From the NCBI GenBank assembly GCA_903826205.1, contig CAIKDP010000205.1:1-52238 (forward strand): a DNA stretch of 52,238 nucleotides, given 5' to 3'. Every line of letters begins with the position of its first letter. Within the stretch, counting starts at the first letter, position 1. This document shows positions 1 to 52,238 of this stretch, one piece after another. The position numbers were made by a program, and so were the translations under genes. This stretch comes from Akkermansiaceae bacterium (GTDB taxonomy: Bacteria > Verrucomicrobiota > Verrucomicrobiia > Verrucomicrobiales > Akkermansiaceae). The notes below the pieces were generated by a model, which worked only from the letters and a program-made list of their open reading frames with translations, searched no databases and had not been told where the DNA came from.

Positions 1-7
1 CAAAGAT

Positions 8-29
8 CCCGCACAGGGGGCTGTGCGGG
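8..29 (-). terminator. Hairpin downstream of rph
   Basis: A perfect 9-bp stem (CCCGCACAG/CTGTGCGGG) with a GGGG loop lies immediately beyond the rph stop codon on the minus strand. Only a weak T-run follows (ATCTTTG), so this is a plausible but not textbook intrinsic terminator. Confidence 0.6.
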
Positions 30-812
30 CTACTTCTGCCCGAAGGCGGCGGCGAGCGCAGCGAGGTCCGCCGGGGCGGCGCGGGCGGCGGCGAGGATGG
101 CTTGCTTTTGCAGGGTGATGAGCTCGGCGATGCCCTTGCGGGACAGCTCTAACATGGATGTCATTTCCGCGGCGGAAAACACGGCCTCTTCGCCGCTGCC
201 CTGGATTTCCACAAACTCGGCGGCTTCCGTCATCACCACGTTGAAGTCGACGGCGGCGGCCTTGTCCTCGGGGTAGTTCAAATCCAGCACCGGCACGCCG
301 TCGTAGACCCCGGCGGAGATTGCGGCCACCAACTTTTTGAGCGGGAAGTCGCGGAGTTTGCCTTGGGCGAAGAGCCGGTTGAAGGCGATGGCCACCGCCA
401 CGCAGCCGCCGGTGATGGAGGCGGTGCGCGTCCCGCCGTCGGCTTGCAGGACATCGCAATCCACCCAGATCGTGCGTTGGCCGACTTTTTTCAGATCGAC
501 CACGGCGCGCAAAGCGCGGCCGATCAAGCGTTGGATTTCCGAGGATCGGCCATCGAGTTTGCCGCGGGAAATGTCGCGTGGTTTGCGTTCCAAGGTGGAA
601 TACGGCAGCATCGCATACTCGGCGGTGAGCCAACCGCCCTCGACCCGTTGCGCCCGCATCCAGCGCGGCACATCCTCCTCGACGGTGGCCGAGCAAATGA
701 CCCGGGTGTCGCCAAAGGCCACCAGCACCGAACCGGTGGCATGGGCGGCCACATTGGGAATGAAGGAAATGGGGCGAAGTTGGTCGGGTTGGCGTCCGTC
801 GGGGCGAGTCAT
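30..812 (-). CDS. rph: Ribonuclease PH
   Basis: This 260-residue protein matches RNase PH in length and sequence. RNase PH is a phosphorolytic 3'-to-5' exoribonuclease that trims the 3' ends of tRNA precursors and other RNAs, and it acts in the cytoplasm as a ring of dimers. Family landmarks are visible: the N-terminal MTRPDGRQ, the basic RxxRDISRGKLDGRSSEIQRLIGR segment typical of the RNA-binding face (about residues 77-100), DCDVLQADGGTRTA and the SAGVYDG stretch. The ATG at 812 gives the standard family N-terminus. The gene is divergent from the kelch gene (126 bp between starts) and is followed by a hairpin. No damaged motif is seen. Confidence 0.97.
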   Translation of the reverse strand: MTRPDGRQPDQLRPISFIPNVAAHATGSVLVAFGDTRVICSATVEEDVPRWMRAQRVEGGWLTAEYAMLPYSTLERKPRDISRGKLDGRSSEIQRLIGRALRAVVDLKKVGQRTIWVDCDVLQADGGTRTASITGGCVAVAIAFNRLFAQGKLRDFPLKKLVAAISAGVYDGVPVLDLNYPEDKAAAVDFNVVMTEAAEFVEIQGSGEEAVFSAAEMTSMLELSRKGIAELITLQKQAILAAARAAPADLAALAAAFGQK

Positions 813-938
813 GGCCGAGTCAATTCCAGAGAGGTCCGCAGTGCAAGTGCGGAAACACTGTGGAAAAGAAGTTGGAAAATCGGGTTGGCAACCGTAGACA
901 TATCTCCGTCACGGGTTTTGAGTCAGCCAGCCCCCTCC

Positions 939-3900
939 ATGAGTAAATTTCCTTCCCTGTTCCATTCTATAGCCGTGGCCATGCTGGTCATGGTTTGCAG
1001 CCTGTATGGCGCCCCGCGCGCGCAAGCCGTCGTGTGGGGGACCGCCACTGCGCTGGCCACCGCCCGCGATTCCCACACCATGACCTTGCTGCCCACCGGC
1101 AAGGTGCTGGTCGTCGGCGGCCGCAACACGATCGGCAGCGCGCTGGTCAGTGCGGAGATATACAATCCGGCCACCAACACCTGGTCGGCAACGGCCTCGC
1201 TCACCACCGCCCGCTATTGGCACACGGCCACCCTTTTGCTCAATGGCAAGGTGCTGGTGGCTGGTGGTTTGGTTGGCGGCACCACGCTGGCCAGCGCCGC
1301 CTTGTACGACATCGCCTCCGGCACGTGGAGCGACACCGGGGCCATGAACCGCCCGCGTGATTCCTTCACGGCGACTTTGCTTGCCAACGGCAAGGTGCTG
1401 GTTACCGGCGGCTACAGCGGCAGCAGCATCACTAACAGCGCGGAACTTTTTGATCCGGCCACCGGCCTGTGGACGCCGACCGGAACGCTGGCCACGGCCT
1501 GTGCCAACCACACCGCCACCCTGCTCGCCAACGGCAAAGTGCTGGTTGTGGCCGGGGAAAACAGCCCGGATGTTGGCACTGCCCGGGCCGAACTCTATGA
1601 TCCGGCCACCGGCACCTGGTCGGCGGCCGGAACCTTGGCTGCACCCGCCTTTTATCACACCGCCACCCTCTTGCCCAATGGCATGGTGCTGGTCGTCGGT
1701 GGTAAGAAAAATGACACGTCCTCGCTGGCCACCGCCCAAACCTATGACCCGCTCACCGATACGTGGACGAGCACCGGGAGCCTGACCAAGGGCCGCTTCT
1801 CGCATAGCGCGAATTTGTTACCCAATGGCAAAGTGCTCGTTCTCGGCGGCTACAACAGCAGCAGCGGCATGCTCACCAGCGCCGAGCAATACGACTCCGC
1901 CACCGGCACTTGGAGCGCTCTGGGGTCGCTGGCCACCGCCCGCCTCACTCACACCACCACCCTCCTGCCCAATGCCAAGCTGCTCATCACCGCAGGTTGG
2001 AACGAGAGTCTCGGCACCACCCTGGCGACCTCCGAGGTGTTGGATCCGGCCACCGGTTCGGTCACTCCCACCGGTACCATGGCCGCCACCCGCTCCCAAC
2101 AGGCAGCCACCCTGTTGGCGAATGGCAAGGTGTTGTTAGCCGGCGGCTATACCGGCGCGGCCCTCGCCAGCGTCGACCTGTATAACCCGGCGGCCGGCAC
2201 CCTCGCCGCCGCCAGTCCCATGGCCGGTGCCCGCTACCTGCACTCGCTCACCCAACTCCAAAACGGCAAAGTCCTCGTCGCGGGAGGCAAAGCGGCTGCC
2301 ACCCTCGGCAGCGCGGAATTGTACGACCCCGATGCCGGGACTTGGACCGGCAGCGGTGCCATGACCACCACCCGTGAACTGCACACCGCCACACTCCTCC
2401 CCGATGGCAAGGTGCTCGTCGCAGGGGGACAATCCGGAGCCACCTCCCTCGCCACCGCGGAACTTTACAACCCGGCCAGCGGCGTCTGGACCCTCACCGC
2501 TGGCTTGGGCACGCCCCGCCATTCGCATACCGCCACCTTGCTGCCCAATGGCAAGGTGCTCGTCGTGGGCGGGAAAAGCGGGGGCACCACCCTTACCGCC
2601 GCGCAAGTGTATGATCCGGCCACCGCCACTTGGATCGCCGCGGCCTCGATGAACACCGCACGCTACCTGCACACCGCCACCTTGTTGTCCAATGGCAAGG
2701 TCCTGGTGACCGGCGGCTCGTCCGGAGTTGCCAATCTAACAAATGTGGAGGTGTATGATCCGGCCAACGATACCTGGGCCGTCACCGATTCCATGGCGGG
2801 GGCACGCGGTTCACACACGGCCACCCTGTTGCCTGGCGGCAAGGTGTTGATTGCCGGCGGCGTCAATGGCAGCGCCTCCCTGGCCACCACCGAAGTGTAT
2901 GATCCAGCCTCCGCCGGCTGGATCCCCGGCGCCACTCTTGGCAACCTGCGGAAATTCCACACGGCCTGCGTGCTCACCGATGGCCGCGTCTTCATCGCCG
3001 GCGGCTCGAGCGGCACCGGGGTTTATCTATCAAATGCCGAGTTGTATGACATCGGGCTTGGCTATCAATCCGCGTGGCAGCCGCATATCACGATCCCGGG
3101 CTCCGCGCTCATGCTTGGCGGCAGCGTGTCGCTCACCGGCACAACGTTCCGCGGCCTCTCCGGCGCCTCCTCGGGCACCACTCAGGACTCACCCGGCAAT
3201 TTGCCCTTCGTGCAAGTTTTCAGCGTGGAAAGTGGCCGCACGATGTTGCTGTCCCCCACCGGTTGGTCAGACACCACCTACGGTTCCGCCCTGTTTGCGG
3301 GATTCCCCGCCGGCACCGCCATCCTCACCCTAACCGTCAATGGCATCAGCGGCGCGGTTCTAACGCAAGTCAGCAAGGCTCCCGCCACCGTCGTCATCAG
3401 CGGCCTGGCGCAAGCCATCGACGGCACCCCGAAGAGCGTCACTGCCACCACCACGCCCGCCGGGCTGCCGGTGACTTACACTTATACCGGAACGGCAGGC
3501 ACGACCTACCCAACCTCGACCTCGCCGCCCACCGCCATCGGCACCTACACGGTGGTGGCCACCATCAACGACGCCAACTACGTCGGCACCGCGACGAGCA
3601 CACTGGTCCTCAGTGACGTCACGCCGTTTGCCGCCGGCAGTTCCCTCGGGCAATTCCGCCGCTATCACACCGCCACCTTGTTGAATAATGGCAAACTCCT
3701 GGTGACGGGAGGCCAAAGTTCGCTGGCGGCCTCTGCGGAATTGTATGACCCGGCCACCGGCACTTGGAGTCCCACGGGCACCATGAACTTGGCACGCATG
3801 TATCACACCGCCACGCTCCTGCCCAACGGCAAGGTCCTGGTCGCCGGCGGCAATGACGGCGGCTTTCTGGCGAGTGCGGAATTGTATGATCCGGCCACCG

Positions 3901-6374
3901 GAACCTGGAGCATGACGGGCACCATGGCTGCCGAACGCATCTATCACACCGCCACGCTCTTGCCCAACGGCAAGGTCTTGGTGACAGGCGGACAAAATAC
4001 CGGCGGGCTCGCAAGCACTGAGTTGTATGATCCATCAAGCGGCACCTGGACCACGACCGGCGCGATGGCGACCTTCCGCTTCAAGCACGCCGCCACCTTG
4101 CTGGCGGATGGCAAAGTCATGGTCAGCGGCGGGCAGGGTGCGGCGGTGCTGGCAACCGCAGAGTTATATGATCCCGCCGCCGGGACCTGGACGACCAACA
4201 CCGGATCCCTAACCACCGCCCGCTACAATCACAGTGCGACCTTGTTGCCCACTGGCAAGGTGCTCGTGGCAGGTGGCTTGTCTGGCGCGGCAAACACCAA
4301 CCTCGCCAGTGCGGAGTTGTATGATCCTGCCACCAAAACCTGGGCGGCCGCCGGCAACATGGTCGCCGCCCGCTGCCTGCACACCGCCACCCTGCTGCCC
4401 AATGGACGCGTGCTTTTCACCGGCGGTCTGGGCTTCTTCATGAGCGCCCTCAGCGACGCCGAACTTTACAATTCCATAACCGGGGCCTGGGCCACGACCA
4501 ACCCATCTCTGATAGGTCCGCGCGCCGACCACACCGCCTCCTTGCTGGCCAATGGCAAAGTGGTCATCACCGGTGGAACCTCCGCCACAAGCTCCGTGCT
4601 GAAAACCGTCGAGTTGTATGATTCCGCTCTCGGCTCATGGACTGCCAGCACGGCAGCGGGCGTCGCCCGCATCCGTCACAGCGCCACCCTGCTGCCTGAT
4701 GGCAGGGTATTTGTCGCGGGCGGGTGGGACGGCACGCTCACCCATGCCAGCGCCGAGATTCACAATCCCGCCACCGGCGCGTGGACATCCGCCGGCACAC
4801 TGACGAGCGCCCGCCGTGACCACACCGCCACTCTTCTAACAAATGGAAAGATCCTCGTCACCGGCGGCCAAAACGCCACGCCGCTGGCCAGCGCGGAGAT
4901 CTATGATCCTACCTACGGGATGTGGACTTCGACCGGCTCCCTGAGCACCGCCCGTTACCTGCACACCGCCACCTTGTTAGCTGATGGCAAGGTGCTCGTC
5001 GCCGGCGGCAGGGATGCCGGTGGCGCGCTGGCCAGCGCGGAAATTTATGACCCTCTAACTGGCATCTGGTCCGCGGCCGGATCGCTGGTGGCGGCGCGGG
5101 ATTCGCATGCCGCGACGTTGCTCGCCACTGGCAAGGTGCTGGTCACGGCGGGTGCCAATGGCACCGTGGTGGCGAGCGCGGAGTTATATGATCCGGCCAC
5201 CAACGGCTGGACCGGCACCGGCGGCATGACCACCGCCCGCAAAGGCCACACCGCCACCCTGCTGTCTAACGGCAAGGTGCTGGCGGCGGGCGGCACCAAT
5301 GGCACAACCTCTCAAAACACCAGCCAGCTCTACAATCCCGCCACCGGCACCTGGGCGGCAACCACCACCACGCTGGGCTTTGCCCGCGCCTACCATGCCA
5401 CCACCCTGCTGCCCAATGGCAAGGTGCTCATCACCGGCGGCACGGGCACCGGCGGTATTTCCAACACGGCGGAGTTGTTTGATCCCGCCACCGGGTCATG
5501 GCAATACACCGGCTACCTCGGTATCAGGCGCGAGTCCCACACCGCCACCCTGCTGCCCAATGGCAGGGTGTTAGTCCATGGCGGTGCCGGCACCGCAGGT
5601 GCGTTGAGCAGCGCGGAATCCTATGATGTCGGTCTGGGCTTCACCACCGCCTCCCAACCGGTCATCACCAGCGCCCCGGCGTCAATCATTCCGGGTGACA
5701 GCGTGGCCCTCACCGGCAGCCAATTCCGCGGGATCTCCACCGCCTCCGGCGGCAATGGCGCCCAGAACTCGTCGAGCGATATGCCGGTGCTCCAGTTGCG
5801 GGCCTTGGATAGCGGCCTGACCACCGTGGTCCAACCCGTGAGTTGGTCACCCGGCGCGTTTACCTCGGTTCCCGTCACGGGTTTTCCGCAGGGCTACGCG
5901 CTGGTGACCGTCTTCGTCAATGGCATCCCCGGCAGTTCCAAAATCATGAAAATCGCAGTGCCGGTCCCGCCACCGTATGACATCTGGAAATTGAGCAAAT
6001 TCAGCGGCACCGACCTAACCAACCCGGCGATCAGCGGTGACGCCGCCGATTACGACCAAGACGGCATCACCACCCTGATGGAATATGTGCTTTGCCGCGA
6101 TCCCAAGCACGCCGATGCCGATGGGTTGCCCGCCGCCGACAAGGTGAACGGTTACCTTACCATGACTTATCGCCTGAACAAGCAGGCCTCCGACTCTAAC
6201 ATAATAATCACCGTGGAATCCAGCACGGACCTGAGTCCGGGTTCATGGTTCCCGGTGGCGGTGGAAACCGGCAGGCAGGACATGGGAACTTATTGGTTGG
6301 TGACCGTCAGGGACGCCCTGCCCGTCACCAGCGCCGCGAGCGGTTTCATGCGCCTCAAGGTGCTCAAATACTGA
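939..6374 (+). CDS. Giant secreted kelch-repeat protein with duplicated propeller/E-set halves
   Basis: This 1811-residue protein probably starts at ATG 939, which puts a signal peptide at about residues 1-30 (hydrophobic core followed by PRAQA). The frame stays open further upstream, but that part overlaps rph. Block 1 (about residues 35-705) holds 14 kelch-like repeats of about 48 residues with the consensus HTATLLPNGKVLVAGG...AELYDPATGTW. A beta-sandwich resembling the galactose-oxidase C-terminal E-set domain follows (to about 812). Next comes a roughly 80-residue MBG/Ig-like linker, then 14 more kelch repeats (about 898-1564), then a second copy of the same E-set domain. The C-terminal 135 residues carry an acidic DYDQDGITTLMEY motif, as in many secreted verrucomicrobial proteins. 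No catalytic residues are evident. It may be a surface carbohydrate-binding or oxidase-like protein; its function is not known. Fourteen repeats per half would suit pairs of seven-bladed propellers. Confidence 0.85.
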   Translation: MSKFPSLFHSIAVAMLVMVCSLYGAPRAQAVVWGTATALATARDSHTMTLLPTGKVLVVGGRNTIGSALVSAEIYNPATNTWSATASLTTARYWHTATLLLNGKVLVAGGLVGGTTLASAALYDIASGTWSDTGAMNRPRDSFTATLLANGKVLVTGGYSGSSITNSAELFDPATGLWTPTGTLATACANHTATLLANGKVLVVAGENSPDVGTARAELYDPATGTWSAAGTLAAPAFYHTATLLPNGMVLVVGGKKNDTSSLATAQTYDPLTDTWTSTGSLTKGRFSHSANLLPNGKVLVLGGYNSSSGMLTSAEQYDSATGTWSALGSLATARLTHTTTLLPNAKLLITAGWNESLGTTLATSEVLDPATGSVTPTGTMAATRSQQAATLLANGKVLLAGGYTGAALASVDLYNPAAGTLAAASPMAGARYLHSLTQLQNGKVLVAGGKAAATLGSAELYDPDAGTWTGSGAMTTTRELHTATLLPDGKVLVAGGQSGATSLATAELYNPASGVWTLTAGLGTPRHSHTATLLPNGKVLVVGGKSGGTTLTAAQVYDPATATWIAAASMNTARYLHTATLLSNGKVLVTGGSSGVANLTNVEVYDPANDTWAVTDSMAGARGSHTATLLPGGKVLIAGGVNGSASLATTEVYDPASAGWIPGATLGNLRKFHTACVLTDGRVFIAGGSSGTGVYLSNAELYDIGLGYQSAWQPHITIPGSALMLGGSVSLTGTTFRGLSGASSGTTQDSPGNLPFVQVFSVESGRTMLLSPTGWSDTTYGSALFAGFPAGTAILTLTVNGISGAVLTQVSKAPATVVISGLAQAIDGTPKSVTATTTPAGLPVTYTYTGTAGTTYPTSTSPPTAIGTYTVVATINDANYVGTATSTLVLSDVTPFAAGSSLGQFRRYHTATLLNNGKLLVTGGQSSLAASAELYDPATGTWSPTGTMNLARMYHTATLLPNGKVLVAGGNDGGFLASAELYDPATGTWSMTGTMAAERIYHTATLLPNGKVLVTGGQNTGGLASTELYDPSSGTWTTTGAMATFRFKHAATLLADGKVMVSGGQGAAVLATAELYDPAAGTWTTNTGSLTTARYNHSATLLPTGKVLVAGGLSGAANTNLASAELYDPATKTWAAAGNMVAARCLHTATLLPNGRVLFTGGLGFFMSALSDAELYNSITGAWATTNPSLIGPRADHTASLLANGKVVITGGTSATSSVLKTVELYDSALGSWTASTAAGVARIRHSATLLPDGRVFVAGGWDGTLTHASAEIHNPATGAWTSAGTLTSARRDHTATLLTNGKILVTGGQNATPLASAEIYDPTYGMWTSTGSLSTARYLHTATLLADGKVLVAGGRDAGGALASAEIYDPLTGIWSAAGSLVAARDSHAATLLATGKVLVTAGANGTVVASAELYDPATNGWTGTGGMTTARKGHTATLLSNGKVLAAGGTNGTTSQNTSQLYNPATGTWAATTTTLGFARAYHATTLLPNGKVLITGGTGTGGISNTAELFDPATGSWQYTGYLGIRRESHTATLLPNGRVLVHGGAGTAGALSSAESYDVGLGFTTASQPVITSAPASIIPGDSVALTGSQFRGISTASGGNGAQNSSSDMPVLQLRALDSGLTTVVQPVSWSPGAFTSVPVTGFPQGYALVTVFVNGIPGSSKIMKIAVPVPPPYDIWKLSKFSGTDLTNPAISGDAADYDQDGITTLMEYVLCRDPKHADADGLPAADKVNGYLTMTYRLNKQASDSNIIITVESSTDLSPGSWFPVAVETGRQDMGTYWLVTVRDALPVTSAASGFMRLKVLKY
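1040..3065 (+). repeat. Kelch repeat block 1 (14 units)
   Basis: Fourteen imperfect direct repeats of about 145 bp were counted by the recurring HTATLL-type motif. The DNA of the core (GGCAAGGTGCTGGT...GG) is conserved as well as the protein, so slippage or recombination between units is possible. Confidence 0.8.
3630..5632 (+). repeat. Kelch repeat block 2 (14 units)
   Basis: A second run of 14 units has the same consensus as block 1. It is separated from block 1 by an E-set-like domain and an MBG-like linker. The equal unit count and equal capping domain indicate that one half was duplicated. Confidence 0.8.
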
Positions 6375-6470
6375 ATCTCCCGTGAACTTGCAGTGGAATC
6401 AGTGGTAAAAACCGTGTCTAGCACTTCCAGTTCGCCTTTTCAGGATCAACGCCGCCTTCCCTTTTCCCTT

Positions 6471-9383
6471 ATGAGAATCGCCCTCGCGCTTGCCGCACTC
6501 ATCCGCGTCGCCGCCGCCAATCCCGCGCCGCCGCCGGATTTTCCAGAGGTTGATCTAACACCCATGCCGGTGGCCTCGGCCGGCGAAGCCGCATGGACGG
6601 TCTCACTTGGTGGCTTGTGGAAGTTCCTGCCGCAGGCTGCCGCCGACGTCACCACTCTAACTGCCGCCGACCTCGCCGCGTGGGGGGGGATTGCGGTGCC
6701 CGGCCAATGGTACAACCAGAGGTATGATATTCCCGCCGGCCAAGCCGTCGCCTGCGCCACCACCTTTGACCGCCCGCAGGGGTGGCGTGACAAGCGGGTC
6801 AAGCTGCGTTTTGACGCCGTGTTCTCCGCATGCAAGGTCCATCTCAACGGCCATGAGCTCGGCAGCCACCTTGGCGGCTTCACGCCGTTCGAGTTCGATC
6901 TAACAGAATACATCAGGGACCGGGACAACCTGCTCGTGCTCACCGTCACCAGCGACTCCCTGGCGGACCGCATGGCCAGTGCCTCGAAGTATGCCTGCCA
7001 CCCGCTTGGCGGCATCAGTCGCGGCGTCACCTTGTTCGCCGTGCCTGCCACCCATATCTCCGATCTCATCATCCGCACTGATTTCGATGCCGCCTACAAA
7101 GACGCCACGCTTGAGGTGACCTTGGAGATCGACTCCAGCCACGCCAGCGGCCCCGGCAGCGAGGAGGTCCGGTTTGAGCTCCGCAACCCCGACGCCGGGC
7201 GGGTCGCCCTGCAAAACCCGGCATCGCGCGTGGCATGGTCCCAACCCGGCCGCCATCGCCAAACCTTCGCCTTCCCGATCACCGCCCCCCATTGGTGGAC
7301 CCCGGAGACGCCGCAAACCTATCTGCTGGATATCCGCTGCGGCGGCCACAGTGTCCGCCAGAAGGTCGGCTTCCGCAAAATCGAGGTCAAAGGCACCCGC
7401 GTGCTCGTCAACGGCCGCCCGGTGAAACTTCGCGGCATCAACCGCCATGAGAGCGACCCCTTGTTCGGGCGCAGCCTCGCAGCCGGCCAATGGCGCAAGG
7501 ACGCGCAATTGTTCCGCGACGCCAACGTCAACCTGATCCGCACCTGCCACTATCCGCCGGACCACCAGCTCGTCGAAGCCGCCGACGACCTCGGCATCTG
7601 GGTGGAAGTGGAGTCCCCTTTTTGTTGGGAAAACGGCTCCGGCGAGCCATCCCACCGCGAGGCCGCCTTGCGCCAGGTTGCCGAGATGATCAAACGCGAC
7701 CGCAACAATCCGAGTGTCCTGTATTGGTCGCTCGGCAATGAATCGACCTGGGGACCCAACTTCGAACTCTCCTCCAGGATGGTTAGAGAACTGGACCCCA
7801 CCCGCCCGCAGACCTTCGAGTGGACGCACAACTCGATCACCGAGACGGATGCCGCGTATTGCGAAATCGGCGCGGTGCATTACCCCGGCTTCAACGGTCC
7901 GGTGATGGCCAGGGAAAAATCCAAACGGCCCCTGTTCATGGGGGAATACTGCCACCTCAACGCCTACAACCGCCGCGAACTCATGACCGATCCCGGCCTG
8001 CGCGACCGCTGGGGACTCTACCTCCACCGCCTCTGGGAGCTAATGGATGCCGAACCTAACATCCTTGGCGGCGCCATCTGGTCCGGCATCGATGACACGT
8101 TCTTTCCCGCCCCGGATCTCACGCTCGGCTACGGTGCCTGGGGACCGCTCGATGGCTGGCGCCGGCCCAAGCCCGAGTATTGGCATGTGAAAAAGACCTA
8201 CTCGCCGGTGCGCGTCGATGACTCCGCTGCCGTCACTCTAACCAACGGGGTCCTGACCATCCCGGTTGAGAACCGCTCCGACTTTATCAATCTATCAAAA
8301 GTCGAGGCGCGCTGGAAAATCGGTGCCCAAGCCGGCGCCGTCCATGCCGATATTGCCTCCCGCCAACGCGGCACCCTCGTCATCACTCCCGCCCACCCCC
8401 CGGGGGCGGGTGAAATGTTAGAACTATCGTTCATTGACCCACGCGGCTTTGAAACCAACCGCTTTGTGCTCCCGCTGGCAGATCCGGCGCCGCCTTCCGC
8501 TGCCGTGGCGGAGCTGGGCGCACCCCAACTTGTAACCACGGACGGATTCTATCAAATCAAGTCCGGTGCCGCCGAATGGAGCATCGACCGCAAGACCGGC
8601 GCGCTCAGCATGCGTTCGGGCGCCACGCCGGTGATTCATGCCGGTCCGCACCTGTTGCTCATTCCACACAATGGCGAAGGCGAAACCCAAATGACTGGTA
8701 AAACCAAAATCCATGACGCGTATTCGCCGGTTTGCGGCGACTGGCAACTCCAACAAGTCGTGGCCGGGGTCCCCGCCGCCGGCCAAATCAAGGTGACCAT
8801 CCAGGGGACCTACGCCGAGGCCGGTGGTGCCTACACCTTGTTGTTTTCCAACACCGGAGTGGAGTTCGGCTATGACTTCAAGGTCAAACGCCACATCAAT
8901 CCGCGCCAAACCGGCGTCGCCTTTGATTTCGCCTCGGGCTTCGACCGCCTCTCCTGGAAACGCCGCGGGCTGTGGTCGGCCTATCCGGAGGATCACATCG
9001 GCCGCCCAGCCGGCACCGCCATCGCCGTCACCCCCGATGGCAAACCCGCCATCGAAATCGGCCCGCGCGAAAACCCCGGCACCTCCCCGTGGGCCAACGA
9101 CAACACCCGCTACGGCTCCAATGACTTCCGCTCGACCAAGGAAAACATCCTAAGCGCCGGTCTCGGCAGGACGACGGGCGGACCGGCATTCACGGTCACC
9201 TCGGACGGCTCCCAATCCGTTAGAGCCTGGCTTGACCCTAACACCCATCAGGCATGGCTGCTCATTGCCGGTTACACCAACGGTGGCTCGGAGCGCTTTC
9301 TGGATGGACTTGTCGAACCGGACAAACGCCCGCTCAAACCCGGCGCTGCAGCCGCCGCAACATTTCATATCTCATGTCCCTAA
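6471..9383 (+). CDS. Glycoside hydrolase family 2 enzyme (beta-galactosidase-like), secreted
   Basis: The product is about 970 residues, starting at ATG 6471, which gives a signal peptide (MRIALALAALIRVAAA). The frame is open to 6393, but that extension hides the signal. The order is LacZ-like: an N-terminal sugar-binding sandwich (about 40-200), an Ig-like domain, then the TIM barrel with the GH2 signature LRGINRHESD (about 319-328). The acid/base Glu is in YWSLGNES (about E424) and the nucleophile Glu in MGEYCH (about E492), so the active site looks complete. The C-terminal third (about 700-970) resembles the beta-galactosidase small-chain domain. The likely reaction is release of terminal beta-linked sugars such as galactose in the periplasm. 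It overlaps the next gene by 10 bp and shares an operon with a URO-D-like protein and a sodium symporter. Confidence 0.9.
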   Translation: MRIALALAALIRVAAANPAPPPDFPEVDLTPMPVASAGEAAWTVSLGGLWKFLPQAAADVTTLTAADLAAWGGIAVPGQWYNQRYDIPAGQAVACATTFDRPQGWRDKRVKLRFDAVFSACKVHLNGHELGSHLGGFTPFEFDLTEYIRDRDNLLVLTVTSDSLADRMASASKYACHPLGGISRGVTLFAVPATHISDLIIRTDFDAAYKDATLEVTLEIDSSHASGPGSEEVRFELRNPDAGRVALQNPASRVAWSQPGRHRQTFAFPITAPHWWTPETPQTYLLDIRCGGHSVRQKVGFRKIEVKGTRVLVNGRPVKLRGINRHESDPLFGRSLAAGQWRKDAQLFRDANVNLIRTCHYPPDHQLVEAADDLGIWVEVESPFCWENGSGEPSHREAALRQVAEMIKRDRNNPSVLYWSLGNESTWGPNFELSSRMVRELDPTRPQTFEWTHNSITETDAAYCEIGAVHYPGFNGPVMAREKSKRPLFMGEYCHLNAYNRRELMTDPGLRDRWGLYLHRLWELMDAEPNILGGAIWSGIDDTFFPAPDLTLGYGAWGPLDGWRRPKPEYWHVKKTYSPVRVDDSAAVTLTNGVLTIPVENRSDFINLSKVEARWKIGAQAGAVHADIASRQRGTLVITPAHPPGAGEMLELSFIDPRGFETNRFVLPLADPAPPSAAVAELGAPQLVTTDGFYQIKSGAAEWSIDRKTGALSMRSGATPVIHAGPHLLLIPHNGEGETQMTGKTKIHDAYSPVCGDWQLQQVVAGVPAAGQIKVTIQGTYAEAGGAYTLLFSNTGVEFGYDFKVKRHINPRQTGVAFDFASGFDRLSWKRRGLWSAYPEDHIGRPAGTAIAVTPDGKPAIEIGPRENPGTSPWANDNTRYGSNDFRSTKENILSAGLGRTTGGPAFTVTSDGSQSVRAWLDPNTHQAWLLIAGYTNGGSERFLDGLVEPDKRPLKPGAAAAATFHISCP

Positions 9384-10438
9384 CCAACCGCGATAACATC
9401 CTGCGCGCATTGCGCCGCCAACAACCGGAACAAGTCGGCTTCGACTTCGTGTTCTCACCGGCATTGCTGGAAGAATTCCGCCGCCGCACCGGGCGCGAGG
9501 ACTATCAGGAATACTATCAATTTCCGCTGCGCTGCATCGAGCTCGATGCGACGCGACTGCACACCGACTACACGGTTTTTTTCGGTGAGTTACCACCGGG
9601 CACGCGGCCTCTCGACTGGAATCCGGAATGGGGGATCATGGGCGCGCCGGGGCCGACCGCGCATTTCCAGGAAATGTTGCATCCGATGGCCGGGTTCGAA
9701 TCGGTCGCGCAGGTGCATGCCTATCCTTGGCCGGACTGGCTGGCAGACTACCGCTGGGACAATGTCCCGGCGCGGGTGGCCGGGCTCAAGGCCCGCGATC
9801 TGGTGGTGTGCGCGTTCATGGAGATGACCTTGTTTGAACTCGCGTGGTATCTGCGCGGCATGGACCGCTTCATGGAAGAACTCATCTGCGGGGACGAGAT
9901 CGCCACCGCCTTGCTTGACAAGCTCACCGCCATCCGCATCGGCATGGCACGGCGGTATGCGGCGTGCGGCGCCGACGTACTTATGTTAGGTGACGACGTG
10001 GCGACCCAGCTCGACATGATGATCAGCCCGGCGTTGTGGCGCCAGACGCTCAAGCCGCGGCTGACCGAGGTGATCCGCGCCGCCAAGGAGGTGAACCCGG
10101 ATATCCTCATTTTCTATCACGGCGACGGCAACATGGAGCGGATCGTGCCTGATTTGATAGAGATCGGCGTGGAGATTCTCAACCCGGTGCAACCGGAGTG
10201 CATGGATCCGCTGCGCATGAAGGAATTGTTTGGCGACAAGCTCGCATTCTGGGGGTGCATCGGCACCCAGACGACCATGCCCTTCGGCACGCCTGACGAG
10301 GTCAAACAGACGGTTGGAAAGCTGATAGCCACGGTCGGCAGGGGCGGCGGGCTGTTGCTCGCGCCAACGCACACGCTCGAGCCTGATGTGCCATGGGCCA
10401 ATGTTGAGGCTTTGCTTGCGGCGGTGGAAACCCCATAG
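9374..10438 (+). CDS. Uroporphyrinogen decarboxylase (URO-D) family protein
   Basis: The product is 354 residues. ATG 9374 overlaps the GH2 stop by 10 bp, so translational coupling is likely. The fold family is that of HemE and of MtaA/CmuA-type corrinoid methyltransferases: DVATQ, FYHGDG (H249), a VEILNPVQPECMDP loop (C276), WGCIGTQ (C295) and a GTPDEV helix. The N-terminus lacks the RQAGRY active-site motif of true HemE, so haem synthesis is unlikely. Single His and Cys residues near the MtaA zinc positions leave a metal-dependent methyl-transfer role possible, though the classical HxC is HGD here. Family members in this phylum often sit in sugar operons with unknown reactions. The neighbours (GH2 upstream, Na+/solute symporter 8 bp downstream) point to glycan catabolism. 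Confidence 0.85.
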   Translation: MSLTNRDNILRALRRQQPEQVGFDFVFSPALLEEFRRRTGREDYQEYYQFPLRCIELDATRLHTDYTVFFGELPPGTRPLDWNPEWGIMGAPGPTAHFQEMLHPMAGFESVAQVHAYPWPDWLADYRWDNVPARVAGLKARDLVVCAFMEMTLFELAWYLRGMDRFMEELICGDEIATALLDKLTAIRIGMARRYAACGADVLMLGDDVATQLDMMISPALWRQTLKPRLTEVIRAAKEVNPDILIFYHGDGNMERIVPDLIEIGVEILNPVQPECMDPLRMKELFGDKLAFWGCIGTQTTMPFGTPDEVKQTVGKLIATVGRGGGLLLAPTHTLEPDVPWANVEALLAAVETP

Positions 10439-10446
10439 TTACCGCG

Positions 10447-12420
10447 ATGAGCACCTTGGACCTGATTTTGTTTGTTGTCGCGGTGGTTGGCGTCATTGCC
10501 ATGGGCATCCGCATGGGCCGCAGGGAAGCCACGGCGGGGGGGGACGAGACCGGCGACTATTTCCTCGCCGGTCGCGGGCTGTCATGGTGGCTCATCGGCT
10601 TTTCCTTGATAGCCGCCAACATCTCCACCGAGCAATTTGTCGGCATGTCCGGTCAGGCCGCCGACTGGTTGGGCCTGGCGATCGCGTCATATGAATGGTT
10701 GTCGGCGATTGCCTTGGTGGTGGTGGCGTTCGTGTTTCTGCCGCGGCTGCTGCGCTGCGGGATCTATACGATTCCGGAGTTTTTGGAATACCGCTTCAGT
10801 CGCTTGTCGCGCATTGTGATGGCCTTGTTGTCGATGGCGGTGATTGTCGGTGTGCCGTCGGCGTCGGTGATTTATTCCGGAGCCAAGGTGATCAGCGTGT
10901 TTTTCCACGGGGCGACGGTGGCGGGTGTGGATCTGGGCAGTGTGCAGGCCGGGTGTTGGATCATCGGGCTGGCGGCGGCGGTGTATGTGTTGGTCGGCGG
11001 CCTGAAGGCCTGCGCCTGGACCGATCTGGTGTGGGGTTCGGCCTTGATTGTCGGCGGGGCCATCGTGATGTGGCTGGCGTTCAGCGCCTTGGCGGAGATG
11101 CCGGCGCGCGACTTGGTGGCGACCAAGGTGGCGGGCTCGCCGGCCACCATCGAACAGTTGGAGAGTGCGGGGCCGCTGCAGCGCTTCCTGATGTTGAACC
11201 AGGGACCGGTGGCGGAGGGCCCGAATCTATCAGGAGGCAAGCTGCATCTGGTGCGGCCCAAGAGCGACAGCGATTTGCCGTGGACGGCGTTGGTGTTCGG
11301 GCTGTGGATCCCGTGCTTTTTTTATTGGGGGCTCAACCAATATGTGGTGCAGCGCACGCTCGGGTCGAAATCATTGGCGGAAGGGCAGAAGGGCATCGTC
11401 CTCGCGGCCGGGCTCAAGTTGTTGATTCCATTCGTGGTGGTGGTGCCCGGCATGTTGTGCTTCAATCTCTATCGGAATGATTTGCGCGGCCAGGCGGATC
11501 TCCGGAATGCCCCGGTACTCGAACTCATGCAAACCGGCAACCCGTCGTCCGTCATTCCTTTCACCGCCGAGTTCGCCGGATTGCAAACGGCAACCGCCGC
11601 GCAAGTGGTCGCCCACAATGCCCGCCTGACCGGCACCAGCCCAAGCCTCACCCGGGCCCCCACCGCCGCGGAACTGATGGCCGCCAACACACCTATGTTA
11701 GAGGCGGCGGCGGCACGCGGGATGCCGTCGAGCCAGCGCTTGGTTGGACACGACTATGACTCGGCGTTTGGCATTCTGTTGCGGCGCTTGCTCAAGCCCG
11801 GCATCACATGGTTTGTATTGGCCGCGATGTTTGGTGCGGTGGTCAGCTCGTTGGCGGCGATGCTCAACTCGGCCTCGACGATTGCCACCATGGACCTTTA
11901 TGCGGCGGTGCGCAAAAGCGCGTCGCAACGCGAATTGGTGGGGGCGGGGCGGGTGTTTGTGGGCATCTTCGTGCTAATCGCGATCATGGCCGCAGTGGTG
12001 CTGGCCGACGGCTTGCAGAGTGTGTTTCGTTATATCCAGGAGTTCCAGGGATTCATCAGCCCCGGGGTGCTGGCGGTGTTCTTGTTCGGCTTTCTGGTGC
12101 CGCGGGCGCCGCGTTTCCTTGGGTGGTTTGGCATCCTGCTCAATGCCGTGCTCTACGCCGCCTTCACCTGGTGGCTCGGGCCCATTCTATGCGGCGCCGG
12201 CCTGTGGTGGGCGCCGCAAATGTCGTTCCTCGACCGCATGGGCGTGTGCTTTTTGTTAGTTTCGGCCGCCTGTGCCGCCGCCACCGTCCTCTATCCGCTG
12301 GCCGAACCGGTGCGCATGCCCGTCACCGGGCGCATTCCTCTCATCCACTCGCGCCCAGCCATGTGGTGTGGCTTTGTGGTCATAGGCCTCACGCTGTTGC
12401 TCTATATCGTGCTATGGTAG
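10447..12420 (+). CDS. Sodium:solute symporter (SSS/SGLT family)
   Basis: This is a 657-residue polytopic membrane protein. SSS hallmarks include GDYFLAGR, the ANISTEQFVGMSG stretch of the first transport helices, GIYTIPEFLEYRF, and the FQGFISPGVLAVF helix near the end. Homologues take up sugars such as galactose, or other small solutes, with Na+ across the inner membrane. An extramembrane insertion of about 90 residues (about 343-433, rich in Ala, Thr and Pro) separates two transmembrane helices. It starts 8 bp after the URO-D-like gene and is the likely importer for the product of the GH2 enzyme. The substrate cannot be read from sequence. Confidence 0.92.
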   Translation: MSTLDLILFVVAVVGVIAMGIRMGRREATAGGDETGDYFLAGRGLSWWLIGFSLIAANISTEQFVGMSGQAADWLGLAIASYEWLSAIALVVVAFVFLPRLLRCGIYTIPEFLEYRFSRLSRIVMALLSMAVIVGVPSASVIYSGAKVISVFFHGATVAGVDLGSVQAGCWIIGLAAAVYVLVGGLKACAWTDLVWGSALIVGGAIVMWLAFSALAEMPARDLVATKVAGSPATIEQLESAGPLQRFLMLNQGPVAEGPNLSGGKLHLVRPKSDSDLPWTALVFGLWIPCFFYWGLNQYVVQRTLGSKSLAEGQKGIVLAAGLKLLIPFVVVVPGMLCFNLYRNDLRGQADLRNAPVLELMQTGNPSSVIPFTAEFAGLQTATAAQVVAHNARLTGTSPSLTRAPTAAELMAANTPMLEAAAARGMPSSQRLVGHDYDSAFGILLRRLLKPGITWFVLAAMFGAVVSSLAAMLNSASTIATMDLYAAVRKSASQRELVGAGRVFVGIFVLIAIMAAVVLADGLQSVFRYIQEFQGFISPGVLAVFLFGFLVPRAPRFLGWFGILLNAVLYAAFTWWLGPILCGAGLWWAPQMSFLDRMGVCFLLVSAACAAATVLYPLAEPVRMPVTGRIPLIHSRPAMWCGFVVIGLTLLLYIVLW

Positions 12421-12436
12421 CCAAGGAGAATTGACA

Positions 12437-13714
12437 ATGCCCCAGCCTCGATATTGGTTGAAAATGAACTCGCGGTGGCAACACGCGACAACCGGGACGG
12501 CCACGGCGTTGTCCACCATCATGCCAATGGCAGCCCGCCTTTGGCTGCTGGCCGGCTTGGTTAGCGTGTTGGCCACGCTCCCCTGCCGGGCGCGCACCTG
12601 GACGGATGTGGACGGACGCAAGATCGAGGCGGAACTGCTCGAACCGGGCAAGAGCGAGGTCACCCTGCAACTGGCCAACGGCAAAACCGCCAAGGTGCCG
12701 GTGGCACGTCTGAGCCCGGAAGACCAAGCCTTCCTGCTCAAGGCCGCCCGCCTGCCCAAACCCAAAGGTGTGCCCGTAACCGGCACCCTCGCCAAGTGCA
12801 ACGGATTTGACGCCTTCTGGCCGTCGGCCGCCCAGTGCAGTCTGGACCTCAAGATCGATGTGATAACCGAGGACAAGAGCGCGCAAAAGTTTATCTATCA
12901 AAGCGCCCACTTCCAGTTTGTGTGCAACGCCCAACTCCGTCCCACGGTGGTCGCCGCCTTGGCCACCGTGTTTGAGGGCACCCACGAACTGCTGCGGGTG
13001 ATGCCGCTCAACAACCGCCTTACCGCGACCCCCACCAAACTCAGGGTGTTCCTGTGCGACAGCATGGCCGCCTACCACGCCCTGGGCGGCCCGCCCAACA
13101 CCGCCGGCGTCTGCGCCGGTAGTGGCGCCCGTGCCGTGATCCTGGTGCCGTTGGATAGCTTGGGTGTTAGAAAAGTCCCCGGCAAGGATGAGTTCCTCGT
13201 CGATCCCAAGCAAACCAACATGGTGCTTGCCCACGAATTGACCCATGCGCTCATGGAGGATCAGGTGAAGGCGGCCGCCTGGTATATCGAGGGCTCCGCC
13301 GAGTATGTGCGGCTCACCCCGTTTGTCGCCGGGCGCTACCGCATCGCCGACAACCATGACGCAATCATTGAGGGCGTCACCGCTTATGGCAAGAAGAAGG
13401 ACGGCGGACGCATGTTGGGCAAAGCCATCGAGGCCCCTCCCCTCAAGAATTTCATGTCCCAGACCTACGCGCAGTTTGTCTCCAACCCGCAGTTCAGCTA
13501 CGGCATGGGCACTCTGCTGACCTATTATTTCTATCACCTCGACGGCCGCGGCGATGCGGCCCGCATCAAAGCCTACGTGCAGGCCTTGCAGGATGGCAGC
13601 CCGGAACCCAGCGCCCGTGAGAAACTCCTCGACGGCCGAAGCTGGTCCCAATTGGAAGCCGAGTTCACCGCCGCCATGACCAAGCTGGGAATCAAAGTGA
13701 AGTTCGCTGGGTAA
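12437..13714 (+). CDS. Secreted zinc metallopeptidase-like protein with N-terminal SHD1-like module
   Basis: This protein has 425 residues from ATG 12437, which has AAGGAG 8 bases upstream. ATG 12521 is an alternative that begins directly at the signal peptide (MAARLWLLAGLVSVLATLP). After the signal comes a roughly 50-residue RTWTDVDGRKIEAELL module of the SLA1-homology-1 type, frequent in Planctomycetes and Verrucomicrobia. A central domain follows with HELTH (residues 266-270) and, 15-19 residues later, EGSAEY (E285 or E289), the arrangement of a gluzincin zinc site. A peptidase role is inferred; the substrate is unknown. It begins 16 bp after the symporter gene, so it may be the last gene of that operon. 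Confidence 0.75.
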   Translation: MPQPRYWLKMNSRWQHATTGTATALSTIMPMAARLWLLAGLVSVLATLPCRARTWTDVDGRKIEAELLEPGKSEVTLQLANGKTAKVPVARLSPEDQAFLLKAARLPKPKGVPVTGTLAKCNGFDAFWPSAAQCSLDLKIDVITEDKSAQKFIYQSAHFQFVCNAQLRPTVVAALATVFEGTHELLRVMPLNNRLTATPTKLRVFLCDSMAAYHALGGPPNTAGVCAGSGARAVILVPLDSLGVRKVPGKDEFLVDPKQTNMVLAHELTHALMEDQVKAAAWYIEGSAEYVRLTPFVAGRYRIADNHDAIIEGVTAYGKKKDGGRMLGKAIEAPPLKNFMSQTYAQFVSNPQFSYGMGTLLTYYFYHLDGRGDAARIKAYVQALQDGSPEPSAREKLLDGRSWSQLEAEFTAAMTKLGIKVKFAG

Positions 13715-13765
13715 AGCGCGCGGGCGGGTGTGACTTATGCCGCGTGATGAGGCACGCACGGCGAA

Positions 13766-13805
13766 CGCGACAAATTCGCTGACGATCGTCACAGAATTTG
13801 TCGCG
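13766..13805. repeat. Nested palindrome (12-bp arms around a 12-bp inner palindrome)
   Basis: Perfect arms CGCGACAAATTC (13766-13777) and GAATTTGTCGCG (13794-13805) enclose a second perfect palindrome, TGACGATCGTCA (13780-13791). It sits in the 246-bp gap between the HExxH gene and dapL. There is no T-run. It could be a terminator-like hairpin, a dimeric or tetrameric operator, or a mobile palindrome. The rest of the gap shows no gene. Confidence 0.8.
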
Positions 13806-13922
13806 ATCCATCTTCCTGCCCACAATTTTCCGGACCAATCTCTTGCATCCGCAGTTCACTGTCGGTCTTGTTGTCTGTCATCCAGACGTCTTGGGTGACG
13901 CGCGGGCGGCCACACACCGCAC

Positions 13923-13951
13923 TTGCATGGCGGCGGCACGGCTGCTATGGA
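13923..13951 (+). promoter_or_regulatory. Candidate sigma-70-type promoter of dapL
   Basis: TTGCAT (13923-13928), a 17-bp spacer and TATGGA (13946-13951) precede the dapL ATG by only 9 bp. If used, the mRNA would be nearly leaderless. This is based on consensus resemblance only. Confidence 0.4.
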
Positions 13952-13960
13952 CATCGCGCC

Positions 13961-15193
13961 ATGGCCACTCTCAACGCGAATTTTCTCAAGCTCAAAGCCG
14001 GTTACCTGTTTCCTGAAATCGCCCGCCGGGTGAGGACTTACAGCGAGGCCAAGCCTGAACTGGCCGCCCGCATCATCCGTTGCGGGATTGGCGATGTGAC
14101 CGAACCGCTGCCAACCGCCGCAATCCGGGCCATGCACGCAGCCGTGGATGAACTGGCGTGCCGCGAGACGTTCAAGGGCTATGGACCGGAGCAGGGTTAT
14201 GAGTTCCTCCGCCAAGCCATTGTCGACAACCAATTCGCCGGTCTTGGCATCGCCGCCGACGAGGTGTTCATCTCGGATGGCTCGAAGTGCGATACCGGCA
14301 ACATCCTCGATATCTTCGGCAAGGGCAACATCATCGCCATCACCGATCCGGTCTATCCGGTCTATGTGGACACCAACGTGATGGCGGGCAACACGGGTGA
14401 TGCCGATGCCCGGGGCGCCTTTGGCGGCTTGCTCTATCTGCCGTGCAACGCCGCCAACGGCTTCGTGGCCGATGTGCCCCAAGCCCATGCGGACATCATC
14501 TACCTGTGCTTTCCTAACAATCCGACCGGTGCCGTGGCCACGCGCGGGCAGCTCGAGGCCTGGGTTGCCTATGCACGGGCCAACGACGCGATCATTCTGT
14601 TTGATGCCGCCTATGAGGCATTCATCCAGGATCCGGCCATCCCGCGCTCGATTTTTGAAATCGAGGGGGCGCGTGACTGTGCCATCGAGTTCCGCTCGTT
14701 CTCGAAGAATGGCGGCTTTACCGGCGTGCGCTGTGCGTATGTGGTGATGCCAAAGTCCGTCACCGCCAGCGACGGCATGGGCGGCCGCGTGCCCTTGCAC
14801 CAACTTTGGTCACGCCGCCACAGCACCAAGTTCAACGGCGCGAGCTACCCGGTGCAGATGGCCGCGGCGGCGATCTTCTCCGACGACGGCAAGGCGCAGG
14901 TCGCCGCGTTGATAGATCATTACATGGGCAATGCCAAACTCCTGCGTGAGGCTTGCGCGTCCGCCGGCTTGCCGGTGTATGGCGGCGTCAATGCGCCATA
15001 TGTCTGGGTGGGTTGTCCGGCCGGGTTGAGTTCGTGGGACATGTTCGACAAGATGCTGTCCGAAGCGCAGGTGGTCATCACCCCGGGTTCCGGCTTCGGT
15101 TCGGCCGGCGAAGGGTATTTCCGCATCTCCTCGTTCAATTCCCGCGCCAACGTCGAGGAAGTCTGCCGCCGCCTGCCCGCCCTCGTGGGTTGA
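13961..15193 (+). CDS. dapL: LL-diaminopimelate aminotransferase
   Basis: The product is 410 residues, the usual DapL length, starting at ATG 13961 ([20 protein letters not shown] is the family N-terminus). It is a PLP fold-type I aminotransferase that converts tetrahydrodipicolinate directly to LL-diaminopimelate using glutamate, for lysine and peptidoglycan synthesis. Visible features are the GIGDVTEPL stretch, [15 protein letters not shown] and the PLP-binding lysine in SFSKNGG (K249). DapL instead of the succinylase route fits the Chlamydiae/Verrucomicrobia group. It is transcribed alone and is convergent with the sulfatase gene 43 bp away. Confidence 0.97.
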
Positions 15194-15236
15194 GGCGGAA
15201 TAGACGCAAGACCGCGCGCGAACTAACAGTTTCACC

Positions 15237-16781
15237 TCAGGGCGCGGTTTCCGCCAGCACGTCGAGTGGCGGGCCCTTGAGCCGGCCTTGGCCGAACGGC
15301 CCGTCGCCGCGGCCCGGATCCTCGCCGATATCCTCCGCCACCATGACCCGGCGGACGAGCTCTTTGTAGGGAAGTCCGGTATCACCGAAAGTGTTCATCC
15401 ACGCGAGTGTCTGGGCGTGGAGTTTGTCGCGCAGTGGCTGTTGCTCGGGTTGGTCGAAGAGGTTGTGCAGTTCGCGCGGGTCCTGGGCATGGTCGTAGAG
15501 GCAGGCATAGCGTTTCCACCCGACGTATTTGGCGTAGTCGTCGAGTTCGCCGCCGGGAAGTTCATAGGCATAGGTGTGATCCCGCGTGTACACGCCGCGC
15601 CAATTGCCCGCAAAGTAGAACAACGGGACGGACTCCACCGCGCGGTCGTCCGCGGTGCGGATGGCCGCCGCCAGGTTTCTGCCCTGGCAGGTCTTGGGTG
15701 GGGCAACCCCCAGCATATCTAACAACGTAGGCATGAAATCGAGGGTGCCGACCAACAACTCGCTCACCCGCGGCTGGAGGTGGCCCGGCCAGCGGATGAG
15801 CAGCGGGACGCGGATTGATTCGATTTCCGGAACGCCCTTGTTGCCCGGCCAACCGTGTGACATCAAGGCGTCGCCATGGTCCGAGGTATAAACCACGATG
15901 GTGTTTTCCGCCAGACCGAGGGATTTCAATTCCCGCAGCAACTCGCCGAACGCGTTGTCGAGGCTGGTGCACATCGCCATGTGCCCCTGGTACATCCGCC
16001 GGTGCCGCGGCGTGTTCTCGACGTTGCCGCGCAGGGTGATTTTGTTAGGGTCGTAGAGCTTCAGCAACTCCGGCGGCGCACCATAACCCGCCTGGGCCTG
16101 GCCCCAGTTGTGGGGTGCGTGCCATGACAGGAACAAGGCAAAGGGCCGGGCCGCGTGCTCCTTCACGAAGCCGATGGCCTGGCGCGTCTGCGCGTAGGGC
16201 TCCCAGTCACCGTAAAGCTGGCGCTGACCCTGGTCGTTCCAAAAGTACGCGTTGCGGGCGTCGTATTGGAGCGTGCAGTTGTTTGATAGAAACTCCTGAT
16301 CAAAGCCATAGCGGAACGGCCCGGGCGGAATCGGCCGGTTGCGGTCGCCGCCAAACAAGTGCCACTTGCCGAAGTAGCCGAGCCGGTAACCGGCGTCGCG
16401 CAGGACTTCGCCGAAGTATCGGCCGTTGCCGGGCACGATGCGCACGTCGTTTTTGAAGGCCCCGCAGCGCAGCGGATGTTGGCCGGTAAGCAGGATACCG
16501 CGATAGGGCGTGCAGACCGGCTGATTGGAGATGCAATGGTTGAAGCGCACCCCTTCCGCGGCGAACGCATCAAGTTGGGGTGTCTTGATCTCCCTGTTGC
16601 CGTAGCAACCGAGCATGTCGGACGATTGCTGGTCGCTGAAAACAAACACCAGGTTAGGCCGGGCCGGAACCGCCGCCGCGTGGATGGGCGGCGCTCCCGC
16701 GCTGCCTGACTCCGCCATGGCCACCGCACCCGCGGACAAGCCGCAGCAGGCCAACAGACACAAATTTGGCAGTCCTTTCAT
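15237..16781 (-). CDS. Secreted sulfatase (formylglycine-dependent)
   Basis: This 514-residue protein has an N-terminal signal peptide (hydrophobic LCLLACCGLSAGAVAMA). The sulfatase signature is intact: metal-binding FSDQQ (D50), then CTPYR with C90 as the residue converted to formylglycine, then GKWHLFGG, an HAPH motif and YTSDHGDALMSHGW. It probably removes sulfate esters from glycans in the periplasm or outside the cell. Activation needs a formylglycine-generating enzyme or an anSME maturase, neither of which is in the window. The gene is monocistronic. Its 5' side faces a paired-hairpin repeat. Substrate specificity is not evident. Confidence 0.93.
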   Translation of the reverse strand: MKGLPNLCLLACCGLSAGAVAMAESGSAGAPPIHAAAVPARPNLVFVFSDQQSSDMLGCYGNREIKTPQLDAFAAEGVRFNHCISNQPVCTPYRGILLTGQHPLRCGAFKNDVRIVPGNGRYFGEVLRDAGYRLGYFGKWHLFGGDRNRPIPPGPFRYGFDQEFLSNNCTLQYDARNAYFWNDQGQRQLYGDWEPYAQTRQAIGFVKEHAARPFALFLSWHAPHNWGQAQAGYGAPPELLKLYDPNKITLRGNVENTPRHRRMYQGHMAMCTSLDNAFGELLRELKSLGLAENTIVVYTSDHGDALMSHGWPGNKGVPEIESIRVPLLIRWPGHLQPRVSELLVGTLDFMPTLLDMLGVAPPKTCQGRNLAAAIRTADDRAVESVPLFYFAGNWRGVYTRDHTYAYELPGGELDDYAKYVGWKRYACLYDHAQDPRELHNLFDQPEQQPLRDKLHAQTLAWMNTFGDTGLPYKELVRRVMVAEDIGEDPGRGDGPFGQGRLKGPPLDVLAETAP

Positions 16782-16820
16782 ATTACTGACAATTCCAGGA
16801 TAACTTCATGCGGGTCTTAT

Positions 16821-16887
16821 AAGGAGGATGGACATTCTTGTCCATCGCAGATGACGAAGAGGAGGACATAAATGTCCCCCCTCCTTA
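16821..16887. repeat. Paired-hairpin (REPIN-like) element, copy D
   Basis: AAGGAG is followed by hairpin GATGGACA-TTCT-TGTCCATC (16827-16846), a short linker, a weaker hairpin GGACA-TAAA-TGTCC (16864-16877), and CTCCTTA (16881-16887). The layout equals the copies at 30.5 and 48.8 kb. It lies between the sulfatase and ssb genes, a 191-bp gap with no other feature seen. Confidence 0.75.
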
Positions 16888-16972
16888 TTGAAGGCCGCTC
16901 CATCCACCTGTCACGCGGCATGCGGCTGCGGGTAGTGAATATTGCGGGCCACTGACCCCGGTCCGGCAAACC

Positions 16973-17464
<492 letters not shown>

Positions 17465-17535
17465 AACGAAAATTAGCTAGGGGTTGGATACGACTCGACG
17501 CCAGACAAAACGGCTCTCATGAGCCACGGGCCGGC

Positions 17536-17823
17536 TCAGGCGAGGCGCTGGAAATGTTGGAGATGAACCTTGCCGTTGAGGTGCAGGCGCGCCTGGAGCT
17601 TCGCCACAATGTCCGCCGCGCCCGTGAACACGTAGTTGACGTAGTGACCGGCCTCAAGGTGGCGGGCGTTGTAGGCAAACTGACGGCGGCCGAGTTGGGC
17701 CACCTTGTCGATTTTACCGCCTTCGGCTTCGATTTCTTTGGCGATGGAGCTGACGAGTTCATCGACAGTTCCGTCCAGGGATTTGGTGTTAAGGACGATC
17801 AGGCCTTGGTATTTGCGACTCAT
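17536..17823 (-). CDS. rpsF: 30S ribosomal protein S6
   Basis: The product is 95 residues, starting at the ATG at 17823 (MSRKYQGLIVLNTK). It has the alpha/beta fold pattern of bS6 with a GRRQFAY motif and the late YVNYVFTGAADIVAKL helix. It binds 16S rRNA next to S18 in the platform of the small subunit. Its start lies inside the 3' end of pth (35-bp overlap), so the two are probably translationally coupled. The upstream extension of the same frame is only the shadow of pth. Confidence 0.95.
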   Translation of the reverse strand: MSRKYQGLIVLNTKSLDGTVDELVSSIAKEIEAEGGKIDKVAQLGRRQFAYNARHLEAGHYVNYVFTGAADIVAKLQARLHLNGKVHLQHFQRLA

Positions 17824-18409
17824 CGGGTGGAGGATTGGGTGGATTGCTGCGGGTGTGAAAGCGGTTCGCCGCGGCGGCGATACCTTCGGAACGCGCAAGG
17901 TGCACCGCATCGAGCGCCATGGCAAGCATGTTTTCCAAAACCGGCCGCTCGTCGGGGCTGAATTGTCCCAGGACATGGCCGACCATCGCCTCCGGGTGGC
18001 TGTTGCCGATGCCGAGTTTGAGTCGGCTAAAAGTGTCGCTGCCGAGGTGTTGGAGGATGGATTTGATGCCGTTGTGGCCGCCGGCGGAGCCTTTTTCCCG
18101 AAACCGCAGGGTTCCCAGCGGCAGAGCGGCATCGTCGTGCACCACAAGGAGCTGCTCCGGAGTCCATTTGTAGTAGGCCATCACCTGTTGTACCGACCGC
18201 CCGCTCAGGTTCATGAAGGTTTGGGGCTTGAGCAGGAGTGTGCCGCTTCCCGGCATCTTGGCCAGGTGGCCTTGCCACCGCGGCATCGATTGAAACGTCA
18301 CCCCGGCCGCCGCCGCCAGCCGGTCCAAGACCATAAAGCCCACGTTGTGGCGCGTGGCTTCGTATTGCCGCCCCGGATTGCCAAGGCCGACGATGAGGGA
18401 AAATGACAT
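17789..18409 (-). CDS. pth: Peptidyl-tRNA hydrolase
   Basis: The product is 206 residues from ATG 18409 (MSFSLIVGLGNPG, the family N-terminus). Key residues are visible: N11, catalytic H21 in TRHNVGF, KPQTFMNLSG, VVHDDAALPLG and the GSAGGHNGIKSI motif. It releases tRNA from peptidyl-tRNA dropped by ribosomes. The C-terminus has a proline-rich tail of about 20 residues that overlaps the start of rpsF. It is the first gene of pth-rpsF-ssb; a large palindrome lies upstream. Confidence 0.96.
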   Translation of the reverse strand: MSFSLIVGLGNPGRQYEATRHNVGFMVLDRLAAAAGVTFQSMPRWQGHLAKMPGSGTLLLKPQTFMNLSGRSVQQVMAYYKWTPEQLLVVHDDAALPLGTLRFREKGSAGGHNGIKSILQHLGSDTFSRLKLGIGNSHPEAMVGHVLGQFSPDERPVLENMLAMALDAVHLARSEGIAAAANRFHTRSNPPNPPPDESQIPRPDRP

Positions 18410-18489
18410 GCAGGGGAAAACTAGCCGCTCAGGCGTGGCTTGAAAGGAAAATGATCTTCCGCAAACGGCCCTGAGAAAGCCGCCTCCGT

Positions 18490-18533
18490 CCATTACAATA
18501 ACTTTGGACGACCGTCCATAGTTATTGTAATGG
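18490..18533. repeat. 44-bp near-perfect palindrome between divergent genes
   Basis: The two 22-base halves, starting CCATTACAATAACT and ending AGTTATTGTAATGG, match at 20 of 22 positions. It is AT-rich in a GC-rich genome and lies in the 227-bp region between pth (minus) and the membrane protein gene at 18637 (plus). It could be an operator for either gene or a cruciform or hairpin element. No T-run follows. Confidence 0.8.
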
Positions 18534-18636
18534 GGTGGGCACCGTAAGGTCGTGTGCCGAGCTTTCTCTTCAACGCCCGCCGCAGGGCGAAAACCTTCCT
18601 TGCCATCGTCGGGGATTTCAGTCACATTGTTCGCCT

Positions 18637-19464
18637 ATGAAAAAAGGATGCATGATCGCTGCGGGTGTCGGACTTGTCTTGTTGCTGGGTCTGGGTGCAG
18701 TCATTTTCGGGGTCATGCGACTGACCGCGCCGATGGTTGCGGAAGGCGATAAATTCCTCAACACGCTCGGATCGGGGTCGACGGGGGCCGCCTATGCCAT
18801 GGCGTCGGCAACCTTGCGAGCCGGGCAGACCCAGGAGGATTTCGCACGTGCCGTCCAGGCTTACGGGCTCGATAGCTTTCAGTCGGCTTCCTGGTCGAAC
18901 CGCAAGGTCACCAATGATCGAGGGCTGCTCGAAGGCACCGCCAGCACCAAAACCGGTGGTTCGGTGCCCCTGACTATCGAAATGATCCGCGAAGAGGGCA
19001 CTTGGAAAGTGCTTTCCATCAAGGGTCCGCAGGCCGGTGCCAGCAGCGGACCCGTGATCGGGACGGATCCTGGGGAAACGCCAAGGCCGGCACCCGTAGC
19101 CCCTGCCGCTGAGGAGGCCGCTCGCTTGGCGCTGGGTTCGATGCTCGCCTTCAACGACGCGCTCCAAACCAAATCCTTCGGCGCCTTTCACGCCGGCATT
19201 TCAAAACAGTGGCAGGAGCAAATCACTCCCGCCAAACTGCTCGAGGTTTTCCAATCCTTCATCGATGCGAACATGGACCTCGCTCCGGTCAAATCCGTCA
19301 GCCCGGTCTTCACCTCTCCACCCGCTGTCAATGACGACGGCATCCTTCTGCTCGAAGGACACTATCCGACCACCCCTAACAAAGTATATTTCAATCTCAA
19401 ATACGCCGCCGAGGACGGCAAGGTGTGGAAACTCTTCGGGGTGAAGATCAATGTCAAGGAGTGA
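18637..19464 (+). CDS. Membrane-anchored protein with two related extracytoplasmic domains, function unknown
   Basis: This 275-residue protein starts at ATG 18637 (MKKGCMIAAGVGLVLLLGLGAV). One N-terminal transmembrane segment (about 5-30) is followed by a domain of about 110 residues, a linker rich in Pro and Ala (about 140-165), and a second domain of about 105 residues. Both domains have the look of small cystatin/NTF2-like folds: a helix with an F/W-rich start, then strands ending in GTWKVLSI and GKVWKLFGV. The resemblance of these endings suggests an internal duplication. I do not recognise a family. It is transcribed away from pth. Confidence 0.65.
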   Translation: MKKGCMIAAGVGLVLLLGLGAVIFGVMRLTAPMVAEGDKFLNTLGSGSTGAAYAMASATLRAGQTQEDFARAVQAYGLDSFQSASWSNRKVTNDRGLLEGTASTKTGGSVPLTIEMIREEGTWKVLSIKGPQAGASSGPVIGTDPGETPRPAPVAPAAEEAARLALGSMLAFNDALQTKSFGAFHAGISKQWQEQITPAKLLEVFQSFIDANMDLAPVKSVSPVFTSPPAVNDDGILLLEGHYPTTPNKVYFNLKYAAEDGKVWKLFGVKINVKE

Positions 19465-19537
19465 TCCCGATGCCTGCCCAACCTATCGAGCATCCGGTTA
19501 TTGGATCACCGCTAAATGCTAGGTGCACCATGCGCCG

Positions 19538-21445
19538 CTATTTCCCCTCTGCCAGATCGCGGAGGAGTTCAAGTTCCTCCCACCGTGCGTAGAGGCGGCC
19601 GACTTCCGCTTTGGCGGCGTCGAGCGTCCGGACCACGTGCGGGATATCGGCAAAACATTTGGCGTGAAACGCGGGGTCGTTCAGGCGGCTTTCGATGACC
19701 TCGACCGCCTGCTCCGCGGTGGGGATCGCGGCTTCGATGCCGGCCAGTTCCTTGGTTTCCTTGAGGGTGAGCTTGCGGGGTGTGTTAGAGGCGGGGGCGT
19801 TGGCTTTGTGTCTGGCGGCGGCCTGTTTGGCAGCGGCTTGGGCCTGGATCCGGTAGGCGGCTTCGCGGGCCTGGCGTTTTTCGAGGTAATAGGAAAAATT
19901 GCCGGGTTGCACGATCACGCCGTTTTCCTCGAAGGCGATGATTTGATCGCAGATGCGGTCGAGGAAATACCGGTCATGCGACACACAAATGACCGTGCCA
20001 TCGAAATCCGCGAGCGCTTCCTCCAACATCCGCAACGAGGGCAGGTCCAGATCATTGGTCGGTTCGTCGAGCACGATGAGATTGCCGCCGGTTTTGAGCA
20101 CCTTGGCCAGCATCAGGCGGGCGCGCTCGCCGCCTGATAGAAGATCGACCCGGTCGTTGATCCGCTGGTCATTGAAGAGAAAGCGCCGCAAATAGGCGCG
20201 GGCACCGAGTGCTTGGTTGCCAAACATCAGCTTCTCGTTGCCCCCGGAGATTTCATCTAACAAAGAACCGGTGCCCTCCAGTTGCATCCGCGTTTGGTCG
20301 ATGTAATTGACCTTCACCCGCTTGCCGATGACGGCGGCGCCCTCGCTGGGCGGGATCTGCCCGAGGCAGAGCTTGAGCAAGGTGGTTTTGCCGACGCCAT
20401 TGCGGCCGACGATGCCGGTGCATTGGCCGGGCCGCAGCGTGAGCGTGAGATGGCGGAACAACCAGCGCGGGCTGGCGGCGGTGCCGACGTTGACGCCGGC
20501 GTTTTCGAGTTCGACGACGATGTTGCCCAAATCCGGCGGCGGCGGAATGAGCAAGTCCATTTCCCGTTCCTCAGGTGGGGCCTCCATGCCCTCGATCTCA
20601 TAGTATTGCTCCATGCGGTGGCGCGATTTTGTCCCGCGCGCCTTGACGCCGGAGCGCACCCAATCGAGTTCCTCGCGCAAAAACCGTTGCCGGCGCCGCT
20701 CGGTTTGTTCGGCGATCTGTTGCCTCACCGCCTTGGACTCCAGAAACGCGGTGTAATTCCCCGGATGCGAAAACGCCCGGCCTTGGTCGAGCTCGATGAT
20801 GCGGGTGGCGATCTCATCCAGAAAATACCGGTCGTGCGTGACGAAGATCACCGCTCCCGCAAACCCTTTAAGGTAGTCCTCAAGCCAGCGGATCGACTCC
20901 GCATCCAGATGGTTGGTCGGCTCATCTAACAAAAGAAGATCCGGTTGGCAGGCCAGAGCACGGCACAGCGCCACCCGGCGTTTTTCCCCGCCTGATAGAG
21001 GACCGACCGGCAGTTCCAGCGGTGGGGCATCGAGCGCGGTGGCGGTGGCCTTGATGCGGGCATCCAGGTTCCAGCCGTCGGCGTGATCGATCAAATGCAG
21101 CAGATCGGCGAGCTCGGCCTCGGAGCCATCCCCATATTCGTAGCGGCGGATGGCCGCCACAATATCGGCGGCACCTGCGGCGATGTTTTCCTGCACGCTG
21201 AGCGCGGCATCGAGCTCAAACTCCTGTGGCAGATAACCGATGCGCAACGCCCGGCGCAGCGCAATGTCGCCGGAATCCGCGGCGAGCCCGCCGGTGAGGA
21301 TTTTGAGCAAGGAGGTCTTGCCGCAGCCGTTGCGGCCGACCATGCCGATTTTCTCACCGGCGGCAATCGCGAGGGTCACCCCATCGAGCAGCGTTTGATA
21401 GCCGTAGGAGAGGCGGATTTCGGTGGCGGAGAGCAAGGCGGACAT
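19538..21445 (-). CDS. uup: ABC-F family ATPase, Uup type
   Basis: This 635-residue soluble protein carries two ABC ATPase domains and no membrane segment. Domain 1 has GRNGCGKTS and LSGGEKRR with LLLLDEPTNHLD. Domain 2 has GRNGVGKTT and LSGGERAR with IVLDEPTNDLD. The interdomain helical linker is present. A C-terminal basic, Ala-rich coiled coil (about 545-635) is the Uup hallmark. ABC-F proteins act on the ribosome, and Uup is also linked to precise excision and branched DNA. The start is ATG 21445. The 239 bp upstream, to the vapC end, hold no gene I can support. Confidence 0.9.
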   Translation of the reverse strand: MSALLSATEIRLSYGYQTLLDGVTLAIAAGEKIGMVGRNGCGKTSLLKILTGGLAADSGDIALRRALRIGYLPQEFELDAALSVQENIAAGAADIVAAIRRYEYGDGSEAELADLLHLIDHADGWNLDARIKATATALDAPPLELPVGPLSGGEKRRVALCRALACQPDLLLLDEPTNHLDAESIRWLEDYLKGFAGAVIFVTHDRYFLDEIATRIIELDQGRAFSHPGNYTAFLESKAVRQQIAEQTERRRQRFLREELDWVRSGVKARGTKSRHRMEQYYEIEGMEAPPEEREMDLLIPPPPDLGNIVVELENAGVNVGTAASPRWLFRHLTLTLRPGQCTGIVGRNGVGKTTLLKLCLGQIPPSEGAAVIGKRVKVNYIDQTRMQLEGTGSLLDEISGGNEKLMFGNQALGARAYLRRFLFNDQRINDRVDLLSGGERARLMLAKVLKTGGNLIVLDEPTNDLDLPSLRMLEEALADFDGTVICVSHDRYFLDRICDQIIAFEENGVIVQPGNFSYYLEKRQAREAAYRIQAQAAAKQAAARHKANAPASNTPRKLTLKETKELAGIEAAIPTAEQAVEVIESRLNDPAFHAKCFADIPHVVRTLDAAKAEVGRLYARWEELELLRDLAEGK

Positions 21446-21684
21446 CGGGCGGCGGGACTGTTGCCGATTCCCGGCGAAACGTCCATCGCCGATACGCTGC
21501 GGCCGGCAACTCGGGCAAGGATTGACGGCGCGAGATTGGCATACACCCTAACCTGACCTATGTTAGGTCACGCTGTCGAGAAGTTTCACCTTCGTGCCTT
21601 TTCCAATCCCGCAGGTGGCCAGGTTTCGGTTTTCCTTGCCCGCATAGGTTGGATTTCCCATGTGTCGTCCAAGCCAAGGACTGG

Positions 21685-22098
21685 TCAACCAAACGGATTC
21701 CTGACGGCGACCCCTTGGACGATCTGACTGTCTGCGAGATCTTCGGTTAGAAGTTCGGCGCATTTGGCGGCGGCGGCGCTGGCCACGATGAGTCCATCCC
21801 AGAATGAGAGGGTATTGAGAATGGAGCAATCAACGCCTTCTTCGATGATCGCTGGCGTGACTTGAACGATGTCGAAAACGCGGAAGTCCCGAAGGTGCTG
21901 GCGGGCTTGAATGGGTTCTATTCCGAGCTTGCGGGTGGCGGCCGAGAAAAATTCCTGCAGCACTTGAGTGGAGATGACGCCGGTTCTCTCCTTGGCATGG
22001 CGGGCAATGAGACCGAGGGCTATGGTTTGTTTTGCAGGATCGGCGCGATCAACCGAATAGATGAGGACGTTCGTGTCAAAAAAGCTGCGTTGGGCCAT
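21685..22098 (-). CDS. VapC-like PIN-domain toxin (ribonuclease)
   Basis: The product is 137 residues, the usual VapC size. PIN-domain acidic residues are visible: D8 in FFDTNVLIYS, E49 in TQVLQEFF, D in LSFWDGLIV, and ED/D in LLTEDLADSQ. VapC toxins are Mg-dependent RNases that cut tRNA or rRNA and are neutralised by the partner antitoxin. It starts 3 bp after the antitoxin stop. All catalytic positions appear intact. Confidence 0.9.
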   Translation of the reverse strand: MAQRSFFDTNVLIYSVDRADPAKQTIALGLIARHAKERTGVISTQVLQEFFSAATRKLGIEPIQARQHLRDFRVFDIVQVTPAIIEEGVDCSILNTLSFWDGLIVASAAAAKCAELLTEDLADSQIVQGVAVRNPFG

Positions 22099-22101
22099 GG
22101 T

Positions 22102-22323
22102 TCAGTAGCGGTGGAGTTCTTCCCGGGAAATTTTGATGCCTTTTGAGTCGCCTGACGATTGCCTGAGGCGCTTGATCATCGCATCGACCGAGGCATCAGG
22201 GCTGGAAATGGCGTCGTGCAATAGCTTGCGGACCAGCGCGTTAAGACTGGTGCCGCGCGCTTGGGCGTAACGACGCCCCCGCTTGAGGAGTTCGTCTTCG
22301 ATGGAAAGGGTGAGATTCGCCAT
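22102..22323 (-). CDS. VapB-like ribbon-helix-helix antitoxin
   Basis: This 73-residue protein starts at ATG 22323. MANLTLSIEDELLKRGRRYA forms the N-terminal strand and first helix of an RHH DNA-binding domain, and the tail (about 45-73) is polar and would wrap the toxin. RHH antitoxins bind palindromes in their own promoter. Here a 10-bp palindrome sits inside the promoter 13 bp upstream. The start codon lies about 7 bp from the -10, so the transcript is probably leaderless. Confidence 0.85.
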   Translation of the reverse strand: MANLTLSIEDELLKRGRRYAQARGTSLNALVRKLLHDAISSPDASVDAMIKRLRQSSGDSKGIKISREELHRY

Positions 22324-22329
22324 GCACAC

Positions 22330-22358
22330 AGGATATGTGCGCACAGGCACCTTGTCAA
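22330..22358 (-). promoter_or_regulatory. Promoter and operator of the VapBC-like operon
   Basis: On the minus strand a perfect -35 TTGACA (22353-22358) and a -10 TATCCT (22330-22335) are 17 bp apart. The spacer contains the perfect palindrome TGTGCGCACA (22336-22345), a likely site for autorepression by the antitoxin. The remaining region, 22359-22571, shows no gene I can support. Confidence 0.75.
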
Positions 22359-22571
22359 TTTCTGTTTCTAGGAATTTCGGCCATCCCGCAGTCGGCCGGT
22401 TCGTTCAGAACGAGCTGCCCGGCGGCTAGAAGGGCGTCCTGCCGGCCTTTTACCATCCCCGACGAGACCGTGGCCGCACTTACGCGCTTGCGCAAGAATC
22501 TCAGGATCTGAGCCGACAGTCTCAGCACACCTTACCTCTGGGATGTGAGAGTGACACCGTTTTCGGAAAAA

Positions 22572-22862
22572 TCAGGCGGCGGGTTGCACCCTGGCGTCAA
22601 TCTCCGCCCCGCGTTCGATGCGGACGCGCTGCATTTCGTAGTGAAGTTGCAGGCGCATCCAGAAGCCTTCCTCCATGCTGAAATAGCGGGACAGGCGCAG
22701 GTCGTATTCCGGGGTGCAGCGGCGGCGACCGGCTTTCATCTCGGAAAGATGTGAGGCAAGGATGCCGGTGGCTGCGGCGATTTCCTTTTGGGTGGCGGGC
22801 CATTCGTCAAGGGTGTCCCGAAGGGTCTCCGCAAAGGCGTTGGGCAGGGGCATGGTTTTCAT
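22572..22862 (-). CDS. HigA-family antitoxin (HTH, XRE type)
   Basis: The product is 96 residues from ATG 22862 (MKTMPLPNAFAETLRD). The helix-turn-helix covers about residues 20-75: QKEIAAATGI, then HLSEMKAGRR, then a tail YFSMEEGFWMRLQ typical of the HigA family. In this family the antitoxin follows the toxin gene, as here (8 bp after HigB). It neutralises HigB and represses the operon. A longer in-frame extension exists but overlaps higB. Confidence 0.85.
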   Translation of the reverse strand: MKTMPLPNAFAETLRDTLDEWPATQKEIAAATGILASHLSEMKAGRRRCTPEYDLRLSRYFSMEEGFWMRLQLHYEMQRVRIERGAEIDARVQPAA

Positions 22863-22870
22863 GGTGGATT

Positions 22871-23152
22871 TCAGTGATAGTCGGTGATCGAAACTTGGTG
22901 GGCATGGGTGTCCTGCCACAGGAAGACGATCCGCCATTGCTGGTTGATGCGGATGCTGTGGCGGTGTTTCAGGGGGCCGGAGAGTTTTTCAAGGCGGTTG
23001 CTGGGTGGCACGCGGAGGTGATTGAGTTCTGATGCAGCATGCAGTTGGTCGAGCTTCACCTTGGCGCGATGCTGGATCTCGCCGGGAAGCTTGCGGCACC
23101 GCACCAAGCGGAAGACCTTCTCGGTATCGGCATCGGCAAAGCTCTTGATCAC
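22871..23152 (-). CDS. HigB/RelE-family toxin
   Basis: The product is 93 residues, starting at GTG 23152 (VIKSFADADTEKVF), which matches the usual HigB N-terminus and length. The frame is open further upstream, but that part has no family resemblance. The RelE-fold features SGPLKHRHSIRINQQWRIVFLW and a final HQVSITDYH are present. HigB is a ribosome-dependent mRNA endonuclease. It is the first gene of the toxin-antitoxin pair. Confidence 0.88.
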   Translation of the reverse strand: MIKSFADADTEKVFRLVRCRKLPGEIQHRAKVKLDQLHAASELNHLRVPPSNRLEKLSGPLKHRHSIRINQQWRIVFLWQDTHAHQVSITDYH

Positions 23153-23335
23153 GCGGGAAACCTGCCACCACGGGGAATCGGACGCAAGTGCAGAATTACC
23201 ATAAACAGGAATTTTATCTAGCGGGCGGATCCCGGGGCCGGCCGCGCTGGAAATGACACATCGAAGCATGTTGTATTTTTCACAATTGATCCAATTCTTT
23301 CTGTGACATCAGTGTAGTCAGTGGTTCCAGCAGCC

Positions 23336-26080
23336 ATGACCACCCACTCCATTTCCCCTTTCAGGATGACAACCCCCGGGGACATGGAGTGCGTGCCGCA
23401 ACCGGTCTATCGGCACAGGGCTGATGGCAAGCCGGGCCGCGAAATCACGCTCAACTTCAAGGACGCGAGGTTGTTAGGCAAGGCGCAGGTCGAAGTGGCG
23501 GCGGACGGCCGGATGGAAACCACCGAGTTGCCGGCGGCGGCCGGCGGGGCGGCGAGTTGCCGCGTGTTGCTGCCGGCCGAGGTTGGGACGAGCCGTGAGG
23601 CACAGGTTTCCCTGACCTTGCGCCAGGGCAACCGGGAATTGAAAAAAACCCTCAAGGTGCCGGCGATGCGCTATTGGACGGTGTTCATCTATCCGCACTC
23701 ACACGTGGACATCGGTTACACCGCGCCGCTGAAAATCATCGAATTCATCCACAAGCGCAATATCGATGAGGGAATCAAGCTGGCCGAAGCAACCAAGGAT
23801 TTTCCGTCAGGATCCCGCTACCGGTGGAACCCGGAGATCACCTGGCCAGTGGAGCGCCTCTGGCAGACGCAGCCCGAACAACGGCCACGCGTCCTGCAAG
23901 CGATACGCGACGGCCGGTTGTGCATGGACGCCAGCTACTTGAACCTCAACACCAGCGTCTGCTCCGACGAGGAGTTATTCCATGCGTTCCGCTTCAGCCG
24001 CGAGTTGCAGAAACTAACAGGCGTGCCGATGGACACGCTCCAGCAGATGGATGTTCCCGGTTTCTCATGGGGGTTGGTGCCGGTCATGGCACAGGAGGGC
24101 GTGCGCTATATCATGGCCTGGCCTAACAGCGATCGCGCGGGCAACGCCCACAACGGGATTGATCAGCGCCCGTTCTGGTGGGTCGGCCCGGACGGCAAGT
24201 CGAAGGTGCTTTTCCTCCAGCCCGGAGGTTATGGCAACAGCGGCAGCATGGGCAAAGGCGGCCGCACCGGTCGCCCGTGGTTCGGCCAGCGCGACGCCGA
24301 CAAAATCCCTGCCGTCATCAAGACCGGCAATGCCAATGTAAATTTCACCCGCCAGCTCACCGGCATGGAGAATGCGAAACATCCCTACGATTTTCTGGTG
24401 CTCTCGTGGTGCCTGTGGGATAACTGCCCGCTCGATGCCGACGTCCCGGACGCGGTCAAGGCATGGAACGAACAATACGCCTATCCGCATCTGGTCATCG
24501 CCGGCGGCCATGAGATCATGGCTTCCATCGAAAAGAAATATGGTGACCAGCTTCCTGTTGTTAGAGGAGACTACACTGAATACTGGACGGACGGCCTGGG
24601 CAGCGCCGCGCGCCTCACCGCCATCAATCGCAACGCCAAGGAAAAACTCACCCAGGCGGAAACGCTGTGGACCATGCTCCATCCCGGCAAATCCGCACCG
24701 CGTTCCGAATTCGATGAGGCGTGGCGCTGCATCGCCCTGGGCTCCGAGCACACTTGGTGCGCCGAAAACCCGACCGAACCGTTTTTCCACGAAGCCATTT
24801 GGAAAGCCAAGCAGGACTGCTTCCGCCAGGCCAATGACCGCACGCAGGACTTGTTCGATGAAGCCATGGCGCCCGCGACCGACAAGTCCAACGGGGCGCT
24901 TGGCCCGGCCGAGGGGCCAGCCACCGGCGAGTTGGTGTTTCTAACATACGATGTGCCCGCCTTCGGCTCGCGGCACTACCGCGTCGTCAAAGACAAGTGC
25001 CCGCTGACCAGCGGCTGCAAGCTGGATGGCACGACACTCGAGAACCAGCACCTGCGCGTGACCCTCGACCCCGCCACCGGCAACATCTCCCAGTTGGTGA
25101 ACCTCGCCACTGGCCGCAATTTCGCCGACGCCAAGGTCAACGGCGGTCTCAATGCCTTCCGCTGGCTGCCGGCCAACCGTGATGAACCCAAGGCCGACAC
25201 CGACATCGCCATCACCCCCGTCGAATCCGGTCCGGTGGTCGTGGAATTGCGCGTCTCGTCCAAGGCCACCGGTTGCCGCGCCGTCACCCGCAGCGTGCGC
25301 CTGGTCGCCGGCCAACCGTGGGTGGAAATCAGCAACGTGGTGGACAAACTGCCGCTCGTCGAGAAGGACGGGATTCATTTCGGTTTTGGTTTCGACATCC
25401 CGCAGGGACGTACCCGCGTCGACATTCCCTGGGGCGTGATGGAAATGGAAAAGGACCAGTGGCCGCAGGCCAACCGCAACTGGATCGCCATGCAGCGCTG
25501 GCTCGATCTGTCTAACGACAAAGACGGCGTCACCTGGTGCTCACTCGACACGTCGCTCTTTGAATCCGGCGCGATGACGGCCAACATTGCCCTGGGCTGG
25601 GGCAGCAACGGGCCGTGGTTGCGCAAGCTCGAACCCAGCTCGACCGTTTACTCGTGGGCCATGAACAACCACTGGCATACCAATTTCCCGCTGACCCAGG
25701 ACGGCCCGGTGACCTTCCGCTACCGCATCCTGCCGCATGGTGCCTATGACGCCGCGGCCGCCAACCGCTTCGGCCTCGAACAGGCGCAAGCGCTCGCGCA
25801 TGTCGCCGCCAACACCGATCCCAAGCTCAAGCCGTTAATCGCCGTGGACAACCAGCGCGTGTGCGTGACCATCCTCAAGCCAGGTGCCGACGGCAAGTCC
25901 GCCATCATCCGTCTGCGATCCCTCTCCGACAAAGCGGAATCCGTTAGACTGGCATATCCCGGCGGCGCGCCGAAATCCGTCCGCCTTTGCGCCCGTGAAG
26001 AAACCCCCGGCGAGCCCGCAGGTGCAACCGTCTCACTACTCCCCTACGGCCTCCTCACACTTCGCGCGGAATTCAACTGA
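23336..26080 (+). CDS. Glycoside hydrolase family 38 (alpha-mannosidase-like)
   Basis: This protein has 914 residues from ATG 23336; a GTG at 23321 would add five. A small beta domain (about 15-115) precedes the GH38 catalytic domain, which opens with the zinc/substrate motif HSHVDIGYT (about 122-130). A probable nucleophile Asp lies in QQMDVPGFSW. A C-terminal beta-sandwich region (about 560-914) is typical of GH38 enzymes, which cleave alpha-mannosidic bonds. No signal peptide is visible, although secretion is common for such enzymes in this phylum. The 5' end may therefore be lost or misplaced next to the toxin-antitoxin cluster. It stands alone and ends 109 bp before pyrH. Confidence 0.85.
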   Translation: MTTHSISPFRMTTPGDMECVPQPVYRHRADGKPGREITLNFKDARLLGKAQVEVAADGRMETTELPAAAGGAASCRVLLPAEVGTSREAQVSLTLRQGNRELKKTLKVPAMRYWTVFIYPHSHVDIGYTAPLKIIEFIHKRNIDEGIKLAEATKDFPSGSRYRWNPEITWPVERLWQTQPEQRPRVLQAIRDGRLCMDASYLNLNTSVCSDEELFHAFRFSRELQKLTGVPMDTLQQMDVPGFSWGLVPVMAQEGVRYIMAWPNSDRAGNAHNGIDQRPFWWVGPDGKSKVLFLQPGGYGNSGSMGKGGRTGRPWFGQRDADKIPAVIKTGNANVNFTRQLTGMENAKHPYDFLVLSWCLWDNCPLDADVPDAVKAWNEQYAYPHLVIAGGHEIMASIEKKYGDQLPVVRGDYTEYWTDGLGSAARLTAINRNAKEKLTQAETLWTMLHPGKSAPRSEFDEAWRCIALGSEHTWCAENPTEPFFHEAIWKAKQDCFRQANDRTQDLFDEAMAPATDKSNGALGPAEGPATGELVFLTYDVPAFGSRHYRVVKDKCPLTSGCKLDGTTLENQHLRVTLDPATGNISQLVNLATGRNFADAKVNGGLNAFRWLPANRDEPKADTDIAITPVESGPVVVELRVSSKATGCRAVTRSVRLVAGQPWVEISNVVDKLPLVEKDGIHFGFGFDIPQGRTRVDIPWGVMEMEKDQWPQANRNWIAMQRWLDLSNDKDGVTWCSLDTSLFESGAMTANIALGWGSNGPWLRKLEPSSTVYSWAMNNHWHTNFPLTQDGPVTFRYRILPHGAYDAAAANRFGLEQAQALAHVAANTDPKLKPLIAVDNQRVCVTILKPGADGKSAIIRLRSLSDKAESVRLAYPGGAPKSVRLCAREETPGEPAGATVSLLPYGLLTLRAEFN

Positions 26081-26143
26081 GAAAAAACACCCCAAGGCAC
26101 CGGGTTCGATCCGCCTGTTGACCGCTGATAGGTATTTTTGCCT

Positions 26144-26170
26144 TTGCAAACCGACGGCGTTGAGTATCCT
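26144..26170 (+). promoter_or_regulatory. Candidate promoter of pyrH-frr
   Basis: TTGCAA (26144-26149) and TATCCT (26165-26170) are separated by 15 bp, a little short, 19 bp before the pyrH ATG. This rests on weak consensus evidence only. Confidence 0.3.
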
Positions 26171-26189
26171 CCGGCAAGTCAATCCTTGC

Positions 26190-26939
26190 ATGAGCCCCCA
26201 CATCCCAGATCCCCGCCCTTTCAAACGCGCCATCCTCAAACTCAGCGGCGAGGCGTTGCGGGAACCCGGCTCCACCGACAACCTCTCGCCGGAAATCGTC
26301 GATCGCATCGCCTTGGAAATCCGCGAGGCCGTCGATACCGGCCTGCAACTGGGCATCGTTGTGGGCGGCGGCAATTTCTGGCGCGGTGCGAGCGCCTCCG
26401 CCCGTGGGATGGATCGGGCGACGGCGGATTACGTCGGCATGCTGGCCACGGTGATGAATGCGCTCGCGCTCGAGGGCGCGCTCGAACACCACGGGGTGAG
26501 TTGCTGTGTGCAATCGGCCATTGAAATGAAGAACGTGGCCGAGACCTTCATCCGCCGCAAGGCCGAGCGGCAGTTAGACGAGGGCCGGGTCGTCATCTTC
26601 GCGGCCGGCACCGGCAGTCCGTTTTTTTCCACCGACACGACGGCCGCCCTGCGGGCCAGCGAAATGGGGGCGGATGTGATTTTGAAGGCGACCCAGGTGG
26701 ATGGCGTTTACACCGCGGATCCGCGCAAGGATCCGACCGCCACCCGCTACGAAACGGTCACCTTCCAAGAGTGTTTGTCCAAGCGCCTCAATGTGATGGA
26801 CGCCACGGCATTCAGCCTGTGCATGGACAACCATGTGCCCATCATCATCTTTGATCTCGGCCCGAATGGCAACCTCTCACATGCGCTGCGCGGCCTGCCC
26901 ATCGGCACGCTGGTGCATGGCGAGGACCCCGCCAAGTGA
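26190..26939 (+). CDS. pyrH: UMP kinase
   Basis: The product is 249 residues from ATG 26190; the N-terminus up to FKRAILKLSGEAL is family-like. It belongs to the amino-acid kinase fold: KLSGEAL (phosphate binding), IVVGGGNFWRG, MDRATADYVGMLATVMNALAL, AAGTGSPFFSTDT (nucleotide loop), LKATQVDGVYTADP. It phosphorylates UMP to UDP in pyrimidine synthesis as a hexamer. It is followed by frr 33 bp later, the common pyrH-frr pairing. Confidence 0.96.
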   Translation: MSPHIPDPRPFKRAILKLSGEALREPGSTDNLSPEIVDRIALEIREAVDTGLQLGIVVGGGNFWRGASASARGMDRATADYVGMLATVMNALALEGALEHHGVSCCVQSAIEMKNVAETFIRRKAERQLDEGRVVIFAAGTGSPFFSTDTTAALRASEMGADVILKATQVDGVYTADPRKDPTATRYETVTFQECLSKRLNVMDATAFSLCMDNHVPIIIFDLGPNGNLSHALRGLPIGTLVHGEDPAK

Positions 26940-26972
26940 GCCCGAGTTTGCAACCCGTAGAAATCTAACACA

Positions 26973-27539
26973 ATGAATCCAGAAGAAGCCATCTTCGAAG
27001 TGGAAGACGCCATGAACAAAGTGGTGGATTACCTGCTCCATGAATTCGTCGGCGTGCGCACCGGCAAGGCCAGTCCGTCACTCATCGAAAACCTCGATGT
27101 GAATGTGCATGCCTATGGCAGCGTGATGAAGCTCAAGGGGCTGGCGGTGATCAGTTCACCGGAACCCCGCATGCTGGTGGTGCAGCCGTTTGATCCGGCC
27201 ACCACCCGCGACATCGAGCGCGCGATTCGCGAGAGCAAGTTGGGCCTCAATCCGGCGGCCGCCGATCGCTCGATCCGCGTCCCCATCCCCGAGTTGTCCG
27301 AGGAGCGCCGCCGCGACATGGTCAAACTCATCAAGCAACTCGCCGAAGAGGCCAAGGTCCGGGTCCGCGCCGCCCGCAAGGAAGGCATGGACACCGCCAA
27401 AAAAATGAAGGCTAACAATGAAGTCACCGAGGACGGCCAGAAAGACTTCGAGGACGAGGTGCAGGAGCTGACTAACAAATACGTCAGGAAAATCGAGGAT
27501 CACGCCGTCGCCAAGGAAGCGGACTTGATGAAGGTGTGA
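26973..27539 (+). CDS. frr: Ribosome recycling factor
   Basis: The product is 188 residues, within the family range. It is a long three-helix bundle (VRTGKASPSLIENL, then LSEERRRDMVKLIKQLAEEAKVRVR) with an inserted beta domain. It splits the post-termination ribosome with EF-G. It lies directly downstream of pyrH in the same operon. Its stop codon is part of a small inverted repeat shared with the convergent gene. Confidence 0.97.
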   Translation: MNPEEAIFEVEDAMNKVVDYLLHEFVGVRTGKASPSLIENLDVNVHAYGSVMKLKGLAVISSPEPRMLVVQPFDPATTRDIERAIRESKLGLNPAAADRSIRVPIPELSEERRRDMVKLIKQLAEEAKVRVRAARKEGMDTAKKMKANNEVTEDGQKDFEDEVQELTNKYVRKIEDHAVAKEADLMKV

Positions 27540-27559
27540 GCGCGCGGTGGCGGCTCACA
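27535..27559. terminator. Short inverted repeat between convergent genes
   Basis: TGTGAGC (27535-27541) and GCTCACA (27553-27559) form a 7-bp stem that spans the end of frr and the end of the convergent gene. No T-run is present, so the terminator role is uncertain. Confidence 0.35.
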
Positions 27560-27944
27560 GGCCGATGAGGCTGACCAATTCGGTGTCGGTGAAGCGGTCG
27601 AGGTTATCGACGGCGGCGCTGAGGACCTCGGCCTCGGCAAGTTCCTGGATGCCGGCAAAGGCCTCGTCGTTGTTAGCGGCGATGGGTGGCGGCGTGTGGG
27701 ATGGCGAGGGGGTGAGGGAAAGCACCGCGATGGCGACCGCGGCTGCGGTGGCCGACAGGCCGACGAGAGGAATGGGGGAAAACACCCGCTGCCACCAGGC
27801 GCGGGGAGTGCCAGCGAGGCGGGCGGCGCGGACGGTGTCGGCGGCGAAGCGGGGGCCGGCAGCCACGGGAGGTGCTTGGTCGAGCAGCTTCCAGACGGCA
27901 TCAGACTCCCAAGAGTCATCAGGTGGAAGAGGGTGGCGGTTCAT
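27555..27944 (-). CDS. Small single-pass membrane protein, function unknown
   Basis: This 129-residue protein has a cytoplasmic N-terminal half with DSWESDAVWKLLDQAP and a helix AADTVRAARLAG. One transmembrane segment (about 58-78) and an acidic tail with LDRFTDTELVSLIGL follow. This layout resembles small anti-sigma-like membrane proteins that in related genomes accompany a sigma factor, but no sigma gene is next to it here. I do not assign a function. Confidence 0.6.
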   Translation of the reverse strand: MNRHPLPPDDSWESDAVWKLLDQAPPVAAGPRFAADTVRAARLAGTPRAWWQRVFSPIPLVGLSATAAAVAIAVLSLTPSPSHTPPPIAANNDEAFAGIQELAEAEVLSAAVDNLDRFTDTELVSLIGL

Positions 27945-28186
27945 GGCGGCGGAGGGGTTCTACGGAAGAAGGAACCTGCTGCCTACGGAAAAGTTGCGGG
28001 TTTGCATAAATATTTCGCCGGTTGGACAGCTGGCAATCGCACAAGGGGCGCTTAGCCTGACTGACTCCTTGGAATTCATCAGGCAAATCGCCGCTGCTTG
28101 AAAAAACGCACGGCCGCGTTGGCGTTTTTGGCAATGGCGGCGAAGCCGGGATGGACATTGGCGGCGCTGGTGTTAGCCTCGCGGGC

Positions 28187-28708
28187 ATGAGCATCATCAC
28201 CGGACGGGGGGATTTGGGTGAAACGGATTTGCTGTTTGGCAGACGCATCGCCAAGACATCGCTGCGGGTTGCAGCCTTGGGTGCCGTGGATGAGGTCAAT
28301 GCCGCGCTCGGCTTGGCGCGTGCCGCGGGCGGGGATGTGGAGGTCATCGCGCTCATCGATGCAGTCCAGGAACGCCTGATCGGCCTGATGGGCCAACTCG
28401 CCTGCCTGCCGGAAGACCTGGGGCGCTACAAATACGTGTCGCTCACTCTGGAGGATGTGGACTGGGTGGCGACCGAGGCCCGCCGGTTTGAGGCGCGGGG
28501 CGTCAAGTTCACCGGCTGGGCCAAGCCAGGGGCCGAGGGTTCGCTGGCGCGGGCCGGCTTGGATTTTGCGCGCGCGATGGCGCGGCGTGCCGAGCGGGCG
28601 GTGCTAGCGTTGCATGAGTCCGGCGAGGATGTGCCGGAATCCGTGCGCCTGTTCTTCAACCGCCTTTCGGATATGCTGTGGATTCTGGCGCGCGTGGAGG
28701 CAACGTGA
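28187..28708 (+). CDS. ATP:cob(I)alamin adenosyltransferase, PduO type
   Basis: The product is 173 residues from ATG 28187; the usual TGRGD-type N-terminal ATP loop follows. Family motifs visible are GAVDEVNAALGLAR, FTGWAKPG near the middle, a RRAERAVLAL helix and the terminal FFNRLSDMLWILAR. It makes adenosylcobalamin from cob(I)alamin and ATP. Its presence indicates that the cell uses B12 cofactors. It is a single gene; the acylphosphatase gene converges from 2 bp away. Confidence 0.93.
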   Translation: MSIITGRGDLGETDLLFGRRIAKTSLRVAALGAVDEVNAALGLARAAGGDVEVIALIDAVQERLIGLMGQLACLPEDLGRYKYVSLTLEDVDWVATEARRFEARGVKFTGWAKPGAEGSLARAGLDFARAMARRAERAVLALHESGEDVPESVRLFFNRLSDMLWILARVEAT

Positions 28709-28710
28709 GC

Positions 28711-28986
28711 CTACCTAACAATCCTGAAGCCTGCGGCATCATCCCACAAGGGAAGGGTTTCCGTCATGTGGGATTGGATATGATGGGCGACGTTGGACTC
28801 CTCGACGATTTCCCTGATGAAGGCGGTCACTTCGCCGGGCTCACCCATGACTTGCAGTTCGACCGTGCCATCGGGCAGGTTTTTCACCCAGCCGCGCACC
28901 TCAAAAGCGCGGGCAAGGTCCTTGACGGTGTAGCGGAAGCCGACGTTTTGAACCCGGCCTTTGAAAATGACGCGTTTGGCGATCAT
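28711..28986 (-). CDS. Acylphosphatase
   Basis: The product is 91 residues, the family length, from ATG 28986. The active-site loop GRVQNVGFRY carries the catalytic Arg. RGWVKNLPDGTVELQVMGE carries the second key Asn. It hydrolyses acyl phosphates such as carbamoyl phosphate and acetyl phosphate. An upstream extension of the frame lacks family similarity. Confidence 0.95.
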   Translation of the reverse strand: MIAKRVIFKGRVQNVGFRYTVKDLARAFEVRGWVKNLPDGTVELQVMGEPGEVTAFIREIVEESNVAHHIQSHMTETLPLWDDAAGFRIVR

Positions 28987-29024
28987 GGCAAGAGAGTGGA
29001 CGGCGGGTGCCTGCCGCGCGGGCT

Positions 29025-29612
29025 TCAACGCGTTCCCGTGGGTTTGGCCCGCGGGTTGACCGTTTTGCCCGGCTTGTCGGCCTGAAACGGATTGGTCTCC
29101 AGGGCTGACGTGTTGGATCCGTAGATTTCCTCGAAGGTTTTACCCGGCAACAGGTTGTACACGATGGGTGAACTGCGCTTGCCCTGCGCGTCAATCACAT
29201 AGCGGACCACTTGCACCGGCATTTCCTCCGCTGGATTTTTCGGGTTGATGCGTTTGACGCGGCTGTCCCACATCCGCTCCATGACGAGTTGGCCATCGGA
29301 TTTGCGGTAGCCATAGTCCACCTTGAAGAGTTCGGTTTTGAGCCCATCGTAGATTTTGCAGGAGATCGGATTGCCGCCGGCATCCATGCGATAAATGGTG
29401 ATGAGCGAGAGCCGGCCGGCTGCGGAGAAGGTTTTCTTGGTCAGGACTTGATTGTTAGGACTGCGGGTGAAAATGGTTTTGGAGCCGTCCTTGTGGCGCA
29501 TGACGCGCACGTTAGGGCCATCCACGGCATCGAACTCGCCCGCGGCCTGCACGGGCAGCCAACCGAGCCAAATGAGGAGGGCGCAGATTTTCCAGATTGC
29601 CAGCGGTTTCAT
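29025..29612 (-). CDS. Secreted hypothetical protein
   Basis: This 195-residue protein has a signal peptide at residues 1-24 (MKPLAIWKICALLIWLGWLPVQA). The mature part is rich in short beta strands with a repeated character (GSKTIFTRSPNN, LITIYRMDAGGNPISCKIYDG), which suggests a YD/RHS-like or MORN-like beta repeat. I do not recognise a family. It is divergent from folP (51 bp between starts) and lies 38 bp upstream of the acylphosphatase gene on the same strand. Confidence 0.7.
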   Translation of the reverse strand: MKPLAIWKICALLIWLGWLPVQAAGEFDAVDGPNVRVMRHKDGSKTIFTRSPNNQVLTKKTFSAAGRLSLITIYRMDAGGNPISCKIYDGLKTELFKVDYGYRKSDGQLVMERMWDSRVKRINPKNPAEEMPVQVVRYVIDAQGKRSSPIVYNLLPGKTFEEIYGSNTSALETNPFQADKPGKTVNPRAKPTGTR

Positions 29613-29663
29613 GGCGGGCACACTAGGGGCAGGCCCCGCGCGCTGCAAGCCGACATTTTCACG

Positions 29664-30500
29664 ATGCACTGGAAAACCCGCAGAACCACCCTGGATCTGT
29701 CCCACCACGGACGGGTGATGGGAATATTGAATGTGACGCCGGATTCGTTTTCCGACGGCGGACAGCATGTGGAGCTTGCCAGCGCCATGGCTCACGCCCG
29801 GCAAATGCTTGCCGAGGGCGCGGAGTTGATCGACATCGGCGGCGAGTCCACCCGCCCGGGCGCGCAGCCAGTGGCGGCGGAGTGGGAGATTGCCCGCACG
29901 GCACCGGTGGTGGCAGCACTGCGGGCCGAGTGGGACGGGCTTATTTCGATCGACACCTCGAAGGCCAGCGTGGCGCGCGCGGCGTTGGCGGCTGGCGCGG
30001 ATATCGTCAACGATGTGAGCGGGTTGCGGCAGGATCCGGAGATGGCGCAAGTCTGCGCGGCGAGTGGCTGCGGCGTGGTGGTGATGCACATGCAGGGCGA
30101 GCCACGGACGATGCAGGCAAGCCCGCATTACACGGATGTGGTGGCGGAGGTGCGCGGGTTTTTCGCGGAGCGGCTGGCCTTCCTAACAGACTCAGGAATC
30201 ACCCGGGAAGCCTTGTGCTTTGACCCTGGAATCGGCTTCGGCAAATCCCTGGAGCACAATCTCACGCTCTTGCGGCAGCTGGAAAATCTATCCGTTTCCG
30301 GGCGGCCGCTGCTGCTCGGGATCTCCAGAAAGTCCTTCATCGGTCAGGTCCTGGGCACGCCGGATCCGGCTGCGCGCGAGTGGCCGGGCGTGGCCATCAC
30401 CGTTTTTGCGCGCCAGAAAAACGTGCGGCTGCACCGGGTGCATGCGGTCGGCCCGCATGTGGCCGCATTGCGCATGACCGAGGCGCTGGATCCCGGTTAG
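29664..30500 (+). CDS. folP: Dihydropteroate synthase
   Basis: The product is 278 residues from ATG 29664. Both DHPS signatures are intact: GILNVTPDSFSDGG (pterin pocket) and ELIDIGGESTRPGA. ISIDTSKASVA, NDVSGL, GIGFGKSLEHN and LGISRKSFIG also match the family. It joins the pterin diphosphate to p-aminobenzoate in folate synthesis, and so supplies the carrier used by the one-carbon operon at 38-46 kb. Confidence 0.97.
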   Translation: MHWKTRRTTLDLSHHGRVMGILNVTPDSFSDGGQHVELASAMAHARQMLAEGAELIDIGGESTRPGAQPVAAEWEIARTAPVVAALRAEWDGLISIDTSKASVARAALAAGADIVNDVSGLRQDPEMAQVCAASGCGVVVMHMQGEPRTMQASPHYTDVVAEVRGFFAERLAFLTDSGITREALCFDPGIGFGKSLEHNLTLLRQLENLSVSGRPLLLGISRKSFIGQVLGTPDPAAREWPGVAITVFARQKNVRLHRVHAVGPHVAALRMTEALDPG

Positions 30501-30536
30501 ATAGGAGAATGAACCGCAGAGTCACGTGGCAGCGGT

Positions 30537-30613
30537 AAGGAGCCACCACATTCCTGTGGTGGTGGCGGCATGGTGCACGGGGAGAAGACGACGACAGGAA
30601 TGTCGTCGCTCCT
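30537..30613. repeat. Paired-hairpin (REPIN-like) element, copy A
   Basis: AAGGAG, then hairpin CCACCACA-TTCC-TGTGGTGG (30543-30562), a 26-bp linker, hairpin CGACGACA-GGAA-TGTCGTCG (30589-30608) and CTCCT. Both stems are perfect 8-mers. The loops TTCC and GGAA are complementary, so the two halves can pair with each other. It stands in tandem with copy B. Confidence 0.85.
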
Positions 30614-30629
30614 CAAGCGCGGCAGCGTT

Positions 30630-30743
30630 AAGGAGCCACCACATTCCTGTGGTGGTGGCGGCAGCATGGTGCATGAGTGCGCGCCGATGCCGCTGCTCAT
30701 GGGCTGTCCTTCCGCACGACGACAGGAATGTCGTCGCTCCTTA
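30630..30743. repeat. Paired-hairpin (REPIN-like) element, copy B
   Basis: The left hairpin (30636-30655) and right hairpin (30717-30736) are identical to those of copy A, and the ends are AAGGAG and CTCCTTA. The linker is longer (61 bp) and differs from that of copy A. Copies A and B fill most of the 262-bp gap between folP and the convergent amidase gene; no gene is seen there. Confidence 0.85.
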
Positions 30744-30762
30744 GGAGTGGCGCCGTTCGGGC

Positions 30763-31833
30763 TTAGTCGGTGGCAGGCGCGTCGGGGCGTGGCGGGGAGG
30801 AGCGCGGGGTGACGGCGACCCGGTACTTGTCCACGGCGGCGGCGATGCCAGCGGCCAGCGCGGCTTGATATTTTTCGTTGTGGACCAAGCGGGCCTCATA
30901 AGGGTGGCTCATGAAGCCGCCTTCCAGGAGGATGGCGGGATGGAGCACGCCGGAAAGCACGGTGTAACGGGCGCGCTTGATACCACGATCAAAGGTGTTG
31001 GTGCCGAGTGCGCGCAGCTCGAGGCCATGGACCGCGGTGGCCAGGGCGACGTTGGCCGAGTCGTGTTCATTGCCGGCGCGTTGGTATTTATCCGCATCCA
31101 CCACCCCCCTGCCATAGTGGGCCACACCGGGCGGGGACAGCGTGAAGGTCTCGATGCCGCGCGCGCCCCGCCCGCCGGAATTGAAATGGATGGCGATGAA
31201 AATGGCGTCTTCCTTGATGGCGTTGGCCACATCCACCCGCTCCTGCAACGAGAGAAAGCGGTCGCTGTCGCGGGTCATGACAACCTTGTAGCCACGTGTT
31301 AGAAGTTGGGCTTTGACGAGCTTGGCGACCTTGAGGTTGTACTCGGCCTCGGTGCCGTAGGGATTGGTGGCTCCCGGGTCCTTGCCACCGTGACCTGGAT
31401 CCAACACGACGGTTTTGAAGTTGCCGGCGTTTTTGATGAAATTCGGACGCAACACCGGATCCAACAATTTTGCCAGATCCGTGCGCGAAATATAGGCCTT
31501 GGCGTCCACCTCCTCCACCGGCTTGCTGAAGACGAACTTCACCTTGTTCATCGTGCACTCGGTGGAACCAATGTTGAGACTCACCATGATCTTGGCATTC
31601 TCCAAGGTGATCGCCGACCCGTTGCGGGTCTGCTTGGTGAAGTTGTAAAACTGCTTGATGTTGTCTGTGGAAACGTAGTCGTCGCCGGCAATTTTTTTGA
31701 CATCCCATGCGCCTGGCGCCGCCGTCGCCCATGGCATCCCCGCCCCCAGCCACACGGCCACAAGCAGCGCCGGGAGCAGACACCCCCCGGCGGCCAATGC
31801 ACTTGATGGAAATTCCCGATGCAAACGTTTCAC
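30763..31833 (-). CDS. N-acetylmuramoyl-L-alanine amidase (Amidase_3), secreted
   Basis: This 356-residue protein has a signal peptide (about 1-39, ending ATAAPG). An AMIN-like N-terminal beta region (about 45-135) comes before the catalytic Amidase_3 domain. Zinc-site motifs are visible: LDPGHGGKDPGA, an early Glu in GTEAEYNLKVAK, IAIHFNS, and the late catalytic Glu in ILLEGGFMSH. It cleaves the amide between MurNAc and the stem peptide in the periplasm, typically during septum splitting. It is similar to AmiA/B/C. It is monocistronic. Confidence 0.92.
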   Translation of the reverse strand: MKRLHREFPSSALAAGGCLLPALLVAVWLGAGMPWATAAPGAWDVKKIAGDDYVSTDNIKQFYNFTKQTRNGSAITLENAKIMVSLNIGSTECTMNKVKFVFSKPVEEVDAKAYISRTDLAKLLDPVLRPNFIKNAGNFKTVVLDPGHGGKDPGATNPYGTEAEYNLKVAKLVKAQLLTRGYKVVMTRDSDRFLSLQERVDVANAIKEDAIFIAIHFNSGGRGARGIETFTLSPPGVAHYGRGVVDADKYQRAGNEHDSANVALATAVHGLELRALGTNTFDRGIKRARYTVLSGVLHPAILLEGGFMSHPYEARLVHNEKYQAALAAGIAAAVDKYRVAVTPRSSPPRPDAPATD

Positions 31834-31889
31834 GCGGACTGCGGGGATTTTATTCGCGATTCCCAGGAAGGCAACGGATTAAATGACCG

Positions 31890-31926
31890 CAAAAAATGCC
31901 ACAGCGCCGCCGGCGTTTTCCGGCGG
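31890..31926 (-). terminator. Second terminator of the HU-like gene
   Basis: On the minus strand a GC-rich hairpin (CCGCCGG/CCGGCGG, arms 31907-31913 and 31920-31926) is followed by TTTTTT (from 31890-31896). It stands in tandem with the terminator at 31931. Confidence 0.7.
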
Positions 31927-31930
31927 TGTG

Positions 31931-31972
31931 AAAAAATCCAAGCCCATGCCATACACGGCCGGGCTTGGATTT
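31931..31972 (-). terminator. Intrinsic terminator of the HU-like gene
   Basis: The arms AAATCCAAGCCC (31934-31945) and GGGCTTGGATTT (31961-31972) are perfect 12-mers. On the minus strand they are followed by a T6 run. This is the clearest Rho-independent terminator in the window. Confidence 0.88.
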
Positions 31973-32006
31973 GTGCAATGCGGACAGGCCGCGGACGCGG
32001 CACGCC

Positions 32007-32336
32007 TCAGAGCGCCATGTCCTTGAGTTTCTTCAACGGACGCACCTTGACCACCGTGGTGGCGGGCTTGGCCTTGAAGGTCACTTCCTCCTTGGTGAAG
32101 GGGTTGATGCCCTTGCGCGCCTTGACGGCGGGCTTGCGCACGGTGCTGATCTTCAGCAGCCCGGGCAGGACAAACTCACCGACGGCGTTCTTTTTGACAT
32201 GCGCCTCGATCACTTCGGTCAAGCAGTCGAGAACCGCTCCCACTTGTTTGCGGGCAAGCCCGGTGCATTCGGCGATTTGCTCCAGGATTTGGGTCTTGGA
32301 GAGTCTGTCTTTGATAGGTTTGCATTTGGTAGCCAT
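32007..32336 (-). CDS. HU/IHF-family DNA-binding protein
   Basis: This 109-residue basic protein starts at ATG 32336 (MATKCKPIKDRLSKTQIL). The HU fold is recognisable: two N-terminal helices (SKTQILEQIAECTGL, then VLDCLTEVIEAHVKKN), the strand EFVLPGLLKI, and a basic beta-arm region where NPFTKEEVTFKAKP replaces the usual NPxTGE. A Lys-rich C-terminus follows. It bends and compacts DNA. HU variants of this type with a short basic N-terminal extension occur in Verrucomicrobia. Two strong terminators follow the gene, as expected for a highly expressed unit. Confidence 0.88.
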   Translation of the reverse strand: MATKCKPIKDRLSKTQILEQIAECTGLARKQVGAVLDCLTEVIEAHVKKNAVGEFVLPGLLKISTVRKPAVKARKGINPFTKEEVTFKAKPATTVVKVRPLKKLKDMAL

Positions 32337-32433
32337 GCGCGGAGGCTGTACTAACAGCATCGAATGTCAAGACATCTGTTGAAAATCTACCGCTGGAAAT
32401 CGCCTGACCGGGAAAAGAAATCGCTTTTGTGGT

Positions 32434-32461
32434 TTGCCATTCCGTTGCGGGCCGCTATGCT
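32434..32461 (+). promoter_or_regulatory. Candidate promoter of argD
   Basis: TTGCCA (32434-32439), a 16-bp spacer and TATGCT (32456-32461) end 12 bp before the argD ATG. The pattern (TTGC.., GCTATG) resembles that before dapL. Confidence 0.45.
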
Positions 32462-32473
32462 CCGCCCCTTCCC

Positions 32474-33730
32474 ATGACTTCTTCCGAGGCATTCCAGCAA
32501 CACGTCCTGCCCACGTACGGGCGGTTTCCGCTGGTGCCGGTGCGCGGCGAGGGCTGCCGCTTGTGGGATGATGCCGGCCGCGGTTATCTGGATTTTTGCA
32601 CGGGTATTGCGGTATGTTCGCTGGGCCATTGCCACCCGCGTCTGGTGGCGGCGATCCGCGAACAGGCCGGCACCCTCATCCATGTTTCCAATCTCTATCA
32701 GATTCCGCAGCAGGCCGAGCTGGCTCGCGAGATCAACGAGCATCACGTCAGGCTGCCCGGCAAGGTCTTCTTTGCCAACTCCGGAGCGGAAGCCAACGAC
32801 GGCCTGATCAAGTCCGCCCGCCGCTTCGGCCACCGCCGCCCGCAGGCCGACGGCACGCCGCGCTTCGAAGTCATCACCTTCCGGCAATCGTTTCACGGTC
32901 GCACCCTCGGCGCGATGGCCGCCACCGGCCAAGCCAAGATTCAGGAGGGATTTGATCCTTTGCTGCCGGGGTTCCGTCACCTGCCATTCAATGAGCCGGC
33001 TGCGCTTGAAAATGCGGTGCGCCCGGAGACCGCGGCCATTTTGTTAGAACCGGTGCAGGGCGAGGGCGGCGTGCACATCGCCACTCCGGAATTTCTGCGT
33101 GCCATCGCGGCACTTTGCAAGAAGCACGATTTATTGCTGTTTTTCGATGAGGTGCAGGCCGGCTTCGGGCGTTGCGGTGAGGCGATGGCCTGGCGTGGCA
33201 TCGTCGCCGACCTCGAACCGGATGGCATCTCGTGGGCGAAAGGCATGGGCGGCGGCGTCCCGATCGGGGCGTTCTGGCTGAGTGACCGCGCCATTGATGA
33301 CACCGGCACGCCCTTGTCATCTTTGTTAGGACCCGGCTCGCACGGGTCAACCTATGGTGGCAACCCGCTCGTGTGTGCCGCCTCACTCGCCGTGCTGCAG
33401 GAGATTCGCACGCAGGACCTCGCGGCCAATGCCCGCCACCAGGAAGTGCGCATCCGCCGCATCATCACCTCCTGGAATCTGCCGGTCATCACCGCGGTCC
33501 GCGGCATGGGACTTTTGTTGGGAATCGCTCTGGATCCCGCCCGCATCCCCACCCCGGAGGGAACGACCCCGGCGCTCGTGGTGGTCAAACGCCTGATGGG
33601 GGACGGCCTGTTAGTCCCGCCGGCCGGGCCCCATGCCATCCGTCTGCTGCCACCGCTCAACGTGACCGATGCCGAGGTCGATGAAGCCCTCGCCATTCTC
33701 AGGCGCGTGTTGGAGGGGCTTTCCGCCTGA
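32474..33730 (+). CDS. argD: Acetylornithine aminotransferase
   Basis: The product is 418 residues from ATG 32474. It is a class-III PLP aminotransferase: YLDFCTGIAVCSLGH, FFANSGAEANDGLIKSAR, FRQSFHGRT, EPVQGEGGVH, FFDEVQAGFGR, and the PLP lysine in ISWAKGMGGG. It converts N-acetylglutamate semialdehyde to N-acetylornithine in arginine synthesis. argF follows 38 bp later, so the two form an arginine operon. Other class-III aminotransferases are alternatives, but the argF neighbour settles the call. Confidence 0.94.
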   Translation: MTSSEAFQQHVLPTYGRFPLVPVRGEGCRLWDDAGRGYLDFCTGIAVCSLGHCHPRLVAAIREQAGTLIHVSNLYQIPQQAELAREINEHHVRLPGKVFFANSGAEANDGLIKSARRFGHRRPQADGTPRFEVITFRQSFHGRTLGAMAATGQAKIQEGFDPLLPGFRHLPFNEPAALENAVRPETAAILLEPVQGEGGVHIATPEFLRAIAALCKKHDLLLFFDEVQAGFGRCGEAMAWRGIVADLEPDGISWAKGMGGGVPIGAFWLSDRAIDDTGTPLSSLLGPGSHGSTYGGNPLVCAASLAVLQEIRTQDLAANARHQEVRIRRIITSWNLPVITAVRGMGLLLGIALDPARIPTPEGTTPALVVVKRLMGDGLLVPPAGPHAIRLLPPLNVTDAEVDEALAILRRVLEGLSA

Positions 33731-33768
33731 CTCGCGGCTCCTGACTTCCCTCCCCTCTCTTGCATCCC

Positions 33769-34662
33769 ATGAAACATCTGTTATCCATCGAAGCGCTCAG
33801 CGCCAGGGAAATCACCTGGCTGCTGGATGCCGCCACCCATCTCAAGGCCCAACGCGGACGCGAGGGACAACCGCTCGTCGGCCAGACCTGGGCGCTTATT
33901 TTCACCAAATCCTCGACCCGCACCCGCGTCTCATTCGAGGTGGGCATCCGCGAGCTTGGCGGGTTTCCGATGTTTCTATCAAAAAATGACATCCAGCTCG
34001 GGCGCGGCGAACCGATCAAGGACACCGCCCGCGTGCTGGGCCGCATGGTCCACGGCGCGATCATCCGCACCTTTGCCCAGCAGGACGTGGCCGACTTCGC
34101 CACCTACTCCAACATACCCACCATCAACGCGCTGACCGACGACGAGCACCCGTGCCAGATTCTCGCCGATTTGCTAACCATCAAGGAGAAGCTCGGCGGC
34201 TGGGAGGGCCGCAAGATCGCCTTCATTGGCGACGGGTTTTCCAACATGACCCGCTCATGGATGTGGGCGGCCAAGCGGCTGGGGTTCGAGCTGGCCGTGG
34301 CCTCGCCCGTGGCCTGTCTGCCTCCCGCGGGATTTCTCGCCGCGCTGGATGCGCCTAATGTCAGCGTCACGACCGATCCGGAGCAAGCGGCGCTAGGTGC
34401 GCATGTCATCAACACCGATGTCTGGCTCTCCATGGGCCAGGAAGATCAAACGGAGAAGGAACGCGAATTCGCCGGCTTCCAAGTCAATGCCAGACTGTTG
34501 GCCGACGCCGCGCCCGGCCACATCGTGCTCCATTGCCTGCCCGCCTATCGCGGCAAGGAAATCAGCGAGGAAGTTTTGGAACTCCATGCCGGCAGCATCT
34601 TCCAGCAAGCCGAAAACCGCCTCCATGCCCAGAAAGCCATCCTGGTGGAACTGACGCGGTAA
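33769..34662 (+). CDS. argF: Ornithine carbamoyltransferase
   Basis: The product is 297 residues from ATG 33769, with no strong ribosome binding site. Carbamoyl-phosphate site STRTRVSFE, DEHPCQ, IGDGFSNMTRSWM and ornithine-site HCLPAYRG are all intact. It makes citrulline from ornithine and carbamoyl phosphate. Its last 17 sense codons and about 9 bp downstream are repeated at 35564-35626 with 59 of 63 bases identical. This implies that the present 3' end may have arrived with the toxin-antitoxin insert. Confidence 0.95.
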   Translation: MKHLLSIEALSAREITWLLDAATHLKAQRGREGQPLVGQTWALIFTKSSTRTRVSFEVGIRELGGFPMFLSKNDIQLGRGEPIKDTARVLGRMVHGAIIRTFAQQDVADFATYSNIPTINALTDDEHPCQILADLLTIKEKLGGWEGRKIAFIGDGFSNMTRSWMWAAKRLGFELAVASPVACLPPAGFLAALDAPNVSVTTDPEQAALGAHVINTDVWLSMGQEDQTEKEREFAGFQVNARLLADAAPGHIVLHCLPAYRGKEISEEVLELHAGSIFQQAENRLHAQKAILVELTR

Positions 34663-34671
34663 AGCCGGGGC
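34609..34671 (+). repeat. Direct repeat, argF 3' end (left copy)
   Basis: These 63 bp cover the last codons of argF, its stop and the sequence CCGGGGC beyond. They match 35564-35626 with four mismatches. Weaker similarity continues upstream from about 34590. Confidence 0.9.
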
Positions 34672-34722
34672 GCTGAACCACCGGTCACGTTACGGCTGCG
34701 CTAAATCACCCGTGGAAAGCCG

Positions 34723-34750
34723 TTGACTTCTTTGGGTATGCGCATAAGTT
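34723..34750 (+). promoter_or_regulatory. Promoter and operator of the second RHH/PIN operon
   Basis: TTGACT (34723-34728), a 16-bp spacer and TAAGTT (34745-34750) end 11 bp before the antitoxin ATG. The perfect palindrome TATGCGCATA (34737-34746) overlaps the -10. Its core TGCGCA equals that in the first VapBC-like promoter. Confidence 0.65.
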
Positions 34751-34761
34751 AAGCCATCCCT

Positions 34762-35118
34762 ATGGCCACCATGACCATCCGCACCACCGTCGCCTTTGAT
34801 CCAGCGACCGCCGCCCGCCTTGAGCGGCTGGCTAGGCGCTGGGGAGTCTCCAAGTCGGAAGCCCTTCGCCGTGCCTTGGAAACGGTTGAAATGGACAGCG
34901 GCGGCAGTCGCATGGGCACACCGGACTTCACTCAAATGACTCCGCTGCAAATCATGGATTGGCTGGCTGCAAATCCTCAAGCACCCATCCCCGGCGCTTG
35001 GGGTGATGACCCTCATCGGGAACTTCGTGAAATGCGCGAGCACGATGCCGGAATCGAGGAAGAACGGGAACGCGCCCGATCCAAGGTTGCGGAACAAACC
35101 ACCCCTTACCGGCCATGA
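34762..35118 (+). CDS. Ribbon-helix-helix antitoxin
   Basis: The product is 118 residues. TIRTTVAFDPATAARLERLARRWG-type N-terminal strand and helix, then SKSEALRRALE, form an RHH DNA-binding domain (about 4-45). The rest is polar, with an Arg/Glu-rich helix near the end. It overlaps the PIN toxin gene by 4 bp (ATGA), typical of coupled toxin-antitoxin genes. A palindrome in the promoter is the likely binding site. Confidence 0.85.
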   Translation: MATMTIRTTVAFDPATAARLERLARRWGVSKSEALRRALETVEMDSGGSRMGTPDFTQMTPLQIMDWLAANPQAPIPGAWGDDPHRELREMREHDAGIEEERERARSKVAEQTTPYRP

Positions 35119-35495
35119 TTCATTTGGACACCAGCATTCTGATTGCCATGGTGAAGGTTGCCGACACCCACCACTCCAAAGTGCGCCAGCTTGCCGCCGC
35201 GGCGCGCCCATTCTCCACCTCGGCTGTGGCTTGGATGGAATTTCACTCACGTCCCGTGCAGCATTCCCTAACCATGGCCCTGAGGGGTTTGCTGTCCGGC
35301 GGCATCGTTCCCTTTGATGAGGCCGCAGCGGCCTTCGCTGGCGAACTCTTCCACCTGAGCGGCTCCAATCGCCGCACCCGCATGGATGCCATGATCGCCG
35401 CCACCGCCATCCTCGCCGGTGCCGAACTCGCCACCACCAACCCGGGCGACTTCCAGCCGTTCCTCCCCCACGGACTCAAACTTTGCCAGATCTAG
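35115..35495 (+). CDS. PIN-domain toxin (VapC-like)
   Basis: The product is 126 residues. PIN acidic residues are D5 (HLDTSILIA), E in AWMEFHS, D in RTRMDAMIAATA and D in NPGDFQP. It is a probable Mg-dependent RNase neutralised by the upstream RHH protein. The antitoxin, toxin and promoter together lie between the two argF 3'-end repeats. Confidence 0.9.
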   Translation: MIHLDTSILIAMVKVADTHHSKVRQLAAAARPFSTSAVAWMEFHSRPVQHSLTMALRGLLSGGIVPFDEAAAAFAGELFHLSGSNRRTRMDAMIAATAILAGAELATTNPGDFQPFLPHGLKLCQI

Positions 35496-35563
35496 CAATC
35501 TTCGCACGTTGCGACCACGTCGGATACACGAGGGTGAATGGAAGCATTCTCAGGCCACAGCAG

Positions 35564-35617
35564 GCCGAAAACCGCCGCCATGCCCAGACAGCCATCCTGG
35601 TGGAACTGACGAGGTAA
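35564..35617 (+). pseudogene. Displaced 3' remnant of argF
   Basis: In the argF frame this segment reads 17 codons (AENRRHAQTAILVELTR) and a stop, matching the present ArgF C-terminus with two substitutions (L to R and K to T). The nucleotide match of 59/63 extends to 35626. There is no start and it is not a functional gene. It is the scar expected when an insert carries a substitute 3' end into argF. Confidence 0.85.
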
Positions 35618-35660
35618 AACCGGGGCTGGCAATTTGGCTGAAATCCGCCACGTTGGGCGC

Positions 35661-36677
35661 GTGATTTCGCTCCGCAAGCTCCAATACCCGGTGTCATCAC
35701 CGTTGCGGCAGTATCTCTATCACTTTGACCGGCAGCGTGACATTCCGCAGGTGTATAGGGATCTGTGCCGGTTCAGCGGGGCGGTCCCGTATGAAGGCCC
35801 GGATGGCCGGGAAACCCTCTGGGTCACCGTGATGTATCCGCCGGAGATGTTGGCGGAACTCCGCCCCCGCCTCACCAGTATCTACACCGAACTGAAGCTG
35901 GGCCGGGATGTGACCCAACACGAGCACCTGTTGGTGGACCGGATTGATTTCGGTGACTTTGGCAACTCCAAGCCGTTCCGGGTGCGCATCACCAATGTCT
36001 TCAATGACAACTCGGACTATTTTTATGTGAAGCAAGCGGATGCCTCCCGCATCTACGGGCTTGAGCTTGAGCACATCCTCTCGCCCAACCGCATCAACTA
36101 CATCGTCAACGGCACCACCCTGATCGAGGAACACATCGCCGGCGTCCCCGGGGATGTCTTTCTGCGCGACTACCTCACCCAGCCCGGCATCAACAAGGTG
36201 CGCATCGCCAAGGAGTTCACCAAATTCAACGAACGTTGCTTCATCCGTCTGCTCGGCGACATGCGCAGCGCCAATTACATCGTCGAGATCACCCCGGACT
36301 TCGAGGAAGTCCAATACCGCGTGCGCCCGATCGATTTTGACGAGCAATCCTACGAAGGCAAGGGCAACACCTACATGGCCTTGCGCTACAACTCGAACCG
36401 TGCCATCACCCGACTCGCCTTCAAGGTGCTCAATCGCAAGACCATCGACCAATACGTCGCCGAGGAATACGCCCAAATGTCGCGCCGTGCCAAGGTCGAG
36501 AGCGCCCGCCTGCGGGCCTTGCTCGGCATCATGACCCGCGAGCAACTCGCCCCGCGCGAGCATGTCATCAGCCTGGCCAAAGATCTCGACCGCATCCACG
36601 GCACCCGCACCTTCAGCCAGTGCAAATCCATGGGCGAACTGACGGCCAAGCACCTGTCGCTCATGTTGGATATATAG
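35661..36677 (+). CDS. Conserved-looking protein, family not recognised
   Basis: The product is 338 residues from GTG 35661; a TTG at 35634 is also in frame, just after the argF remnant, so the start is uncertain. The protein has no signal peptide or membrane segment. It has an alpha/beta character with many charged residues, segments such as DRIDFGDFGNSKPFRVRI, NRINYIVNGTTLIEEHIAG, FNERCFIRLLGDMRS and DFDEQSYEGKGNTYM, and a basic helical C-terminus. The dense charged and aromatic motifs suggest a well-conserved cytoplasmic protein. I cannot name a function; the neighbours do not help. Confidence 0.7.
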   Translation: MISLRKLQYPVSSPLRQYLYHFDRQRDIPQVYRDLCRFSGAVPYEGPDGRETLWVTVMYPPEMLAELRPRLTSIYTELKLGRDVTQHEHLLVDRIDFGDFGNSKPFRVRITNVFNDNSDYFYVKQADASRIYGLELEHILSPNRINYIVNGTTLIEEHIAGVPGDVFLRDYLTQPGINKVRIAKEFTKFNERCFIRLLGDMRSANYIVEITPDFEEVQYRVRPIDFDEQSYEGKGNTYMALRYNSNRAITRLAFKVLNRKTIDQYVAEEYAQMSRRAKVESARLRALLGIMTREQLAPREHVISLAKDLDRIHGTRTFSQCKSMGELTAKHLSLMLDI

Positions 36678-36713
36678 AAGATGGAAGACTCAAGATAGAA
36701 TACATCACACGTG

Positions 36714-38381
36714 ATGACCTTGACTAACAATTTTGATTCGGGCACGCGCCGTGCCTTGCTGTGGATCATTGGCGCATGTGCCGTGGCGCACATCTGGTGT
36801 CTGGCCTCGCAGTTTTATCTCGATGACCTGCTGCAGATCAGGGACGGTGAATACGTGCGGGACCTGCGGTTTTGGGAAACGAGCCTCAGTGCCTGGACCT
36901 ATTTCTGGTATGGGATGCAGGCAAAGATCTTCGGCCTGTCGCCGGTGGGATTTCACGCGGTCAATTGGCTGCTGCATACGGCGACTGCCTGTGTGGTGTT
37001 TGTTTCGGGTCGCGACTACCTGCGGGGGCGGGCACCGGAGGGGGTAGCATTGTTAGGCGCGATGTTGTTCGCAGTGCATCCGCTGGCCAGTGAGATTCCC
37101 AACTATGCCCGCACCCAGGACCTGGCATGGGTCACTTTGTTTTCGCTGTTGGCTGCGTGGTTGTCGTTCCGGGCCATGCACGGAGGTTCCTGGAGATCCC
37201 TGGCAGGCTCGCTGGTCTGCATTGCGGGCGCGAGTTTCTCCAAGGGTCCCGGATTCATGCATGCCATAATGATGACGTGCGTGATCGGACTGGCGTTTAT
37301 GAAGCCGGTGCATTGGCATGCGGTCCGTAAAAACGCCTGGATTCCCTGCCTGCTGGCAGTGTTGGGAATTGCCGGCTTGTGGCACTTCGACCTTCTGCGT
37401 AAGGCCTCTGAATGGTCGGAGCCGCGGGTGATCGGGCACGCCTACACGCTGTGCCGGGTGTTCTGGATGTTTGTTGCCCGCAGTGTGCTGCCTATCAACC
37501 TGAGTGCGGACCACCACATAGCGGAAACCCTGGTGGCGCCGGGCACCGTCTTGGGCATTGCCGATACCACCGCCATATGGGCCGCGCTAGGCATGGCGGC
37601 ATTCACGCTGATGTCACTGGTGTTGGCATTCAGGAAATCCACCCGCCTCGTTGGTGTTTGTGGTTTCCTGTTTGTCGGCACACTGCTGATGCGCTTCCTC
37701 TATTTCATCCCCGAGTTCATGCCCGAGTATCGGATCTATCCAGGCCTGCCATGGTTTTGTCTGGGCAGCGCGATCCTACTCGCAGGGGGCTGGCAGACGC
37801 TGGTCCGCAAGTCCGGGCGTATACCCGCGGCGCTCTTGCTTGGGATTCTTGCAGTGATGTCCGCCCAGCGCTCGTTTCTCTATCATGATCTGAACGATTT
37901 GATGACCGATGTGCTCAGGCAATACCCCGGCCAGGCCCGCGCCATCTGGATCATGCAACGCAACGACATGGACGCCGGACGTTGGCAGCAGGTGATCGAT
38001 CGCCACCTAACGCTGCTGCCCGTTGTGACGCGGGCCTTTCATCAAGAAAATAAGCGACTTGCCCCGCGCCGGGAGTTGCCGACCGGTCACTTTGCCATGG
38101 CGGAAGTTGGCTGCGCGGGTCTCTACGCCCGGGCCATTGCCAAGCAGGTTTCAGCGCAGGCCGGCATGTTGGAGATCAACCGCCTGGAAGCCTACATGAA
38201 CGCCCTGCACCTCGACCCTGTGGCACACGCCATCCATTGGAGCCTTTTCCATCATGCCAAGGCCCTGGTCCTTGAGACTGCCGGCAACTATCCGGCTGCC
38301 GTTGAATATCTAACCATGGACGAGATCCCGACCGCCGACCGCAAGACCGACTTGGAGCGGGTCAGGGCGAAGCTCAAGTGA
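36714..38381 (+). CDS. Polytopic membrane protein, TMTC/PMT-like glycosyltransferase candidate
   Basis: The product is 555 residues from ATG 36714 (GTG 36711 is also possible). Around ten transmembrane segments fill residues 15-390. An early acidic pair in FYLDDLLQI and a VNWLLHTATACVVF helix with a HPLASEIPNYARTQDLAW loop match the layout of TMTC/GT-C type O-mannosyltransferases, as does LSADHH later on. The C-terminal 160 residues are soluble and helical, TPR-like. Such proteins transfer sugars from lipid carriers to proteins outside the membrane. The call rests on topology and short motifs only. Confidence 0.6.
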   Translation: MTLTNNFDSGTRRALLWIIGACAVAHIWCLASQFYLDDLLQIRDGEYVRDLRFWETSLSAWTYFWYGMQAKIFGLSPVGFHAVNWLLHTATACVVFVSGRDYLRGRAPEGVALLGAMLFAVHPLASEIPNYARTQDLAWVTLFSLLAAWLSFRAMHGGSWRSLAGSLVCIAGASFSKGPGFMHAIMMTCVIGLAFMKPVHWHAVRKNAWIPCLLAVLGIAGLWHFDLLRKASEWSEPRVIGHAYTLCRVFWMFVARSVLPINLSADHHIAETLVAPGTVLGIADTTAIWAALGMAAFTLMSLVLAFRKSTRLVGVCGFLFVGTLLMRFLYFIPEFMPEYRIYPGLPWFCLGSAILLAGGWQTLVRKSGRIPAALLLGILAVMSAQRSFLYHDLNDLMTDVLRQYPGQARAIWIMQRNDMDAGRWQQVIDRHLTLLPVVTRAFHQENKRLAPRRELPTGHFAMAEVGCAGLYARAIAKQVSAQAGMLEINRLEAYMNALHLDPVAHAIHWSLFHHAKALVLETAGNYPAAVEYLTMDEIPTADRKTDLERVRAKLK

Positions 38382-38394
38382 TGGGGGCGAGTGC

Positions 38395-40308
38395 CTACTG
38401 CAAGCCGGCGCGGAGCACCTCCACGGTGCCGCTGCCGGCGGCGGTGGACATCAGGTACACGCCATTCCAGCCTTCGCGCACAAGCCAACGGATTTGCTCG
38501 GCGGCGATTTCCTGTCCGACCTTGGTCTGATCGGCCACGTTTGGCAATGCGGCAAAGCGTTGTAAAATCGCGTCGGGGATGACCACACCGGGGACGCGTG
38601 CCATCCGTTGGGCATGCTCGAAGTGGGTCAGCACCATCACACCGATGAGAAAGGGTGTCTGGCCACGGAATTTTTCCAACGCCGCCAGCGGCGCGTGATG
38701 AAAGGCGGGCTGGGTCATGACGTAATCCACGCCGTTGTCGATTTTCTGCTGCAACCGGGACAACTCGCGCGGCATGTCGCGCGCTTCCAGTTCAACGCCT
38801 GCACCGATGGTGAAATGCGTGCGCGGGTCGGGCTGCTTGCCGAGCGGCACGCCGCCAAAATCCACCCCGGCATTCAGGCAGGAATGGGTCAAGCGGATCA
38901 TCGCAAGGGAATCCAGATCAAACACCGCGGCCGAACGTGGATAGGTGGGCGACATTTTCGGGGGATCACCGGTGACAAACAGCACGTTGTGGATGCGGTT
39001 GGCGTGAAGGCCGACCAAGCGGCTTTGCACGCCCATGACGTTGAGGTCGCGGCCCGTAAAGTGCGGGATGAGTTCCAGCGCATCGCCTGTTAGAGCGTTC
39101 CAGTTGAGGTTTTCCCGGATCAGGTGAATGAAATCCCCGGGCGAAATCAGCGGGATGCCCCGTGAACCGTCGGTGAAATCCACCGCATCCACCAAGCCGC
39201 TGGCCGCCAGCTTGGCGATAAAATCCACCTTGTTCCGGATGATCCTCGGGTCCGTTCCGCGCGGCGGCAGCGCCTCAATGCTGACCACAAAGCGGCCGCT
39301 CTTGAGTTTGTTAGAAAAGCCGCCATTGAGCGCCTTCGCCGCGTCGTCCGCGGGCGGCAGGGTTGTTGTCACCTGCACCGTGGCCACCCGCGCGGCGACA
39401 TTGCGGGATTGGAGGTAGTTGTGCATCTCCTGGATGTGCGGCGGATGCATTTCGCAACACCCGCCGATCAAGCGCACCCCGTGATCGGATAGAGTGCGCG
39501 CCATCTTGCCGGCGAACTCCGGGTTGACGGAAGTCATGAGACGGTTGCCGATGCGCTGGAAGCCGGCGGCATTGGGCATCACAACCAACTGCATGGCTCC
39601 GCTACAGACCGGCGCGATGTCCTTGACGGCGGCCACAAACGCGTCGGCATCCCAGGGCGCGCAGCAATTGACTCCGGCGACGGCCACACCCAGCGCGGCC
39701 ATGCGGTTGACGAAGGTGACGGGGTCGGGTTCGAGCGCTTGCCCGGTGCTGCCGGAGCGCAGAGTCATCTCCGCAATCACCGGCGGGGCGTTGGGCAGCG
39801 AGCGGATCAGGCCGATGAGCAACTCCAGTTGCGGCAACGAGCTGAACGTTTCTAACAACAATGCATCCGCGCCGGCGGCGATGAGCGTCTCCAGCTGCTC
39901 GCGATAACAATCCGCCACCGCATCCGCCGTGGTGAGCGGCTTGGCCGTCGGCCCGACCGAGGCCAGCACGAAACAGGGCGCGGTTTCGCCGCGTTGGATC
40001 TGGAATTTGGCAATAGCCGTGCGGGCGATTTCCACGGCGGCGCGGTTCACTGCGGCGGTCTTGCCATCGAGGCCGAATTGCGCCAACTGTTGGCGGTTGG
40101 CACCGAACGTATTGGTTTTGAGGCATTGCGCGCCGGCACTGAGGTAGGCGAGGTGAACCTTCTGGATGAGTTCCGGTTGTTCGAGGTTGAACGCCTCGTA
40201 CACGTGGTTGGTTTCTGATAGCCGCCCGGTCAGCTCGAACAAATACGATCCCATCGCGCCGTCGGCGAGCAAGGGTTGCGACTGCAGTGTGGTTAGAAAA
40301 TCAGCCAT
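38395..40308 (-). CDS. Bifunctional homocysteine S-methyltransferase / methylenetetrahydrofolate reductase
   Basis: The product is 637 residues from ATG 40308. The N-terminal half (about 1-300) is a homocysteine methyltransferase barrel: LLADGAMGSYL, LKTNTFGANR, and the zinc cysteines in GVNCCAPW and IGGCCEMHPPH. The C-terminal half (about 330-620) is an MTHFR barrel (SIEALPPRG, LFVTGDPP, YVMTQPAF). The fusion is the YitJ type known from Bacillus. It can form methyl-THF and methylate homocysteine to methionine using a methyl donor. It is the last gene of the one-carbon operon and overlaps the transporter gene by 8 bp. It gives the operon a second MTHFR activity. Confidence 0.92.
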   Translation of the reverse strand: MADFLTTLQSQPLLADGAMGSYLFELTGRLSETNHVYEAFNLEQPELIQKVHLAYLSAGAQCLKTNTFGANRQQLAQFGLDGKTAAVNRAAVEIARTAIAKFQIQRGETAPCFVLASVGPTAKPLTTADAVADCYREQLETLIAAGADALLLETFSSLPQLELLIGLIRSLPNAPPVIAEMTLRSGSTGQALEPDPVTFVNRMAALGVAVAGVNCCAPWDADAFVAAVKDIAPVCSGAMQLVVMPNAAGFQRIGNRLMTSVNPEFAGKMARTLSDHGVRLIGGCCEMHPPHIQEMHNYLQSRNVAARVATVQVTTTLPPADDAAKALNGGFSNKLKSGRFVVSIEALPPRGTDPRIIRNKVDFIAKLAASGLVDAVDFTDGSRGIPLISPGDFIHLIRENLNWNALTGDALELIPHFTGRDLNVMGVQSRLVGLHANRIHNVLFVTGDPPKMSPTYPRSAAVFDLDSLAMIRLTHSCLNAGVDFGGVPLGKQPDPRTHFTIGAGVELEARDMPRELSRLQQKIDNGVDYVMTQPAFHHAPLAALEKFRGQTPFLIGVMVLTHFEHAQRMARVPGVVIPDAILQRFAALPNVADQTKVGQEIAAEQIRWLVREGWNGVYLMSTAAGSGTVEVLRAGLQ

Positions 40309-41554
40309 CTGTGGAGGGTGTATCACCGGGCTTGGCCGGAGTCAAAAGCAACGACAACAAAAATCCCAGCATGAGCAACCCGGCACCGAGGGCAAAGGCA
40401 TACCCGGACGCTTGCGGGCCATACCGGTCTTTGAGCCAGGCGATGACTTGCGGGCCGACGATGCCGGCGGCGGACCAGGCGGTTAGAATGCACCCGTAGA
40501 GCACGGGCATGAGCCGCGGGCCGAAGGTGTTGAGGACAAACGACGGCATGACCCCGAAGCCGCCGCCGTAGCAGAGCAGGATGTAACAGATGAGCGGCAC
40601 AAACACCCACGGGTTGCCGGTGAGCATCAGCGCGATGAAGGCGATGACCTGGCTGGCGAGCATCAGGCGGAAGGTGTGGATCTGGCCGAGGCGGTCGGAC
40701 ATGCCACCCCACGCGAAGCGGCCGAGGCCGTTGAACACGGAACTGACCGCGATCAAAGTCGCACCGTAGGTTGCCAGAATGGCCGGCGACAGACACGGGT
40801 CGATTTTTTTCAGCAAATCCTGCAACAGCGGCGACTGGAAGCTGATGATGGCAATGCCGGCCACGATGTTGCAGAAGAAGACCAGCCACATCAGAACGAA
40901 TCGCCGGGAGACGAGACGCGGCCAGGCCTTTTCACCACCCGCCACCACCGCCGCCGTGTCCGGCGGATTGCGCAAACAACTGGCCGCCAACAGGCTTGTT
41001 AGGCCGAGGGTCACGCCGATGCCGGCAAAAACCTCCGCCAATTGGTTAGGGAACGCGGCCGTGAGTGCCGGCGCAATGACTTTGCTCATCAGCAGCGCAC
41101 CGAAGCCGAAACCCATCACGACCATACCCGTGACCAGACCTTTCTTGTCGGGAAACCATTTTGCGGCGGTCGCGACCGGGGTGACATAACCGAGGCCCAG
41201 ACCGATGCCGCCCACCACGCCATAGCCGATCCACAACAGCGGCAACGATCGCATGTGCAACGCCATGGCCGCCAGCAAATAGCCGGCACCGTAGCACAGG
41301 CTGCCGGCGACGGCCAGTTTGCGCGGCCCGAATTTCGGCAGCAAGACGCCGCCGACGGCCGCGGCGACGCCGAGGAAACCAATGGCCAGACTGAAGGTCC
41401 AGGCGACTTGCGTGTTGCGCCAGCCATAGGTGTCCACGAGCGGTTGTTGGAAATAACTCCAGGCGTAAACCGCGCCCAGGCACAACTGCAACAAGGTGCC
41501 CATGCCGGCAATGAACCAGCGATAACCGGGGTGGGAATGAGCCGGGGTCACCAT
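40301..41554 (-). CDS. Major facilitator transporter, OFA (oxalate/formate antiporter) family
   Basis: The product is 417 residues with 12 predicted membrane segments. OFA features include the N-terminal RWFIAGMGTLLQLCLGAVYAWS-like helix, PLVDTYGW, GVVGGIGLGLGYVTPVATAAKWFPDKKGLVTG, and NGLGRFAWGGMSDRLG between the halves. Members exchange oxalate, formate or other carboxylates. The gene overlaps the fhs stop by 1 bp and the next gene by 8 bp, so it is co-translated with formate-using enzymes. Formate uptake is the economical guess, but the substrate is not proven. Confidence 0.88.
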   Translation of the reverse strand: MVTPAHSHPGYRWFIAGMGTLLQLCLGAVYAWSYFQQPLVDTYGWRNTQVAWTFSLAIGFLGVAAAVGGVLLPKFGPRKLAVAGSLCYGAGYLLAAMALHMRSLPLLWIGYGVVGGIGLGLGYVTPVATAAKWFPDKKGLVTGMVVMGFGFGALLMSKVIAPALTAAFPNQLAEVFAGIGVTLGLTSLLAASCLRNPPDTAAVVAGGEKAWPRLVSRRFVLMWLVFFCNIVAGIAIISFQSPLLQDLLKKIDPCLSPAILATYGATLIAVSSVFNGLGRFAWGGMSDRLGQIHTFRLMLASQVIAFIALMLTGNPWVFVPLICYILLCYGGGFGVMPSFVLNTFGPRLMPVLYGCILTAWSAAGIVGPQVIAWLKDRYGPQASGYAFALGAGLLMLGFLLSLLLTPAKPGDTPSTDG

Positions 41555-43230
41555 CAGAACAAGCCGACGATCTGGCCGTCATCGTTGATATCTATCACCT
41601 CGGCGGAAGGCACCTTCGGCAGCCCGGGCATGGTCATGATGTTGCCGGTCAGGACAACAATGAACCCGGCACCGGCGCTCAGCTTCACATCGCGGATCGG
41701 CACATCGAAGTGCTTCGGGCGGCCGAGCAGCGCGGGGTCGGTGGAGAGTGAATACTGCGTCTTGGCCATGCACACCGGCAGATGGGCGTAGCCGGCGGCT
41801 TCAAAGTCCTTGAACTTCTGCCGGATCTTGACGTCGGCCATGATGTTGTCCGCACCGTAGATGTTCTGGGTCACGGCGCGGACCTTGTTCCAGAGGCTCA
41901 TCTCGTCGGTGTAGAGGAATTGGAAATTGTTAGATCGCGGTTGTTCCGCCAACGCGACCACGGCGTGGGCCAGATCCTCCGCGCCGGCACCGCCGCGTGC
42001 CCAGTGATCGGCCTTGATGGCGCGCACGCCGAGCGTCTGGCAATGGTTCTCGATGAGGGCGACTTCCTCGTCGCTGTCGCTGGTGAAATGATTGATGGCA
42101 ACGACGGTCGGCAGGTTATACATCCGGATGTTTTCCAAATGTTTCTCGAGGTTTTCGAGGCCTTTTTCAACGGCGGCCAGATTGGGCTTGGCCAGATCGG
42201 CCTTCAGCACACCCCCGTGCATCTTGAGCGCGCGGACGGTGGCCACGATGACCACCACGCTCGGTTGGATGCGGGCGATGCGGCACTTGATGTCGAGGAA
42301 TTTTTCCGCGCCGAGGTCGGCCCCGAAGCCGGCTTCGGTGACGGTGTAGTCGGCGAGGCGCATGCCGAGTTTGGTGGCGAGCACGCTGTTGCAGCCGTGG
42401 GCGATATTGGCAAACGGGCCGCCGTGCACAAAGGCCGGGGTGCCTTCCAGGGTTTGCACGAGGTTGGGTTTGAGCGCGTCCTTGAGCAGCACGGCCATCG
42501 CGCCATGGGCCTTGAGGTCGGCCGCGGTCACCGGCTTCTTGTCGCGGGTGTAGGCAACGACGATCTTGCCGAGGCGATCCCGCAACTCCTTGAGCGATTC
42601 GGATAAACAGAAGATGGCCATGACTTCGGAGGCCACGGTGATGTCGTATCCGGACTCGCGCGGCGTGCCGTTGGCGCTGCCACCCAGACCGAGGACAATG
42701 TCGCGCAGGGCGCGGTCGTTCATATCCACGACGCGGCGCCAGGTGATCCGGTTGACGTCGATGTTGAGTACATTGCCGTGGGTCAGGTGGTTGTCCAACA
42801 TCGCGGCCAGCAGATTATGGGCCGCGCCAATGGCGTGGAAATCGCCGGTGAAGTGGAGGTTGATGTCCTCCATCGGAATCACTTGTGCATAACCACCACC
42901 AGCCGCACCGCCCTTGACGCCGAAGCACGGACCAAGGGACGGTTCACGCAAACAGATCACGGCGCGCTTGCCGATGCGGTTGAGCGCGTCGCCTAGACCC
43001 ACGGTCGCCGTCGTCTTGCCTTCCCCGGCCGGGGTCGGATTGATGGCGGTGACGAGAATGAGTTTGCCGGTCGGGGCGTTGTCGAGGGACTGGAAGTAGT
43101 CGAGCGAGATCTTGGCCTTGTACTTGCCGTAATGTTCGAGGTCGTCATCAGGGATGTGCAGCTTCGCCGCGATCTCCTTGATGGGTTTGATCTTGGCCGC
43201 ATTGGCGATTTCGATGTCGGAGAGGGACAT
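41554..43230 (-). CDS. fhs: Formate-tetrahydrofolate ligase
   Basis: The product is 558 residues from ATG 43230, the family length. The ATP loop TPAGEGKTT is at about residues 64-72. [23 protein letters not shown], the FTGDFHAI segment, [14 protein letters not shown] and [14 protein letters not shown] are all intact. It joins formate to THF with ATP, giving 10-formyl-THF. It lies between the AcsE-like methyltransferase gene (25 bp) and the OFA transporter gene (1-bp overlap). FolD, needed for the next two steps, is not in the window. Confidence 0.97.
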
Positions 43231-43255
43231 GTCCGGATTTTTCGTTAGGGGATGG

Positions 43256-44119
43256 TCAGGCGTAATATTCCTGGACGCGCATGATGACATCGAGGCCCTC
43301 GAGTTGCAGGCATTCGTTGACGCAAAGCATGGCGGGATGGTCGGCCGGCAGGAAGTCGTATTTGCGTTTGACCGAACCGATGACGTGATCCATGCCCAGC
43401 GGCACGGCGAGGGTGAGGAAGGCGCTTTCCAGCGGGCCTTTGGTGGGTGAACCGTCGGCGCGCTTGGGCGGCAGCATCACGCTGAAATTGCTCAGGCCGA
43501 CCGACATGTGAACGCCCTTGAGTGCGGGGTCGGCGTGAATCAGGCGAATGGCGCCCATCAGGCATTGCAAGCGGCCGTCGGTATCCGCGCCGATGGGCGA
43601 GATGGCGGGATCGATGATGCAATGCTCGACGGGGATGCCGTGCTTGGCCGCTTCCGCCACCAGCTCGCGCGCGGTCTGGTAGACTTCCTCGGCGCTGTGG
43701 TTGGCACAACTGGCACCGTTTTCCACCCGCTCGGAGGCCAGCAGGATCGGCATGAACGGCATGATCCTGGCAAGCTCGAACATCTCCAAACGCAGCGGCG
43801 AAATGGAATTCAATATCGGCAAGCGCCCGCCCGCCCGCTCGCGGTCGTAGACCTTGAGTGCAAGCTCGGCCATGGCCGGATCGGGGGTATCAATGGAGAT
43901 TGGCTTGGCGGTGACGCTTTGCACGTGCCGCACCATTTCGGCCAGAAAGGCGCCGGGCCGGGGGCCGACGTTGACGTCAATGTAGCCGGCCCCTCCGAGG
44001 TCCTGGGACACGGCCAGTTCTTTCAAGCCGTCAAGGTCGTTGGCCTCGAAAAATTTGTGGGTGGATGGCACCGAATCGTTGATGGATTCGCCGATGATGG
44101 TCAGGTTGGGAATAGGCAT
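43256..44119 (-). CDS. Methyltetrahydrofolate methyltransferase, AcsE-like pterin-binding protein
   Basis: The product is 287 residues, about the size of AcsE and of the pterin domain of MetH. It is a TIM barrel of the DHPS/methyltransferase group: [62 protein letters not shown]. In acetogens the enzyme moves the methyl of methyl-THF to a corrinoid iron-sulfur protein. No corrinoid protein, CO dehydrogenase or acetyl-CoA synthase gene is in the window, so a role in methionine synthesis or demethylation is more likely than acetogenesis. It lies 12 bp after the MetF-MetV fusion. Confidence 0.88.
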
Positions 44120-44131
44120 GTGCTGTTGTTG

Positions 44132-45733
44132 TTAGATTGAAGGTGCGGCGGGTTGGTCAGGAGTCGGCTTTTTTGAGGAATGATCCTTGCCCAGCCAGAA
44201 ATTCGCCCAACTCGAGGTGCCGCGCAGCCCCTGATTTTGAATCACGGGCGGGCGCTGGAGAAGTTGCTCGGACTGCCCCTCGTATTTCATGCGGTCGTAG
44301 GCCCGCGCCCAAATGCAGTCATACTCAAAGACCTCGCAGGTGCCGTCGCGCGAACCGCCGCACGGGCCGTTGCGCTGGTTCTTGGCGCATTGGGATTCGG
44401 GACACAGAAAAGCGGTTTCCCCCAGCGAGCAATCGCCGCAATCCTGACACGAAAACATGACCGATTTGGCGACGTGCTCGATGCCGCGCAGCCACGACGG
44501 GCCCTGGCTGGGATCCTTGGCCTTGCGGCAGATCTTTGCGCCCAGCGGGGCCAGCCCTTTGCCATGTTCAAACATCAGCGCATGAAAGCGCTTCGAGAGT
44601 TGGTAGCTGAGGGTGACATTCTTGTTAGACCGGCGGGCGGACAGGGATTTTTTCCATTCCCCGTTGAGTTCGCCCGGGCGGCACAGGCCGGTGTCCGGGT
44701 CCTGTTCAAAGAGGAAAAATTCGTCGGGGCGGGAGTAGGCGATTTCCCTGGCAAAGAGTTTCCAATCATCGCGGGTGAAGGATTGTTCCAGATCGAGGAT
44801 TTTTTCCACATCGGCATAGCTGTGCACGCCTCCCAGATAACCCGCCTGATAGCCCAGACCCCGGCAGATCGCCAGTTGCTTGGCGGCAAATTCGAGGAAA
44901 AACCCCTTGCCCTTGTCGGGTGACGCCGCCTGCTTCTGGCAGAGCGCGTTGAGTTCGTCTGTTAGAACAACCCCCGGCACTTTCATTTGATTGAACAGGC
45001 GCGCCACAAACGGGCTCAACACATAGACATTGCCAACCATCCGGGTGTGATCCAGTTGTCGCAGGCGCAGGTATTCGAGCAATTCGTGGCCCTTGCGGGA
45101 ATCAAAGCCGATCTGATGGATGATGAACTGCGCGCCGCTGGAAATCTTTTTTTCCAGTTTGTAATACTGGGGCAGCAGGGTGTTCTCATGGAACTTGAAA
45201 TTACACATGGCGGCCCCGGCAAAGAAATGGGTGGCGTCGAGCTTGGTCGGCGGCTTGGTGCCGCCAGAGGCGACTTCCAGCCCCTTGTTCAACTTGTCAA
45301 TCATGGTCAGCAAGCCCACCGACTCGATGTCGAAAACGGGCTTGGCCCGGCCTTCAAAACTCTCGATCGGGTAGTCACCGGTGAGCGCCAAAATATTGTG
45401 AAACCCTTGGCTGGCCAGCATCCAGAGTTGGCTTTCCAGCGCGTAGCGGTTCATGTCCTTGCACGTCAGATGGATGACCACTTCCTTGCCGGCAAACAGA
45501 ATGGGGGTACCCAGGACGGTGGGGGCCAGTTGCGGATTGCCACCGGCATTGTCCGTGATGGACACCCAATCAATGCGCGGACTGTGCGTCAGGTCCGCGG
45601 AAAACCCCCGGCTTTTGAGCGTCTGCTTTTGGGACATGGTGCCACGGGTGGACACCAACTCAACTCCAATCGGGAAACGCGCGGTTTCCGAGAGGATTTG
45701 TTTGAGCCGTAGGTTGGAAGCTAAATCAATCAT
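44132..45733 (-). CDS. MetF-MetV fusion: methylenetetrahydrofolate reductase with Cys-rich C-terminal domain
   Basis: The product is 533 residues. The N-terminal two thirds is an MTHFR barrel (GVELVSTRG, DWVSITDNAGGNP, VVIHLTCKDMNR, LALTGDYP, FIIHQIGFDSRKG). The C-terminal part (about 430-490) carries a cysteine cluster, CQDCGDC, then CPESQCAKNQRNGPCGG and GTCEVFE. This is the MTHFR C-terminal/MetV domain that binds zinc or an Fe-S cluster and partners MetF in acetogens. A single-chain form suggests electron input other than NADH alone. It is the first gene of the five-gene operon, 86 bp after the ABC ATPase gene. Confidence 0.9.
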   Translation of the reverse strand: MIDLASNLRLKQILSETARFPIGVELVSTRGTMSQKQTLKSRGFSADLTHSPRIDWVSITDNAGGNPQLAPTVLGTPILFAGKEVVIHLTCKDMNRYALESQLWMLASQGFHNILALTGDYPIESFEGRAKPVFDIESVGLLTMIDKLNKGLEVASGGTKPPTKLDATHFFAGAAMCNFKFHENTLLPQYYKLEKKISSGAQFIIHQIGFDSRKGHELLEYLRLRQLDHTRMVGNVYVLSPFVARLFNQMKVPGVVLTDELNALCQKQAASPDKGKGFFLEFAAKQLAICRGLGYQAGYLGGVHSYADVEKILDLEQSFTRDDWKLFAREIAYSRPDEFFLFEQDPDTGLCRPGELNGEWKKSLSARRSNKNVTLSYQLSKRFHALMFEHGKGLAPLGAKICRKAKDPSQGPSWLRGIEHVAKSVMFSCQDCGDCSLGETAFLCPESQCAKNQRNGPCGGSRDGTCEVFEYDCIWARAYDRMKYEGQSEQLLQRPPVIQNQGLRGTSSWANFWLGKDHSSKKPTPDQPAAPSI

Positions 45734-45819
45734 GGTAGGGCTGGAATCGGCTGCGAGAGGCCGCGAGGCTAATCACTCCCCCCGCATGATGCAACCCTAT
45801 TTCTGGCCCTGGGCCACCT

Positions 45820-47553
45820 TCACATCTCGTCCTTGCCGCGGATCAGGGCGATGAAGGCGTCCTCCATCGACGGGTCCGGGTTGGCGGCGGTGGCGGTCAG
45901 AGCCTTGAGTTCGTCGGGGGTTCCGGAGGCGATGAGTTGCCCGCGATAGACCAGGCCGATGCGGTCGCAGTATTCCGCCTCATCCATGAAATGAGTGGTC
46001 ACCATCACCGTCACGCCGCGCCCGACCAGGCCATTGATGTGGGTCCAGAACTCGCGCCGCGTCACCGGGTCCACGCCCGAGGTGGGCTCGTCGAGAAACA
46101 AAATATCCGGCTCATGCATCACCGCACAGGCCAGCGCGAGCCGTTGCTTGAAACCTAACGACAGCGATTCGGTCTTGGCCTCGAGGAACGGCACGAGGTG
46201 GAAAATTTCCGCCATCGTGGCGGTTTTGTGGCGGCGTTCAGCGCCGGTGAGGCCATAGATGCCGGAGAAAAACTCCAGGTTGCTGCGCACTGTCAAATTG
46301 CCGTACAGCGAGAATTTCTGCGCCATGTAGCCGAGTTTCTGGCGGGCCCGGCCGGCGCTGTGGCGGAGATCGAGCCCGACCACGGTCGCCCGCCCTGAGC
46401 TGGGTTTGAGCAAGCCGCACATCATCTTGAAGGTGGTGGACTTGCCCGCCCCGTTGGGACCTAACAAACCATAGATCTCGCCGCGGCGGACTTGAAACGT
46501 GACCGCGTCAGTGGCGGTGAAGGCGCCGAATTGTTTGGTGAGTTGGTCCGCCTCAATGACCACGCTGCCGTCGCCTGGAATCGCCCGCACGTGGCCGGCC
46601 AGCACGGATTCTCCGCCCGGTCCGCCGCCCATGCGGTCGATGAACGCATCCTCGAAACGCGGCGCCACGGGGGCCCAGGCGGTGGCGGGCGGCGCACCGA
46701 GGGCCGCCGGCGGAAAGTCCGGCGGTCGTGCTGGCGCGCCCTCGCGGAACGTCAGCCGCAGGTGATGACCCTGGATCGTGCCATCGCTGATAGACGGGTG
46801 GGACAACGCATGTGCGAGCAGTTGGCGCTTGTTGCCGGCGGGGTTGAGCAGATGCCAGCATCTGCCGACCAGCGGCGCGGTCATGGCCGCCGGCGCGCCG
46901 GAAAAGATCAACTGGCCGGCGTTGAGCACCAGCGTGGTGCCGCACATTTCCGCCTCCTCCAGATAGGCCGTGCTCCAGACCACGGCGATGCCGTCATCGA
47001 CCAATTGTTCGACCATGCGGCGGAGTTCCTTGCGGGATATGGGATCCACGCCCACGCCCGGCTCATCGAGCAGCAGCAGGCGGGGCTTTCCTAACAACGC
47101 GCAGGCCAGTCCGAGCTTTTGTTTCATGCCGCCGGAGAGTTTGCCGGCGAAGCGGCCGGTGAAGCGCTGCAAATCGGTGAATGCCAGCAGGCGCTCGAAG
47201 GTGGCCACCCGTTCCGTGCCGGTGACGTCACGCAGGTCGGCATGCAAGGTGAGGTTTTCCAGCACCGTGAGGTCCTCATACAAACCGAACTTCTGCGGCA
47301 TGTAGCCGAGTTCGCAATGCAGCGCCGCGGCCTCGTGCACAGGGTCGCGCCCGAGAGTGGTGAGACTGCCGGAGCTGGGCACCATCAAGCCGGCGATGAG
47401 GCGCAGCAGGGTGGTTTTTCCCGCGCCATCCGGCCCGACCAGGCCGGTGATGTGACCGCTGCGGATTTCGCCAGTCAGCGCGGCCAGCGCCGGGTCGTCC
47501 ATCCCCGGAAAGGACTTGCTAAGACCACTGAAACTAACAACAACGTCCGGCAC
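45820..47553 (-). CDS. ABC exporter ATPase with two fused nucleotide-binding domains (YbhF-like)
   Basis: The product is 577 residues. Domain 1 (about 5-240): GPDGAGKTT, LSGGMKQKLGLACALLG, LLLLDEPGVGVDP. Domain 2 (about 335-560): GPNGAGKST, LSLGFKQRLALACAVMHEP, LFLDEPTSGVDP. Note LSLGF instead of LSGGx in the second signature, as in YbhF-type proteins. It powers drug or lipid export with two ABC-2 permeases and an HlyD-type adaptor. The adaptor is adjacent (1-bp gap), but the expected permease genes are not: the next gene downstream is the MetF-MetV fusion. Confidence 0.9.
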   Translation of the reverse strand: MPDVVVSFSGLSKSFPGMDDPALAALTGEIRSGHITGLVGPDGAGKTTLLRLIAGLMVPSSGSLTTLGRDPVHEAAALHCELGYMPQKFGLYEDLTVLENLTLHADLRDVTGTERVATFERLLAFTDLQRFTGRFAGKLSGGMKQKLGLACALLGKPRLLLLDEPGVGVDPISRKELRRMVEQLVDDGIAVVWSTAYLEEAEMCGTTLVLNAGQLIFSGAPAAMTAPLVGRCWHLLNPAGNKRQLLAHALSHPSISDGTIQGHHLRLTFREGAPARPPDFPPAALGAPPATAWAPVAPRFEDAFIDRMGGGPGGESVLAGHVRAIPGDGSVVIEADQLTKQFGAFTATDAVTFQVRRGEIYGLLGPNGAGKSTTFKMMCGLLKPSSGRATVVGLDLRHSAGRARQKLGYMAQKFSLYGNLTVRSNLEFFSGIYGLTGAERRHKTATMAEIFHLVPFLEAKTESLSLGFKQRLALACAVMHEPDILFLDEPTSGVDPVTRREFWTHINGLVGRGVTVMVTTHFMDEAEYCDRIGLVYRGQLIASGTPDELKALTATAANPDPSMEDAFIALIRGKDEM

Positions 47554-47554
47554 A

Positions 47555-48541
47555 TCACGGCGGGGTTGGATCTAACGTGACAGTGACCGGCATGCCCTGG
47601 CGCAATGAACCGTCCGAATCATCGACGACCACCCGCAGCCGATAGACCAGCGATGTGCGCAACTCGGGGGTTTCCACCGATTTCGGGGTGAACTCGGCGC
47701 GCGGCGACACAAATCCCACCTTGCCATGGAATGGCCGGCCCGGCCTGCCATCGGTGGTTAGCAAGACCTTGGTGCCCGGCGGCACCTTGCCCAGTTCGCT
47801 CTCATGCACGTAGGCGCGCACCCACACCGGTTGTTCCAGCGAGAGCGAGAGCACCGTGGCCCCGGCCGGCACGATCGCCCCCGGCTCAAGCGCACGCGTG
47901 AGCACCACGCCAGCGGACGGTGCCTTGAGTTGCGTGTCCTCCAGATGCAGGGCGGCACTGGCGCGGGCGGCTGTGGCTTGCCCGACCTTGGCGTCAGCCG
48001 CGGCGATTTCCTCGGCCCGGAACCCGGCCTCCAACAGTTTTAATTTTGCCGCGTTGAAAATTTCCCGCTGTTTGGCCTGGTCGCGGGCGGCTTCCGCGGT
48101 TTCCAAATTCTGTTGGGATGTGCCGCCACCGCCCACCAGGCCAAGCTGGCGTTGATAGGCGCGCACCGCATCCATGGCGGCCACCCGGCTTTCTTCCATG
48201 GCCGCCCGCGCCTGCTCGACCTCCTCGCTGCGGTAGCCGGCTTTTTTCAATTGTTGGTCGGCCACCGCGGCCGCCAGTTCGGCCTCGGCGCGCGCGAGTT
48301 CGTGGGCGTACGGTTGGGCATCGAGGCGAGCCAGCAACTCGCCCGCCTGCACCGCATCCCCCTCGTCTTTCAGCACTTCGCCCAAACGGCCCGCCACCCG
48401 GAACCCGAGATCCACCCCCCGGATATCGACGTTGCCATACAGGCTCAGCCCCGCCTCAGGCCGGCGGAATTTTTCCCGCAGCCACCAACCGCTGCCTGCG
48501 GCCAGCACCAGCACTCCGACGAGTATAAGCAACTTTTTCAT
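47555..48541 (-). CDS. HlyD-type membrane fusion protein (YbhG-like)
   Basis: The product is 328 residues. A membrane anchor or signal segment (KKLLILVGVLVLAAGSGWWL) is followed by a biotinyl-lipoyl half (YGNVDIRGVDLGFRVAGRL), a long coiled-coil hairpin (about 80-195) and the second lipoyl half (APSAGVVLTRALEPGAIVPAG). A beta-barrel domain comes last. It links an inner-membrane ABC pump to an outer-membrane channel. It is the first gene of the ybhG-ybhF-like pair. Confidence 0.92.
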   Translation of the reverse strand: MKKLLILVGVLVLAAGSGWWLREKFRRPEAGLSLYGNVDIRGVDLGFRVAGRLGEVLKDEGDAVQAGELLARLDAQPYAHELARAEAELAAAVADQQLKKAGYRSEEVEQARAAMEESRVAAMDAVRAYQRQLGLVGGGGTSQQNLETAEAARDQAKQREIFNAAKLKLLEAGFRAEEIAAADAKVGQATAARASAALHLEDTQLKAPSAGVVLTRALEPGAIVPAGATVLSLSLEQPVWVRAYVHESELGKVPPGTKVLLTTDGRPGRPFHGKVGFVSPRAEFTPKSVETPELRTSLVYRLRVVVDDSDGSLRQGMPVTVTLDPTPP

Positions 48542-48923
48542 GGCATGGACATATGACGGATGCGGGTGGGACGGGTGACGACGCTCTCAATGAGCCATTT
48601 GGCCTGGCCCGCCGGACGCAAGCGGAAACAATCCGGCTCCTGCGCCCGCATGCTTGGCGAGCCTAGATCAAGGCCGGAGGAAACGCAAAACGTTTTTTGG
48701 GTTTCCGCCCGGCTCTGGCCGGTCTTCCACGCGCCCAAGCAGCTTCACAACGAGTTGGACGCTGACGTGTTAGATTCTTATGGGTGGGACTTGAGGAGGC
48801 ACGACATTCCTGTCGTGCGCGCGGAGCTGGATGCCCAAGGATCGCTCCAAATCGGCGATTCTGCCGCCGCCCTTGTGCGTCCACGACAGGAATGTCGTGG
48901 CTCCTTATCTATCGCCTTGTCCC
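48542..48923. other. Intergenic region of 382 bp
   Basis: This gap lies between the alpha-2-macroglobulin-like gene end and the ybhG-like start. It contains the paired-hairpin repeat copy C (48793-48907) and an imperfect hairpin at 48679-48706 (GGAAAC...GTTTCC around an A/T-rich loop region). Open frames across it have no family resemblance and look like artefacts of the repeat. Confidence 0.7.
48793..48907. repeat. Paired-hairpin (REPIN-like) element, copy C
   Basis: GAGGAG, hairpin GCACGACA-TTCC-TGTCGTGC (48799-48818), a 62-bp linker, hairpin CCACGACA-GGAA-TGTCGTGG (48881-48900), CTCCTTA. Stems differ in sequence from copies A and B, but every change keeps pairing. The loops TTCC and GGAA are unchanged. 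Confidence 0.85.
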
Positions 48924-51900
48924 TCACTCCACTTTCATCATCACGCTGCCGCTGTGGCTGTTGAACTCGGGGGCATACATGCATTGGATTTCCGCGATAC
49001 CGGTCGGATAGGTGCCGCGCAGTTGGACCCGCGCGGAAGTCTCAAAGACATAATTGCCGCGCGGCAAGCGATCGATGAAAAAATGGTCCGCGGTGTCCTT
49101 GGTCATTTCGTAATAGCCGAGGCCGTCCTGCCATTTGTAGTTAGATAACACATTGACCGGCTCCACGCCGCTGCCGCGCTGGTTCTTGAGATGGATGTAT
49201 TCCATGTCGCGGTCGGCGCGGATTTCCACGCGGGTGACGATTTCGTCGCCGGGCTTGAGCGGGCCGGACACCGCCTCGAGGGTGGCGCCGTCCTTGGTCA
49301 TGCGTTTGACAAACAACGACTTCTTCACCTCCAGCGGATTGCCCTCGTGCGGGGTGATCTTTGACACATCCTCCAGATACTGCCAGTGCAGCGACCCCCA
49401 GGACACCCCGGCATCCGTCTTGGTGAGCTTGATCTTGCCCATCGCCGGCTTGACCTCGGTGGCATGGAATTTCTTCTCATAAAAGCCGGTGCCGGGTTCG
49501 ACGTTTTCCGGCTTGACCGCCACCCCCGCCAACTCGGCTTTCACCAGCGCATCCGAGGCGAGGCGTTTGACATCGCCGCCTAACAAAAGCGCATAAACCG
49601 CGTCGGCTGTGGACTTGGTGGTCTTCCAGCCTTGCGTTTGTTTTTGTTTGAGCAGCCACACCTGGCAATCGTCGACCGCCTGCATGTCGGCAGCCACCTC
49701 GCGGAACGCCTCGATGATCATCGCCTGGGTTTCCACCGGCGCCTCGTTCCAATAATACCCCTCGTTGAGGCGCCAATGCATGCCGAGTTCCTCCGTGTTG
49801 CGCGCATTCTCGCGCAGCGACTTGATGATGGCCGGCGGCGTTTGCTTGTCGCCGAAGCGCCACAGCCCGAGCGCCGTGTGGCTGCGGGTCATCAGGCTCG
49901 GGTTGTCCATCCAATACTTGGCGCCTTGCTTGAGGAAATAATCGACCGCCTCCTTGTTGTCGTCGGCGACCGGCCGTTGTTCCAGATAGAAACTGCGGCC
50001 ATACAGATACATCGCGACGAACGAGCTGAAGTGGTTGGCTTCGCGGTCCTTGCGCTTGATTTCCTGATAGGTCTGGCGGATCTGGCCATCGAGCCAATCC
50101 AGCGCCCGCAGCGCGAGCTCGTTGTTGATTTTCACGCCGAGGTGTTTCAGGCGCCCGGTGCCGGTGACGATATAGAGCGTGATGTAATCGCTGGCGCGGC
50201 CACCGGGGAACCACGGCCAGGCGCCGCTGTCGAGCTGCATGTCTTCCAGGCGTTTCATGGCGCGCGTCATTTCGCTGTCGAGCCGGTTGTCGTCGAACAG
50301 GACGCCGACGTTCCGGCGGGCCTCCGTTTCCGAGTTGCCGTCTCTTAACCAAGGGGTTTCCTCAATCATGAGGCTCTTGAGGTCCTGGTTCTTGAGCAGC
50401 GGGCTCTCCAGTGTTTTCGGGGCGTTGCGCCACAGCTCAAACACCCGGCGGATCTTCGGATCGCTCTGCGCGATGTGCCGCGCCAGCTGGTTGGCATAGT
50501 AACGGTTGAACACCTGCTCGGCGCATTCGTGCGGGAATTCCATCAGATAGGGCAGCGCCATCACCGCATACCACGCCGGCTGCGACACCACCTGCACGGT
50601 CAGCGCCTCATGCCGCAACGTGTCCGACTTGCCACTATCCAACAATTTCTTCATTGCAAATTCGCGCGATCCGGCATTGCGGATCGGCAGCGTGATCGAC
50701 TCGGTGACAAGCTGGCGTTTTGACAGCACCGCGATCATGCCCTCCTCGCCATCGGACAGAGTGTCAGTGGCGGCGACCGCCTTGTAGGTGAGAAACCCCG
50801 CGCCGTCCGGCACCTTGATCCGCCACGACAGGGTTTTCGATTCCTTGGCCGGGATCTCAAAGGGCTGCTCCGGATTTGCTAGAGACAGCGCCGCATCGCG
50901 CGCCTCCAGCGTGGCGGCATCGGCGAAGCTGAGCCTGGCCTTGCCGGATTGGGGCTTGTCGCTTTGGTTGGTGATTTTGACCGTGAACTCGATCTCATCG
51001 CCCTCGCGCAGGAAGCGCGGCGGGTTCGGTTGCGCCATCAAGTCCTTGGCGGTGACGGTTTCGCCTTCGAGGTAGCCAGAGCGCAGCTTGGCATCGTGGG
51101 CAAAGCCCATGAACCGCCATTTCGTCAGCGCCTCCGGCATGGTGAAGGTCATTTTCACCATGCCCTTGTCATCGGTCGTTAGATGCGGCTCGAAGAATGC
51201 GGTCTCCTGCAGGTTCTTGCGCGCCGAGATTTTCGATAGATCCGGCGCGGCGGCCCCGGCGCGGTCGGGGTTGTTCAAAATCGCGTCGATGGAATTGCGG
51301 GTGACGGACTCATCCCCCGAGCGCAGGCCCCCGGTGGCCGTCTCTGGCGTCGGCGCTGCCGCCATGGCTGCCGGTGCGCACGGCACCGCCGCGTCGGACA
51401 TCAGCATGGCGCTCTTGGCCGCGTAGCCGAAGGCCATGCCGCCACCGCCGCCTCCACGGCCGACGCCGAAACCGTGGCCTCGCTTCCCCGCATGCGGTTC
51501 ATACCACGCGGTGGCATCCGGTTCGATAAAGCCGTCGTTGAAAACGTCGTCAACAAAATGCCGGTAGCTCGGTTGCCTGTAGCCGGTAACCGGATTCCAA
51601 TTCTCGTCCCAAGGGTAGAAAAATGTCAATCCGCCAACGTTATCGAGCCGGACCCGGTCACTGTCATGATAGAAATTGCCACTGAGCGACGACGTCCAGT
51701 CGTGGCGCGCGAAGGCATCCAGCGACGCGTCATACAGCACGCCCAACATCTCGACCGCATGCTTCTCCGCGCCCTCGACGAGAACGGACCAGGTTTCCTT
51801 GGCGCCGGGTTCGAGCTTCGAGCGCATCGACTCAAATTTGAGTGTGAGATCATGTTTGCTCCATGGCACATCGACCGTGATGGATTCGTGATAGGTGCGG

Positions 51901-52238
51901 TTCTCATGGACAAACAACAGGCGCACCTGAAAGCCGCCGCGATGCTCTTCGGTCACCGGGAAGCGCAGTATTTCCTGCGTTTTGGTCCCATCCGACCAGC
52001 CTTTGCGCAAAATCTTCCCGCGGTGCCCGATCTCGAAATACACGCGCGCCTTGTCATAACCCGTGCCCCACACGGCGACGAATTCCCCGCCCGGCAATAC
52101 CTTCCGGCTCTTCATTGCGAAATGGTTGGCAATCCTAACAGGAAACCTGGCGGCCTCCGGATCAAGCACGCGCAGGGGCAGCAGTGCCGTGACCTTTTTG
52201 CCGGCGGCATCGGTGGTTGTTAAGAGAGCGCGGTATTC
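48924..52238 (-). CDS. Alpha-2-macroglobulin family protein (5' end outside the window)
   Basis: At least 1104 residues are visible. The frame has no stop up to the window edge (it reads EYRALLTTTDAAGKK at the edge), so the N-terminus is missing. A Gly-rich stretch (about 51430-51480, six Gly in a row) precedes the A2M core (LQETAFFEPHLTTDDKG). The thioester-type motif CAEQ is present in FPHECAEQVFNRYY. The alpha-alpha toroid and receptor-binding-like domains follow. Bacterial A2M proteins are periplasmic protease traps; members in Planctomycetes and Verrucomicrobia are often very large. The usual CGEQ or CLEQ is CAEQ here, which should still allow a thioester. Confidence 0.88.
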   Translation of the reverse strand, partial: EYRALLTTTDAAGKKVTALLPLRVLDPEAARFPVRIANHFAMKSRKVLPGGEFVAVWGTGYDKARVYFEIGHRGKILRKGWSDGTKTQEILRFPVTEEHRGGFQVRLLFVHENRTYHESITVDVPWSKHDLTLKFESMRSKLEPGAKETWSVLVEGAEKHAVEMLGVLYDASLDAFARHDWTSSLSGNFYHDSDRVRLDNVGGLTFFYPWDENWNPVTGYRQPSYRHFVDDVFNDGFIEPDATAWYEPHAGKRGHGFGVGRGGGGGGMAFGYAAKSAMLMSDAAVPCAPAAMAAAPTPETATGGLRSGDESVTRNSIDAILNNPDRAGAAAPDLSKISARKNLQETAFFEPHLTTDDKGMVKMTFTMPEALTKWRFMGFAHDAKLRSGYLEGETVTAKDLMAQPNPPRFLREGDEIEFTVKITNQSDKPQSGKARLSFADAATLEARDAALSLANPEQPFEIPAKESKTLSWRIKVPDGAGFLTYKAVAATDTLSDGEEGMIAVLSKRQLVTESITLPIRNAGSREFAMKKLLDSGKSDTLRHEALTVQVVSQPAWYAVMALPYLMEFPHECAEQVFNRYYANQLARHIAQSDPKIRRVFELWRNAPKTLESPLLKNQDLKSLMIEETPWLRDGNSETEARRNVGVLFDDNRLDSEMTRAMKRLEDMQLDSGAWPWFPGGRASDYITLYIVTGTGRLKHLGVKINNELALRALDWLDGQIRQTYQEIKRKDREANHFSSFVAMYLYGRSFYLEQRPVADDNKEAVDYFLKQGAKYWMDNPSLMTRSHTALGLWRFGDKQTPPAIIKSLRENARNTEELGMHWRLNEGYYWNEAPVETQAMIIEAFREVAADMQAVDDCQVWLLKQKQTQGWKTTKSTADAVYALLLGGDVKRLASDALVKAELAGVAVKPENVEPGTGFYEKKFHATEVKPAMGKIKLTKTDAGVSWGSLHWQYLEDVSKITPHEGNPLEVKKSLFVKRMTKDGATLEAVSGPLKPGDEIVTRVEIRADRDMEYIHLKNQRGSGVEPVNVLSNYKWQDGLGYYEMTKDTADHFFIDRLPRGNYVFETSARVQLRGTYPTGIAEIQCMYAPEFNSHSGSVMMKVE

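What the first reader, a model, noticed from the sequence alone, without database searches (positions are those of the whole stretch)
38395..45733. Compact formate-to-methyl operon without acetogenesis genes
Five tightly spaced or overlapping genes encode a MetF-MetV fusion, an AcsE-like methyltransferase, Fhs, an OFA-family transporter and a homocysteine methyltransferase/MTHFR fusion. This is most of the methyl branch of the Wood-Ljungdahl pathway plus a possible formate importer, but the end point is homocysteine, not CO dehydrogenase. The pterin-binding and homocysteine-binding modules of cobalamin-dependent methionine synthase are here two separate proteins, so a corrinoid shuttle encoded elsewhere would complete a 'split MetH'. 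Two MTHFR domains in one operon is also odd.
Basis: partly seen in the sequence, partly recalled or inferred. Interest (0 to 1): 0.68.

Follow-up and report, generated by a model that had tools for sequence, protein, structure and literature searches.

The report
Methyl-to-formate operon in Verrucomicrobia
A five-gene cluster in a bacterium related to Verrucomicrobia looks like the folate half of a vitamin-B12 system that strips methyl groups off other molecules and burns them to formate, with a side branch to methionine, rather than a route that builds methyl groups from formate.

Summary
The five genes are real, collinear and correctly recognised. The missing corrinoid shuttle exists: a free 211-aa corrinoid protein (CorP) on another contig, and a corrinoid reactivase (RACo) in an operon with DUF1638 and an AraC regulator. 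In 79 genomes a homologue of the operon's methyltransferase (MeTr) occurs in 7, free CorP in 14 and RACo in the same 14, all 7 included. MetVF-MeTr-Fhs is kept in 23 of 28 named loci, the full five-gene order in 8. Relatives place this core beside CorP, RACo or DUF1638 and URO-D-family genes, which a methionine synthase would not need. A metH is present as two adjacent genes; acetyl-CoA synthase (CdhC) was not found. So "split MetH" is only partly right. I favour a demethylation hub, CH3-X to CorP to H4F to formate plus ATP, with a methionine branch, as in Ruegeria MtgBCDE (PMC12478193). Direction and substrates are unproven. Side find: a REP-flanked transposase domain sits in frame at one site of MetH in 14 of 23 related metH loci examined and has moved between lineages.

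The parts
44132..45733 (-). MetVF: methylene-H4F reductase fused to a MetV-type cysteine-rich C-terminal domain; first gene. Expected to interconvert CH3-H4F and CH2=H4F
   Evidence: PF02219 + PF12225; eight cysteines in residues 429-473
43256..44119 (-). MeTr: methyl-corrinoid:H4F methyltransferase (MTII / MtgA-MtgD type)
   Evidence: PF00809, PRK07535 below cut-off; best PDB match 4o0q/4o1e/4o1f; four residues invariant in 32 of 32 rows
41554..43290 (-). Fhs: formate-H4F ligase, likely run as formyl-H4F to formate + ATP (inferred); probable start at 43230
   Evidence: PF01268 906 bits; inner ATG
40301..41554 (-). MFS monocarboxylate carrier, OFA/SfMCT-like; substrate unknown, formate export is a guess
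   Evidence: NF049980 SfMCT 313 bits against 185 and 150 for the oxalate/formate models
38395..40326 (-). Homocysteine S-methyltransferase fused to a second MTHFR; branch to methionine (inferred)
   Evidence: PF02574 + PF02219; PRK08645 424.5 bits, cut-off 453; NCC/GGCC
9374..10438 (+). URO-D family protein in the same window; possible substrate:corrinoid methyltransferase (His-x-Asp in place of His-x-Cys), between a GH2 glycosidase and a sodium:solute symporter. Membership in the system is inferred
   Evidence: PF01208; MtaA/CmuA-type models before hemE, all below cut-off; alignment; neighbours; relatives at 43-48% near the operon in 8 of 28 named loci

Best explanation
The operon is the tetrahydrofolate half of a dispersed corrinoid-dependent demethylation network. 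Substrate methyltransferases (URO-D family, and in this genome one MttB-family protein beside a BCCT betaine-type carrier) put methyl groups on a free corrinoid protein, CorP, kept active by RACo with DUF1638 (shown as genes; activity inferred). MeTr moves the methyl to H4F; MetVF oxidises CH3-H4F to CH2=H4F; FolD, encoded elsewhere, makes formyl-H4F; Fhs releases formate and makes ATP; the carrier may export the formate (direction inferred). The HMT-MTHFR fusion takes part of the methyl flow to methionine (inferred). MeTr is probably reversible, so methionine can also be made when no methyl donor is present.
For: Free CorP with both B12 domains, nearest models being MtgC and the methyltransferase-cognate corrinoid family, below their cut-offs. 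Of 79 genomes: MeTr homologue in 7, free CorP in 14, RACo in the same 14, the 7 nested within. Physical links elsewhere: CorP-MeTr-UROD (L044, the same locus as L028); RACo-DUF1638 | CorP-MetVF-MeTr-Fhs (L036); CorP-UROD-UROD-RACo-MeTr (L040, a Burkholderiaceae MAG, 26-43% identities); MetVF-MeTr-Fhs | four URO-D-type genes + CorP | DUF1638 (L025, L027). URO-D hits lie in the held DNA of 12 of 28 named loci, weak ones (24-29% identity) in three of these (L031, L039, L040), and L028's is the query itself. The same AraC type (53-61% identical) precedes MetVF in 7 of 28 and sits in the RACo operon. The own genome has 11 URO-D genes; the 9 of them scanned that gave NCBIfam matches all score better to MtaA/CmuA-type models than to hemE, every one below cut-off. 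One MttB-family gene is followed by a BCCT carrier. In Ruegeria the comparable MetF2 is inferred from proteomics to oxidise methyl-H4F during betaine growth, and MtgC and MtgD serve both demethylation and methionine synthesis.
Against: No expression, flux or biochemistry. In this genome CorP, RACo and the operon are on separate contigs and only one URO-D gene shares the operon's contig, 28 kb away; physical linkage is seen only in relatives. Only 4 of the 7 MeTr homologues are close (80-100%); G054 has 44%, G018 and G028 39%. 7 of the 14 CorP/RACo genomes lack a MeTr homologue, though two of these (G019, G024) are under 60% complete. HMT-like genes (28-30% to the operon's) lie beside CorP in 6 of the 13 CorP genomes whose CorP region I fetched (G018, G022, G024, G046, G054, G067), and a second distant HMT-like gene lies in six of the 28 named loci: CorP serves methionine too. 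MttB-family genes occur in only 2 of 79 genomes, MtaB in 3 of 79 and not in the own genome, so no single substrate explains the operon. MetVF enzymes are best known in the reductive direction (recalled). The URO-D proteins are divergent; one cluster member (L025:16847-17977) falls under Pfam's cut-off; a URO-D gene is not proof of a methyltransferase. Formate dehydrogenase was not searched for.
Confidence: 0.55

Rival explanations
1. One reading: an anabolic split methionine synthase. Fhs, FolD and MetVF turn formate into CH3-H4F, MeTr loads CorP, and the HMT domain makes methionine.
For: HMT fused to MTHFR in the operon; CorP, RACo and DUF1638 present, the same set as in the P. inhibens split MetH. 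HMT-like genes lie beside CorP in 6 of 13 CorP genomes looked at (three checked in Pfam). PMC5764234 notes bacteria such as S. meliloti with both MetH and the RamA/DUF1638 pair.
Against: A two-gene metH is present. The operon-type HMT-MTHFR is found in 11 of 28 named loci (L023, second half only, counted; five more contigs end too early to tell), while MeTr-Fhs is in 25 of 28. The URO-D genes have no place in this model.
Confidence: 0.2
2. A two-way methyl-balancing hub with no main direction: methionine when methyl donors are absent, demethylation when present, as shown for Ruegeria MtgC/MtgD.
For: This dual role is reported for Ruegeria; both branches are encoded here, and CorP has HMT-like or URO-D neighbours, or both, in many relatives.
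Against: The separate metH weakens the need for the methionine branch; the carrier adds nothing to it.
Confidence: 0.2
3. A remnant or partial Wood-Ljungdahl pathway (acetogenesis).
For: Fhs, MetVF and MeTr are methyl-branch enzymes; the RACo scores 313 bits to AcsV (cut-off 800).
Against: No CdhC match in the genome; MeTr is nearer to 4o0q than to the corrinoid/iron-sulphur MeTr entries.
Confidence: 0.03

Closest known systems
MtgBCDE glycine-betaine demethylase / methionine synthase of Ruegeria pomeroyi (PMC12478193; outline with abstract, passages and Results part 1 of 2 read)
   Same: Free corrinoid protein, pterin methyltransferase, homocysteine methyltransferase, RamA-like reactivase, DUF1638, a MetF paralogue downstream of mtgD, MttB-family donor enzymes, BCCT carrier
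   Different: Here MetVF, Fhs and a monocarboxylate carrier are in one operon with MeTr, HMT is fused to MTHFR, a metH coexists, and URO-D rather than MttB-family genes are the common neighbours
Split MetH of Phaeobacter inhibens (PMC5764234; passages read)
   Same: Three-part enzyme plus DUF4445/RamA and DUF1638
   Different: P. inhibens has no PF02965 protein; this genome has a metH with that domain
O-demethylase and Cdm chloromethane systems (UroD MTI, corrinoid protein, MTII, activating enzyme) of acetogens (PMC13222342; passages read)
   Same: URO-D family donor enzyme, corrinoid protein, H4F methyltransferase, activase
   Different: No acetyl-CoA synthase found here; parts scattered; substrates unknown
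Type 1 mlp gene clusters (PMC10418091; abstract and passages read)
   Same: Several URO-D paralogues with a corrinoid protein and Ram/RACE
   Different: By definition they have no H4F methylase within 20 kb; here one is central
Chloromethane CmuA/CmuB-MetF2 route of methylotrophs and LigM-MetF-LigH of Sphingobium (recalled, not read)
   Same: Methyl to CH3-H4F to formate in aerobes
   Different: CmuA is a fusion of donor enzyme and corrinoid protein; here CorP is separate

Membership tests
Corrinoid-dependent methyltransferase system (donor MT, corrinoid protein, H4F MT, activase) | H4F methyltransferase with conserved pocket residues | tested here: met
Corrinoid-dependent methyltransferase system (donor MT, corrinoid protein, H4F MT, activase) | Free corrinoid protein with cap and B12 domains | tested here: met
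Corrinoid-dependent methyltransferase system (donor MT, corrinoid protein, H4F MT, activase) | RACo/RamA activase | tested here: met
Corrinoid-dependent methyltransferase system (donor MT, corrinoid protein, H4F MT, activase) | Identified donor methyltransferase and substrate | tested here: inconclusive
   URO-D paralogues and one MttB-family gene present, all below curated NCBIfam cut-offs where scanned; no substrate shown
Split methionine synthase | Separate pterin, corrinoid and homocysteine proteins plus reactivation proteins | tested here: met
Split methionine synthase | Serves as the methionine synthase, no MetH with PF02965 | tested here: inconclusive
   metH2 with PF02965 is present, though the domain carries an insert; PMC5764234 notes that some bacteria have both sets, so this is not strictly defining; function not testable here
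Glycine betaine demethylase MtgBCD | MttB-superfamily MtgB | tested here: inconclusive
   One MttB-family gene in the own genome, in 2 of 79 genomes overall; its PDB relatives include a glycine betaine MT; substrate unknown
Wood-Ljungdahl acetogenesis | Acetyl-CoA synthase (CdhC/AcsB) | tested here: not met
   0 matches at E <= 0.001; genome about 98% complete
Type 1 mlp gene cluster | No H4F methylase within 20 kb | tested here: not met
   Definition; MeTr lies beside CorP and URO-D genes in relatives
Formate carrier of the oxalate/formate (OFA) family | Passes the oxalate/formate models | tested here: not met
   185 of 374.85 and 150 of 335 bits

The most novel reading that the evidence does not exclude
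Verrucomicrobia of this kind run a many-to-one demethylation hub: about ten divergent URO-D methyltransferases, at least two of them next to glycosidase genes, each strip methyl groups from a different, still unknown natural product (O-methyl or S-methyl) onto one shared corrinoid protein, and one operon converts all of it to formate and ATP, making formate a by-product of polysaccharide feeding without methanol dehydrogenase or acetogenesis.
Probability: 0.3. Interest if true: 0.7.

Novelty: new variant of a known kind. Interest (0 to 1): 0.5.

Why it matters
Corrinoid demethylation is mostly known from anaerobes and, since 2025, from marine Proteobacteria. An ordered methyl-to-formate operon with scattered URO-D donor enzymes in Verrucomicrobia, many of them from lakes judging by isolate names, would add a source of formate and a sink for methyl groups in fresh water, and it hands over a set of uncharacterised methyltransferase candidates with defined partners (CorP, RACo, MeTr) against which substrates can be screened.

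Tried and rejected
Acetogenesis: no CdhC. Methanol as the substrate: MtaB is absent from the own genome; 3 of 79 relatives have it, and none of these has a MeTr match. Glycine betaine as the general substrate: MttB-family genes in only 2 of 79. Riboswitch control: no Rfam match at gathering score in window, L041 or L003, although I had suspected a cobalamin riboswitch before DUF6580. Formate importer: the carrier fails both oxalate/formate models. A type 1 mlp cluster: excluded by definition. I first took the C114 URO-D gene for hemE because it lies near hemC and hemD; it has no NCBIfam match at all, so that is withdrawn, and no URO-D protein I scanned passes the hemE cut-off. C457, a fragment at a contig end, was not scanned.

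Literature (open-licence PMC texts only): searches (2 papers, both listed; 3 of 3; 20 of 44 listed; 20 of 73; 10 of 13; 20 of 40; 12 of 44) listed no paper on this operon in Verrucomicrobia that I recognised from titles and abstract starts. Passages of PMC11264602 name Verrucomicrobia only as methanotrophs. A search touching in-frame transposase insertion in MetH listed nothing on it among 10 of 158 papers.

Full report
What is there. The window lies in a 5.57-Mb draft genome in 469 contigs, 97.66% complete. Its nearest named relative is a MAG labelled Akkermansiaceae (L013, MeTr 92% identical; the same place as G035's). On the minus strand, in order, are MetVF (45733-44132), MeTr (44119-43256), Fhs (43290 or 43230 to 41554), an MFS carrier (41554-40301) and HMT-MTHFR (40326-38395). 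MeTr keeps D77, N104, D170 and N211 in all 32 rows aligned, 31 distinct; one search puts them opposite the same residues of 4o0q and 2yci. That these bind folate is recalled; PMC13222342 uses 4O1E and 4O1F as models of CH3-H4F and H4F binding, while the PDB names 4o0q a dihydropteroate synthase. The upstream gene is an ABC exporter ATPase on the same strand, 86 bp away.

The missing parts. The genome has two B12-cap (PF02607) matches at E <= 0.01: a MetH and a free 211-aa corrinoid protein, CorP (L041:6963-7598, minus), next to a DUF6580 gene. It has one RACo (L079:7078-8733) directly after a DUF1638 gene and an AraC regulator, one FolD, 11 URO-D genes (12 match rows, two of them in one frame) and one MttB-family protein followed by a BCCT carrier and a Cys/Met PLP enzyme. 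Of the URO-D proteins, 10 of 11 were scanned against NCBIfam: nine score best to MtaA/CmuA-type methyltransferase models (best 186.5 of 235.4 bits), above hemE where hemE appears, none over a cut-off; the tenth (C114, near hemC and hemD) has no match. No CdhC was found.

Co-occurrence. In the same 79 genomes (49 of the genus with the own one, 30 of the order) a MeTr homologue at E <= 1e-10 is in 7: G000, G035, G046 and G025 at 80-100% identity, G054 at 44%, G018 and G028 at 39%. Stand-alone CorP (frames of 313 aa or less, best E 1.4e-58 or lower; counted by hand) is in 14, and RACo in 14, exactly the same ones. All 7 MeTr genomes are among the 14. Treating genomes as independent, which they are not, the chance of identical sets is 8e-16 and of the nesting 1.2e-6. 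So CorP and RACo belong together and MeTr goes with them; the 7 CorP/RACo genomes without a MeTr match show that CorP has other outlets (two of these, G019 and G024, are under 60% complete).

CorP neighbours. I fetched the CorP region of 13 of these 14 genomes (not G028). CorP lies beside or near MtaB in G019 and G017; beside a URO-D of the G017 type in G017, G022, G024, G047 and G018; beside or near other URO-D genes in G025, G054, G056 and G067 (L098); and beside an HMT-like gene in G018, G022, G024, G046, G054 and G067, three of which I confirmed in Pfam. In the own genome and G035 no such neighbour was seen. Methionine is therefore a frequent outlet of CorP, which counts for the rivals.

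Gene order in relatives. Of 28 named loci, MeTr-Fhs are adjacent in 25, MetVF-MeTr-Fhs in 23 and the full five-gene order in 8 (two of these cut by a contig end, L019 and L026); five more contigs end inside or just after Fhs or the carrier (L014, L015, L016, L024, L034). The held DNA also contains CorP in 6 of 28 (L025, L027, L028, L036, L039, L040), RACo or DUF1638 in 5 (L025, L027, L036, L039, L040), URO-D hits in 12 (weak in L031, L039, L040; L028's is the query itself), the AraC type upstream of MetVF in 7, and a second, distant HMT-like gene (28-33%) in 6 (L017, L020, L021, L026, L031, L036). L025 was checked in Pfam: three clear URO-D proteins, a fourth just under the cut-off, then CorP, then DUF1638 on the other strand. 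L013, L019 and L028 are the same places as the G035, G046 and G025 regions.

Mosaic operon. Window and L013 carry a MetVF that groups with those of G018 and G028 (99/98 support) and is 45-56% identical to the MetVF of the other loci (28% in L026, cut by the contig end), although MeTr and Fhs are 70-92% and 60-93% identical to theirs; the MeTr of G018 and G028 is far away (36%). MetVF has been swapped. L026, L031 and L036 are long branches in that tree.

How it probably works. URO-D genes with the activase are the mark of demethylation rather than of methionine synthesis. PMC10418091 states that in bacteria such clusters transfer methyl groups to H4F, and that a His-Cys-Cys zinc site in URO-D enzymes marks S-methyltransferases, with carboxylates or lost ligands in O-methyltransferases. 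In my alignment C121 and C124 have His-x-Cys plus the later Cys; C33, C25, C129, C75 and the G025 enzyme have His-x-Cys without the later Cys; the window protein and C360 have His-x-Asp; C51 and the L045 enzyme lack the His. This suggests mixed S- and O-substrates, as inference only; PMC13222342 reports a UroD-family enzyme needing no zinc. The methyl would go to H4F through MeTr, be oxidised by MetVF and FolD, and leave as formate with ATP from Fhs. In Ruegeria, MetF2, encoded downstream of mtgD, was the most differentially synthesised protein on N-osmolytes and was proposed to oxidise methyl-H4F, and mtgC and mtgD mutants lose both methionine synthesis and growth on betaine. HMT-MTHFR offers the methionine branch. 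The second MTHFR is thus less odd: one sits with the methyl-oxidising core, the other with the methionine domain.

Against. Nothing was measured. In this genome the parts are unlinked, apart from one URO-D gene 28 kb away in the window. MetVF enzymes are known mainly as reductases (recalled). The substrate is unknown and differs among relatives. metH coexists, so neither branch is shown to be needed.

Side find. The own metH2 is interrupted in its activation domain by a Y1/REP-associated-type transposase domain, in frame (PF01797 32 bits, cut-off 23). I looked at 23 metH loci of this genus (16 of them picked by frame length, 11 long and 5 shorter, so frequencies are biased): 15 hold the domain, 14 at the same place between ...ALADW and ...GGFV, G035 at another place near a contig end; G017 has a different insert; 7 have a linker of a few residues. 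Insert and host trees disagree. G014 and G016 have identical inserts (0 of 89 four-fold sites differ) while the 100 codons before and 80 after differ at about half of theirs; G007 and G044 have almost identical hosts but inserts only 51% identical. In the nine pairs computed insert dN is far below dS, two of them with dS saturated. In 13 of the 14 copies the two ends share an exact inverted repeat of 9 to at least 12 bases (search stopped at 12), mostly starting GTAG or GTGG; the own copy shows it only imperfectly, by eye. This behaves like a REP-transposase element that keeps homing to one in-frame site, as inteins do; the intein comparison is mine. Exchange of the insert by recombination with very short flanks is not excluded.

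Verdict. Real and conserved; a new variant of the known corrinoid methyl-transfer systems, more likely catabolic than the formate-to-methionine route proposed.

Noticed in passing
L003 (G000:C360) metH2 3677-7537, insert about residues 876-1113; L126, L131-L142: A REP-flanked Y1/RAYT-type transposase domain lies in frame inside the activation domain of MetH, at the same site in 14 of 23 related metH loci examined (16 of the 23 picked by frame length). Identical inserts in differing hosts and differing inserts in near-identical hosts point to repeated site-specific movement, intein-like.
   Followed up: partly
L128 (G035) and L127 (G017): MetH of two relatives carries other in-frame insertions: a transposase domain at a second place (G035, at a contig end) and a different stretch in the B12 region (G017).
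   Followed up: partly
window 44132-45733; L013, L046, L047: MetVF of the window lineage was swapped for the type found with a different MeTr in G018 and G028.
   Followed up: yes
window 6393-12420: A URO-D gene sits between a GH2 glycosidase and a sodium:solute symporter, as if part of a sugar-use locus; another own-genome URO-D gene (L078:7057-8118) lies near an alpha-amylase-family gene.
   Followed up: partly
L119 (G000:C164) 5532-9894: MttB-family gene, BCCT carrier and a methionine-gamma-lyase-like gene in a row on one strand.
   Followed up: partly
L099, L101 and L121-L123 (G019, G017, G022): Three relatives have MtaB (methanol:corrinoid methyltransferase family), next to CorP in G019 and near it in G017, and none of them has a MeTr match.
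   Followed up: partly
L076:7465-9198: A URO-D-family frame near hemC and hemD does not match the hemE model, and no other URO-D protein scanned passes hemE's cut-off, so the genome's true hemE was not identified.
   Followed up: partly
window 363-6374: A 2003-codon frame with many Kelch-like repeats ('ATLLPNGKVLVAGG'), seen in the ORF list only.
   Followed up: no
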